Shown here piece by piece: positions 1 to 64,000 of a DNA stretch of 64,000 nucleotides. Numbering within the stretch: the stretch's first letter is position 1; each line of letters begins with the position of its first letter. Below the pieces are notes generated by a model. That model was not told where the DNA came from. It made no database searches and worked only from the letters and a program-made list of their open reading frames with translations. The stretch is taken from contig CM077158.1 in NCBI GenBank assembly GCA_039583875.1, positions 119,223,900 through 119,287,899 of the forward strand, read 5' to 3'. Source of the DNA: Platanthera guangdongensis (lineage: Eukaryota > Streptophyta > Magnoliopsida > Asparagales > Orchidaceae). The translations under genes were made by a program, and so were the position numbers.

Positions 1-14
1 TCACCCTAGAACTC

Positions 15-779
15 ATGAGAAAGTATGGTATGGATTCATCCAGTACCTTGAAGAGTCCTATGGGGTCAAGTATGTCTCTTAGCAAAGATGATGCAGGGAA
101 ACCTGTAGATGAGACTTTGTATAGAGGGATAGTTGGCTCCCTACTCTATTTGACTGCAAGTAGACCAGATATCATGTATGCTACATGTATCTGTGCTAGG
201 TACCAAGCATGCCCTAAAGAGTCTCATTTGACAGCAGTCAAAAGGATACTGAGATATCTAAAGGGCACTCCTTATCTAGGCCACTAGTACCCTAGGAATG
301 GAGATTTTGAACTAACAAGTTATTCAGATGCAGACTTTGCAGGCTGCAAAGAAGATAGAAAAAGTACAACTGGAACCTGTCAATTCCTAGGTGGAAGACT
401 GATATCTTGTAGTAGCAAGAAGCAAACAAGTGTGGCTATCTCCACAGCAGAATCATAATATGTGGCTGCAGGAAGTTGCTGTGCTCCACTTCTATGGATA
501 CAACATCAGCTTGAGGATTATGGAATTCAGGTAAGTAGAACACCAATGTTTTGTGATTCTACTACTGCTATATCAATTGCAAACAATCTTGTTTCCCATA
601 GTAGAACTAAACATATTGAAATAAAATATCATTTTCTTAGGGAACATGTAGAAAAAGAAGATATTTTACTGGAATATGTTAGAACAGATAATCAACTAGC
701 TGATATGTATACTAAGCCCCTAGAAGAAACCAAGTTCAATAGATTCAAAATTGAATTAGGTATGATAAACTTAGAATAA
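15..779 (+). pseudogene. copia pol, C-terminal RT and RNase H (element I)
   Basis: One frame covers the C-terminal end of the reverse transcriptase and the RNase H domain of a copia polyprotein. Recognisable blocks: the GSLLYLTASRPDI and AVKRILRYLKGT segments that close RT, the RNase H aspartate block YSDADFAGC, the block AES-Y, the third acidic block FCDSTTAI, and the family-typical end SRTKHIEIKYHFLREHV followed by ADMYTKPL. Two in-frame stops break it: TAG at 285-287, where relatives have the Trp of LGLWYP, and TAA at 456-458, inside the AESEY block next to a catalytic acidic residue. Natural end at 777-779. The protein would degrade the RNA strand during reverse transcription; this copy cannot. 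Confidence 0.93.
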
Positions 780-802
780 GTTTACAGAAATGGCTAAGTA
801 AA

Positions 803-1150
803 AAGGTGTCGACACACAGAGTTATCTGTATCGACACAGAATAGTGGTGTCGACACTTCAGGGAAAAGGTGTCGACACATCTAGGAAGTTGGTGTCGACA
901 CTTCAGAAAATTAGTGTCGACACATGACAAGTAGGTGTCGACACATCCAAGGTGGTGTCGACACTTAGAGTTTACTCAGAATTATCTAAGTAAAGTCTCG
1001 ACTAAGTGTCGAGTTAAGTGGTGTCGACACATAAACAAGTGTCGACACATATATTCTGTCGACTAAACTTGTGTCGACACAATGTGTCGAGACATTATAA
1101 GTCTGTGTTGACACTTTTCAACATTGTCGACACAATTTAAGTTAGTTAAC
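803..1150 (+). repeat. GTGTCGACAC palindrome array between pol and extra ORF
   Basis: The perfect 10 bp palindrome GTGTCGACAC and one-base variants recur every 15-40 bases with unrelated spacers. The same array type fills the LTR of this element (4532-5500). It lies directly upstream of a TATA-like box (1180) and the extra ORF. Short ORFs read through it (VDT/CRH/VST repeats) are artefacts of the palindrome. Confidence 0.9.
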
Positions 1151-1179
1151 CCGCCCTTTCATATTCAAACCTAGAAAGG

Positions 1180-1188
1180 TATAAATAG
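1180..1188 (+). promoter_or_regulatory. internal TATA box ahead of the extra ORF
   Basis: TATAAATAG sits after the palindrome array and about 100 bp before the ATG at 1286. The order palindrome array, TATA box, leader, ATG copies the order seen in the LTR (array 4532-5500, TATA 5638). A promoter role is inferred. Confidence 0.55.
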
Positions 1189-1285
1189 GATTTTGCCTTT
1201 GTTTGTCGACATGCTCACCAAAGTTTCGAGACCAAACTTGTGTGTCGACACCTCTCTTCTCTCCAGTCAAATTCTTCAAACCTTA

Positions 1286-4111
1286 ATGGCGCCAAAGCTC
1301 GCGGAGAACGTGAATGAAGGCTATGAACTGGTGCGACAAGCATTTGACGATGCAGAACAAGAGATCAGGGATGTCGTAACCCTAGTTGCAGACTCAGGGT
1401 TAGAATTTCTTGTTTCAGAGCCCACAAAGATCTGGAAGAAAGAAGTATTGGAATTCCTGAATGGAGCTAAAGTAGATGAATCTGGACTCAAGATAAAGTC
1501 TAGGGTTCATGGTGAAAAGGTGAAGGTCTCACCTAAAAGTTTGAGAAAGGTCTTAAATCTACCCAGGACAAAAGAAGAGGATGAAGTTACTGCTTCTAAG
1601 ACCAGAGAAGCTCTAACTTGGTATGGTCTAGATTCAAAGATGAAAATTGGTTCTGTATTCAATATGAAAGGCATGAACAGCCAGGGGAAATTTCTATCTG
1701 AGATTGTTGGAAAAGTGATCTTGAGTAAGCCTCGAGGGCATGACAGGGTCTCAGCCCATATGTTCAATCTTATGACAAGGATAATCTTCACATTGAAAAT
1801 AGATTGGTCTATTATTATCTTTGATAAGATTAAAGAAAGTCCGAAGAAGCACAATTTGGGAAGAATATTAAGTCTATATTTGACTGGTAGTATACCAGAA
1901 GTTATGACTCAAGATGTAGGCTCTAAGATCAACCATATGAGAAAGATGTACATGAGGATATTCTCTAGGTGGGACAGAGTTTTAACTAAGGAGATGCCTT
2001 CACCTGAGAAAGTAACGCCCCTAAAGAAGAAGAAGAAGACTGCCCCAGTGGCTCAGGATTCATCTAGCAGCTCTGGTAGTGAAGAGCAGGTTGTCTTTAC
2101 TCCTGATGAGGATGTAGAAGGGAATGCTGGGAAGTCTCCAGCTCACCAAGATGCTGCAGAAAAGCAAGGGGAGCTACCTCAAGCTAGCCCCATACACCAG
2201 GATACTATCCAGGGGGAGACTCTAGTTGTGGAAGAGCCAACTCCTCTTGAAAGTGAAAGAGCCACCCACCTAATCCTTGAGGTAATCACTGAGCTTAATG
2301 CTTTAGATTTCCCTATAGAGGATAATGTTTTGTCTGATTCCTTAAATATTGTTAATCAGCAAACTCAGATTGATAGTCAAGTCCCAGATGTTGTCATGGA
2401 GGACACATCTGTTACAGTTCAAGTAGTATCTGATCCAGTAGTTGATGAGCCAAGAGAATCTCCATCACTACCTCAACAAGAATTTACTATGGAAGATCTC
2501 TTACTCAACCTAGATCAAACAGACTTTGACAAGGAAAATGCTGCTGCTGAGGGGGAGAATGCTCCAGTTGAGGGGGAGCAGGTCATACTTGATGAAGAAC
2601 CTGCCAGGCAAGAACCTAAGAAGCCCAAGGAAGTTGAGGAGCTACCAAGGGAGAGGGTAGATATTGCAAGTACATAAGCATCTGAAGATGAGGAAGCTGC
2701 AAGAGCTAAGAAAAGGAAGTTCCAAGTATTTAAGAGAAGGAGCCAGAATTATAAGAAGGCCTTGCAAACTATTGCTCCACAGCCAATATCACAGCGAGCA
2801 CCATCTGTAGATTATAATTCTCTCATGGTTGCTATGCAAATAAAACTTGATGAGCACAGGAAAGCCATAGAAACATATGTGGATGAGGCGCATAAGTCCT
2901 TACAGTTTGATCTGGCCCAAGACATAAAGTCTATTAGATTTGAAATGAATCTCAATAAGAAGGAGATGACTGACTGCTTCCACAAGGGAGGGAATGCAGT
3001 GGTTTACTTGGCTACACATCAAGAGAAAATCAAAGCTCAAGTGGATGACATTGTACTGAAGCAAGGGTATGTTCTTGAAAACCAGATCAGAATGAATGAC
3101 AACTTAACAGCTTCCCACAATGCTATTGTCACAGAAATGTAGAACATAGCTACTGGACTGACTACTTCTATTGCTACTGCTAAAGCAGAGTTTGATAAAG
3201 CATTGCAAAAGAATTTAACTAATGTTACTTCTGCAATTCAAGACTCTCAGAAGTTGATAACTGAAAAACTCCAAAGGTTGAAACCTTTCTTTAAAGATGG
3301 AGTCAACTATTTGGATAACCAGGTCAGATTTCAGAAAGATGATGTAAGAGATCACATAGAAAGAGAAGTCATAAAGGGGGAGAGGGTGTTAGTCAAAGCC
3401 AGCTCTGATCATGCTAAGTGGATTTCTAATTCTATCAGAGCTACTCTTGGTTATTCTCCTTTATGTGATGATGATAATGTGGAAGAATCTGGGATACATC
3501 CTACATATCTAGGAGGGGAGCAACCTGAAGTGGCTCAAGTCATCTACCCTCCTCCAGGTTTTGATATGGTACAAGCTGAGATCCAGACTATGTATAGCCC
3601 ACCTGAGGGTAAGCAAAATGTTATTCTAGAAAAGGCGGTTCAGCCAGTATCTGAGGCTATGCAAGAAGCTCTGTAGAAAGTACAAGAAGCCAGACTGTCT
3701 AAGCAGAGGTTCAGAGAGCAAGTTGAACAAAGGCCTGACTTTGAGCAGTGGAGCCACACTTCAAGAAACATTATCTTAACTGCATGGAAAGCTGCAAAAG
3801 ATAATATTCAAGATAGAAACACATGGTTTTCTGAAATGGAGTGGAGAAAGCATGAATCAAGGCAAGAAGCCATAGTGCAATACAGGAGAAAGGCCAAGAT
3901 GGGAAAGCTACCTCCTACTGCCCAGGAGCCTAGCAAGTACTTTCTCAAGCCTTATCACTACTTTGAGAGGCAAAAGATTAAAGCTGAAGAGCTAAAGAAG
4001 AAGGAGCTGAAAGGGAAGAAGCCTGTTGATACTGAAGATGCTGAAGCTCCTATGCAAGCCAAGATTCAGTCTGGAAAAGGAATAGTGATCAAGGATGCTG
4101 AGCAAAAATAG
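1286..4111 (+). pseudogene. Sirevirus extra ORF downstream of pol (element I), three in-frame stops
   Basis: A single frame of 942 codons runs from ATG 1286 (AATGGCG context) to 4111, broken by stops at 2675, 3140 and 3674. The continuation past the first stop is supported by element II, which reads through the matching place. An upstream in-frame ATG at 1193 would translate palindrome repeats, so 1286 is preferred. Residues 1-260 carry a pattern seen in plant transposon-associated proteins (KKEVLEFL, then VHGEKVKVSPKSLRKVLNLP, then an SAHMFNLMTRII block). Residues 260-460 are acidic and low-complexity with a KKKKK stretch. The rest is charged, helix-rich and probably coiled coil, with HIEREVIKGERVLV and KYFLKPYHYFERQKIKAE shared with element II. 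I see no signal peptide or membrane segment, so the common label 'envelope-like' is not supported. Function unknown. Confidence 0.8.
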
Positions 4112-4384
4112 AATAGAATTTTATTCAGTTTACAATTATAATCTTTTGATTTTAAAAACTTTGTAAATTTTTGTAAAATGAATATGACAAGTTGATTAGA
4201 ACAATGTGTTATATGTTTAATCTATTTCATAATTATTCTGAAATGATATCTGAGTATACATGTTTTGTTTGATACATGTTTATGTTTGCCCTGTTATATA
4301 ATCCTGTTTTACATCATGCTATGATTTTATTCTGTATGGTGTATATCATTGACTAAGGGTTATGACTTCTCCAAATAGGGGGAG
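2211..4384 (+). promoter_or_regulatory. five AGGGGGAG tracts including the terminal polypurine tract (element I)
   Basis: AGGGGGAG occurs at 2211, 2550, 2571, 3375 and 4377. The last lies two bases before the LTR start and is the functional plus-strand primer by position; the others lie inside the extra ORF. Repeated upstream copies of this octamer are described for Sireviruses. Confidence 0.85.
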
Positions 4385-4386
4385 AT
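4112..4386 (+). other. AT-rich 3' untranslated region of element I
   Basis: Between the end of the extra ORF and the LTR. No coding signal. It ends in the polypurine tract. Confidence 0.7.
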
Positions 4387-4531
4387 TGTTGGGTACATTG
4401 GTTTAAATGTACCTGATTTGAAGAAGCCTCACCCTACTCAATGATATACATCAAAATGTATTTGATGTGTTTTGAGTTTAGTTGTGCAGGTCAAGTATTT
4501 GCAGGAAAAGCAGAAAAGATTATAAGTCCAT

Positions 4532-5500
4532 GTGTCGACACCCAGAGGGAAAGTGTCGATACTTAAGAAGACTTGTGTCGACACCCAGGCAAGCAGTGTC
4601 GACACTTGGAGTACTTGTGTCGACACCAGGGATGTAGAGTCGACACCAGACAGAATGTGTCGACACAAGGAGCTGTGTCGACACTCAATGAAGAAAAGTG
4701 CAGTGAAGCAGTGTCGACACTTAGCAGTTGTGTCGACACCCAGAGAAACTATGTCTACATCAGAAAGTGTCGACACTTGGAGGCTGTGTCGACACTCAGC
4801 AAAAGTCAGCAGAGTCTAAGTATAAGTGTCGACACCCAGAGCAATGTGTCGACACATAGCAGAAGAGTCAACACTTGAAGAAATTGTCGACACGAGAAAG
4901 AATGTGTCGACACTCAGCTAAAGACTCAACACTTGAAGAAAGTGTCGACACAAGAAAGAATATGTCGACACTCAACTGAAGACTCAACACTTGAAGAAAG
5001 TGTCGACAGAAGGAGCTGTGTCGACACTTAGCCAAGTTCAACAATATTCTAAGTACAAGTGTCGACACAAAGGAGAAGCATCGACACTCAGTCAAAGTCT
5101 CAACACAAGAGGATGTGTCGACACAAGGAGTTGTGTCGACACTCAACAAGTATCAACACTGAAGGCATGTGTCGACACTAAGAAGATGTGTCGACACTGA
5201 ACAAGTTCAACACATGAAGATGTGTCGACACAAAGGAGATGTGTCGAAACTTACAAGAATTCAGCAATATACTGAAGGACAAGTACTTGTGTCGACACAC
5301 ATTATCAGTGTCGACACATGAAGAAGAAGCTGTGTCGAGAAGTGAATTCTACAACACAAGGAGTTGTGTCGACATCTTGAAGGCTAGTGTCGACACTTAG
5401 TCAACTTGTGTCGACACTTGGTCTATAAGTGTCGACACTTAGTCAACTTGTGTCGACACTTGGTCTATAAGTGTCGACACTTAAAGACAGACAGTCTCGA
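4532..5500 (+). repeat. GTGTCGACAC palindrome array in the LTR (element I)
   Basis: Several dozen exact or near copies of the palindrome, spaced about 15-40 bp, often as a pair with GTGTCGACACTTAG-like flanks; two longer tandem units with a CTTGGTCTATAA flank occur near 5405-5475. The array lies upstream of the TATA box in the presumed U3. Confidence 0.93.
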
Positions 5501-5637
5501 CACTTTCAGACAGTTACAGATTTTTCAAGAACAGACTGGATGACTTGACAGCTGCCATTCCAGCCGGTCTACTGCACCTGTCAGAGTTGTCAAAAATCAG
5601 TTAGGAACCAGACCAGCCGGTTACCATGAAGAAGGCC

Positions 5638-5645
5638 TATATATA
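5638..5645 (+). promoter_or_regulatory. LTR TATA box (element I)
   Basis: TATATATA in the context GGCCTATATATAGGC, about 140 bp after the last palindrome repeats. The same array-to-TATA order is seen in the LTRs of elements II, E and F. Confidence 0.75.
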
Positions 5646-6031
5646 GGCTTATATTGTCTACAAAAACACAGATTCAACACAAATTGAACACATGATCAAC
5701 AGATCAAGTAATACAAAGAAGATCTAGCTATTCATTGAAGAATCCTGTGAAGATCTAAGTAGTTGGAGAGAGAGAGCTCCATCCAAGAACACAGCCGTTG
5801 GAACCAGGCTGAGAAGAAGGATTCAGACTTTGTTCTGAATCTTAAGTAGCAGAGATCAAGGATCAACTGCAGAGGAGATCAATCCTATTGTGTTCTACAT
5901 TCAAGAAGCTTTGAAGAAAGCCAAGTCAGATTGATCTCAGCAGAGTTCTTCTAAGAACTCATCAAGAAACTCACAACTCTTCTCTCTTTTCTCTGAGTTG
6001 TAGGGTTTACATTTTGTATTCATATTATCTT

Positions 6032-6284
6032 GTAGGATCCTTAGGGATCTGAGTTTGTAAGCCTGTAATTATAAAGGCTGAGTGTAGGGCCTGTGTGCCT
6101 GAGTGTAGGAGATTTGTATCTCCGAGTGTAGGCCTGTTGTGGCTGAGTGTAGGCATTGTGGCTGAGTGTAGGCTTTGTGAAGAAGCTGAGTGTAGGTCTT
6201 TGGAGAAGACTGAGTTGTAGGGCCTTGGGCCTGAGCTGTAGGAACCTGTTTTAGGGTTCTGAGTGTAAGATCTGAGGATCTGAG
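6032..6284 (+). other. tandem hairpin array in the LTR leader (element I)
   Basis: About eleven successive short inverted repeats, each with a different stem, separated by a conserved linker TGAGTGTAGG or TGAGTTGTAGG. Examples of stem pairs: GATCC/GGATC, AGCCT/AGGCT, GGAGAT/ATCTCC, GTCTT/AAGAC, GAACC/GGTTC, AGATC/GATCT. Unit length is about 20-28 bp. It lies downstream of the TATA box, so it would be in the genomic RNA leader and at its 3' end. The same architecture is in elements II and E. Confidence 0.85.
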
Positions 6285-6542
6285 ATAGTGGAGGAGTTTG
6301 GCCGAATCAAGTACACTACTAGATAGGTGAAGGGGGAAAGTGGATGTACCCAAACCTTGGGGAACCACTATAAACCTGTGTGTTCACTGTGTGCATGTGT
6401 TTTGCTGTGATTGCTGATTGATTGCTGTGAGAAAGTAGTTTAAATTCTGTGATATAATCTGAATACTGCCCAAAAAGTTAAAAAGATTTAAGTCACCTAT
6501 TCACCCCCCCCCCCTCTAGGTGATTTGGTACAATATCTTTCA

Positions 6543-9500
6543 CTAATCACTGCAAAAGTGAAGTCAAAAGGATGTAAATTTAAAATATAATGCAAGTACC
6601 TTAAGAGAACTCGTGAACACCATCTAATTTCTTCAATAGAAAAGTCAAAAGCAAGTCAATAATTATATAACACCGACGGTAAGGCTAACGCAGTGCGATA
6701 GCATGTTTCTCGAGAACTCACCATTTTCTTGAGAACTCACTCTTTCTCAAGAACTCAATGCCCTCGATGAAACCCCGGAGCTAACGCATCGCGGTAAGGC
6801 TAACGCCGTGCGATAACTTCTTCCTCGAGAACTCAATATTTTCTAGAGAACTCAACGCTCTCGACGCAAACCCTAGAGTTACTGCCGCGTGGTAACTAAC
6901 TAATTTCGAGCGATAATCCTCTCAACACTCAATGAACGGGGCTTTCATCTCGATATCTATACCAGACGAAAGAAGACTATCATTGGGCGATAGCTACCAG
7001 AAATTCAATTACCTGAGGGGAACATCTACTAATCTTTATAAAAGAGAATTAAAGAGCAATTAAATTAAAAATTTAATGCGAGTAACTGAAAAGAACTCGT
7101 GAACACCGACTTATTTCTACAAAAGACAAGTCAAAAGCAGGTAAATAAACATATAACAAGATTTTGTGAGGAGAACTCGTGAACACTTGATAATCTCTGT
7201 AAAAATATATGTCAAAAGTAGGTAAATTTAAAATGTAACGTGAGTACCTGAAGCGAACTCGCGAACACCTGATAATCTCAACAAAAGAGAAGTCAAAAGA
7301 AGGTAAATAAACATATAATGCGAGTACTTGAGTAGAACTCCCAAACATCTGCTAATCTCTAAAAAAGTGAATTCAAAAGTAGGTAAATAAAAATATAATG
7401 CGAGTACCTGAGGTGAACTCGGTAATATTTGTTAATCTCTGCAAAACAGAAGTCAAAACAAGGTTAATTTAAAATATAATACGTGTACCTGAAGACAACT
7501 CGCGAACACCAGATAATCTCTACAAAAGAAAAGTCAAAAACCGATAATAAATATATAACGTTAGTACCTGAGGGGAATTTGCAAACATCTATGAATATTA
7601 GCAAAAAACAATTCAAAACCATGTAAATTTAAAATATAATATGAGTACTTGAAGAGAACTCGCGAATACCTACTAATCTCTGCAAAAAAGAAGTCATAAG
7701 CATGTAAACTAATATATAATGCGAGAACTTGAGGTGAACTCACAAACACCTGCTAATCTCTGCAAAAGAGAAATCAAAGGCAGGTAAATAAACATATAAC
7801 ATGAGTATCTGAGGTGAACTTGCCAATACCAGCTAATCTCTGCCAAATAGAAGTCAAAAGTAGGTAAACTTAAAATATAACGCAAGTAACTAATGAAAAT
7901 TCGTGAACATCTGATAATCTCTGCAAAAGAGAAGTCAAGAGCAGGTATTTTTAAATTATAACATGAGTACCTGAAGAGAACTTGTCAACACCTGCTCATC
8001 TCTATAAAAGAGAAGTCAAAAGTAGTTAAATAAACAAATAACACAACTACCTATGAAGAACTTACAAACACCTACTAATCTCTGCAAAAGAGAAGTAAAA
8101 AGCAGGTAAATAAACATATAACTTGAGTACTTGAGGAGAACTCGCAAACAGCTGCTAATCTCTACAAAAGTGAAGTCAAAAGCAGATAAATAAACATATA
8201 ACCGAGTACCTGAGGTGAATTTGTGAATATTTACTAATCTTAGGAAAAGAAAAGTAAAAAGGTCGTAAATTTAAAATATAACACGTGTACCTAAATAAAA
8301 CTCGTGAACATTAGCTAGTCATTGCAAAAGAGAAGTCAAAAGCATGTAAACAAACATATATCTCAAGTAGCCGATGAGAACTCGCGAACACCTGCTAATC
8401 TATACAAAAGATAACACAAAAGTCGGTAAATTTAAAATATTACACAAGTGTGTGAACAGAACTCGTGAACACATGCTAAATTCTACAAAAGATAAGTCAA
8501 AAGCAGGTAAATAAACATATAATGCGAGTACTTAAGGTGAACTCTTGAACACCTGCTAATATATGCAAAAGAGAATTCAAAAGAAGGTAAATTTAAAATA
8601 TATTGCGAGTAACTGAAGAGAACTATCGAACAACTACTAATCTCTGCAAAAGAGACGTTAAAAGCAGGTAAATAAACATATAACATGAGTATATGAGGAG
8701 AACTCAGGAACACCTGCTAATCTCAGCAAAAGTGAAGTTAGAAGCATGTAAATAAACATATAAGGAGACTACCTGAGGTGAAATCGTGAATATTTTCTAA
8801 TCTCTGCAAAAGGGTATTCAAAAGGAGGTAAATTAAAAATATATTGCGAGTACTTGAGGTGAACTCGTGAACACCTGATAATATTTGCAAAAGAGAAGTC
8901 AAAAGCAGGTAAATTTAAAATATCATGCGAGCACCTGAAGAGAACTCACGAACACCTGTTAATCTCTACAAAAGAGAAGTCAAAAGCATGTAAATAAACA
9001 TATAACATGAGTACATAAAGAGAACATGCGAACACCTACTAATCTCTTTAAAATAGAAGTCAAAAGCAGATAAATAAAACTATAACTTTAGTACTTCAGG
9101 AGAACTCATGAACACATGCTAATATCTGAAAAAGTGAAGTCAAAAGCAGGTAAATAAACACATAATATGAGTACCTGAGGTGAAGTACCAAATATTTACT
9201 AGTCACTGCAAAAGTGAAGTCAAAAGGATGTAAATTTAAAATATAATGCAAGTACCTTAAGAGAACTCGCGAACACCATCTAATTTCTTCAATAGAAAAG
9301 TCAAAAGCAGGTCAATAATTATATAACATGACTACCTAAGGTGAGCTTGCAAATACCTGCTAATCTCTTCAAAATAGAAGTCAAAAGCAGCAAAATTTAA
9401 AATATAATGCAGGTACATGAAGAGAACTCGCGAACACCTGCTAATTTCTGCAAAAAGAGAAGTCAAACGCAGGTAAATAAAAAAATAATGCAGGAACCTG

Positions 9501-12500
9501 AGGATCACTCATGAACACCTATTAATCTCTTCAAAAGTGAAGTTGAAAGCAGGTAAATAAACATATAACCCAGTACCTTAGGTGAAATCGCGAATATTTA
9601 CTAATATCAGCAAAAGAAAAGTCAAAAGAAGGAAAATTTAAAATATAACATGAGTAACTGAAGAGAACTCACAAACACTTGCTAATTACTGCAAAAGATA
9701 AGTCAAAAGCATGTACGTAAATATATAATGTAAGTGCCTGATAAGAACTCGCGAACACATACTAATCTCTACAAAGATAACACAAAAGCAGGTAAATTTA
9801 AAATATAACGCGAGTGCCCGAAGAGAACTCGTGAAAACATGCTAAATTCTACAGAAGAGAAGTCAAAAGCAGGTAAATAAACATATAATGCGAGTACCCG
9901 AGGTCAACTCATGAACACCTGCTAATCTATGCAAAAGAGAAGTTAAAAGAAGGTAAATTTATAATATAATGCGAGTAACTGAAGAGAACTATCAAACACC
10001 CACTAATCTCTGCAAAAGAGAAGTTAAAAGCAGGAGAACAAACATATATCACCAGTATATGAGGAGAACTCGCGAACATTTGCAAATATCGGCAAAAGTG
10101 AAGTTAGAAGCATGTAAATAAACATATAACGAGAGTATCTGAGGTGAGCTCGCGAATATTTTCTAATCTCTGCAAAAGGAAAGTCAAAAGGAGGTAAATT
10201 TAAAATATAATGCGAGTACCTGAGGTGAACTCGTGAATACCTGCTAATATATGCAAAAGTGAAGTCAAAAGTAGGGAAATTTAAAATATAATGCAACCAC
10301 CTGAAGAGAACTCACGAACACATACTAATATCTGCAAAAGAGAAGTCAAAAGCAGGTAAATGAACATATAACACGAGTACCTGAAGAGAACACTCTAATA
10401 CCTGCTAATCAATGAAAAAGTGAAGTCAAAAGAAAATAAATAAACGTATAACTCGAGTACCTGAGGAGAACTTATGAACACCTGCAAATATCTGTAAAAT
10501 TAAAGTCAAAAGAAGGTAAATAAATATATAATGTGAGAACCGGAGGTGAACTAGCGAATAATTTCTAATCTCTACAAAAGTGAAGTCAAAAGAAGGTAAA
10601 TTTAAAATATAATGCGAGTACCTTAAGAGAACTCGCAAACACCAGCTAATCTCTGCAAAAGAAAAGTCAAAAGTAGGTGAATTAACATATAATGCGAGTA
10701 CATGAGGTAAGCTCGCGAACATCTGCTAATCTCTACAAAAGAGAAGGAAAAAGCATATTAATTTAAAATATAACGTAGGTAACTAAAAAGAACGTGGGAA
10801 CACCTGCTAATCTCTTCAAAAGAAAAGTCAAAAGCAGGTAAATAAACATATAATATGAGTGCCTTTGGAGAACTTGAGAACACCTGCTAAACTCTACAAA
10901 AGAGAAGTCAAAAATAGTTAAATACATATATAATGGGAGTATCTGAGGACAACTCACAAACATCTGTTAATCTCTGCAATAGTTAAGTCAAAAGTAGGTA
11001 AATAAGCATATAACTCAAGTACCTGAGGTGAACTCGTAAATATTTGCTAATCTCTGCAAAAGAGAAGCCAAAATGACGTAAATCTCTAATATAATGCAGG
11101 TACCTGAAGAGAACTTGCGAACACCATCTAATCTCTGCAAAAAAAAAGTCAAAAGTAGGTAAATAAATATATAATGTGAGTACCTGAGGAGAACTCACGA
11201 ACACCTGCTAAGTTTAGCAAATGATAAGTCAAAAGCTGGTAAATTAACATATAACGAGAGTACCTGAGGTGAACTTATGAAAACCTGCTAATATCTGCTA
11301 AAGAAAACTCAAAAGCAGCTAAATAAACATATAACGCGAGTACTTGAGGTGAACTCGCCAACACCTGATAATCTCTACAAAAGAGATTCCAAAGTTGGTA
11401 AATTTAAAATATAACACGAGTAACTAACGAGAAATCACAAACATCAGCTAATCTCTGCAAAAGAGAAATCAAAAGCAGGTAATTTTAAAATATAACGCGA
11501 TTACTTGAAGAGAACTCGCCAACACCTGCTCATCTCTACAAAAGGGAAGCCAAAAGCCGGTAAATAAACATATAACGTGATTAACTATGGGGAACTCGCA
11601 GGAACTTGCTAATCTCTGCAAAAGAGAAGTCAACAGAAAGTAAATAAACATATAACGTGAGTACCTGAGATGAACTCATGAACACCTGCTATTCTCTGCA
11701 TAAGAGAAGTCAAAAGTAGGTAAATTTAAAATATAGTCTGGGTACCTGATGAGAAGTCGCGAACACCTGCTAATCTTTGAAAAAGAGATGTCAAAAGCAG
11801 ATAAATAAACAAATAATATGAGTACCTGAGGAGAACTCATGAACACATGTTAATATATTCAAAAGGGAAGTCCAAAGCAGGTAAATAAACATATGACCGA
11901 GTACCTGAGGTGTACTCATGAATATTTGCTAATCTTTGCAAAAGAAAAGTCAAAAGTGGTAAATTTAAAATATAATGTGAGGACCTAAAGAGAACACGTA
12001 AACATCAGCTAATCCTTAAAAAAGAAAAGTCAAAAGCAGGTAAAAACATATAATTCGAGTACATGAGGTGAACTGACGAACATCTGTTAATCACTGCAAT
12101 AGAGAAGTCAAAAGTAGGTAAATTTAAAATATAATGTGATTATTTGAAGAGAACTCGCAAACACTTGTTAATCTATGCAAAAGAGAAGTCAAAAGCATGT
12201 AAATAAACATATAACTCAAGTACCTGAGGACAACTCGTGAACACTTGCTAATCTCTACAAAATATATCACAAAAGCAGGTAAATTTAAAATATAAGTGAG
12301 TACTTGAAGAGGACTCCCGAACACCTGCTAATTTCTGCAAAAGAGAAGTCAAAAGAGAAGTCAAATCTAGTAAATTTAAAATATAACACGAGTAGCTAAA
12401 GAGAAATAATGAACACCTGCTAATCTCTGCAATAGAGAAGTTAAAAGCAGTTAAATAAACTTATAATGCAAGTATCTGAGGAGAACTCACGAACACCTGC

Positions 12501-13555
12501 TAATCTCAATAAAAGTGAAGTCAGAAGTAGGTAAATAAACATAAAATATGAGTACCTGAGGTGAACTCATTAATATTTTCTAATCTCTACAAAAGGAAAG
12601 TCAAAAGGAGGGAAATTTAAAATTTAATGAGAGTACCTAAGGTAAACTCATGAACACCTGCTAATCTATGGAAAAGAGAAGTCAAAAGCAGGTAAAGTTA
12701 AAATATAATGCGGGCAACTAAACAGAGCTGACGAACAATTGCTAATCTCTACAAAAGAGAAGTCAAAAGCACATAAATAAATATATAACACGAGTAGCTA
12801 AAGGGAACTCGCAAACACCTGCCAATCTCTACAAAAGAGAAGCCAAAAACATGTAAATAAACCTATAAATCATGTACTTGAGGAGAACTCGCGAACACCA
12901 TCTAATCTCTGCAAAAGTGAAGTCAAAAGCAACTAAATAAACATATAATCCGAGAACCTGAGGTGAACTCGCGAATATTTGCTAATCTCTGCAAAAGTGA
13001 AATCAAAATAAGGTAAATTTAAAATATAATGCGAGTACTTTAAAAAAACTCGCAAACAACAGCTAATCTCTTCAAAAGAAAAGTAAAAAGCAGATGAATA
13101 AACATATAATGCTAGTACTTGAGGTGAGCTCGCAAACATCTGCTAATCTTTACAAAAGAGAAGTCGAAAATATGTAAATTTAAAATATAACACAAGTAAC
13201 TGAAAAGAACTCGCGAACACCTTATAATCTTTGCAAAAGAGAAGTCAAAAGCAGGTAAATAAACATATAATAAGGGTGCTTGAGGAGAACTCGCGAACAC
13301 CTACTAATCTCTACAAAAGAGAAGTCAAAAACAGGTAAATAAATATATAACGTGAGTACCTGAGGAGAACTAACAAACTACTGCTAATCTCTACAAAAGT
13401 GAAGACAAAAGAAGGTAAATAAACTTATAACCCGAGAACCAGAGGAGAACTCACAAATATTTGATAATCTCTACAAAAGAGAAGCCAAAAGGAGATAAAT
13501 TTATAATATAATGTGAGTACCTGAAGAGAACTCGCAAAGACTTGCCAATCTTTGG
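6543..13555. repeat. satellite array, monomer about 80-82 bp
   Basis: Tandem monomers recur with a GAACTCGCGAACACCTGC block followed by TAATCTCTGCAAAAGAGAAG, a GTCAAAAGCAGG block and an AT-rich block. Measured spacing between successive GAACTCG blocks near 7093-7335 is 80, 82 and 80 bp. Two monomer classes are mixed irregularly, differing in the AT block (AAATAAACATATAA against AATTTAAAATATAA). Roughly 80 monomers are present, well diverged. A stretch at 6545-6670 is nearly identical to 9200-9325, showing a local duplication. Reverse-strand ORFs here are by-products of an 81 bp period that is divisible by three. Confidence 0.93.
6672..7008. repeat. non-satellite insert inside the satellite
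   Basis: The 81 bp periodicity stops at about 6672 and resumes at about 7009. The insert holds two imperfect units beginning GGTAAGGCTAACGC (near 6679 and 6798), each with CTCGAGAACTCA or TTGAGAACTCA blocks and a CTCTCGACGC or CCTCGATGA segment. No coding potential. Origin unknown. Confidence 0.7.
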
Positions 13556-13590
13556 AATTTATAGGCAAGTTTTCTAGATGGTCACGCCCT

Positions 13591-14148
13591 TAGGTCACGC
13601 CCGTGACCTAGGGTGTGTAAGTTTTGGAACCGTCGCCTTCAAGTTCGGGAACGTTGGAGCGAAACCATAAAAAATCTTTAAGTGGCGGGTCATGCCCCAA
13701 GGTCACGCCCGTGACCTAGGGCGTGTCTTGTCAGTTGCTGGAAACAGCGGGAAGCAAAAATGGCGAGAGTAACTCTGGCCGTTGTTGGAAGGGTCACGCC
13801 CCTGGTCACACCCCTAGTCACGCCCGTGACCAGGGCGTGAATGATGTAACATCCTGAACCTGTAACTGGCCTCTTAAAGATGTCGGCATGCATGAGATTC
13901 ACGCTTAATTGACACGCTCGTGACCTCTCAATCACGCCCTTGACATAAGCGTGTATTTTTAATCCGACGTGGAACGGAGGACTAGAACTTCATCAGCAGG
14001 GCATGCCTGAAAGTCATGCCTATGGTAGTATGGTCATGCCCGTTACGTGTTGGCGTATAATTTTAATTGATGTGGAGATGTACTTTTGACCATGTACCGG
14101 GGTCATGCCTGCATGTCACGCCCGTGACCAATAGGTCACGCCCGTGAC
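13591..14148. repeat. TCACGCCCGTGA palindromes
   Basis: GGTCACGCCCGTGACC, two 7-base arms around CC, occurs at about 13593, 13701, 13816, 14115 and 14132 (the last copies with end changes), with further half sites such as GGTCACGCCC and CCAGGGCGTG between. In the first copy the arms extend to nine bases. Confidence 0.85.
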
Positions 14149-14560
14149 TTGGGCGTGTAGTTTGCGATTTTACATGTTTTGTCCAGATTTGTATCCCGAT
14201 CAATTCTTAAAACTACAAAATGCTATTGGCAGCCCAGTTTGATCTAAAATAAGAGAAGAATCTAATCAGTAACAAAATTAATATAATATAATTATAATCT
14301 AGTTAATTATAAAATAAAAATTATATAAAAAATAAAGATAAAATTAGAGTTATCAAACTGTCATCCTACTGACTCATGTGTTTAAATCATGAATGTATGA
14401 ATTTCTTAATCTTTTTTACTCAAAACTGTGTGTGTACATGTGTCATCATGTAAATCTTTAGCTTGGCACGTGTGAAGATGCAATGTTATGCCATGCATGT
14501 TGTGTTATGCAATCTAAAAAGGCCTTAATGAATGTTTTGAGCGGCGTACACATGAAATGT

Positions 14561-14723
14561 TATGCATCCCATACTACATAACATCGCATGTAATGAAAAA
14601 AGAAAACATACTAATGGGCACCCATGTGATGATGGTTATGCATCCCATACTACATAACCGTCACATGTTGCCACCTAAGGTGGATCCATATACAAACACA
14701 AATTATGCATCCCATACTATATA
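14561..14723. repeat. three copies of TATGCATCCCATACTACATA
   Basis: Copies at 14561, 14637 and 14704 (the last with one change), 76 and 67 bp apart, in AT-rich leader sequence. Confidence 0.85.
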
Positions 14724-14874
14724 ATATGCCCCGTATACTTCTTATCATGCTATGAGTGTAGTGTTCATGCTTCCGCCAAGACGTACTGATGGCACATCGG
14801 TGTGTATATGAGATGTCACTAGACAACTAACACTAACTAGAGACGGTTGCTCGACCAATTGGCAAACAAACCAT

Positions 14875-14889
14875 CCCTCTGATACCAAC
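14875..14889 (-). promoter_or_regulatory. primer binding site of the minus-strand gypsy element
   Basis: CCCTCTGATACCA on the plus strand is TGGTATCAGAGGG on the minus strand, complementary to the 3' end of initiator methionine tRNA. It sits two bases inside the LTR terminus. Confidence 0.85.
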
Positions 14890-15121
14890 TGTCACAACCA
14901 CCATTTTCTCTACATAAAAGGATATATCAGAGTAAGGATAAAACACGCATCGTGATGCCACGTCAGCAGGGGATAACTGCAGATGTTCAGGTGAGACCAC
15001 ACCTAAACACTTTTTTAAAGATTTATGAGTTATTTAAGGAAAATCCCATTTAGGTTAGGTCGTTAGCCTTATCCATCATCTTAGTGGATTAACTAGTATA
15101 CGAATAAAACTATAGTTATAT
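14890..15121 (-). repeat. minus-strand gypsy 5' LTR, segment 1
   Basis: Begins TGTCACAACCACC on the plus strand (LTR 3' end), next to the primer binding site. Interrupted at 15121 by element B; continues at 20968, 38267 and 39574, ending at 39986 where the minus strand reads TGTAACGACCC. Confidence 0.7.
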
Positions 15122-16666
15122 TGATGGAGACCTTGCTGATGTGGCCGTTGAGCCCCGTCATTGAGAGTTCGTGTATTGGGATGATCTTTGCCGCAAGCTC
15201 GAGGATGAGATTCTACCATCACGACCTTCCCCAACGATGCTACATGTTTTGCAAAACGACTGCCACCACCATTACATAAAAATATATAATTATAAAATAA
15301 ATAATTTTAATTATATATTTTTAGCAATTCTATTTTTAAGCAATTTTATTTTAAGTTTTTATTTCATGTATTTTTATTTCATGTATTATGATGTGTGCAT
15401 ATAACCATCATGAGTTGTTTAATTTTCAATGGTGGTGATTGGGTGGTGTAGGCTATATATAGCCATGTTATGAGGGATTTTAGTAGAGAATGAATGAAAA
15501 GAAAATTTGAAAACTCTAAATTAGTTTCCCACCTATCCCTCCTCTCCCCCTCTTGAGAAATTTGGCTCCTCCTCTCCTCTCTTTGGCCGCTGGCCATCCT
15601 CTCCCCTCTCTATTTCACGGCCCCTATCCTCCTCCTCCTTTGCTAATCTAAGCCACCCTATCTCACTATCTCCAAATCCTTTCGGCCACCCCCCTTCCAA
15701 CAACACGACCCCCATCTCTCTCCAAGTCGCTGACCACCACCAACTTTCAATCTCGGCCAAGTCCTAGCCGCCACCTCCTCTCCCTCCTTTACAACTCCCG
15801 ACCACCTTTCCACCACCAACCAAACTCGAGCAGCCCCCTCATCAAAAAACCGAGCCACCCCCACCCCCCACCCCCCCTTGAAAGGAATAAGCAAGCACCT
15901 TTCCACTCTCTTCTTTCCTTATATACATTGGATTTCTAAATTCTCCCTCTTATAGGGTTATTGCAAAGGAAAACGACACGCATCTTCATCGTCCGGAGCG
16001 GATCCACGGACTTGCATGCAGATAGATTCAACCATCGTCGTATGTGCTTCCTCCACAAATCTTGTTGATGGATTTTTCTTTGGATTGGGTAACGATTTCT
16101 AAAATAACTCTTCATGTGTTTTTCTAAATTATTGTGAGAATTGGTGGAATAGAAGGCTAGTTAATGGTCCTGATTGGTATTGAAATCGTGCTAATTAAAA
16201 TCTAAATTTTAAGCATTAATTATTGGAATAATTTTCATATAAATTGGTGCGGGTATATCTCGTGACCACTAGAAGAAATCAGGTTCATCACCCTTAATTT
16301 CCCTTGAGTTCAAGTGAATTGGTATACCCACATATTAATAAAATTTTGGGATTGGTTTGGAATTTATTTTCAAATCGCTATTTAGTCAAGATTCCTCTCT
16401 TATTTTGGTTTGTTAAAGCTAACTAATAATTTTAATTTGAATTGTTATTGTCTCGATCAGGTGCATCCTATTCGCTTGAGCGAACAATGGCATATATCCC
16501 TTTTTCAATCTCTATAAGGGTTAGCGACCCTTTGCATTGTGCATTGCTAAATTGTTGGAATCATCGTTAGTATTAATTTAGAGAAATATTGCTTGCTATG
16601 TATTTATTTTAATTTCCGAACCTAAGAACACGTAATTTAATCCGTCGAAACCATGGGCCTGCATCA
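15122..16666 (+). repeat. 5' LTR of element B
   Basis: TG...CA termini. A TATA-like CTATATATAGCC lies near 15452. A pyrimidine-rich stretch (about 15515-15900) gives proline-rich or glycine-rich spurious ORFs. Strongly similar to the 3' LTR at 19406-20967. Confidence 0.88.
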
Positions 16667-16668
16667 AT

Positions 16669-16681
16669 TTGGTATCAGAGG
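16669..16681 (+). promoter_or_regulatory. primer binding site of element B
   Basis: TTGGTATCAGAGG follows the LTR end by two bases; complementary to initiator methionine tRNA. Confidence 0.9.
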
Positions 16682-17017
16682 GAGGTTCACGTCAATTTCT
16701 TAATTAGTACCCTCCCCTATTCCTTAGGACGTCGACACACACTTGTCTTGTTGTTTATTTGTTAAAAAATACAGAAAGTTTTTTTCCTGGTCTGCCAATA
16801 GTGGCCTAAATTTTTCTTTTTTCAGCAAAAAAATTCAAATTTCTTTTTTTAATAATCTATTTATTATTCTCAGTAAGAAAATAAAAATAATTATTTGTCT
16901 ACCCTAGATATTTAGCAAGAACAATTCCATCTATCTCAGATTATAAGGGTCAGAATCCTTAATTCATTGCATGTGCACAAGATCCGGATCGTGTTTTCTC
17001 TCCGGTTCTCACAGAAC

Positions 17018-17398
17018 ATGGCCTATGACGTTTATGCATCACGTTTAGACTATTGGCATGATAGAGTCATGGCTATCCAGACCCCAGCCAAGCCAACATA
17101 CCATAGGAATTCTAACCGTCCAGACACATATCCTACTTATGATGGTTTAGGGTGTCCCCAAATTTTTAGAAACTGACTTAAGGGGATAGAAATTTACTTT
17201 GATTGCCACATATGGGAGGACCACCAAAAGGTTAACATCGCCTGAGATTGTTTAGTAGGTCAAGCTCACATGATTTTGTTAAACAAAGAACGTCGTGTTG
17301 GTAGATATCAATATGCTTGGCCGCACATGTGAAGCTTACTCTCAGATCAATTTGATCCTGACTACATTCGTACTAATAGCACCACACCCGTGAGTTAG
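17018..17398 (+). pseudogene. gag remnant of element B
   Basis: Starting at MAYDVYASRLDYW, one frame aligns with element C gag (YDGLGCPQIFRN-LKGIEIYF against YDGYGDPKYFRYWLKGVETYF, and YAWPHM shared), the retrotransposon capsid pattern of plant gypsy elements. Stops at 17174, 17237 and 17331 fall at a Trp or Arg of element C, consistent with TGG-to-TGA and CGA-to-TGA changes. Not functional. Confidence 0.75.
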
Positions 17399-19405
17399 TA
17401 TAGTTATGGCACTAGACTCATTGCTTCTTATAGAAGTGACCCTATGCCACCCGTTAGCAACACTAGTTAATGCACTAGACCTGTAGCTGCTTATAGGAGT
17501 GATCATATACCTCAGGTTAGATCCTATCCCCACAGTGGTAGTAATACCCAAAGGATGCTTATTCCCATGTCTAAGGAAAATGAGTAGTTTAGACCCCATA
17601 ATTTGGACTTCAAATATATTACTACTAGGGTGTTGGCCATTTATCTCCAACGTTTGAGCCTCCTGAGATTGTGACTGATACCCCCCGAGGACTCTAATAT
17701 AGATGTGGTATCTCTGGATTCTAAAGACGACCAACTAGGTGAGAGTATTTCGACATGTACAATTGTTCCCAATGATTAAGATGATTTTTACGTTGAGGAG
17801 CTTGGATATCCTAGTGATTTGGAAGACAATGTATGAGATGATGACAGTCTGATATGTGAGAGTATCACGTTGCCTATTACATGCTCTGCTAGTGTTGTGT
17901 TTGATTAACCTAGAATTGATTGCCCCCTCCAGGAAACGATCGCGATCGTGATAGAGCCTACGATTACACCAACTGAGATTATATCCGAGTTATTTGAGGA
18001 GCCTAAGACTGAGGATGTTCCTATTATTTTTGTGGATTAGTTACCATCTGAGGGAAGGGTATTTTGGACGATTCTTTGGCTATACACCTGGATGAGAGTT
18101 CCTTTATGTTGTCATCATTGGGTGAAATTTATTCTGATTTGGATTTTATCCATGGATTAATTTTTTAAACCATTCCTCCTATTCATTTGCCCACATTAGA
18201 TGACTTTTTAGGACATGGAACCGGTAGTCTCAACGTTAGTTTTTGTGACGCGACAACTTTATTAGTTCCTACATTGGCGTTTTCTCAACTTATAAATATT
18301 ATTAAGTTGAGCGCACTAGATTTTGGTCTTTTAACCACACCTCATAGGATTGACTATGTGTCACCCTTGATAGTTCATTATTCTGCGTGTGCGTCTTCGG
18401 TTCAGTTCTCGACTGTTTATGACTCCTTGGTTATTGTGCCTCTTGATGTGGTGTCACTTTAAGAAACTTATATACCACGCCCGGTTGCACGTATTTACCC
18501 ACCGCCTTTTGATGACCCTCATGTCCACACGTTAGTGACTATAGCTGGGTCCCTTGAGTTGTATCGCTCGCACATCCTTTCACATCCAGGAGTATCCAAC
18601 TCTATTGTTCATGATGCGCGGTTCTCCATGACATATCTTCATTCCAAGCGTGAATATATTAAAATTAAAATTAAAACTGCATTTTTGGAGCCCATTTAAA
18701 TCATTTTTGATTATTAGGCTCCCATGCCACCTGACTTAACCCCATTATCCTCTGCATTTGGGTCAAGACATGTAGTACATGGTTTCACTCCTAATGTATC
18801 TAGGAAGTTAGAATTTCATTTTAATTTATGTCTCACGCACTTCCGCTCCCCTATGAGACCGTCCTACACTAGAATTAGTGATTTGGGCTTAGTCTAGTCA
18901 GTCCCCGAGCGGATGCCTTCTGGCTCAGTTAATAATTTAATACATAGGAAAGCCGACACATCCATGTATTTGAAGAACTTCGGATTTCATGATTTTATTT
19001 CAGATTTTTATAAAACACAGGGTGTTTCACTTTATTTCAAGATTCCGTACTTTTTACTGTACCTCTCTTTTCCACCTGAGTGGCTTTCTCCATCATTTCT
19101 TCCTCCCACTAAATGTTCTTTTGGGTTGGGGAGTGTTAGTTCTGTCGTATCTATTTCCCACGTTGATTCCATGACTCTTGAACCGGATGGTAAGATTCAA
19201 GTTATTTTTTTTTGCTCGACACTATTTCGAGTTTCCTCGAAAGTCTTGTTGTTTATATGCCTCACAAGTTCTCCGTGGTGATGGATGTTCATACTACTAC
19301 AACATGGATAGCGGTGCCAAATTTGCCCCATTTTGCTGCAGCTCTTGACTATTCCCCTCTCATGGGACACTCATTGGTGATGTGTAATTTTGAGTGGGGG
19401 AGGAT
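17399..19405 (+). pseudogene. decayed non-polymerase ORF of element B
   Basis: Short open pieces remain (18187-18462, 18913-19281, 19212-19505). Blocks shared with element C: LPTLDDFLG against LTRLDDLLG, the IYPPPFDDP block, and APMPPDLTPL with HGFTP against APVPPDLVPL with HGFTP. No RT, integrase or protease motif. The region ends at a purine-rich tract GTGGGGGAGGATTGA next to the 3' LTR. Function unknown. Confidence 0.6.
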
Positions 19406-20967
19406 TGATGGCGGTCATAAAGATGCGGCCGTTGATCCCCGTTATAGGGACTTCGTGTATTGGGATGATCGTTACCGCAAGCTCGAGGAAGGGATTCTTC
19501 CATGATATCCTTCGCCAACGCCGCTACATGTTTTGCATGACGACCGCCGCCACCATTATATAAAAATATATAATTATAAATTAAATAATTACAATTATAT
19601 ATTGTTAGCAATTTTATTTTTTGCCATTTTATTTTTAAGCAATTTTATTTTAAGTTTTTATTTCATGTATTTTTATTTCATGTATTATGATGGGTGCATA
19701 TAACCATCATGAGTTGTTTAATTTTCAATGGTCGCGATTGCATGGTGTAGGCTATATATAGGCATGTTATGAAGGATTTTAGTAGAGAATGAAAGAAAAG
19801 AAAATTTGAAAATCCTAAATTGGTTTCCCTCCTATCCCTCCTCTCCCCCTCTTGAGAAATTCAGCTCCTCCTTTCCTCCTCCCCTCTCTTTGGCTGTTGG
19901 ACATCCTCTCCTCCCCTCTCTATTTATCGGCCCCCTATCCTCCTCCTCCTTTACTAATCTCGGCCACCCAATCTCTTTCTCTCTCCAAAGCCTCTCGGCC
20001 ACACCCCATCCAACAACCTGAGCCCCATCTCCCTCCAAGCCACCGGCCACCACCACTTTCAATCTCGGCCAAGTCCTAGCTGCCACCTCCTCTCCCTCCT
20101 TTACTACTCCCGGCCACCATTCCACCACCAACCAAACCCGAGTAGCCCCCTCATCACAAAACCGAGCCAACCCCCTTGAAAGGAAAAGGCCACCAACTTT
20201 CCTCTCTCTTCTTTCCTTATATACATTTGATTTCTCAATTCTCCCTCTTTTAGGGTTATTGCAAAGAAAAATGACTCGCGTCTTCATTTTCTGGTGCGTA
20301 ATCGCGGACTTGCGTCAAGATAGGTTCGACCACCATCATGTCCGCTTACTCCACACATCTTCTAGACAGAGTTTTCTTGGGATTGTGTAACGATTTCTAA
20401 ACTAACTCTTCGTGTGTTTCTTGTAAATTATTGTGAGAATTTGTGGAATAGAAGGATCGTTAATTATCCTGATTTATATTAAAATCATGCTAATTAAAAT
20501 ATAAATTTTAAGCGTTAATTGTCCGAATATTTTTCGTATAAATTGGAGCGGGTAGTTCTCGTGAATGCTAGAAGAAATCGAGTTCATCACCCTTTATTTC
20601 CACTTGAGTTCAAATGATTTGGTATACCCTCATATTAATTAAATTTCAGGATTGGTTTGGACTTTATTTTCAAATCGCTATTTATTCTGGATTCCTCTCT
20701 TATTTGGATTTGTGAAAGCTAGGGAATAATTTTAATTTGAACCGCTAATTTTTCGCATCAGGTGGGTCCAATTCGCTTGACCGAACATTGGCATATAGCC
20801 CTTGTTCAATATCTATAAGGGGTAGAGAACCTTTGCGTTGTGCATTGCTAAATTGTTGGAATCATAATAAGTATAAATTTAGAGAAATATTGATCGCTAC
20901 ATATTTATTTTAATTTCCGAACCTAAGAACGCGTAGTTTAATCCGTCGAAACCCTGGGCCTGCATCT
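19406..20967 (+). repeat. 3' LTR of element B
   Basis: Follows the polypurine tract. Shares the TATA-like and pyrimidine-rich segments of the 5' LTR. The terminal CA has become CT. Confidence 0.88.
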
Positions 20968-21031
20968 TATACGTTGCGGAAAAATACTTTGATTAAGTTG
21001 ATTTTAATATTCCTACATGAGTATAGACGTC
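20968..21031 (-). repeat. minus-strand gypsy 5' LTR, segment 2
   Basis: Short piece between elements B and II. Assigned by position as the continuation of the LTR beginning at 14890; it carries no other signal. Confidence 0.45.
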
Positions 21032-21292
21032 GGAAATAATTGGTTTTCAAGATTTCCTAAACATATAGAGGGGGGGGGGGTGAATAGGTTCAATTCTTTT
21101 TCCTTATGGTAGATAATATTTTTACTGTTAGATCACTTATTCAGCAATTTACACAGCACAATATAAAAGAAATCACAGCCAATCACAGAGTACACACAGA
21201 TTTATATTGGTCCTCCAAGTGATGGGTACATCCACTTTCCACCTTCGCCTATCTAATAGTGTACTAGATTCGGCCTAACTCCCTTCTTTCAT

Positions 21293-21709
21293 CTCAGATC
21301 CTCAGATCTTACAACTCAGAACCTTGAAAGGTCCCTACAGCTCAGACTTCAACAAGTCCTACAACTCAGATTCCTCTAGAGAACCCTACCTCAGAGTGAG
21401 TCCACACTCCTACAACTCAGGCAATTAAGACCTACCTCAGCCTTTTCCCATGCCTACAACTCAGAGAAATTAATCTCCTACCTCAAGCACTCAGCCCTAC
21501 CTCAGCCTCTACAATAGTCCTACAACTAAGAGAAAATTAATATCCTACCTCAGGCACTCAGCCCTACCTCAGCCTCTTTAACAGGCCTACAACTCAGAGA
21601 AATTAATCTCCTACCTCAAGCACTCAGCCTTACCTCAGCCTTTATAGATTTTGGCTTACAACTCGGAGAGATAACTCTCCTACAATCAGATCTATAAAAG
21701 ATCCTACAG
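21293..21709 (-). other. tandem hairpin array, 3' LTR of element II
   Basis: About nineteen short inverted repeats separated on the plus strand by CTACAACTCA or CTACCTCA linkers. Stem pairs (plus strand) include GAACC/GGTCC, GACTT/AAGTC, GAGTG/CACTC, GAGA/TCTC, GCCT/AGGC, GGC/GCC, GAGAG/CTCTC and GATC/GATC. Some stems have decayed here but are intact in the other LTR (30839-31253), for example GCCT/AGGC near 21450. Confidence 0.85.
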
Positions 21710-22054
21710 AGAAATTAATTAACAAACAAATATAACCTTCACCCATTTAGAGAGAGAAAGGGTTGAAGGTTTCTTGATCAGTCCTTGATAGATCTGATTA
21801 CTTTAGATCAAACCTGTCTTAGCTTCGTCAAAGCTTCTTGAATTTGAACAAAGTAAGGTTGATATTCTTGGAGATGATCTTCAATCAGCTTCCTTCTTTT
21901 AATTCAGATGTTGCTCTGAATTCTTCTGGCAGACTTGTTTAGGATCTGCCCTTAGAGACTTATTGATTTCTGGATGAAGACTTCTTCTCTTCTTCTTAGT
22001 TGTTGTCTCTTCTTAGATACTTCCAGCACTTTCTATCTGATGATAGAGCATGTC

Positions 22055-22063
22055 TTTATATAG
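22055..22063 (-). promoter_or_regulatory. TATA box, 3' LTR of element II
   Basis: CCTATATAAAG on the minus strand, about 140 bp downstream of the palindrome array. The 5' LTR copy is at about 37519-37527. Confidence 0.7.
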
Positions 22064-22195
22064 GCTCCATCCGAGGTTACCGGCTGATCCGGTTCATAAC
22101 AACCTTCTAACAGCTTTGACAGATGCAACAGCTTTATTGGTTATGATAGCTATCAATTCTCAGGGTACTTCATTGTACTTTGCCTTAGCAGCAAA

Positions 22196-22684
22196 GTGTC
22201 GGGACAATACTTCAAATGTATCCACACAAATAGATTATGTGTCGAAACAACTGTTGATGATGTCGACACAGCAATCAAAATGTCGACACAGCTTCTCTTT
22301 AACTTCTTGGCACAGCTTCAATGGCATGTGTCGACACAAGTCCTGTGTGTCGACACAATAACTTCTAGTCTCGACAAAGTTGGTATCGACAGAATTCTGG
22401 TGTGTGTTGACACAAGTCCTGTGTGTCGACACAAGTGTTTTCGACAGAATTCTGGAATGTGTCGACATAAGTCCTGTGTGTCGACACAGTTGTTGTCGCC
22501 AGATTTTCTGTGTGTCGACACAAGTCCTGTGTGTCGACACAAGTCCTGTGTGTCAACACAATCTGTCTCCTGGTGTCGACACAGCTGTTGTCGACAGATT
22601 TTCTGTGTGGCAACACAATCTGGCTCCTAGTGTCGACACAGCCTTTCCCAAGTGTCGACACAATTCCTCTCAAGTATCGACACT
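22196..22684 (-). repeat. GTGTCGACAC palindrome array, 3' LTR of element II
   Basis: Dense copies, often spaced by a TCCTGTGT or TTGTCGACAGAATTCTGG-type segment. Duplicated in the 5' LTR at 37660-38133. Confidence 0.92.
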
Positions 22685-22823
22685 TGTACTTAGAAACCTT
22701 TTCTGCATTTCCTTAACCTGCACATTGAAACTCAACACAACATCAAATACACCTTGATGAATATCATTGAGTTAGGTGAGGCTTCTCCAAAGCTGGTACA
22801 CATTTTCCAATGTACCCAACAAT

Positions 22824-24539
22824 CTCCCCCTATTTGGAGAAGTCATAACCTTAGTCAATGATATACATCACTTTATATTAAAACACAGAACATGATGTAT
22901 AAGAGCATTATTTTATAGGGTAACACATAAACAAAACCAACATATTATATCATCATAAAATATTATAAAATATAGTGAACATGAATCAAGATTTTGTTGA
23001 AGTACAAGAATTTTTTGAACGACAGATTACATAGATTTTAAAACACAAGATTACATAGTTCTAAAATCTAGTCAATTTATTCTAGGACTGATTAGGGTAC
23101 TTGATGACAATGCCTTTGCCAGACTGATTCCTTGCTTGTACATTAGCTTCAGTGTCTTCAGCTGCCTTCTTTCCTTTAAGATCCTTTTCTTTGAGCACTT
23201 CAGCCTTAACCTTTTGCCTTTCAAAATAGTGATAAAGCTTTAGAAAGTACTTGACAGGCTCCATAGAAGTAGCAGGTATCTTCCCAGCTTTGAGATCTCT
23301 TCTAAATTGATGTATGACATCTTGTAGTTTCTGATACTAGCCCCATTCTTGTTCAGAGTACCACTTGCCCCTATCATGCATGTTATCTTTAACAGGTTGC
23401 CCTACAGTGAGAATAATGTTTCTGGAGGTGGGACTCCATCTTTCAAAATCAGGCTTTAATTCAGCCTGCTCTAAACAATTTCTTAGAAAGTTGAGCTTCT
23501 TTGATTCAGCCTGCTCTCTAAACCTTTTCTTAGAAAGTTGAGCTTCTTGATCTCTTTTTAAAGCAACTTCAGACATTTCTACTTTTTCATCATCATAAAG
23601 GGGTAGATAACCAAGAGTTGCTCTGATAGTATTAGTTATCCATTTAGCATGTTCAGAGCCTGCATTCACTAACACTCTCTCCCCCTTTATGACTTCTCGT
23701 TCAATATGGTCTCTTAGATCATCCTTTTGAAACCTTATCTGATTAGCTAGATAATTTGTTCCTTCTTTGTAGAATGATCTCAACTTTAGCAGCTATTCAG
23801 CAATGACCTTTTGAGAGTCCTGAATTACAATGTGAATAGTAGCCAAATTTGCTTTGTGTTGTTTATCAAACTCAGACTTTTCTTTAGCAATGTTTGCAGT
23901 GAAAGCAGTTATTGTATTCTTAAGTTCTGTGACAATTACATTGTGGGATTCTATTAGATTGTCATTCATCCTTATTTGGTTTTCCAGAACATAACCTTAT
24001 GTCACTGCTATATAAGGCTTTCTTATATCCAAAGCTTCTCTTACTTAGCTTCACAAGCTTTCCCTTCTTTGCCCTAGAGGCTTCTTTATCTTCTGAGGAC
24101 TCAGATGAGCATGCTATGTCCACTGTATCTTTTGTACTAGATGCAATAATGGGCACCTCCTTCTCAGTCCTTAGCATCTCCCCCTCAGTTCTTGCATCTA
24201 ATAAATCAGGAAAAAGTTCTTCTAAAGTAACTTCTTGTTCTATTTGTACTGGAGGTATAACTGTCTCTCTAGCAGAAGGTTCTCCTTTAAATTCCAAAGT
24301 TTCTTCCCTGTTAATGACATCCTCAGGGACATTGTCTTGGTTAATCTCAAGTATAGATTGTGTAGCTACTGCACTGTCCAGTGCAGCTGTGTGGACAGGT
24401 GGTTATTGCTCATTAGATCCCCCTGAGAGTAATCCTTCTTGTTGAGCTGAAACTGGAGAAAGCTCATTGGCTCCCCCTTGATGAGGCACTTCCTGGACTT
24501 GATACAGTTGGATGTTGACTGCAGGAATCTGCTCCCCCT
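22824..24539 (-). promoter_or_regulatory. five AGGGGGAG tracts including the terminal polypurine tract (element II)
   Basis: Plus-strand CTCCCCCT at 22824, 23679, 24178, 24471 and 24532. The first is the terminal tract beside the LTR. A sixth near match is at 24416. Same number and arrangement as in element I. Confidence 0.85.
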
Positions 24540-24750
24540 GCATTTGTCCATTAGTTACAGTCTGTAGAGCAGGTGACATTCTAGTCCATTCTGCTCCTTC
24601 ATCTGAGCTGAAAACAACCATTTCTTCTGAATCACTGGAAGATTTAGTGGTCTTTGAGGGTGTTTTCTTCTTGTGCTGAATCTTCTTTGATTGTTTCTTA
24701 GGGGTAGAAATAAACCTATTGTGTCGACACTGTTGGGATTTTGTCGACAC
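23082..24750 (-). pseudogene. extra ORF of element II, N-terminally deleted
   Basis: Homologous to the extra ORF of element I from about its residue 260 onward: KKQSKKIQHKKKTP with SSDSEEMVVFSSDEG matches the acidic segment, ARAKKGK and YKKAL continue it, and HIEREVIKGERVLV and KYFLKLYHYFERQK match the C-terminal part. The whole N-terminal domain is missing, the palindrome spacer abutting the middle of the ORF. A second deletion near 23985-24000 joins the YKKAL region to the GYVLENQIR region and shifts frame. Further stops at about 23337 and 23800. Compared with element I about 270 residues are absent at the start and roughly 90 inside. Not functional; role unknown. Confidence 0.75.
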
Positions 24751-25026
24751 AGACTTCTAAAGTCTCGACAGAGAATTACTATTCTATGTGTCGACACTAA
24801 TTGCGATGTGTCGACACAAATAATCTTAAGAGCTTACATTAATCTTTTCGTGTCGACACAGATGACTGTATGTGTCGACACCAACATTTAAGTGTCAGGA
24901 TAGCTATGTGTCGACACCAAATTCTGAGTGTCGACACAATCTTCTAGATGTGTCGACAGAAGTTTTCTTATGTGTCGACACCATCTACTAAGTGTCGACA
25001 CCTTTGTATTTAAGTGTCGACACACA
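24720..25026 (-). repeat. GTGTCGACAC palindrome array between pol and extra ORF (element II)
   Basis: Equivalent to 803-1150 of element I. The TATA box and N-terminal coding part that follow the array in element I are absent here. Confidence 0.88.
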
Positions 25027-25050
25027 TTTACTTAGTTAAATTTGTCATTC

Positions 25051-28000
25051 CTATTCTAAGTTCAGCATGCCTAATTCAATTTTAAAATAATTGAATTTAG
25101 TTTCATCCAGTGGTTTGGTTAACATGTCAGAAGTTTGAAAATTAGTATTGACAAATTCTAAACTTATATCTTCCTTTTCAACATTATCTCTAAGGAAATG
25201 AAATCTTATTTCTATGTGCTTAGTTATGCTATGAGAAACAGGATTTCTAGCAATAGAAATGACACTAGTAGAATCACAAAATAATGGAGTTCTACTTACC
25301 CGGATTCCATAATCTTCAAGTTGATGTTGAATCTATAATAGTTGAGCACAGCAGCTGCCTGCAACAACATATTCAGACTCAGCAGTGGAAATAGCCACAC
25401 TTATCTGCATTTTACTGCTCCATGACACCAATCTTCCTCCTAAAAACTGATATGTGCCAGTTGTACTTTTCTTGTCTTCTTTGCATCCTGCAAAGTCTAC
25501 ATCTGAATACCCAGTTAGTAAAAAATCTCTATTTTTAGGGTACCAAAGGCCAAGATTTGGTGTTCCCTTAAGATATCTCAAAATTCTTTTGACTGCAGTA
25601 TAATGATATTCTTTAGGATAGGCTTGATACCTAGCACAGACACATGTAGCATACATGATGTCTGGTTTACTAGCAGTTACGTATAAAAGGGAGCCAATTA
25701 TCTCTCTATACAAAGTCTCATCTACAGGTTTCCCTGCATCATCTTTTCATATAGGCATACTTGACGCCATTGGAGTTGTCATGGTGGAGGCTGACTCCAT
25801 GCCATTCTTCTTAATCAACTCCTTGGTGAACTTAGACTGAGATATGGACAAGCCGTCATTAGTCTGTCTAACTTGGATTCCCAAGAAGAATTTCAGCTCA
25901 CCCATACTGTTCATCTCAAACTTCCCTTGCATAAGTTTGACAAACTTTCTACAAAGGTTGTTTTCTGTTGATCTAAAGATAACGTCATCAACATATATCT
26001 AGACTAGGATCATCTTGCCTTTTGATTCCCTAAGGAAAGAGTTTTGTCTATTTTCCCCCTTGAGAATTTGTTCTCGATGAGGAATGTAACAATGTTTCAT
26101 ACCAAGCCCTAGGGGCTTGTTTCAAACCATATAATGCTTTCTTAAGCCTATCAACATAATTAGGATAGAGAAGATCTACAAAACCCGAGGGTTGTTCAAC
26201 ATAGACTTCCTCTTTTAAGTCACCATTTAAAAATGCTAACTTGACATCCATCTGGAATACCTTGAACCCTTGGTATGTTGCATAGGTAATGAATAGCCTT
26301 ATTGCTTCCAACCTTGCCACTGGAGCAAATGTCTGATCAAATTCTATTCCTTCTTCCTATCTGTAGCCGTTTGCTACCTATCTTGCTTTATTCTTGACTA
26401 TGATGCCATTTTCATCTAACTTCTTCCTGTAGATCCACTTAGTCCCTATGACATTGTGATTTTTTGGTTTAGGAACCAATTTCCAGACTTTACATCTTCT
26501 GAATTGATTCAGCTCCTCCTGCATGGCAATAATCCAGTTTGGGTCTTGTATGGCTTCTTCAAATTTCTTGGGTTCTATTTGGGACAGGAAACTTGAGCAA
26601 AGGACTGTGTTCATGTTCTTGCTCCTTGTCTGAACACCATGACTTGGATCACCAATAATTTAGTGTGCTGGATGATCCTTTAGATGTCTTATTGCTGGAG
26701 GCAATCTATCTACACCTTGATTTCCTTCAGTCTCCCCATCCAGTTATGCTATATTTTCTTCAACATTAGCTTGTGGGTCTTGTACTCCCCATGGACAGCA
26801 TCCATCATTTTCTTCATCCTGCCTTGCAGGTTGGTCTTCACTAATGGTTAGCTTGTCCATCTTTTCCTTCAGACCTGTAGAGCTACAAGAAATACTAGAC
26901 AGCTCACAGTTTATTAGTTTAGTTTCATCAAAAACTACATGTACAAACTCTTCTACAACTCGAGTAGTCAAGTTATAGACTCTGTATGCCCAACATTTAT
27001 TGTTGTATCCCACAAATATCCCTTCTTGGGACTTGGCAGCAAACTTAGTTAAATAGTGCTTGCCATTATTAAGAACAAAACACTTGCTACCAAAGATCCT
27101 AAAATAGAATATGTTTGGTTTTCTGCCTTTCATAATCTCATAGGGTCTCTTTTTGTAGCTTTTAGTGATGGATGCTCTATTGAGAACATGACATGCAGTG
27201 TTTACGGCCTCAGCCAAGAAATATTCTAGGAGAGATGTGTCACTTATAAGTGTTCTACCAGCCTCAATAAGAGTCATATTCTTTATTTCAGCAATACCAT
27301 TCTGCTGAGGAGTTCTTGGTGAGGAGAACTCTTGATGAATCCCTAGTTCTTCACAAAATCTTATCATGCACTAAGATTGAAATTCAGTCCCATGGTCACT
27401 TCTAATTTTGACCACAGAACTGTTAAGTTCATTCTGAATTTGCCTAACAAAATTGTGGAAGACAGTAGGGGTTTCAGATTTCTTCCTCAGGAAGAAAACC
27501 CTGTAAAGTTAGAACAGTCATCCACAACCACAAATGTGTACTCTTTCCTTCCTAGACTATGAAATGACATAGTACCAAATAGATCCATATGCAAGAGGTA
27601 CAAACACCTCACTGAGTCTTTGGTATCAAGGCTATGGAAGGAGGATTTGGTCTGTTTGCCTTTTTGACAAGCTGAACACACACCATCCTTGATGCACTTG
27701 ACCTGAGGTCCATTTCTCACTAACTCTTTACTAAAGAGTTGACCTATAGTCTTTTAGTTGAGGTGAGATAGCCTCTTGTGCCATTTAACACAATAAGAAG
27801 CTTTCTCATCTACAACAAGATAAAGAGGAGAATCTATATTCTCACTCACAAAACTTAGAAAATAAACATTTTCTTTTCTATAACCTGACAAGATGACCTT
27901 TTGATCACTTGTCCTTCTAATTTGACACCCATTCTTAATAAAAGAAGTGTCATAACCAAGATCACTCAGTTGGCTTATGCTTATTAGGCTATGTTTCAGA

Positions 28001-28209
28001 CCTTTTACATAAGCCACTTGGGTGATAGTGATTGAGCTATTGGAAATGTTGCCAAACCCTTTGATGACCCCTTTTTCAGAACCACCAAAGATCACTTTGG
28101 GCCCATTCTCTATAGGAGTGTAATCCTTCAACATCCTTGTTGTTCCAGTAATGTGCCTGAAACATCCACTGTCCAAGTACCATATTAGGGTATGACCACT
28201 TGAACTCAC
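25051..28209 (-). pseudogene. copia pol: protease, integrase, RT, RNase H (element II)
   Basis: Reads from protease to RNase H on the minus strand. Protease: WYLDSGCFRHITG (about 28180). Integrase: zinc-binding HKRLSHLN and CSACQKGK, then catalytic LHMDLFG, RSDHGTEF (about 27390) and [52 protein letters not shown] and the catalytic YVDDV at about 25996-25982. RNase H: YSDVDFAGC, AESEY and the end TKHIEIRFHFLR. It ends at the stop 25053-25051. Order protease-integrase-RT-RNase H is copia. Several stops and frameshifts (for example near 27742, 27480, 26377 and 25745) make it nonfunctional, though the RT catalytic pair is intact. Confidence 0.92.
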
Positions 28210-28224
28210 CTACAACAAATAAAA

Positions 28225-30499
28225 TTACTTAACCTTAGAACCCCAATAAGTATTGGGTTCTAGGTTCTGGTAAGTCTGAAACATGACATATTTGCCTGCA
28301 GCCTTTCTAACAGGTAAGCTGGCATTCTTCCTGACAGTAGTGTTGTGCCAACAATCTAAGGTATAATGACCCACTTTGCCACAACACCAACACTCATATC
28401 TATTATATCTTCTCTTAGATATAGGATTAACAGTATTGCTGTCAGCAGACCTTAAAACTGTAGGTACAGTAGTCCTTTTCTTAAGTGTTGCGGCTGATGC
28501 ATCAAACATTACTGATTCCTGATGATCATAATGTGTTTGTACATGGGCGGCCCTATTGGCAATTACACCCTTGTCATTCAGATTACCGGGCTTACTGTGA
28601 CCATGTGTAATGTCATGATCATACTTGTTAGTGGGCTGCATCACTTTCCTGAAAGCTATAGGGGGTTTGAAGGCTAGTGGCTGAACTGGGGCTTTGCCTT
28701 TTCTTTTGGAATTATCTACCCTAGTTCTTCCCTTGAAACCTAATCCTGTCTTACCCTTTTGGATAATGAAGTTATCAATAAGGGTAAGACTGACTTTGGC
28801 TTCGAGAACTTAGCCACAAGTTCCTTCTCTCTTTGAAGTCTGACTTCCAGACTCTTGATTTGATCATTATTGAATGTAATTGTACCGATCTGAATAAAAG
28901 TTATATTTTTCAATTTGGCGACTTCATTCATCTTCAGATCCAGCTTTTTTTTTGAATCTGATGCAGTCAGTTTAAAGGATGCAATTTCCTTAGCCTGGTT
29001 TTTGACAAGGTTTCTGCTTCTCTTAAGTGCTCGCAACATATCACCATACTCATCAATAAGTTGATGAACAACCCCTTCAGATGCTGAACCATCCACATCT
29101 CTTGATGCAGATGCTTCTGATTCTGATCCAGCATAATAATCAGAAACTGTAGATAAGCTTTTTACCTTGCTGGGACTAGGCTTATCCTGACATTGATCTT
29201 CCTCTGCCAAAGCCATCAGCCCTCTGTATTGATGATCTTCAGTCCCATTCATTGAGTCCAGCATTTGCAAGAACTTAGATTCTACTGAATCCTCTTCAGT
29301 AGTAAATAATCCTATATAAGCTTCAGCTTCTGTCTCTTCTCCATAATCTGATGATCAGGAATCAGTCCATCTTTTCTGCTTCTTTGAAACCAAGGATCTC
29401 TCCTTCTTTCCCTTCTTTTGCTGCTTCATTTTATCTTTAGATTCCTTTCTTTTATCAGGACACTCAGCTATGACATACCCTGGCCTGTTGCAGCAATAAC
29501 AAACAAGTTTAGAAGAAATTTGTTTACTGGGATTAGAGCCATACATGTCATCCTTAGATGCTTTCTTTGTCTTGTAATAGTCATCCTTTGATTAGGATGA
29601 AGATGGCTTTGTTCTCCATTTCTTCTTCTTCATTAACATTTGAAACTAACTTGTGAAGGCAGCAAAGTCTTCATCAGATTGGTGACTGTCTGAAGTATTG
29701 ATGTCAAAATTTTCAGATTCAACTTCCGCCATTCTCTTGGGAGGAGAAGGTGACTTTCTCCTGCCCTTCTTGTAGCTTCAGCCTTAAAGGAAACTGTCTT
29801 TTCTCTGTATTCTGACTTATTGCTTTTCTCCTCCTCCTTTCTAGTAGTGAGCTGCATCTCATAGGATAACTGTTTTCCAAATAAGGTTGGAGGAGGTGTA
29901 TCTGCAATCTTGGCCACCTCTCTTGTAGGACATATTTTAGTATCCCAATCCTTGGTTAGGAATCTAAGAAACTTGTAATTTAATTCATAAGTGCTAAAGA
30001 CTCTTCCATAGGTCATTAGCTTATTGACAATTCTAAAGAATTTCCTATAGCACTCAGCTATGCTATCTGACTTAGCTTGCCTAAAGATTTCATATTATTG
30101 ATTTAGCATGGGCTTCCTATCCTCTCTCACTGCTTTTGTTCCCTCCATGTAGAAAATCAAAGTGTCCCACATCTCCTTGGAGGTTTTGCAATGAAGCAGA
30201 TTCTGGAATGTAGAGTCATCTATGTCACTCACAATTATGTTCTGTGCCCTCTTGTCTAAGGTTGCTAGGATGATCTCTTCCTCAGTCATTTCTGAATAAA
30301 TTTTGGGAGTCTTGAGATTAGCATCAAGAACTGATATGTTTATAGGAACAAATGGTCCTCCTAGAACTATGATATAAATTCTTGGATCAGATGCTTCCAT
30401 AAACAATCTGACCGTCTCTTTCCAGATTCTAAAATTTTCTTTCCTATAGATAGGAGACTTCATGGATCCAAGATACTTCTGAATCTCACCTGAACCCAT
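28225..30499 (-). pseudogene. copia gag (element II)
   Basis: Starts at MGSGEIQKYLGS with the copia capsid pattern NFRIWKETVRLFMEA and SKEMWDTLIFYMEGT. A first zinc knuckle near 29490 reads CYCCNRPGYVIAEC, with Tyr where His is expected. A second, CWCCGKVGHYTLDC near 28390, has all four ligands. Between them is a region with charged coiled-coil character (about 29270-28740). The protein would form the particle and bind RNA. Stops at about 30095, 29640, 29350 and elsewhere inactivate it. Confidence 0.88.
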
Positions 30500-30565
30500 T
30501 TTGTCTAACTTATAACTGCCATTTAGATCAACTCAGACTGTTAAGTATATTCTTGAGCAACCTCC

Positions 30566-30578
30566 CTCTGATACTACT
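30566..30578 (-). promoter_or_regulatory. primer binding site of element II
   Basis: Plus-strand CTCTGATACTACT; the minus strand AGTAGTATCAGAG differs by one base from the initiator tRNA complement (TAGTATC for TGGTATC). Directly beside the 5' LTR. Confidence 0.85.
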
Positions 30579-31280
30579 TGAAAGAATTGATTTTCAAGAT
30601 ATCGTAAACACCTAAAGGGGGGGGGGTGAATAGGTTCAATTCTTTTTCCTTAAGACAGATAATATTTGTACTGTTAGATCACTTATTCAGCAATTTACAC
30701 AGCATAGTTTAAAAGAAATCATAGCCAATCACAGAGTGCACACAGATTAATAGTGGTTCCCCAAGTGATGGGTACACCCACATTCCCCCTTCGCCTATCT
30801 AGCAGTGTACTAGATTCGGCCTAACTCCCTTGTTTCTTCTCAGATCCTCAGATCTTACAACTCAGAACCTTGAAAGGTCCCTACAGCTCAGACTTCAGCA
30901 TGTCCTACAACTCAGATTATTATAGAGAACCCTACGTCAGAGTGAGTCCACACTCCTACAACTCAGGCAATTAAGCCCTACCTCAGCCTTTTTCCAGGCC
31001 TACAACTCAGATAAATTAATCTCCTACCTCTGGCACTTAGCCCTACCTCAGCCTCTTCAATAGGCCTATAACTCAGAGAAATTAATCTCCTATCTCAGGC
31101 ACTCAACCCTACCTCATCCTCTTCAACTTGCCTACAACTCAGAGAAATTAATCTCCTACCTCAGTCACTCAGCCCTACCTCAGCCTTTATAGATTTAGGC
31201 TTACAACTCAGGGAGATAACTCTCCTACACTCAGATCTATAAAAGATCATACCGAGAAATTGATTAACAAACAAATATAA
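30579..31280 (-). repeat. 5' LTR of Sirevirus II, segment 1
   Basis: Starts TGAAAGAATTG on the plus strand, matching the 3' LTR. Contains the second hairpin array (30839-31253). Interrupted by element C after TATAA at 31276-31280. Confidence 0.93.
30839..31253 (-). other. tandem hairpin array, 5' LTR of element II
   Basis: Copy of 21293-21709. Stems GGC/GCC (near 30967) and GCCT/AGGC (near 30990 and 31060) are intact here where the 3' LTR has mismatches; a few others are decayed only here. Confidence 0.85.
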
Positions 31281-32531
31281 TGATGGACACAACGGCCCTC
31301 AACATGTTGAAGACAATGACGGCGTGCTTACAAAAGATATTTCTCCACCTCCAGATAAAGACTTGCGGTGCCATGATGACCATGTGGAGCGAAGCCAAAA
31401 TATCCGCCCGCGGTGCAAACCAATATATTAATATATGTTTTGTTTTATTATTATTTTATTTTGCAATGTTATTTAATTTCATGTATGATGGATGCCTATA
31501 ACCATCAATTTCTATCTTTATTTAATGTCATTAATTATTGTTTTGTTATGACATGATGGTTCCATTAGCCATCATGAGTGGTTTAATATTGTATGGTGGA
31601 GATTGATTGGTGTAGCCTATATATAAGCCTTTTCATGAAGGATTGAGTAGAGAATGAAAAAAATTGAAAGCCAAGGATTCAAAATTTGAATTTCCCCCTC
31701 CTCACTCTTCCCCTCTTGGAAAATTCATTTCCTCCTCCTCCTCTCCTATCCTCCTCTCCAAAATTTCGGCCTCCCCCTTTCTTTCCTGCCTCTCTAACTC
31801 CTCCTTTCAAATATTCGACCAAAGCCTTCCATACCTCTCCCAAAACTGGCACCTTCATCAACCACCCCAAGGACGGCTATCCTCCTCAATACAAACCCGA
31901 CCACCACCTTTCCCCTCACCAAAAAAAACGATCAACCCCTTCCTTGAAGAAATTCGGCCAAGGCCAAAGGCTTGCTGTTGTGGATTCTTAAACCCCGGCG
32001 TGAAGCGACGAAGGAGGACAAGTTCCTCTCCATCCGGCGTGACTCAGGTGGAGCCTCTGAAGGTCGAACCAAGTAGAGAGTAATCAGAATCATCCATTCT
32101 GGTTGGGAAATGAATATATCTTCTACTCTATGATTTTCCCTCTTTATAGATCTTATGGCATATGCGTGTTGCATGACTTGTGAAACGCTTGAGTTTTCGT
32201 GGCATATGCGTGTTCGTGAGGCATGGCGGCCCTCGTTTTATTTTATTGGGAGAGAAGCACCCTTGTCCGAATCTTTTGTTTTCGGTGGATTCTCTTTTGG
32301 TACAACAACGCTCGACCGAACCGTGTGGGTTCCTTTCGCTTGAGAGGAACTTGGCCTATCGCCTTGGTATTATCTTGAAGGGCTTTGAGAACTCTCCATA
32401 ATATCTGAATATTGAAAACACAAATGGTGTCATTGTTACGTTTAAGGCTTGAGCGTGGCGTGCGGGTTATCAGAGAGCATTATGTTAGTTACGTCGATCA
32501 CCAAAATGCCCAAAAGGAGTAGCCTGCATCA
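31281..32531 (+). repeat. 5' LTR of element C
   Basis: 1251 bp. A TATA-like CCTATATATAAGCC lies near 31617. Pyrimidine-rich segment about 31690-31960. Confidence 0.93.
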
Positions 32532-32533
32532 AC

Positions 32534-32546
32534 TTGGTATCAGAGG
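32534..32546 (+). promoter_or_regulatory. primer binding site of element C
   Basis: TTGGTATCAGAGG two bases after the LTR end; complementary to initiator methionine tRNA. Confidence 0.92.
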
Positions 32547-32807
32547 GAGGTTCACATCAATTTCTTAATTGGCACCCTCCCCCTTTTATTTGCACGTCAG
32601 CACGTCTGTTTCTGGTTCGTTTATTCGAAAATTTAACAAAAAAATAATTTTCGGGTCTGCCAATAGCCGTGTAAGTTTCTTATTTTTCAGTCAAATTTTA
32701 AAAAAAAAATTTAATCAACCTCATATTTTTTCGAGCAAGAAAATCTATTTTATATAATTATAATCTTAGTCGCTAAGCGGGAACAATTATATCTTTCCTA
32801 GAATTAG

Positions 32808-34739
32808 TTGTTCAGGTACCCTTTCTTTGCATTCGCACAAAATCCAGATCGAGTGTCCTCTCTGGTTCACACTGAAATGGCTTTCGACGTTAACTCTTCC
32901 AATCGTCCCCTGACTTATCTACACACTAATATTTTTACCTATGATGGTTATGGGGATCCCAAGTATTTTAGATACTGGCTTAAGGGCGTAGAAACCTATT
33001 TCGAATAAAACCAATTGGGCGAATACATAAAGGTTAGTGTAGTCCGAGAGCGGTTAAGAGGTCGAGCCCGTGAGTTTTGGCTGAACGAAGATAAAGAGCG
33101 CGATGCTGGTAGCTATCCTCATGCTTGGCCTCACATGCGAAGAATTTTCTCAGCGAAATTTGATTCCCTCTACCGCCTTAGTACTAACCCGACACCCAAT
33201 AGCCAGTATTGTTATGGCACTAGAACCAAGCCGGATCATTGGAGTGATATGTTATCCCAAGATAGGTCCTTTCCCCAGGTTGGTAGAGCTACTCCTAGCG
33301 TACCTTCACCCACCTATAGAGGAAGGGAAACATTGAGGTCCCCTATCCTGAGTTCTGTACATGTAACTGCTAGGACTTCCACGAGCCCGCGGGGTGAGAG
33401 TAGTCCTACCCGTAAAGGTAGGCAAACAATTACGACATATGTGTGAAGTGGCGCTCTAGATCTTGGCTCTATTGAGCATCCCACCCCGATTATGCCCTTA
33501 GGCCTTATTAAGGCTCTCCCCGAGTTGCCTGAATTAGTCGTTGACACTCTTGTTGAGTCTGAGGCAGTGTCTAGGACTGTGCCCGTCACAGAGGATGAGG
33601 CTTAATATGCTGGCGATTTGAGTGACGATGTGGAGATTGGTTACCCTATTGACCTGGACGAGGATTTCACCTATGAGGAATCGTCTCCTCTTCCTTTCGG
33701 CGATATTTCTGAGGCGTCTCCCTTGATAGTTATGGAGTATTCTGATGACCCTGAGTCAGAAGACATTCTGGCTGAGTTACCCTATGTTGAGATATTACCT
33801 GTTACTGATTTAAGTGATGACCTGCTAGAACATGAGCTAGTTCCTTCTAGCCCAGAACATATTGAGGTGTCGATTTATTTAGCTTCCCCATTAGATCAAT
33901 CCAGTCCGATAAGTGCGAGTGATGATCACAATATTATAATGATTGGTCCAGGATTGGTAGATGTTTCAACGGTGTTGGAACAATAACCTTGGGATGGATG
34001 TTTATCTGGGGATAATATTAGTGGTGTCCATCCGGGAGATAGTTCATCGATATTATCATCGTTTCTTGAGGGTCATACTAATTTAGATTCTCCTCGGGAT
34101 TCGATTTGCCCAACCTTCCATCATGATTTAGACAATGTACCTACTTCGTGGGAAGATTTGGTTAGCGAAGGATGTGATGTTTTGGAAGATTTACCCTGTG
34201 TGTGTAGGCTATTTGTGGATGACGGTAGCACTGAGGACCCGATAGACATTTCTTTGATGTTAGCTCCTTTTCCAGAAGCCCAAAATGGATTAGAAATTTT
34301 GTCGAGTATGATTTTGCCTACTTTTGAGACCAATACTGATTCTGATTTGGATGAATTATCTAGTGGGTTGGAAAACATGTCAGCTGAGTTGGTAGAGTCA
34401 CCCCGTGATGAATGTTTATCTGATAGTGAGTTAGTTGATGACGATCCGGCTAAGTTTTCGGTAAGGACGAATCTACTGTTTGATTTTTTTTCCTTTGATT
34501 TTGATGGCTTGCACCCAGAGGATTTTTCTTGGACGTTAAATCCGTGTTTTGACGGTGAGTATGATTTAGTTCCTCCTCCGGAATCGACCATGTCGACTCC
34601 TCCTCCGGTTAACTTGACTCGATTAGATGACTTATTAGGGAACGAGCTTTTCATTTCCAGCCCGAGATATCTGGAGATGTTTATTTATCTAGCTCACCAA
34701 TTAGTCTTACCAAGACGGATGTTTGTGTGCGATTTGTAA
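32808..34739 (+). pseudogene. gag plus acidic ORF of element C
   Basis: A single frame spans this interval with stops at 33006, 33444, about 33603 and 33984. The likely start is the ATG at 32877 (MAFDVNSS). The first 200 residues carry a retrotransposon capsid pattern: YDGYGDPKYFRYWLKGVETYF, then RERLRGRAREFWLNE and HMRRIFSAKFDSLYR. After that the chain becomes strongly acidic (blocks such as IGYPIDLDEDFTYEESS and NTDSDLDELSSG) with no zinc knuckle, protease or RT motif. The tail shares LDDLLGNELF with element B. A separate-frame continuation follows. Function of the acidic part unknown. Confidence 0.72.
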
Positions 34740-35855
34740 GTTATCGCGTTCGGTCTTTCCACTACTTTTCATAGTTCTGACTATGTTGTTCCTAGGGTGG
34801 ACCGTTCATCTGACCGCTTGGCGTTGGGTAAGGCTTCGTTTTGGAGTACTAGTGAATCCATGGCGATGGTACGTTTTGATGTGGTGTACCCTAGACACAA
34901 TTATTTGCCAAGCCCGATCGCTTGCATTTATCCTCCGCCTTTTGATGATCCGTGCATCACACTTTAGTGAACGTAGTTGGGTATGTTGAGTTGTGTCTCT
35001 TGCACTACCTTTCAACTCTGGGAGCATCCAACTCTATAGTTGGTGATGAGCGTTTTCCGCAGGCATTTCTTTGTGAAATTTTTAAATCAAAATTTAAATC
35101 TAAATTTAAAACTACGACGTTGGACTCCACGGAAATCATTAATGAATTTAAAGCACCCGTGCCACCAGACTTAGTCCCGTTATTTTCTACTGTTAACTCA
35201 AGTCATGTTGCACATGGGTTCACCCCTCACGGTTTTAATTTAATTAGGTGCATTCTTAACATCTTAGTTTATCAAAATGCATCCTTTAAATTACTTGCTA
35301 GTTTGTATCGGAGAGTAACCCACTATTATGTGGATGATTTGGTTTTGGCTTGTCTCACCCCTGAACGGATGCCCCCGGGCACCTAAAAATATTAACGATT
35401 CAGCAAGTCCATCCTTTGCGAATCTTAAGGGAGTTTGGAAACATGATATTTCTTTTAGAATTTTCCACTGATTGGGGCATAGCTTCTATTTTCATCGTTT
35501 CATATTTTACGCTTCATGCTTCTATGCCACTTGGAATATCTACCTTTCCGTATATATTTTCCACATTGTTCTCTTTGGGTCGGGGTAGTGAGTTTGTGCT
35601 TGGATCTCTATCTTCATCGGACTTCACTGGAGGTACGTTGGTTGTTGATGATGAATTTTGTTTTCCTCTATTGCCTAATGCGTTGCCAAGGTTCCCTAGG
35701 AACATATATTTGCATGACAGGATACTCCAGGTTGTTGTGCCCTCCTCTCCTAGTGGTCATGTGTGTCGCTTTGTGGTTCTAATGGATGATGCTTTCCCGC
35801 ACCTGTTCAATCAGATCTACTCATCGGTGATGAGTACTTTTGAGCGGGGTAGGAT
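34740..35855 (+). pseudogene. 3' continuation of the element C ORF, frame-shifted
   Basis: Open pieces at 34952-35386 and 35416-35886 in other frames. APVPPDLVPLFST and HVAHGFTPHG are shared with element B, which supports real but decayed coding. It ends at a purine-rich tract AGCGGGGTAGGATTGA before the 3' LTR. Confidence 0.6.
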
Positions 35856-37199
35856 TGATGGAGACGACGACCCTCAACATGTTTAAGACGATGACAGCGT
35901 GCTTACGGAAGATATTTCTCCGCCTCCAGATAAAGACTTGCGGCGCCGTGACGACCATGTGGAGCGACGCCAAAATTTCCCCCCGCGGCGCAAACCAATA
36001 AATTAATAATTAATAATAATTATTAATAAATTATTATTAATTATTAAGTCACTTTTTATGTTTTGTTTTATTATTATTTTATTTAGCAATGTTATTTAAT
36101 TTCATGTATGATGGGTGCCTATAACCATAAATTGCTATCTTTATTTAATGTCATTAATTATTGTTTTATTATGACATGATGGGTGCCATTAGCCATCATG
36201 AGTGGTTTAATATTGTATGGTGGAGATTTAGTGGTGTATCCTATATATAGTCCTTTTCATGAAGGATTAAGTAGAGAATGAAAAAAATTGAAAGCCAAGG
36301 ATTTAAAATTTGAATTTCCCCCCATCCTCACTCTTCCCCTCTTGGAAAATTCGTTTTCTCCTCCTCCTCCCCTCTCCTCCTCTCCAAAATTTCGGCCTCC
36401 CCCTTTCTTTCCCCCCTCTCTACCTCCTCCTTTCAAATATTCGACGAAAGCCTTCAATACATCTCCCAAAACTTGCACCTTCATCAACCACACCAAGGAC
36501 GGCTATCCTCCTCAATACAAACCCGACCACCACCTTTCCCCTCACAAAACAAAAACGATCAACCCCTTCCTTGAAGAAATTCGGCCAAGGCCAAAGGCTT
36601 GCTGTTGTGGATTCTTAAACCCCGGCGTGAAGCGACGAAGGAGGACAAGTTCCTCTCCATCCGGCGTGACTCCGGTGGAGCCGTTGAAGGTTGAACCAAG
36701 TAGAGAGTAATTGAAATCATCCATTCCGGTTGGGTAACGAATATATCTTCTACTTTGTGATTTTCCCTCTTGATAGATCTTGTGGCATATGCGTGTTGCG
36801 TGGCTTGTGAAACGCTTGAATTTTCGTGGTTAATTTCTTCATAGATCTTGTTGGTGTTTTCTTTTTCCATTTAAGTTCGTGAGGCGTGGCGGCACTCGTT
36901 TTATTTTGTTGGTAGAGAACCACCCTTGTCCGAATCTTTTTTTCGGTGGATTCTCTTTTGGTACAACAACGCTCGACCGAACCGTGTGGGTTCCTTTCGC
37001 TTGAGAGGACCTTGGCCTATCGCCTTAGTATTATTTTGAATATTGAAAACACAAATGGTGTCATAGCTTCGTTTAAAGCTTAACCGTGGCATGCGGGTTA
37101 TCAGAGAGCGTTGCTCTTGAGCGTGGCATGCGGGTTATCGGAGAGCGTTGCGTTAGTTACGTTGATAACAAAAATGCCCAAAAGGACTAGCCTGCATCA
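35856..37199 (+). repeat. 3' LTR of element C
   Basis: 1344 bp, TGATGG to GCATCA. Longer than the 5' LTR because of extra sequence near 36000-36060 (AT-rich) and a partly repeated GCGGGTTATC-GGAGAGCGTTG segment near 37093-37150. Confidence 0.93.
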
Positions 37200-38266
37200 T
37201 ATAACCTTCACCCAGGTAGAGAGAGAAAGGGTTGAAGGTTTCTTGATCAGTTCTTGATAGATCTGATTACTTTAGATCCAACCTGTCTTAGCTTCTTCAA
37301 AGATTCTGAATTTGAACAAAGGTTGATCTTCTTGGAGATGATCTTCAATCATCTTCCTTCATTTAATTCAGATGTGGCTATGAATTCTTCTGGCAGACTT
37401 GTTCACGATCTGCCCTAAGAGACTCGTTGATTTCTGGATGAAGACTTCTATTCTTCTTCTTAGTTGTTGTCTCTTCTTGGATACTTCCAGCACTATCTAT
37501 CTGATGATAGAACATGTCTTTATATAGGCTCCATCCGAGGTTACCGGCTGATGCGGTTCATAACAACCTTCTAACAGCACTGACAGATGCAACAACTTTG
37601 TTGGTTATGACAGCTGTCAAGTCTCCAGTTACTTCATTGTACTTTGTCTCAACAGCAAAGTGTCAGGAGAATACTTCAAAGGTGTCGACACAAATAGATC
37701 ATGTGTCGCCACAACTCTTGATGATGTCGGCACAGCTCTCACAATGTCGACACAACTTCTCATTAACTTCTTGACACAACTTCAGTGGCATGTGTCAACA
37801 CAAGTCCTGTGTGTCGACACAATAACTTCTAGTCTCGACAAAGTTAGTGTCGACAGAATTCTGGTTTATGTCGACACAAGTCCTGTATGTCGACACAAGT
37901 GTTGTCGACAGAATTCTGGAAAGTGTCGACACAATTCCTGTGTGTCGACACAGTTGTTGTCGATAGATTTTCTGTGTGCTGTCACAAGTCCTGTGTGTCG
38001 ACACAATCTGGCTTGTGGTGTCGACACAGCTGTTGTCGACAGATTTTCTGTGTGTCGACACAATCTGGCTCCTGGTGTCGACACAGCCTTTCCCAAGTGT
38101 CGACACAATTTTTCTCAAGTGTCAACACTTGTACTTAGAAAGTTTTTCTGCATTTACATAACCTGCACATTGAAACTCAACACAACCTCAAATACACATT
38201 GATGAATATCATTGAGTTAGGTGAGGCTTCTCCAAATCTGGTACACATTTTCCAATGTACCCAACA
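37200..38266 (-). repeat. 5' LTR of Sirevirus II, segment 2
   Basis: Resumes after element C. Contains the TATA box (about 37519-37527) and the palindrome array (37660-38133), and ends TGTACCCAACA. Confidence 0.93.
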
Positions 38267-38682
38267 AAATCCCCAAAGGACAACTCATGCTTTGCAAGAC
38301 ACTAGAGTTATAAAAAGTATAGGAAATGTCTTTACGCTAATTAAAAAGTAGTGACTTAGTTTTGAAAGAAATGGCAAGTATGATATACTATTAATTAGGT
38401 TTTATAAATTAAAAATATCTAATATGCAACCAAGCATAAAACCTTCCCAGAGAGCAAGTACAAACAACCACAGAAAACAAGCAACTCAACAGCTTAGTAG
38501 AGTAATTAGCATTTCAAAAGAAGACCGGTAGTGGGCGCCAAGAACCTGAAACGAATCCACTGGTGAGCATGTATATCTTTACTAAAGCAAACATCCCAAG
38601 AAAATACCTCACAATGGTGAGGAAAATACGTGCAACAAGCAGTCCAGTAGCAAGCTCGGAATTTAACAGTAGGGTTTCCATT

Positions 38683-38769
<87 letters not shown>
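38267..38769 (-). repeat. minus-strand gypsy 5' LTR segment 3, ending in a (TA)n microsatellite
   Basis: Continuation of the LTR outside Sirevirus II. From about 38686 to 38769 it is an uninterrupted TA repeat of roughly 84 bp. A few short ORFs reading YIYIYI come from it. No gene. Confidence 0.6.
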
Positions 38770-38770
<1 letters not shown>

Positions 38771-39573
38771 TAGCATCTTCGAACGGGCTCCGCTTGTTCT
38801 CGATGCGTCGGAGTGGGATTCGCCCGCAACCAAGCCGGCTTCGCCCGCTTGGCTTTCAAGCGGGCTTTGCCCGCCCCCCGGCGGGCCTCTTCCGCCCTGC
38901 GGCGGGCTTCGCCCGCACCGCGTCAGGCTTCGCCCGCCACCGCGAAGCCCGCCTCCCGGCAAAATTTAAAAGTATTTTAAACAATTATTAATTTTTTTTA
39001 TTTAAAAGTATTTAAATTTTATTAAATACATTATAAAATAAAAAAAACAATTTTCATAATTTATTTAATTACTGCCCAACCCCCCTTCCGCAGGCCAAAT
39101 TATAAAAAAGAAAATATATAATTATAATTTAATAATAATTTTCTTAATAAAAAAAAATAAAAAATCAAATTAAATAATTATAATTGAATAATAATTTATT
39201 TAATAAAAAACAAAAAAATTAAATAATAATAAAAAAATATCGTGTCGTCGTCCCCCCCCCCCCCCCCCCCCCCCCCCCGTCCGCCTCCGCCTCCTTGGCC
39301 GTCGATGCCGCCGGCGGGCGCCGGGCTGGGGGGCGGTGGCTCCACCGCCGGCGACAGAGATGGGCGCTGGAGCGGTTCGACCGAACGGGGGGGGGGGGGG
39401 GGGGAGTATCGGGATTTATCTCCAGATGTACAGTAACTTTTATTTAGATTTGGCTAATTGCAGGCCGCCCTTTATAGATTCAATGGCCAGATATGATTTC
39501 CTGGAGATCGGACGGTCCAGATGAGATTTCATGGTGTGCTACAGGATAGAGCTATTGTTTTATATAATAAAGA
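38770..39573 (-). mobile_element. probable non-autonomous Helitron
   Basis: On the minus strand it starts TCTTTATTATAT at 39573 and ends CTAG at 38770 followed by T, with A and T as flanking bases. Just before the end lies a GC-rich region with GCGGGC-GAAGCCCGC-type inverted repeats and a short GAAC/GTTC stem about 10 bases from CTAG. These are Helitron features. About 800 bp, no replicase or helicase. It contains a 27-base C run (39252-39278) and an 18-base G run (39387-39404). Confidence 0.6.
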
Positions 39574-39986
39574 TATATTATAATAACATTTAATTTATAA
39601 TATATTATAATAAATATTAATAATTTCCAAAACACATCCGAAATCCATAACAACTCGGAATTTAACGAAATTCGCACCATAGCTAAATTCTGACGCTACG
39701 AACCTAACGACGAAGTTGAAACTCAAATCTGACAAACCAAAGTCAGGCAAACACCTCCCGACTCCAAAACACAAGCATTCCCCAAATGGTTCCACCGAGT
39801 CACCAAAATAGACCCGACTCGCAATGGAATCTTGCAAATAAGCTAAACCCAACTACACAGAAAACGCAAAGAGCAAAACCATGCTCTAACCAAGACACAA
39901 GACAAACATGAGTTAACGTAACGCCCTGACGTCAAAATTACGCCACTATAGGAATAAAATTAAATACCGAAAAATCAGGGTCGTTA
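39574..39986 (-). repeat. minus-strand gypsy 5' LTR, segment 4 (LTR start)
   Basis: The minus strand starts TGTAACGACCCTG at 39986, a usual beginning for plant gypsy LTRs. Matches the inverted end TGTCACAACC at 14890. Confidence 0.65.
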
Positions 39987-41623
39987 CATCTCGGGGTCAA
40001 CATGAAAGTTGTAGCCCTTAGAGAGTCCATTTAGGAATGCGGTGACACATTATTTTTTGTGGAATATAGCCCTCTTAATTCCTATTTTAGTAAACAATCA
40101 CACACACTTATAGATTTTGATGTTTCATGAATTTTTATAAAAATGTTTATCAAAAGCTTTTGAAAATTGGAAGATAAATGCTTGATGACTTAGTTTGAAT
40201 AATATACATAAATACAAATTAATCATCGTAAAACCCATTGTGGAGAGTTTTGAAATTTTTGAAGAAACTTTTCAAGTGATCCTATTTTATTACTAGCCTT
40301 ATACCCAATGATGTTGTTATCACCCTGTCGAGTTTAATAACTTTTAGATAAGTAATCACTGAGATATTGACATTATAATATTATAAAGGGTTATGTCGCA
40401 AATGATTACCATGATGTCTGAATGTGCTGAATCTTTGGGGGAATATTTTAAAATTATAGTCTAGATCTATTGTATGAATTTCAGTGAATACGAACATAAT
40501 AAGGTCCTTCAAATAAATACTCATTAATTGGTTGGCTCACATTCAAAATCTTGGGTTTTTATAATTATAAATATACACTAATAAAATTATTAGATAATCA
40601 TCATGGCATGTTAAATTTTCGGGGAATATGTAAGGATGTGATCTCACTTATGGTTTGATATTAGATGTCCTGAAGGATTGTTAGAAAAGTATTCTCATGT
40701 TTTACTCGTACTGTTGCGAGGTGTTACAACAACACACCACTTGAGGTGTGACGTCTTATTGATAATTATAGGAAACTTTTATATCCGTGGATGTTTTATA
40801 ATTAGGTCTTTGGGTGTTTATAGCACATTGCTGAATTGTGTATTGTTAAGATGTCCCGAGGTGCTCAAAAGAGCGCCATCCCGAGGTGAACATTTGGATG
40901 TAGATTGCGAAATGGCTAAGACATCCCTAGGTGCTCAAAAGGGTGTCATCCCGAGGTGAACATAGGGATGTGGATTACAAAATGGTTAAGACATCCCGAG
41001 GTGATCAAAGAGACACCATCTCGAGGTGAACAAAGGGATGTAGTAATGAAAGTTCTATGTTGACATAGAAAACTTAGTGTTTGTGTAAGCATAGGTGAGT
41101 CATCATATCATATTGCATTACATTACACCGCATAAGACCTTCATCATATAAATTTGTATGGGCACTTTTATATGATGAGTTACTTTATGTTGAACCTGAT
41201 CCTTAACTTATAAATTTGTATGGGCATTTTTATAAGTTAAGTTAAATTTTATACTAATGATTTGATAAACTGCTAGTATAGACGCGCTCTTATATAAATG
41301 TTGATACCTCTTGTTGTTACTTATTCTATTATACTAATGTTGTTATTAATGTTTCTATTAAGTGCTCGCTTAATTTCTATCACTTGCTTATTTGTACTTA
41401 CTGATTATATTGTGCCTTCTCTTTCTTTCTATCGGCCCAGTGCCTAAGAGTCGCCGAGGTGAGAGAATGTGAAGGCACTTAGTCTTAATGACTAATGGTT
41501 GCTACTCACATTTTTTATGAGGAACATCAACATCACCCCATGTAGGTGGACATCCAGGACAGGAGACATGGTCTGATGCTACATTGCCTTCGTTACCGTC
41601 AGTGACAGATATGAGTTAGGGAG
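39987..41623 (+). repeat. plus-strand gypsy LTR (truncated start), segment 1
   Basis: Text such as AACATGAAAGTTGTAGCCC, GTATGGGCACTTTTATAT and TTAGTCTTAATGACTAATGG is the counterpart, in opposite direction, of segments of the solo LTR at 41624-50111, so both belong to one LTR superfamily. The start is cut off by the minus-strand LTR ending at 39986. It continues at 50112. Confidence 0.6.
40852..41043 (+). repeat. three tandem units with a CATCCCGAGGTG motif
   Basis: Units of roughly 70-80 bp with paired GATGTCCCGAGGTGCTCAAA and CATCCCGAGGTGAACA blocks. Confidence 0.75.
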
Positions 41624-42209
41624 TGTAAGACCCCTTTTTTTCTTTTTCAAACCCGGGGGTCTTATGCCCAGAATCGCCGTTTTGCGGTTGCACCGACACT
41701 CAGGAAGGCTGCCACTACTTAACGCCGATTCTGTCGGCCTTTTCGATCATTAAAAAGAGAGTAGTAATCATAAACTGAAATATAATTGAGTCCATAAACA
41801 TCATATAAAATGAGAAACCACAACAAGTCCATAAATATAGAAAAGAGAGAGTACTGCAATAGAATAATACAAATGAAATATAAACGGGCTTAAGCCCGGT
41901 ACATCAGATCCTCACTACAATCTCTCACGGAAACTATAAGTAACTAATCACTCACAGAACCAGTAGCTGGTGCTCCTGTGCTAGACTAGCCCACCTCCAT
42001 GAGCACCGTACTCTGCTAGTGCTATTTCCGCTGCTGCTGCTCCCTATCTCTCATCCGGAGTCCCTGGAGTGTTGTGGTCTAAAAACCGTTAGTCGAAAAG
42101 ACTAAGTCCTATCATCCTCTACCCCTACCCCATGACTCCTAGGCATCGAGCGGGGAGGAGGAAAGGGAAGCTATGAAGGTGGAGAGTAAGTAAAGCAGGT
42201 GACGGTGGG

Positions 42210-45200
42210 ACTATTCTAGCAGTTAATTTAAAATGTATAAACAGCTAAGGAAGAAAGGTATAAACTAGCAGTTCTACAATAGTAAGCAGTAAGGTAAACA
42301 AGTAGAGTAAAGCAACCTAGGTAGGAAAAACATTATAAGGAGTAAGTAACCTTAACTTATATGAATGTCCATACAAACTTATAATTTAAGGGGTCTTCTG
42401 CAAGGCTCCCATCATATAAAAGTCTCATATCAATTTATACGTTGGGGTGTTGGTTGTATGCAAGTATGAGTGTAGTGATATGCTATATCATGATTCATGC
42501 AAGTGCACCTCATGCACACGACTCTTTGCGTACAGACCTTTAGTTCCCCCTATTTGGGAAGCTAGCTTCACTCCCAAGAACCTCCGTAGTGGCAAACAAA
42601 GATAGTGGGTCAGGCCCCCACTCCTAGGAGGTTATCCACACTATCAGGCCTAGCCCTTATGTATGCCTCTAGAAGGACACAACCTAGAGTCTCTGCGTAC
42701 TATGCTGGCCATATCTACCAGACTATCCCTGGCCAAGTGTCCCACTCTATCGAGTCAATTTATCGATGTCGGTGTGAATGATTGTCCGATATCGAAGACC
42801 CACCACCTTATATTTTTCGAATTCAAATCCTTCTGAGCCACCGACTCCCCGGACTTTCCTGTCCGTTACATCTACCTTCCGAACCTACCGTCCGGATGGC
42901 TAATCAAACTAACATAACCAACCTCCCAAGCTACCAGGGTGTGTGAATTATGAATCCCTACTTATACTAATTGCTCTATCAAACATTGGTTTTACGTATG
43001 GTTTAGGTAAGCCCAGGACTGCCCAAGGTATTCCCCGTGAAGGGCTCTCGAGGGCACTAGGAACTATGATGGTAGCTGAAGCCCATCGTTCCCTATCGCA
43101 AGGCACTTTGTATTATTAGTTGTTACCCAACTCCAAATCCCTTTAATGTTGTACTGGATTTAACCCTCGTGTATTTTGACTCTTTCTCTCACCACGGGGA
43201 AGACGATGTTTTGTCGACCCCGAGCACCTATTAACACTAGTCAAACCTCCCACTCCTCATCACGACTCCCGATGATAATCTCATTTCATTTACCAGATCA
43301 AAACACCATTATCCCAACTCCCTAGGTTCATTTTGCACCATATTATGATTTCTGCAGTTTTTACTAAACGTAGACGATCCTAAGCTATATATTGTATACA
43401 ATGGGAGGTACTCCAAATTATAATCCAAAATCCCCATAATATTTATTAGAGGTCTATCATGACATGACTATCCTAAATCCAGAAGTTTATAATTTTCCTA
43501 ATTTACTTGATAATTTATTTAATTTCCTAAGAGATCCAAATGCCTTAGTTTGAACATGAAGTACTATTTTCAGGCATGCAAAATGTTCCAAACAATTATG
43601 ATAAATACAAGACAAATATTTATTAGTAAATTCAAGGTCTCCAAATTTTCAGTAAGACTTAAACCTCTAAACATAATTTTGGAACATACTCTACATTAAA
43701 CAAATTAAAGAGAGAAGTACTGCCAATATATTTCTAAAAATTCAGAGAAAATTCTAGGACGAATATAAAGACATATAATAAGTCCAGGTCAAGTTTCACT
43801 ATTTATCATTGAATAATGAACTCTAAACTTGATTTTTCTCATAATAATCCATGTTAACAGGTTAATGAACTAAGTACAACAATTATTCATCTATAAATTG
43901 CAATAAACCTCCCATATGAGCATACTGAACTAAGACCGCTACTGGTCAAGTTTCATAATTTTCCAACAAAAAGGGCGCTCTAAATCTATTATTGATCATA
44001 TTTCCATATTTATACACTTGTGAAGTAAGTACTGGAAATTTACATCTACAAATTACAATAAATTTCATGTATGATCATAATGGTCTAACACTCACTCTGC
44101 CCCAATTTCATAATCATCAAATGGATATTAAGGTCATAATAAAAACATAATTAATTTGGCCTAATATTGGTATTGCAAAGGTGATAATAAAATTATTAAT
44201 CTGAAATTCCCAATAAAATTATCTAGGGCTTATAATGACATTATGACTACGCTACCCAAGTTTCACAAGTTTTCACAGAGTTCTAATTACCTATCGTTCA
44301 AATTAAAGTATTGTGACCTAAACTAGGGTTAGAGTTTTGATGGTTTTCTCCATCTCTAAATCTACTAAGATTTTTACCAGAGGACCTCAGCTACCCCAGA
44401 GTCCTCTCTACCAAATTTTAAATCCATTCGAGGGCATTTGACTTTATGCCCTCCACAAATCCCCAAAGTCGAAACTTAGGTTTTGAACTTGGGTCCTAGG
44501 GCAATCCTACCCCAAACAACCACATAACCCATATTAGGGTGTAAAAAGTCAAGACAATCTAGTGGTCCAAATTTCAACCTCTATTGAGGTGGTTTGGCCA
44601 CCCAATCCCACAAGGTACACTTTTGACATAAATACCCTTTTTAGTGCAAAACTAGGGTCTACTCATTTCCCAACCAAATCAACTCAAAATAAGGTGAAAA
44701 TTTATACAGAACCTCATGATGACCCTAAGGGCCACCCACCCAAATTTGGGAGTGTTTGGAGGTAATTAGGTCTCCTAATTAATTTACAATAGGATTATTA
44801 AATAATTTCTAAAACTATAGAAACCTTATCTCCAAAAATTTCCATTTTTGGATTTGACCTAGGTAAAGGTTAGAGTGACACCCTGTCCAAATTTCAGGTC
44901 AGTTGGATAAGGGATGAAATGGGGGCACTCATTTTAGTTTCTATCTAACCCTAGGTATAGACCCTACCAAAATGAGTGCCCTCGTCAAACCAGCCACCCA
45001 AATCTGTTCAAACCAATTTTAAAATAAAGTGCACTCCTAGGGATACAACTTTGATATTCATCACTTTTTCCTGTAGGTCTCCTAGGTATTTTTAATAAAT
45101 TGAAACATTAAATACAATTTCTGTGACAAAAATGAAATAATATGAAAATATATCCTAGTGTTTAAATCAATCTCCAACACGAATCTTAAAGAGCATCCAA

Positions 45201-48200
45201 GGGTGGCTGGGTCGCCTTCTAGCTCCATACGATGGCTAGGATCATCCCATCCTGGAGCCACTTCCCGGCCAAATTCCCAGCCATCCGGCCACCTCCCTTG
45301 CCGGCCACCGCCACCACCACCTCCGTTGAGGTGGAACTATTCTAGCAGTTAATTTATAATGTATAAACAGCTAAGGAAGAAAGGTATAAACTAGCAGTTC
45401 TACAATAGTAAGCAGTAAGGTAAACAAGTAGAGTAAAACAACAAAGGTAGGAAAAACATTATAAGGATTAAGTAACCTTAACTTATATGAATGCCAATGC
45501 AGACTTATAAGTTAAGGGGTCTTCTGCAAGGCTGCCATCGTATAAAAAGTCTCATACCAATTTATACGTAGGGATGTCGGTTGTATGCAAGTATGAGTGT
45601 AGTGATATGCTATGTCATGATTCATGCAAGTGTAACTCACGCACACGACTCTATGCGTACAGACCTTTAGTTCCCCCTATTTGGGTAGCTTGCTTCACTC
45701 CCAATAACCTCCGTAGTGGAAAACGGAGATAGTGGGTCGGGCCCCCCACTCCTAGGCGGGTATCCACACTACCAGGCCTAGCCATTACGTACGCCTCTAG
45801 AAGGACACAACCTAGAGTCTCCACGTACTATGTTGGTCATATCAACCAGACTTTCCCTGGCCAAGTGTCCCACACTGCCGAGTCAACGTATCGACATTGG
45901 TGTGAATGACCGTCAAATATCGAAGACCCACTACCTTATTATTTTGAATCCAAATCCTTCCGAGCCACCAGCACCCCGGACTATCCTGTTTGTTACATCT
46001 ACCTTCCGAACCTACTGTCCGGATGGCTAATCAAACTAACCTAACCAACCTCCCGAGCTACCGGGGTGTGTGAATTGTGAATCCCTACTTATACTTATTA
46101 CTCTTTCAAACATTGATTTTACTTACGTTTTAGGTTTTCCCAGGACTGCCGATGGTATTCCCCATGAAGGGCTCTCGAGGGCACTAGGAACTATGATGGT
46201 AGCTGAAGTCCATCGTTCTCTTCTGCAAGGCACTTACTATTATTGGTTATTACCCAACTCCCAATCCCTTTAATGTTGTACTGGATCTAACCCTAGTGTA
46301 TTTTGACTCTTTTTCTCTCCACTGGGAAGACGATGTTTCGTCGACCCCGAGCACCCCTTAACACTAGTCAAACATCCCACTCCTCATCACGACTCCCAAT
46401 GATAATCTCATTTCACTAATCAGATCAATACATTATTATCCAAACTCCTTAGGTTCATTTTGCACCATATTATGATTTCTACAGTTTTTACTAAACACAG
46501 ACCATCCTAGGCTATATGTTGTATATAATGGGAGGTACTCCAAATTATCATCCAAAATCTCTATAATATTTATTGGAGGTCTGTCATAACATGATTAGTC
46601 TAAATCCAGAAGTTTATAATTTTCCTAAATCCAGAGGTCTATCATGACTTGATAATTTAGTTAATTTCCTAAGAGATCCAAATGACTTAGTTTGAACATG
46701 AAGTGCTATTTTCATGCATGCAAAATGTTCCACAAAATTATGATAAGTACAAGACAACTATTTATCAGTAAATTCAATATATCCAAATTTTCAGTAAGAC
46801 TTAAACCTCTAAACATAATTTTTGAACATACTCTACATTAACCAAATTAAAGAGACAAGTACTACCAATATAATTCTAAAAATTCTGAGAAAATTCTAGG
46901 ATAAATATAAAGACATATAAACTCTCCAGGTCAAGTCTCATAATTTATCAGTGAATAATGAACTCTAAACTTGATTTTCTCATAATAATCCAAGTTAACA
47001 GGTTAATGTACTAAGTACAACAACTTTTCATCTAAAATTTCAATAAAATTCCCATATGAGCATATTGACCTAGGACCACTACTAGTCAAGTTTCATAATT
47101 TTCCAACAAAAAGGGAGCTCTAAATCTATTATTGATCATATTCCCGTATTTATACACTTGTGAAGTAAGTACTGGAAATTTACATCTACAAATTATAATA
47201 AAATTCATGTATGATCATAATGGTCTAACACTAACTCTGCCCCAATTTCATAATCATCTAATGGATATTAAGGTCATAATAAAAACATAATTAATTTGGC
47301 CTAATATTGGTATTGCAAAGGTGATACTAAAATTATTAATCTGAAATTCCCAATAAATTTATCCAAGGCTTATAAAGACATTATGACTACGCTACCCAAT
47401 TTTAACAAGTTTTCACAGAGTTCTAATTACCTATCCTTCAAATTAAAGGATTGTGACTTAAACTATGGTTACGGTTTTGAGCGGTTTATCCATCTATAAA
47501 TCTACTAAGATTTTCACCAGAGGACTTTAGCTACCCTAGAGTCCTCTCTACCAAATTTGAAATCCATACAAGGGCATTTGACCACATGCCCTTCACAAAC
47601 CCCCAAAGTCCAAACTTATTGTTTGAACTTGGGTCCTAGGGCAATCCTACCCCAAACCAACCCATGACCCATATAAGGGTGTAAAAATTCATGACAAACT
47701 AGTGAACTAAATTTCAGCCTCTGTTGAGGTGGTTTGGCCACACAATCCCATAAGGTACACTTTTGACCTAAATACCCTTTTTAGGGCAAAAATAAGGTCT
47801 CCTCATTTCCCAACTAAATCAACTCAAAATGATGTGAAAATTTATATCAAACCTCATGATGACCCTAAGGGCCACCCACAGAAATTTGGAAGGGTTTGGA
47901 GGTCATTAGGTCTCTAAATTAATTTACCCTATGATTATTAAATAATTTCTAAAACTATAGAAAAATTATCTCCAAAAATTCCTATTTTTTTACAAGACCT
48001 AGGTAAAGTTTGGAGTGACTCCCTGTCCAAATTTCAAGCCATTTGGACAAGTGATGAAATAGGGGTACTCATTTTAGCTTCTCTCCAACCCTAGGTATAG
48101 ACCCCAACAAAATCAGTGCCCTGGTCAAACAAAGCACCCAAATTTGTTCAAACCAATTTTAAAATAAGATAACTCCTAGGGCTACAACTTTCATATTCAT

Positions 48201-48472
48201 CACTTTTTCTGTATGTGTCCCTATGTATTTCTAATAAATTGAAACATTAAATACAATTTCTGCGACAAAAATGAAATAATATGAAAATATATCTTATAGT
48301 TTAAATCAATCTCCAACACGAATCTTAAAGAGCATCCAAGGGTGGCTGGGTCGTCTTCTAGTTCCAGCAGATGGCCAGGATCATCCCGTCCTGGATCCAC
48401 TTCCCGACCAAATTCCCGGCCATCCGGCCACCTCCCTGGCCGGCCACCGCCACCACCCCTCCATTGAGGTGG
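42210..48472 (-). repeat. 3.1 kb tandem duplication inside the solo LTR
   Basis: Copy 1 about 42210-45335 and copy 2 about 45336-48472, offset 3126 bp. Each starts ACTATTCTAGCAGTTAATTT and ends in GAGGTGG after CCGGCCACCGCCACCAC. The sampled first 130 bases agree in roughly nine bases out of ten or better, with small indels. The breakpoint shows the short shared motif GGTGG. Confidence 0.93.
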
Positions 48473-49379
48473 TGGCTATTGCCAGGTGGCGGCACAACCG
48501 CCGGAGGGGCAGATTCTGGAGATCCCGATGAGTTCAAACTTGTGGAAAAACTACGAGAAAGCTTCACCCGATTGGGCTCAATTGAGATCGAATCTTGGCC
48601 CTAACTGTTCCTATGATCTACCCACAGTGAGAGAGGAAGGGGAGGACCTTGCTCGCGGCATGGAGACGCGTCGATCACCGGGATGCCATTGGGGTTGGAG
48701 GAGTCGCCGGAGTTCTGCAACTACACTGTTAAGTTGCTAAGTATCGTCGGGGCAAGGGTGAAAACGAATTCTTGGAATCCTGTGATGCTTTTAAAATGAT
48801 AAAATGGGGGAGGGGAGGGTTCTAGCTGCTGGTGGCCATTAATGACCCATTAATACAAATTTCAGCCATGGTATGGGGGTGGGGGTGTGAATCTGTGCAT
48901 AATCAGGCTGGAAAATGGCTGGGAATGCCTACTCTCCCCTAAAGAAACTGAATCCAGCCCTTAATGGGGAGAGTTAAGTGGTTCAAGCTTCAAAGCCATT
49001 AATGGCCTTGAAGCTTGAATTCGGCCATGGCTTGGGGGCTCCTCCATTAGTGGCTGGCTGGCTTCATTGGGAATTTATTCCATAGGACATAATGAAAATA
49101 ATGGAGAGCTTGGGGAAGGGGAAGAGTGTGCCCCAAAGTCTTCCCCCTTTACTCCCCTCTCTTTCTCTCTCCTCCATTAAAGGGACTTTGGAGTTTTCTC
49201 TCTCCTAGTCATCAAGGTTGACCTTGCTGACCACTCCAGCCTATTGGCAGCCCTCTTACTCATATTTTTCACGGAAATAAGGTTAGCCCAAGTGGAAAGA
49301 GGGCTTGAGCTTAGATTAGGCCATTGAGCTAAGTTTGACTTGACCTATCCTTGAGTTGACTTTCGTCAAATTGAACTTT

Positions 49380-49990
49380 TGTGTCACCATAAATGGGTCC
49401 TTAGTGACCTATTGGCCTCCCCTAGGGTCTAGGCAGGGATTGGTACGGTTGACTTGGCACCGTGAAGGTCACTTATCCCCGATTAAGGGTACTTTGACCA
49501 AGTTAGTGCTAGAGTTGACTTAGGTAAACTCAGGCTCTAGAGTTGACCCCAATGGATCTTGGGTGACCCATTGACCTCCCCTAAGATCTAGGAAGGGTTG
49601 GGTAGAATTATCTTGGCACTTTGGAGGTCACCTGCCCTTAGGAAAGGTACTTTGACCAAATTAGGGCCAGTGTTGACTTTGGTCAACATAGACTCTTGGG
49701 TTGACCCCAATGCATCCTTGGTGACCCATTGAACAAACTTTAGGGTTAAGAAGGCATGTGTGGGGTCCACTTGGCTAAAGAAGGGTCAAATGACCCTAAG
49801 TAGGCTAGTTTGACCCATTTAGTGTTAGGGTGGGCTTAGGCCAACTTGGCCACTTTGACTGCCACCAATAGGTCCTTAGTGACCCTATGGACCACCCAAG
49901 GGTTTAGGAGTGTTGTGGTGGGATCATGGAGTCATGTTGAAGCCCTAAGGTCATCCTAAACTAGTGTTTAGAATTCTACTATTTGCAGAC
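49380..49990 (-). repeat. about four tandem units of about 160 bp in the solo LTR
   Basis: GGTCCTTAGTGACC-like blocks recur at about 49396, 49555, 49711 and 49871, with shared ACTTTGACCAA and GTTGACTT segments. Non-coding. Confidence 0.75.
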
Positions 49991-50111
49991 CATGATGGCC
50001 TTCACCTTCCTACCTAAGTTCACCTAGTCTACTTGCACTTCTTACGGTTTTGTCATCACCTAGTCATGACAAAACCACTCTTAGGGGTCTAGCTGGAAAT
50101 GGGATGTTACA

Positions 50112-50398
50112 TGGAGTTATGATGTAGCCTACTGGCAACACCATGTAGTACTTTGATGTTAATACATGATCTTTTGATGACCAGTTATTGTATTGTGTTG
50201 GACTTTTATACAATGATTGTGGATCTTGGACTTGATTTTCTTTTATTGATGGGTTGGTAGTATGTTATTGATAATCGCTGGTAGGATATGCGTCTTGTGG
50301 TATAGGTTAACATGTGTGCTGACATTGCCACAAGGCGGCAGTTCTAGGCATACGACTCCCCCCGACCATATCTTGTGTTCTAGGAGGGGGGTCTTACA
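50112..50398 (+). repeat. plus-strand gypsy LTR, segment 2 (LTR end)
   Basis: Continues from 41623 and ends GGGGGGTCTTACA, the same end as the minus-strand solo LTR at 41624 in mirror image. It adjoins Sirevirus gag sequence at 50399. Confidence 0.62.
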
Positions 50399-50736
50399 TT
50401 GGGTCTGAGGCTTCCATGAATAACCTTACCTTTTCTTTCTTAATCCCAAAGTTTTCTTTCCTGTCAATAGGAAGCTTGATGGAGCTCAACTCCTTGTGTT
50501 TCTCACCTTAACACATGGAGATATACTAAATCTACTCTTTTAGATCTATTCAGACTATTAAGTCCTCTTTGAACAACCTCCATCTAATACCACTTGAAAG
50601 TATTTGTTCAAGAATAACTACACAGCTAGAGGGGGGGAGGGTTTTGAATAGGTTTTGAAATCTCTTAAGCAATTTTTTAATGTGGTTGAGTTATGAGTTA
50701 GAATATAATGTTAGCTTTCAAGAAGCACAACAACAC
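50399..50736 (-). mobile_element. Sirevirus fragment D: gag start, primer site, LTR end
   Basis: 50399-50580 aligns with the gag start of element II (MEASDP block and AAAGTTTTCTTTCC segment). A decayed primer binding site (plus strand ATCTAATACCACT) precedes an LTR terminus TGAAAG at 50595. The LTR piece contains the G run at about 50631 and is cut at 50736 by LTR F. Confidence 0.8.
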
Positions 50737-52315
50737 TGTTGGGTACATTGGGAATTATGTACTTAATTTGGAGAAGCCCCTTGTCAACTCAATGATATAT
50801 TCTAAGTTGTATTTGATGTATATTAAGTTTACATGTGCAGGACTTAAAGTGAAGAAATTTTTCTAAGCACAAATGTGTCAACACAGTTCAATTATGTTGA
50901 CACTTCTGCAGAAGCTGTGCCGAGAGAAGTCAGTTGTCTCGACACCTTGAAGACTAAGTCACCATACTTGACAAATTAAAGAGAAAAATTATGTTGAGTA
51001 AAATTATGACGATATAAACCAACTGTCTCGACGCAATACATGTTAAGTATTGTTGTCAACACATCAAACAGATTGTGTCGAGACAATCTCACAGTCTCGA
51101 CACAAGGCATAATCAAAAGATGTCAACACAGTAGATAGATTGTGTCGAGACAATCTCACTGTCTCGACACAAGGCAGAATCAGAAGGTGTCAAAATAGCA
51201 AACAGAGTGTGTCGAGACAATCTAACTATATCGACACAAGGCAGTATTAAGAGATGTTGATATTGAAAATTGGTATGTTGAGACAAGTCAACTGTCTCAA
51301 CATATTCAGCTTCTGATGAACATTATTCCAAGTTAGAATATGTCAAGACTACTAAGACATCTCAACATGTATTGAGCCATAAGGAACATCCGGATGATTA
51401 TGTTTCAGAATATGTTGAGTCGACACCAATCAAGTCAAGACATGTCAGAGCAGTCATATCAACTACGGCAGACTCATACTTCAACAGAAATAGGTCAAGG
51501 AAGATTTTGATGTATGTTGCTGACGTCATCAAATTGAATCCAGCCATCTCCAAAGCCTATAAGTAGGCAGTGTTGCCTTCACAAAAAAGTCATATACGAG
51601 AGGGGAAAATCATAAAGAAGAGCCGATAGATCAAATCAAGTAATCAGAATTTCTTGTTCTAATTTCTTCCAAGTCCTAATCAGGCGACATATTCGAGAAA
51701 GAAGAAGAATTCGAAGGACTTCAAGAAGATCCTCAGATCCTTTTTAATAGGTTGATCTGAAGGTCTAGTTGTATCTGATCCACAATATCTTCAAGGTATT
51801 CATGCCAATCAACATCAAGAAGATTGCTTTTTTAGAGAAGGAACTTTTCAGTCTGTTGATCTTTCAAGAAGAAATCCAATTGCAGCTGATTTGAAGAATC
51901 TGTGTGAACAGATATATCAGATTATAGGTTTTCGATTTTCTGAAGTTGATTTTATCCCTTTATATTATAAGAACTCCTAGAGATTTGAGTGGGTAGGAGA
52001 ATATTTTCTTTGAGATTGTAAGCCTAAATTATAAATGATGAGGTAGTGTTCTGAGGGACCTGAGGTAGGTGATTTGGGTAAATCACTGAGTTGTAGGCCT
52101 ATTTTAACACATTGCTAGTGAGGAAGAAGAGGGGAAAGTGGATGTACCCTAGATAGTGGAACCACTATAAATTCTGTGTGTGCTGTGAATTCTTCTTCAC
52201 TTGTGTTGTATGTGCCGTAATCTGGGATTATGTTAATCTCATTTAATAAGGGACAAAGAATTGCAAAGCAATTCTTATAGGTCATCTATTCACCCACCCA
52301 GGTGACTATCTACCC
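50737..52315 (+). repeat. plus-strand Sirevirus LTR F
   Basis: Starts TGTTGGGTACATTGG. It runs through a palindrome region (50870-51430), a TATA-like CTATAAGTAGG (51557) and remnants of the hairpin array (about 51970-52100), to the CTATTCACCCACCCAGGTGA tract. The usual TTTCA end is missing: the sequence passes directly into integrase of element E at about 52316. A solo or truncated LTR in opposite orientation to D and E. Confidence 0.82.
50870..51430 (+). repeat. split-palindrome array of LTR F
   Basis: Three units of about 60 bp at about 51065-51245 each hold GTGTCGAGACAATC followed by TCTCGACACAAGGCA. The arms TGTGTCGAGAC and GTCTCGACACA are perfect 11-base complements around a 9-base spacer. 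Other half sites are scattered before and after. Same TCGA core as the palindromes of elements I, II and E. Confidence 0.85.
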
Positions 52316-53574
52316 AGAGTTTTTCTATTAAATAGCCTATATGCCTTACAATGGCTTTTATACCCTACAAAAATACCTTCAAAACAATTTTCACTAAATT
52401 TTATAGTGTGATACTTGTCATTGTTAAGGATGAAGAACTTACAGCCAAAGATTCTAAAATATGCAACAGTCGGTTTCCTGCCCTTTAGAAGTTCGTAAGG
52501 TGTCTTATTGTGGTTCTTGTTTATGAGTGCTTGATTTTGCATGTGGCATGTATTGTTTACGGCTTCAGCTCAGAAGTATTCCGGTAGTGAGGCATCACTC
52601 AACATAGTTTCGAAGGCCTCTATGAGTGTTCTATTCCTTCTCTCAGCTACTCCGTTCTATTGAGCAGTACGAGGAGACAAAAACTCATGAAAGATACCTA
52701 AGCTTTCACAAAATTCTGTCATGGCCCCAGACTTGAACTCTGTTCCATTGTCACTTCTAATTTTTACCACTGAACAGTTGTATTCATTCTAGAATTGCGT
52801 GACAAAATTAGTAAAGATGTCAAGGGTATCTGACTTGTGTTTTATAAAGAATACCCATGGAAAGCGCGAGTAATCATCGACAATAACCAATGTATAATCC
52901 TTACCTCCCAAACTTCTAACTTGCAGTGGACCGAACAAGTCCATATGAAGTAGATGTAAACATCGATTAAAATCTTTACCAATAATGCTTTTAAAGGTAG
53001 CCCTTATTTACTTTCCTTTTACACATTCGTTACAAGGACTATCTTTAGCCTACAATACATTTGGGGCATCACTTACTAAACTCAGAGAAAATAATTTATT
53101 AATAGTTTTGAAATTAATATGTTCTAGTCTCTTGTGTCATTGATCACCAAGTGACGCACTATCTTTAACCATAAAACGCACTGGTGTATAAGGGTCTATA
53201 CAAATAAAATTCAAACAAAATATATTTCTACTTCGAGTGCCCGATAGAACCATTTCCATATTGTCAACTGATTTTATCAAACAATTTTCTGCATGAAATT
53301 CAACAACTTATCCTTTATTGCAGACTTGGCTTATGCTTATGAGATTTTGTTCCAATCCTTCAACATAAGCCACATCCGAGAAGGATACACTACCGTTAGA
53401 GATCATACCATAGCCTTTAGTAATTCCTCGGTCTGAACCTTCAAAGATGACCTTTGGCACGTTCAAGACTGGAGAATAGTTTTGAAGAAGACTTCTTGTC
53501 TCGGCCATGTGCCGAGAGCATCCACTGTCCAAATACCAGATAGGAGTTTTGGTGGCCTTTGGACATACCTGCAA
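52316..53574 (-). pseudogene. copia protease and integrase, 3'-truncated (element E)
   Basis: Protease WYLDSGCSRHMAE (about 53545-53505). Integrase zinc region HKRLEHIN and CNECVKGK, catalytic LHMDLFGP, RSDNGTEF (about 52760) and NGVAERRNRT, then KTPYELLKGRKPTVAYFRIFGCK. The reading stops in the C-terminal part of integrase (YRLFNRKTL) at the junction with LTR F. Stops occur, for example TAG or TAA codons near 53305, 53150, 52800 and 52660. RT and RNase H are absent. Catalytic D, D and E are all visible, but the gene is broken. Confidence 0.9.
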
Positions 53575-55886
53575 TTACAAATCAATTTGCCTTAGGAACC
53601 CAAACATGTTTGGCTCCTTGGTCTCTTGTTAGAACACTCCCCCTACAAGTATTAGCATTATGAGTGGTTTTTCTCATATTACCAACTTGAGGAGTTGCAA
53701 AATTCCAGGAATTAAACCAGCAGTCAATGGCAAAGTGACCAATTTTGCAACAGAACCAACAGTCAAACCTGTTGTATCTTTGCTAGAAAATCTCCTGCTT
53801 GATATTTTGGGATGGTGGTCTAGCAGGGACAACATTCTTAGAGGAAGTAGCTTCATTGTGATGGCAATCACATGATTTCTTCTCCTTGAGAGGATTTTCT
53901 ACAATAGGCTTTACCTTTGGTGCCTTCTTTATGTTATTACCATGATTATTAGGGTCATAGCTCTGAAGAGTAATTTCTTTATAGGGAGCCTTAAATACTC
54001 TCTCACCAAAGTTATGGGGATGAGCCCATCCTTAGTAACGAGTCTTCGGCTCTATATAAGTAGGCCTAGCAAAGTGACCATAGGACGAGTCAAGATCAAA
54101 CTCGTTTGTTTGAAATATGACCTTCTTGAAAGAAGTCTGATCTTGAGGGGCTTTCCCCTTCTCTTTGGACAAAGCATTCTTGGCCGCCTTATTATTTCTC
54201 TGAGCCTTATTCCTCCTAGAAGATTTACTAGGAGCTTCAACATGGGTTAGCCCAGCACCCTTGGCCTTAGCTAAGAATTCAGCAACGAAAGGAAGGATAG
54301 TCTTTGGCTTCGAGAAACTTTCAACAAGTTTCTTTTTTGTTTCAAGTTGTTCTTCCAGTTCTTTAATCATCTTCTCCTTAAGGTCTAGGTGCTCGAGGGC
54401 CTTGTTATATTCTTCAATAGTAGCATTGAAGTTCTATCTGAGTGAGTCGGTCTTAGCGAGTTCCTCTCTCAAAGTTCTCTCTTCAACATTGAGATACTTC
54501 ATCTCTTTGACTTGAGTTTTCACGACTTTTTGACATTTGTCATAAGCATTGATCATCTCCTTATTATGGGTCATGAGTTCATACTCATCGTTAGAAGAGC
54601 TGTCCTCATGATCATGTTCAAAAAGATCAGATTCAGAGAGCGGAGTATGAGAATTTACCTTCCCATTGAACTGGGGTTCTTGTTCATCATCAGTCTGAGC
54701 CATTAGCCCGAAGTAGGTTTCCACTTCTTCACTCGACCTAAATGAGTCAGAGTCGCTATGAGTCTTGCCCTTCTTAGCTATTAGGCTCTTTTATGTTCTC
54801 TTCTTATTGTAAGAAGATTTTTTTCTTCTCTTCTTCCACCCTCCTTCTTCTTGTGGGGGCAGTCAACAATAACGTGACCTTGCTTATTGCAGCAATAATA
54901 AATGATGTCGGTAGAAATATGTTTGTTCTGTTTAGTAGTATACCTGTCATGACTGCTTGTGCCTTTTCTATATCGATCACCATCACGACGTGATCTTCTG
55001 TACAAGGCATCCTTGCATTTCTATTGCTTCTTCTTGTTCAAGAATTTCTTGAAATATCTTGATAGTAGTGAGAACTCTCCTTCAGATAGTTCTGAGCCTA
55101 AAGTACTTGGCTCCCAGGTTTCTTCTTCACTTACTTCATGTGCTGGGGCAGGAGAGGCATCCTTGGACTTCTTTGAGGTGTCTACCTTGAGAGCTACAGA
55201 CTTCTCCATGGATGAAGACTTGTTATTTTCTTCTTCAGCTTTTCTTAAATTAATTTGTAGCTCATATGACATAAGCTTTTCGAAGAGATTTTGCGGGTCC
55301 GTCTCTGCTAGCTTTCCAAATTCCCGAATGGCACAAACCTTGTTATCCCATTCCATATTTAGGGATCTCAAGAACTTATCATTCAGTTAACCGTTGGTAA
55401 AGACTCGGCCATAGACTCTTAGGCCGTTAACTATCTTGAAGAAGTTTTAAAACGTATCTGAAATTGTATCCTTGTGTCCTTGTCGGAAGGATTCATATTT
55501 TTGATTTAGAAGGGATCTTCTGTCAGCCCTAACTTCTTATGTTCCTTCCATCAAAGTGACGAGAGACTGCCACATTTCCTTAGCGGACTGGCAGTGGATC
55601 AGGTTCTGCAGAATCGAGTCATTAACTACCCTTGCTATAATATTTTTGCCTTCTTGTCTAAAGAGACAAGTGCAATCTCATCTTTGTCCAGATCCATCAA
55701 CTTCTTAGGAACTTTCTTTGTTGGATCTATAGTGGAGACGGTCTTAGGAACGTAAGGACCTTCTTCAAGAATCATGAAGATCCTTGGATCCAAAGCTTCC
55801 TTGAAAAATCTAATCCTCTCTTTCCACATGGGAAAGTTATTCTTTGCACACAAGGGAAGCTTAGCAAAATCTTTGGCCTTGTCCAT
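53575..55886 (-). pseudogene. copia gag (element E)
   Basis: Start MDKAKDFAKLP at 55886, then NFPMWKERIRFFKEALDPRIF, the same layout as element II gag. NKVCAIREFGKLAETDPQNLFEKLMSYELQ is capsid-type. The zinc knuckle YYCCNKQGHVIVDC (about 54890) has lost its first Cys (Tyr in place). A charged helical region with EELRE and LEHLDLK-type blocks lies at about 54370-54720. Stops at about 55635, 55440, 55020 and 54780. Confidence 0.85.
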
Positions 55887-55957
55887 GCTTGAATAACTCA
55901 GAAGACAACTTAGCTCAGATCTGATCAAGGTGATAACCATTTAATGATCAACCTCGC

Positions 55958-55969
55958 ACTGATACCAAT
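55958..55969 (-). promoter_or_regulatory. primer binding site of element E
   Basis: Plus-strand ACTGATACCAAT; the minus strand ATTGGTATCAGT matches the initiator tRNA complement except the last bases. Confidence 0.85.
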
Positions 55970-56180
55970 TGAAAGTGTTCTGTTGTCTACCTAAATCACC
56001 TAGAGGGGATGAATAGGTGAGTTGCGCGTCTTTTTACGGAATAAAAATTAGCAATCTATGAATAGAAAATAATCAAGCAATCACAGAGGACACAAAGATT
56101 TATAGTTGTTTCCCAACCTTGGGTACATCCACTTTCCACTCACCGATCTAGCAAAGCACTAGACTCGGCTACTCCACTAT

Positions 56181-56319
56181 CTCGGATTGAAACAAATCCT
56201 ACACCTCGAAACAAAGTTCCTACAACTCGATCCACAACATGGATCTACACTCGGAAGATGAAAACTTCCTAGAACTCGGAGAACAAAGCTCCTACACTCG
56301 GAGAGTAATCTCCTACAAG
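56181..56319 (-). other. tandem hairpin array, element E
   Basis: Six inverted repeats with stem pairs GATT/AATC, GAA/TTC, ATCC/GGAT, GAAG/CTTC, GAG/CTC and GAGA/TCTC, separated on the plus strand by CTACAACTCG or CTACACTCG. The linker is CGAG instead of the TGAG of I and II. Confidence 0.82.
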
Positions 56320-56674
56320 AATAAATTGAGAATATGAAATAGAAAGAGCAATATTTCTCGGATTTGGAAATTTCGGCCAAGGTCTTCCTCTTGAACTTTG
56401 TGGCTTTATCAGAAATTATCTAAGAAGATACTCGGCTAGATCCTGATCTGAAACTTCTTGACTCACACGATCTGAGAGATGATGAAGAGTTGAATAACAA
56501 TCTCGATCTGCAAGTCAAATGATATGAATCGTATTGAACGAGAGCCTAGGCGATTTGCACGATGTTGAGCGGCGACGACCACCATTTTGGAAAGAGAAAA
56601 TTGGATTCAGAGTACATAGAATATTTCTTTTCAGTGCTTCGTATTGTTGTTAGGGTTAGTCAAAATGACAAGAA

Positions 56675-56684
56675 CTTATATAAG
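56675..56684 (-). promoter_or_regulatory. TATA box of element E LTR
   Basis: CTTATATAAG on either strand, about 100-140 bp downstream (minus strand) of the palindrome array. Confidence 0.65.
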
Positions 56685-56804
56685 ATCTCCCTAACGGTCA
56701 TAATTAGCATTAATGACGTCCACACGGAGCAATTACGTCAAGTCATTTGAAAATCCCATCAGTATAGGACTTCGCGAATTTTTTGGAAAAATTATCTGTC
56801 TTAC

Positions 56805-57380
56805 TCGAGTGAAATAAGAGTTACTTGAGTACTACTTCAGGTTCTCGAGAAGACTATGACAGTCTACTCGAGAAGAAGTCCTTCAGGAAATCCAGAACAA
56901 AATTCATCATCACTCGAGTGGAAAAAGGTTACTCCAGTGTTAGAAGTATTACTCGAGAGGTGGAGATGAACTACTCGAGAAAAAGACTTAGAGAAAATTC
57001 TGGGAGTTTAAAACTGATTACTCGAGTACTGGAACTGGACTACTCGAGAAGTAAGCATATTACTTGAGTACATAGACTTTACTACTCAAGTAGGGTAGAT
57101 TGAACAGGAGAACAGTCCTTCAGTAACGCAAGACAAAGGGCTCATCTACTCGAGTTGTTAACTTGACTACTCGAGTAAAGTACTTAGAATATTTTCTGGG
57201 AGGGAAAATCTATCAACTCGAGAAAGAGAAGAAGTCTACTCGAGTAATGGACTTGGCCACTTGAGAGCTAGGTTCAAATCACTCGAGAGCCATTTCCTTT
57301 ACACATGATACAAACTAGACTTCACGAGTATAACTAAGGGTTCTAATCAAGTACTAAAAATCTACTCGAGTGAAACACTT
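56805..57380 (-). repeat. TACTCGAGTA palindrome array (element E LTR)
   Basis: CTCGAG-centred repeats (ACTCGAGT, ACTCGAGA and variants) every 15-40 bp, occupying the position held by GTGTCGACAC in elements I and II. Confidence 0.9.
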
Positions 57381-57756
57381 ATAAAAATTGAGTTTAAGAA
57401 GATTTTCCTTTCTTCAATGGAATCATCAGCATGTCTTTCACCAACAGTCCAAGAGCTTGAAAAATGAAGTGTATCCCAATAGAGAGGCTACACAAGAGTC
57501 AACACCATGGATCACACAATGAGGGATTACATTGTATGGTCCTGTGTTTGGTGACTCATTGTAGACTGATATTGGTCTACACTTGGCAATTAAGTCGTGC
57601 AAACACATAACTCAAATAATACATCAAATACAACTTAATACATCTTAGTTTAAGGGTGATTTCACCAAATCTAGGTTATTATGGATACAATACCCAACAA
57701 TGTATATTTTCCATCTTTGTTTCCACTCTTAGTTAGTCGAGAGGCTCGTACTTTAG

Positions 57757-58441
57757 TGTACAACCCCGTCTCCGGCGAGCAAGTTCAACAAGGTCCACAC
57801 AGGCGAGCTCAGCGAGCTCGGCAGCAGCAGGCGAGCTCGGCAGCAGCAGGAGCGGGCCAGAGCTCGGCATCCGTCGACCAGAGATCGACGATCGGCGACC
57901 CAGAGCTCGGCATTCGCCGAGCGAGCTGCAACTCGCGGCCCCGCAGTGGAGCTCGGCAGCAGCTGGCGAGCAAAGCACGCCAAAGTGGCCAGGGGTCCCA
58001 GCTCGCCTGAGGATCAGAGGTATTTTTTACTATTCTATCCCTGCTGGCCTGCCCATAGCCCTTCGAAACAGCGGAGTTTCGCTGTTGGCAGGCCCAGCCA
58101 AGGGTTTTCTGGTAATTTCAGGTCAGCTATTTTGGTTATGGGCAGTCCGGGTTTTAAAAACTATAAATAGGACCCAAGGGGTACCCCAGAAGGCAAGTTT
58201 TTTCCCTGAGCTCCTCTCCCCAAATTCTCTAAGTGCTTTCTGAGGGTACCTTAGCTCGGCTTCAGGCTAAGGAGGGGAAGCGCTCTGAGATCTTCCGGGT
58301 TTGTGGTGGGACCTCCCCGCCGAGCCCTTGGGTCTGTTTTCTCCTTGTCCAGTTGTTTTTTCTTGCAGGAGCGAAGTAGGCGCGAGACCACCCCTTTCCC
58401 CAAGGGCGAGCTCCACAGGAAGCCGGGTTCCGGTTTCAACA
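57757..58441 (+). repeat. 5' LTR of element G (start uncertain)
   Basis: Ends TTTCAACA at 58441 just before a primer-site-like TTTTGGTGCGGTGAGC. A TG start at 57757 (TGTACAACCCC) is one choice; 57701 is another. TATAAATA lies at 58162. No second LTR is available for comparison. Confidence 0.5.
58162..58169 (+). promoter_or_regulatory. TATA box of element G LTR
   Basis: TATAAATA in CTATAAATAGGACCC, 410 bp before the first gag ATG. Confidence 0.7.
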
Positions 58442-58532
58442 TTTTGGTGCGGTGAGCGTGGACCGTGGTCAGCACAGAAAAGTTCCCGCGAGTTCAATGA
58501 CGGGACAAGGATCCGACAGGCCGAGCTCGCCG

Positions 58533-58559
58533 CCCCCCCCCCCCCCCCCCCCCCCCCCC
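58533..58559 (+). repeat. 27-base C run in the element G leader
   Basis: A homopolymer 14 bp before the gag ATG at 58573, flanked by GAGCTCGCCG and GCCTCTCGC. Length in assemblies of such runs is unreliable. Confidence 0.8.
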
Positions 58560-58572
58560 GCCTCTCGCAACG

Positions 58573-59952
58573 GTGGGAATGTTCGAAGATTTCAGAAGCG
58601 AGGTGCTGAATTTGGTCAAGTTCGCACTCGGCAAGCGGGCCGAGTGCTCGACTCCGGCGAACCAGATCGCGGCCGCCCCCTCATTGGGCGAGGACGCACC
58701 CGGCAGGCGAGCTGGGAAGGAAGTGGCCGAGGAAGGCCGAGGGTGCGAGCTCCCCGGGCGGGAGCTCTTCCCAGGCTCGGCAGGCCGAGGTCGCTTCGGC
58801 GAGCTGGGCTCGCGAGACTCGCCAGCTCGCCCAGTGGGAGGAGGGAGTCCCTTCAGCGAGCTGGTCTCTTCAGCTCCAGTTCCAGATGGGTTCAGGGAGC
58901 CCGAGATGTCCTATTACACTGGGAAGGGAGACCCGGTACAACACGTCCAATGGTTCGAGGACGTGGTCTCGATCTGTCAGATGTCGGACGGATTTAAATG
59001 TCGGCTCTTTGCCATCACCCTCCGAGAGAAAGCGAGAGAATGGTTCCACCAGCTACCGGCCAGCTCTATTTATTGCTTCGAGGACTTGCGCCGAGGATTC
59101 ATGCTGAGATTCACCACTTTGAAGAAGAGGAAGAAGGAGTCTGAGTCCCTGTTTCACATCAAGCAGGGGGTGAACGAGACGTTGGGAAGCTATGTGGACC
59201 GATTCCAGGAGGAAGTTACTCAGGTTCAGGAGATGCCAGGCCATAGTCTGATGATGGCCTTCACCCTAGGCCTGCAGCAGGGCTTCTTCCGGATGGAGCT
59301 GAAGAGAGTTCCCCCCTTATCCTATGAGGAGTTGATGGAGAGGGCGGCGAGAGAAGTTGACGGAGAGGCATCAAACCCAGAGTTTGCAAGGAAATTGGCC
59401 AGGTGGGCCACAGAGGAGGAGAGGGAGTCGAAGGGAGGAAGAGGTCAGGAGGAAAGAAGAGGGGAGCCCAGGCAGAGGGAGCAGAGGCAGCTCCAAGGGC
59501 AGCAGCAGCCGGGGTGGGGGCGTCAGGAGCCCGACCGTCAGCTAGGCTGGAGGCCAGAGTGGCAGGGGCAAGGGCCACAGAGGGGAAACTTCGGAAGAGG
59601 TCACTTCCAGGGAAGGCAAGACCAGTTCCACCCCCCAGGCTGGAGGCAGGGCCAGAGGCCCCGGCTCCCCGATCAAGAGGAGGCCATGGCCATAGCCCTG
59701 GGGGCCAGGAGAGGAGCGTGGAGGAGAAGAAGGAGGGATGTTAGGGTGGAGCTGCCCTACTGCGACTTCCATCAGGAAGAAGGGCACACAACAGCCACGT
59801 GCCCGGAATTCTTGGAGATGAGGGGGAATAGGGAGCAGCAGCAGCAGCAGGGGGCGCGACAGGAAGTAAGGATCGAGGAGGTCCTGCCTCGGGCGGAGGA
59901 GGATCGGTGCGAAGACCGGGTGTATGTGGGAACCCGAGGAGGGATCGGATGA
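58573..59952 (+). CDS. gag: gag of Tat-lineage gypsy element G
   Basis: 459 residues, uninterrupted. Start at ATG 58573; ATG 58579 is an alternative. Residues 1-110 are Ala/Gly/Arg-rich. Residues 112-240 form the capsid domain (SYYTGKGDPVQHVQWFEDVV, LREKAREWFHQLP, FMLRFTTLKKRKKESESLF, ETLGSYVDRFQEEV). Residues 280-390 are Gln/Arg/Gly-rich and likely bind RNA. A zinc knuckle of the Tat kind, CDFHQEEGHTTATC, lies near residue 400. It ends at 59952, overlapping the pol frame from 59907. Capsid and RNA binding are the expected roles. The only intact long ORF in the window. Confidence 0.9.
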   Translation: MGMFEDFRSEVLNLVKFALGKRAECSTPANQIAAAPSLGEDAPGRRAGKEVAEEGRGCELPGRELFPGSAGRGRFGELGSRDSPARPVGGGSPFSELVSSAPVPDGFREPEMSYYTGKGDPVQHVQWFEDVVSICQMSDGFKCRLFAITLREKAREWFHQLPASSIYCFEDLRRGFMLRFTTLKKRKKESESLFHIKQGVNETLGSYVDRFQEEVTQVQEMPGHSLMMAFTLGLQQGFFRMELKRVPPLSYEELMERAAREVDGEASNPEFARKLARWATEEERESKGGRGQEERRGEPRQREQRQLQGQQQPGWGRQEPDRQLGWRPEWQGQGPQRGNFGRGHFQGRQDQFHPPGWRQGQRPRLPDQEEAMAIALGARRGAWRRRRRDVRVELPYCDFHQEEGHTTATCPEFLEMRGNREQQQQQGARQEVRIEEVLPRAEEDRCEDRVYVGTRGGIG

Positions 59953-62900
59953 TCCACGGGGGAGCAGGGATCGAGGCCTCCCGCAAGGCTAGCCTCCACA
60001 CCATGTATCGGCGAAGCGTCGCCTCTACATCCCAAACCCCGCCACCAAAGGGGAGGATCACCTTTTCCAGGAGTGATCTACCAGACCACGAGGACCCGTT
60101 CTGTGATGCGCTGGTCATCAAGACGGCCATCGAGAACTTCACCGTCTCACGGATCCTCGTGGACAACGGGAGTTCCGTCAACGTCGTCTTCAAAAAGGCG
60201 TTTGACGCAATGAAGGTGGAGGCGAGAAGAGTGCTGGCCTCGGATGGCCCCCTGTTCGGGTTTTCAGGAGAAAGGAAGGAGGTAGAAGGAGGAGTCGGAC
60301 TCCATGTCACCTTGGGGGGGCAGTCCCGAAACTGCAAGTTCGTCATTGTGGACGCCCCCAGCAGCTACAGCGCCATCTTTGGAAGGCCCCTGATCAGCGC
60401 CTTCCGCTGCGTCCCTTCATCTTTTCATCAATGCTTGAAGTTCAACACCGAGGGGGTCCAAGTCAGGGTTAGGGGAGACCCAAAGGTGGCGCGGGAGTGT
60501 TATGTCACTGCGGTGAACACCATCTCTTGGCAGGAGGGAGCCGAGGAGATGGGGCGAAGGATGGAGGAGGTCGAAGAGGAAGCTGAGGAGGAAGAGCTCG
60601 GAGAGAAGGGCTGCGCAGAGGAAGCGGCCGGAGGAAGTTTGGAGGTGACCGAGGTGAGGGTCGAGGAGGAAGCGATGGAGGAAGAGGTCCCCGCCCCGGA
60701 GAAAAGGGACGCCGAGGGATGGGCGGAGCAATCCAGGCTGGAGGCAGCTGAGGAGGTGGTGGAGCTGGAGGTGCTCACCCGAGGAGGAAGGGTGGAAAAG
60801 ATCCGCGTCAGCGGGGGGCTGACCCCGGAAGACCAGGGCAGGATGCTGGAGTGCATCCAGAAGAACGTGGACATCTTTGCCTGGAACGCCGCGGAGATGC
60901 CGGGGGTTGACGCGGATGTGGTCTGCCACCGCCTCAACTTGGACCCGGGGACACGCCACGTTCAGCAGAAAAGGAGATCCACGGCGGACAAGCTGGCGGA
61001 ACCCATCAGGGAGGAGGTGGCGAAACTTCTCAAAGCGGGCTTCGTGTCCGAAATTCAATACCTTGGCTGGGTCTCGAACGTTGTGATGGTCAAAAAGGGA
61101 GACGGCCGCTGGCGGTTGTGTATCGATTTTTCCCTTCTTAATAAAGCTTGTCCTAAGGATTGTTACCCCTTGCCTCGGATCGACGTGCTGGTTGACTCAG
61201 CCGTCGGCTTTTCTGTAATGAGTTTTTAGATGCATTTTCAGGTTACCATCAGATCAGGATGCACCCCCCGGACATAAAGGATGTCTCATTCATCACAAGC
61301 GACGGCTGCTACTGCTATAAGATGATGCCGTTCGGGCTGAAGAACGCTGGGGCCACCTACCAAAAAATGATGGATACGGTCTTCAAGGAGCAGAGGGGGA
61401 GGAATCTGGAGGTATATGTAGATGACCTCATGATCAAGAGCCGGGATGTGGACTCCCACCTCCGGGACCTGGAGGAGACCTTTGCCACCCTGCGCAAGTA
61501 CAAGATGCGATTGAACCCACTAAAATGTGTCTTCGGGGCCAGCAGGGGAAAGTTCTTGGGGCATCTCCTCACCCCCGCGGGGGTCGAGCCAAATCCAGAC
61601 AAGGTCAAGGCCATCTTGGAGCTGGGATCCCCACGGAATGCAAAGGAGGTCCAACGGTTGACAGGGAAGCTAGCAGGGCTGAGTCGCTTCCTCTCTCGGG
61701 CAGGGGAGAAGTGCTCCCCCTTCTTCAAAACACTAAGGGGGGGTCAGAGGTTTGAATGGAGCAGGGAATGTGAAGAGGCCTTCCAGGCCCTCAAGGTGCA
61801 GTTGACACAGGCTCCTCTGCTCCAAGGACCGAAGGAGGGGGAGGACCTGTTCTTGTATCTGGGGGTCGGGACGGAGGCCTTGAGCTCGGTCCTGGTTCGA
61901 GAAGAGGGGAAGAGACAGCTCCCAGTCTATTATGTGAGCCGGGTCTTGAGGAAGGCCGAGCTCCGGTATCCGATCTTGGAGAAGCTTGCGTTCGCCCTAA
62001 TCATCTCAGCTCGGAGGCTACGACCCTACTTCCAGGCACACTCAATCCGAGTGGTGACCGACCATCCCATCCGCAACATCTTTGATGGGGTGGAGCATTC
62101 AGGCAGATTGGCTAAGTGGTCGGTGGAGATGAGCGACTTCGACGTCTCCTTCGTTCCGCGGCTCTCGATCAAAGCCCAGGCGATGGCCGACTTTCTTGCT
62201 GACTATGTGGTTGAAGTGGCGGAAGGAAAACTCACTCGCCCGGCTCCTTGGAAGGTGAGGGTGGATGGAGCATCAGGAAGGCATTCCTTAGGAGTGGGAG
62301 TGATCCTAGAAAGCCCTCAAGGGACCCGGATCGAGCAAACGGTGGTGGTGCACTTTCCCATTACCAACAACCAGGCCGAGTACGAGGTCGTGATAGCAGG
62401 GCTTCGCCTGGCCAGGGAGCTTGGAGTGTCAGATGTGGAGGTCCTCACAGATTCCATGGTGGTAGCCTCCCAAATCAATGGGGAGTTCGAGGCAAGGGAG
62501 CCCACCCTATGATCATACTTGGCCAAAGTAAAGGGGATCATTGGGACTTTCCAAACTTTCGCCATCCAACATGTGCCCAGGGAAGAGAATGAACAGGCCG
62601 ATCAGTTGGCTAAGCATGGTCCCCAGGTGGGGGGCACCATCACCGACCTGTTACGCCCCTCCATCGAAGAAGGAGAACTCATGGAAATCGATCAACAAGC
62701 TTCATGGATGGATCCTGTGGTGGTTTTTCTCTCCACGGGAGAGTATCCGGAGGGGGTAGACAAGAAGAAGCTGAGGCACAAGTCAGCATACTACCTCCTC
62801 CAGGACGGGCAGCTATACAGAAAAACCCTCTCAGGGATGCTGGCCCGCTGCGTAACCGAGGGAGAAGCGCGAAGGATCTTGGAGGAGGTCCACTCCGGGG

Positions 62901-63944
62901 AATGTGGGAGTCACTCCAGGAGTCGGACCCTGGAAGGAAGGATAGTCAGGCAAGGTTATTTTTGGCCCACCCTGGGCCGGGACGCTGCAGAATTCGCAAG
63001 GAGATGTCACAAGTGCCAACTGTTTGCCCCTCTCCAGCTACAGCCGGCCCAACGGCTCCGTAGTATCACGGCCCCATGGCCCTTCGCGATCTGGGGAATG
63101 GATCTGGTTGGGCCGTTTCCCCAAGCCAGCGGTCAGAGAAGGTTCCTCCTAGTGATGATTGACTACTTTTCAAAGTGGATGGAGGTGAAAGCGTTGGCTA
63201 AGGTGACCTCCCAGGTGATCAGGAATTTTGTATGGGGGGAGATCATCTGTCGCCATGGGATGCCCCAGGCCATCGTCACAGACAATGGGCCCCAATTCGC
63301 CAGTGCCGAGTTCACCAGCTTTTGCGAACAACTTGGGATCGATCTCAGGTTCGCCTCGGTCCATCACCACAGGAGTAACGGGTAAGTGGAGGCTGCAAAC
63401 AAGATCATCGTCAACCTTCTCAATAAAAAGGTGGAGAACCTGAGAGGGAGTTGGGTGGAGCAGCTTCCCGCTGTCCTTTGGGCCCTGAGGACTACTCCCA
63501 ACACAGCTACAGGAGAGACCCCCTTCAAACTCTCCCACGGGTGTGAGGCAGTGCTCCCCATTGAATTCGAAGTCCAAACGCCGCGAGTCGTGGCGGCAAA
63601 GGAAGACCGCGAGGAATGGCAGGCAGAGAATGAGGAGGAACTGAGGCTCTCCCTCGACATGGTAGAAGAAGTAAGGGATCTTTCTGCCATCCGACAGGAG
63701 GAGGTAAAAAAGAAGAATGGATAAGTACTTTGACAAGCATGTCAGGATCAAGCAGTTCGTGGAGGGGGACTTGGTGTTGAAGAAAGTAGATGCAGCAGGG
63801 AGGTCAGCATCCGTGGGAAAACTCAATCCCAGCTGGGAGGGACCGTTCATTGTAAAGGTGGCCTTGGGGTCGGGGGGCTATCGACTCCAAAATGTAGAAG
63901 TCACTCAATCCCAGCCTGATTGTCAGCATCAGGCTCTCACCTAG
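59907..63944 (+). pseudogene. pol: pol of Tat-lineage gypsy element G: protease, RT, RNase H, aRNase H, integrase
   Basis: Frame differs from gag by -1 and overlaps it for 46 bases. Protease: ILVDNGSSVNVVF (about 60155). An acidic linker lies at about 60540-60770. RT: RWRLCIDFSLLNKACPKD, MMPFGLKNAGATYQKMM and catalytic YVDDLMIKS (about 61415). RNase H 1: YYVSRVLRKAELRYPILEK and VVTDHPIRNIF. Second RNase H: WKVRVDGASGRHSLGVGV, NNQAEYEVVIAGL and LTDSMVVASQ. Integrase: HSGECGSH with CHKC, catalytic WGMDLVGPFP, VTDNGPQF and the Glu of VEAANK. Lesions: one-base deletion near 61226 in MSF/DAFSGY, stop at 62510, stop at 63383 (NG-VEAAN), frameshift near 63715. Confidence 0.93.
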
Positions 63945-64000
63945 CTGACAGGGCTGGAAGTCACTCGGTGTCATCCTTGGCCTCGAGCAGATCCCGCTGT

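What the first reader, a model, noticed from the sequence alone, without database searches (positions are those of the whole stretch)
6032..6284. Array of about eleven non-identical hairpins with a conserved linker in the Sirevirus I LTR
Consecutive units have the form stem, small loop, complementary stem, then TGAG-TGTAGG. The stems differ from unit to unit (GATCC/GGATC, AGCCT/AGGCT, GGAGAT/ATCTCC, GTCTT/AAGAC, GCTT/AAGC, GAACC/GGTTC, AGATC/GATCT) yet each is self-complementary, while the linker sequence is kept. This is internal covariation: structure is kept, stem sequence is not. It lies downstream of the TATA box, so it would be in the genomic RNA leader. I know of no described element of this form in Sireviruses; a role in packaging, dimerisation, translation or reverse transcription is inference.
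Basis: partly seen in the sequence, partly recalled or inferred. Interest (0 to 1): 0.9.

Follow-up and report, generated by a model that had tools for sequence, protein, structure and literature searches.

The report
Tandem RNA hairpins in retrotransposon leader
Plant jumping genes of the Sirevirus group carry, probably in the front part of their RNA, a row of small hairpins (about 6 to 18 in better kept copies) whose stem letters keep changing while the pairing is kept, which suggests that evolution protects the folded shape, and what the shape does is not yet known.

Summary
At 6035-6281 (+) lie 11 units; 34 of 38 inner stem positions pair, against 16.8 when 3' arms are swapped between units (0 of 20000 swaps reach it). 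Four more arrays lie in other LTRs of the window. In the host genome (4.25 Gb, taken to be a plant) two patterns that leave unit interiors free gave 484 and 739 matches, reversed controls 0. In 114 distinct units copied, 375 of 428 inner positions pair (permuted mean 191). Over 232 distinct units the three highest mutual-information column pairs of 15 are the three base pairs. G.U exceeds A.C, 33:10 where composition predicts 1.2:1, pointing to sense RNA. The 'linker' reads as two halves: GUA, 5' foot of a hairpin, and GAG, 3' foot, with a short spacer. The arrays start 358-438 nt after the TATA box, probably in U5, hence in the 5' leader. No description was found in the papers searched. Function is untested; multivalent protein docking for packaging is my best guess.

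The parts
4387..6542 (+). 3' LTR of Sirevirus element A (TG...CA), ends read by eye; the 5' LTR lies outside the window
   Evidence: a 97% identical copy of 5900-6400 at G000:C12:119218723 is taken as the 5' LTR
4532..5480 (.). known-type U3 palindromes (GTGTCGACAC repeats) upstream of the TATA box
5638..5645 (+). TATA box (TATATATA)
5967..6008 (+). hairpin with pyrimidine-rich loop just upstream of the array; arms differ between families but pair
   Evidence: A, B and relatives L014, L019; not shown for E
6032..6284 (+). array A: 11 hairpins, each GUA-stem-loop-stem-GAG
6035..6050 (+). unit 1, 6 bp
6060..6079 (+). unit 2, 5 bp
6087..6100 (+). unit 3, 4 bp
6108..6123 (+). unit 4, 6 bp
6131..6144 (+). 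unit 5, 4 bp
6152..6163 (+). unit 6, 3 bp in this copy (better paired forms exist in relatives)
6171..6187 (+). unit 7, 6 bp
6195..6211 (+). unit 8, 7 bp
6220..6232 (+). unit 9, 5 bp
6241..6260 (+). unit 10, 7 bp
6268..6281 (+). unit 11, 5 bp
6340..6368 (+). conserved downstream hairpin GUGG-[AUGUA]-inner stem-[GAA]-CCAC, followed by UAUAAA
   Evidence: GAA opposite GUA in 17 of 26 distinct copies
6504..6514 (+). polyC tract (integrase signal) near the LTR end
21296..21704 (-). array B, 18 units, second Sirevirus family
30842..31249 (-). array C, 18 units, same family as B
51996..52087 (+). array D, 4 parsed units, decayed, divergent family
56184..56313 (-). array E, 6 units, divergent family with G-C closing pairs
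1175..2677 (+). env-like ORF of element A, with palindromes at its 5' side (806-1251)
   Evidence: (Pfam PF20167 at 24.8 bits, below its cut-off of 45)

Best explanation
The array is a selected RNA structure in the untranslated leader of Sirevirus genomic RNA: about 6-18 short hairpins in a row, each with the same feet (GUA on the 5' side, GAG on the 3' side) and its own stem sequence. Shown here by sequence: the hairpins, the covariation, the constant feet, the similar distance to the TATA box in four arrays. Inferred: it lies in U5 and so only in the 5' leader, between cap and primer binding site. Inferred, and my commitment: the repeated feet are docking sites for a protein, most likely the nucleocapsid part of the element's own Gag, and many sites side by side give the avidity that picks this RNA for packaging. 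Stems are kept different so that each hairpin folds on itself and not with a neighbour. I put the RNA-structure part at about 0.95 and the Gag/packaging part at about 0.4; the confidence given is for the latter.
For: Arm-swap tests in A, B, C, E and relatives L014, L019; patterns that leave the interior free 484 and 739 matches, controls 0; 114 units 88% paired vs 45% permuted and 35-45% in slid register, all four Watson-Crick types at pairs 3, 4 and 6; 232 units 715 of 869 vs 351 permuted, top 3 of 15 mutual-information pairs are the base pairs. Sense-strand sign: G.U 33 vs A.C 10 where swapped arms predict 1.23:1, and 20 vs 8 in 21 copies of the E family. Changes on both sides of a pair at units that I matched by order and sequence between families. 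Place: arrays start 397, 358, 438 and 369 nt after a TATA box in A, B, D and E. A published model of Sire LTRs puts poly(A) just after the TATA box (PMC3601003 section 13); CAACA motifs lie 37, 57 and 33 nt after the TATA box in A, B and E, so the array would be in U5. ATG is rare in the units (22 vs 51 expected), as in a scanned leader. Gag fragments with CCHC-type motifs are in the window (seen by eye).
Against: No experiment and no RNA data. The R/U5 border is taken from other Sireviruses, and D has no CAACA motif near its TATA box. Nothing here shows Gag binding. Swapping arms does not correct for relatedness of units. Of 82 units with exactly one non-Watson-Crick position among pairs 3-5, 21 are G.U, 7 A.C and 54 other mismatches. 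ATG ranks fifth lowest of 64 trinucleotides in one shuffle and ninth in the other. Units in old copies can be unpaired: 26 of 114 have 3 anchored bp or fewer. The array is not the most stable structure in the LTR, and whole-array folding is unremarkable in B and C.
Confidence: 0.4

Rival explanations
1. Translation control: the hairpin row and AUG-poor sequence hold or guide scanning ribosomes on the long leader, so that only part of the RNA is translated and the rest is left for packaging.
For: Probable leader position; ATG depleted in units, 22 vs 51 expected; in element A no ATG between 5692 and 6344.
Against: Stems of 4-7 bp with small loops are weak barriers to ribosomes (general knowledge); several other trinucleotides are as depleted as ATG; B and E have ATGs in the leader.
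Confidence: 0.2
2. The hairpins help minus-strand strong-stop DNA synthesis or strand transfer during reverse transcription, for instance by pausing reverse transcriptase or by keeping U5 in an open, annealing-ready form.
For: Probable U5 position before the primer binding site (read for E); U5 is the first template copied (general knowledge).
Against: No feature specific for it was found; conserved feet suggest recognition rather than simple pausing.
Confidence: 0.12
3. Poly(A) far-upstream element: many UGUA sites held in single strands between hairpins for cleavage factor I.
For: UGUA raises terminator strength in plants and the number of UGUA motifs correlates with it (PMC11245536, passages); A has UGUA at 11 of 11 feet, E at 5 of 6.
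Against: B, C and D have UGUA at 10 of 18, 8 of 18 and 1 of 4 feet while GUA is at 18 of 18, 16 of 18 and 4 of 4; if poly(A) lies just after the TATA box the array is downstream of it.
Confidence: 0.08
4. Source of hairpin-derived small RNAs, like the U3 palindromes of maize Sireviruses.
For: Sirevirus LTR palindromes are small-RNA hotspots and Copia LTRs hold miRNA-like structures (PMC10760457 and PMC5311732, passages).
Against: Stems here are 3-7 bp, too short for Dicer (general knowledge); the motif named in those passages is the palindrome, not this array.
Confidence: 0.05
5. No function: tandem duplication plus template-switch correction keeps imperfect palindromes perfect.
For: Local duplication is plain in B and C (66-67-nt repeat), and such correction mimics covariation (general knowledge).
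Against: It predicts G.U and A.C near the composition ratio after decay; observed 33:10 vs 1.23:1. It does not explain constant feet with a variable spacer, nor a similar place in several families.
Confidence: 0.08

Closest known systems
Sirevirus repeated motif (RM) palindromes (Bousios et al. 2010, PMC2829016: outline, passages and section 9 seen)
   Same: Many short palindromic units in the same LTRs
   Different: RMs have one consensus palindrome per element and lie mostly upstream of the TATA box (as GTGTCGACAC does here); the array has different stems, constant feet and lies downstream. A term search of the main text gave 0 for 'hairpin'
Leader hairpins of retroviruses (TAR, polyA, packaging hairpins; titles and abstract starts, otherwise recalled)
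   Same: Structured RNA in R/U5 and leader, exposed G-rich single strands
   Different: A few distinct hairpins with conserved sequence, not a row of up to 18 units with constant feet and free stems
BARE packaging and dimerization signals (PMC3735527, passages)
   Same: Plant Copia element said to have such signals
   Different: The passages seen describe no hairpin row
Loop E / bulged-G module (recalled)
   Same: GUA facing GA next to a helix; the downstream hairpin has AUGUA facing GAA in 17 of 26 distinct copies
   Different: Base before GUA and third base after GA differ from the classical motif; no 3D evidence
Plant far-upstream poly(A) element, UGUA (PMC11245536, passages)
   Same: UGUA in many feet
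   Different: GUA, not UGUA, is the more constant part; position does not fit if poly(A) is just after the TATA box

Membership tests
Sirevirus (host elements) | palindromic repeats clustered upstream of the TATA box, and beside the env-like gene | tested here: met
   element A: GTGTCGACAC at 4532-5480 and 806-1251; not counted for E
Sirevirus (host elements) | CGG-CCG core in those palindromes (12 of 13 published elements) | tested here: not met
   core here is GTCGAC; the published Tnd-1 also lacks CGG-CCG
Sirevirus (host elements) | conserved TATA box and polyC signal | tested here: met
   both in A and B; polyC only CCCC in E, none by this pattern in D
Sirevirus (host elements) | multiple PPT copies and inverted repeat at the PPT/3' LTR junction | not tested
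   one purine-rich tract at the junction of A seen by eye
RM palindrome arrays | same palindrome repeated | tested here: not met
   58 distinct fully paired 5-bp stems
RM palindrome arrays | upstream of the TATA box | tested here: not met
   358-438 nt downstream in A, B, D, E
Retroelement packaging signal | in the leader of genomic RNA, structured | tested here: inconclusive
   covariation shown; leader position inferred from the TATA box and a published R border
Retroelement packaging signal | bound by Gag and needed for packaging | not testable with these tools
   -
Far-upstream poly(A) element | UGUA constant | tested here: not met
   35 of 57 feet in the window carry TGTA, 54 of 57 carry GTA (sums)
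Loop E / bulged-G module | GUA on one side, GA on the other side of a helix | tested here: met
   feet also at the outer ends: GTA before the leading unit in 18 of 18 E-type loci (in L055 the array runs on upstream), GAG after the last in 15 of 18 (TAG 1, AAG 1, not matched 1)
Loop E / bulged-G module | non-canonical pairing geometry | not testable with these tools
   -
Any Rfam family | score at or above gathering | tested here: not met
   4300-6600 searched: 6 matches at E up to 1, all below gathering; the one overlapping the start of the array is mir-626 at 5982-6080, 22.3 of 70 bits

The most novel reading that the evidence does not exclude
A new class of RNA element: a modular row of hairpins, each seated on the same GUA/GA platform (a loop-E-like, bulged-G foot), with stems kept mutually non-complementary so that many copies of one 3D docking module fold independently in one leader. 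It would act as a multivalent landing strip for one protein, probably Gag, and would be a general feature of Sireviruses.
Probability: 0.25. Interest if true: 0.9.

Novelty: new variant of a known kind. Interest (0 to 1): 0.75.

Why it matters
[quoted passage not shown] A strongly covarying RNA element shared by many families gives a direct handle: it can be probed, mutated with stems broken and re-paired, and used to fish for its protein. It is also an unusual natural case where one RNA carries many copies of one shape in different sequences, useful for learning which base pairs and feet matter.

Tried and rejected
Whole-array minimum free energy against dinucleotide shuffles: little or no signal in B and C; replaced by local folding and arm swapping. 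Rfam: nothing at gathering. IMG/VR scans with two linker patterns and an integrase fragment: no relatives; a scan with the downstream hairpin gave two contigs, read in part and judged to be phage and unrelated; bacterial and archaeal genomes 0. So only one plant genome was examined. A 9-codon reading frame in the downstream hairpin looked conserved in A, B, L014 and others, but E-type copies shift its frame, so I read the hairpin, not a peptide, as the kept feature. A regular expression for the first unit's 5' flank failed (17 of 18 unmatched) and was redone. 5' splice-site-like linkers (GAG/GTAAG) were considered and dropped by inspection. Anti-linker pairing with the upstream hairpin was considered; by inspection it fits A and L019 but not B and L014. 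My cut of the upstream stretch in E gave no stable hairpin (-1.9 kcal/mol). Automatic unit parsing of L014 and L019 merged some units and was corrected by eye. Left out before counts: one parsed segment after the last E unit and units outside 11-22 nt. Structure prediction of proteins and protein homology searches were not used.

Full report
Setting. Element A ends with a 3' LTR at 4387-6542 (read by eye); a 97% identical copy of its 5900-6400 stretch, taken as its 5' LTR, lies about 11 kb upstream, outside the window. An env-like ORF at 1175-2677 (Pfam PF20167 at 24.8 bits, below its cut-off of 45; [quoted passage not shown] outline, passages and section 9 seen). One published feature is not met: the palindrome core is GTCGAC, not CGG-CCG.

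The finding. At 6035-6281 there are 11 units of 12-20 nt, each bounded by GTA on the left and GAG on the right. If the stem sequences were unconstrained, swapping 3' arms between units should not matter. It does: 34 of 38 inner positions (the two outermost pairs left out) pair in place, 16.8 on average after swapping, and none of 20000 swaps reaches 34; shuffling unit interiors gives 31.5 anchored pairs against 58 observed. Local folding (pairs up to 24 nt apart) gives z -4.2. In 100-nt windows the array is less structured than the U3 palindromes.

Other arrays. The same build occurs four more times in the window: B 21704-21296 and C 31249-30842 (minus strand, one family, 18 units each), D 51996-52087 (plus, 4 parsed units, decayed) and E 56313-56184 (minus, 6 units). 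Swap tests: B 51 of 67 vs 30.3 and C 49 of 67 vs 29.3 (0 of 20000 each), E 18 of 22 vs 9.6 (55 of 20000), D 13 of 16 vs 6.2 (811 of 20000). Local folding z: B -3.1, C -3.3, E -3.7, D -1.4. Closing pairs over the 57 units are G.T 38, A-T 8, G-C 8, others 3; the second pair is G-C in 49. In E all six closing pairs are G-C, in A eight of eleven are G.U (read).

Host genome. Twenty stretches of 10 kb, at round coordinates chosen without regard to content, held 2 arrays with at least 3 linkers (L014, L019), both unlike A-E in their unit lists and paired: 38 of 44 vs 19.3 (0 of 20000) and 26 of 31 vs 14.4 (3 of 20000). The pattern GAGTTGTAGG-N10-20-GAGTTGTAGG-N10-20-GAGTTGTAGG fixes the linkers and the first two unit bases and leaves the rest free; it has 484 matches, its reversed control 0. 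An E-type pattern, which also fixes two bases at the unit ends, has 739, control 0. From I copied 84 distinct strings (repeats left out; about 100 rows were listed of 484), giving 114 distinct units: 375 of 428 inner positions pair (88%), 191 on average after swapping (45%), at most 235 in 20000; a register slid by one or two gives 35-45%. Pair 3 shows A-T 61, G-C 18, T-A 16, C-G 7; pair 4 G-C 52, C-G 22, A-T 19, T-A 4. There are 30 distinct fully paired 5-bp stems. Anchored stem lengths are 0 bp in 2 units, 1 in 7, 2 in 6, 3 in 11, 4 in 12, 5 in 22, 6 in 33 and 7 in 21, so 26 of 114 have 3 bp or fewer. Over the loci held and the window (85 sequences, 74 clusters of at least 3 linkers, 344 units of 11-22 nt, 232 distinct) 715 of 869 pair vs 351; with one unit per inner triplet 113 of 138 vs 56; of 15 column pairs the three with the highest mutual information (1.37, 1.13, 0.61) are the three base pairs, the next being 0.50. 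That set includes many near-identical copies of A and E, reduced to distinct units; relatedness of units is not corrected for.

Which strand. G.U is a pair in RNA of the sense strand, A.C would be its image on the other strand. Pairs 3-5 hold G.U 33 and A.C 10; swapped arms predict 1.23 to 1. Of 82 units with exactly one non-Watson-Crick position there, 21 are G.U, 7 A.C and 54 other mismatches; pair 5, where short stems end, alone holds T-T 29 and C-T 17. In 21 copies of the E family G.U to A.C is 20 to 8. This favours selection on the sense RNA over a palindrome in DNA and over mutational correction, though the numbers are modest and not independent.

The linker. The halves also occur at the outer ends of arrays: GTA before the leading unit in 18 of 18 E-type loci (in L055 the array runs on upstream) and GAG after the last unit in 15 of 18 (TAG 1, AAG 1, one not matched). 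So each unit reads GUA-stem-loop-stem-GAG. In the conserved hairpin downstream of the array (6340-6368) GUA and GAA face each other inside one hairpin, GUGG-AUGUA-stem-GAA-CCAC; GAA is there in 17 of 26 distinct copies. GUA facing GA next to a helix is the sequence sign of a bulged-G or loop E module (recalled); geometry cannot be tested here.

Surroundings. Just upstream of the array sits a hairpin with a pyrimidine-rich loop whose arms differ between A, B, L014 and L019 but pair; I could not show it for E. Units that I matched between families by order and sequence show changes on both sides of a pair, for example the sixth pair of the first unit (C-G, T-A, A-T) and the fifth and sixth pairs of the GGAG unit. 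Array starts lie 397, 358, 438 and 369 nt after the TATA box in A, B, D and E. In 18 loci fetched with flanks, 16 showed at least one of the downstream marks (CCGA box, GUGGAUGUA hairpin, CACTATAAA, polyC) and 2 (L069, L075) none within the stretch held.

Where in the RNA. A profile of Sire LTRs in the literature puts the poly(A) site at a CAACAAA motif close after the TATA box, with R about 10 nt long (PMC3601003, section 13 and passages); about 60% of its training sequences were from sorghum and its R was estimated by comparison with Tnt1. In A, B and E a CAACA motif lies 37, 57 and 33 nt after the TATA box; D has none there. If this holds here, the array is in U5 and present once, in the 5' leader. 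This weakens the poly(A) reading, which otherwise has some appeal because UGUA strengthens plant terminators (PMC11245536, passages); moreover GUA (54 of 57 feet), not UGUA (35 of 57), is the constant part (sums).

Mechanism. Constant feet, free stems, many copies and probable leader position suggest repeated docking of one protein; Gag nucleocapsid and packaging are the most economical guess, at about 0.4. Translation control is next (ATG is rare in the units, 22 vs 51 expected, while CAT is 24 vs 34; but ATG ranks only fifth lowest of 64, ninth with the other shuffle). Steps shown: hairpins in sequence, covariation, feet, position relative to the TATA box. Steps inferred: U5, leader-only, protein, packaging, avoidance of cross-pairing.

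Novelty. Searches for Sirevirus with palindrome, hairpin, stem-loop, leader, packaging and for tandem hairpins in LTR elements listed papers on U3 palindromes and miRNA-like structures; none that I opened (passages or sections) describes such an array. The 2016 Genome Research paper on Sirevirus palindromes is not held, so it could mention it. Only open-licence papers were searched.

Noticed in passing
about 6534 to at least 12991: A long tandem array with a period near 80 bp follows directly on the LTR of element A; not an LTR repeat
   Followed up: no
6340-6374 and relatives: The hairpin downstream of the array holds AUG-UAC-CC(N) and in A, B, L014 and several other copies a 9-codon frame ending at the UAA of UAUAAA; E-type copies shift the frame
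   Followed up: partly
5967-6008 (+), 21771-21734 (-): Hairpin with pyrimidine-rich loop just upstream of the arrays, arms differing between families but pairing
   Followed up: partly
5790-5889: Another strong local hairpin in the leader of element A (z -5.2 in a 100-nt window)
   Followed up: no
30617-31287 and 37319-38274 (minus strand): The LTR that carries array C looks interrupted by about 6 kb of other repeats
   Followed up: no
42815-44194 and 45942-47334: Direct repeats 3.1 kb apart, 89-95% alike, possibly another LTR pair
   Followed up: no
61196-62512: ORF with reverse transcriptase and RNase H domains (Pfam) of an element unlike the Sireviruses
   Followed up: no
L001 1732-1769, L002 1215-1252: Two IMG/VR contigs that read as phage hold a matching hairpin pattern next to a terminator-like stretch; judged unrelated
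   Followed up: partly
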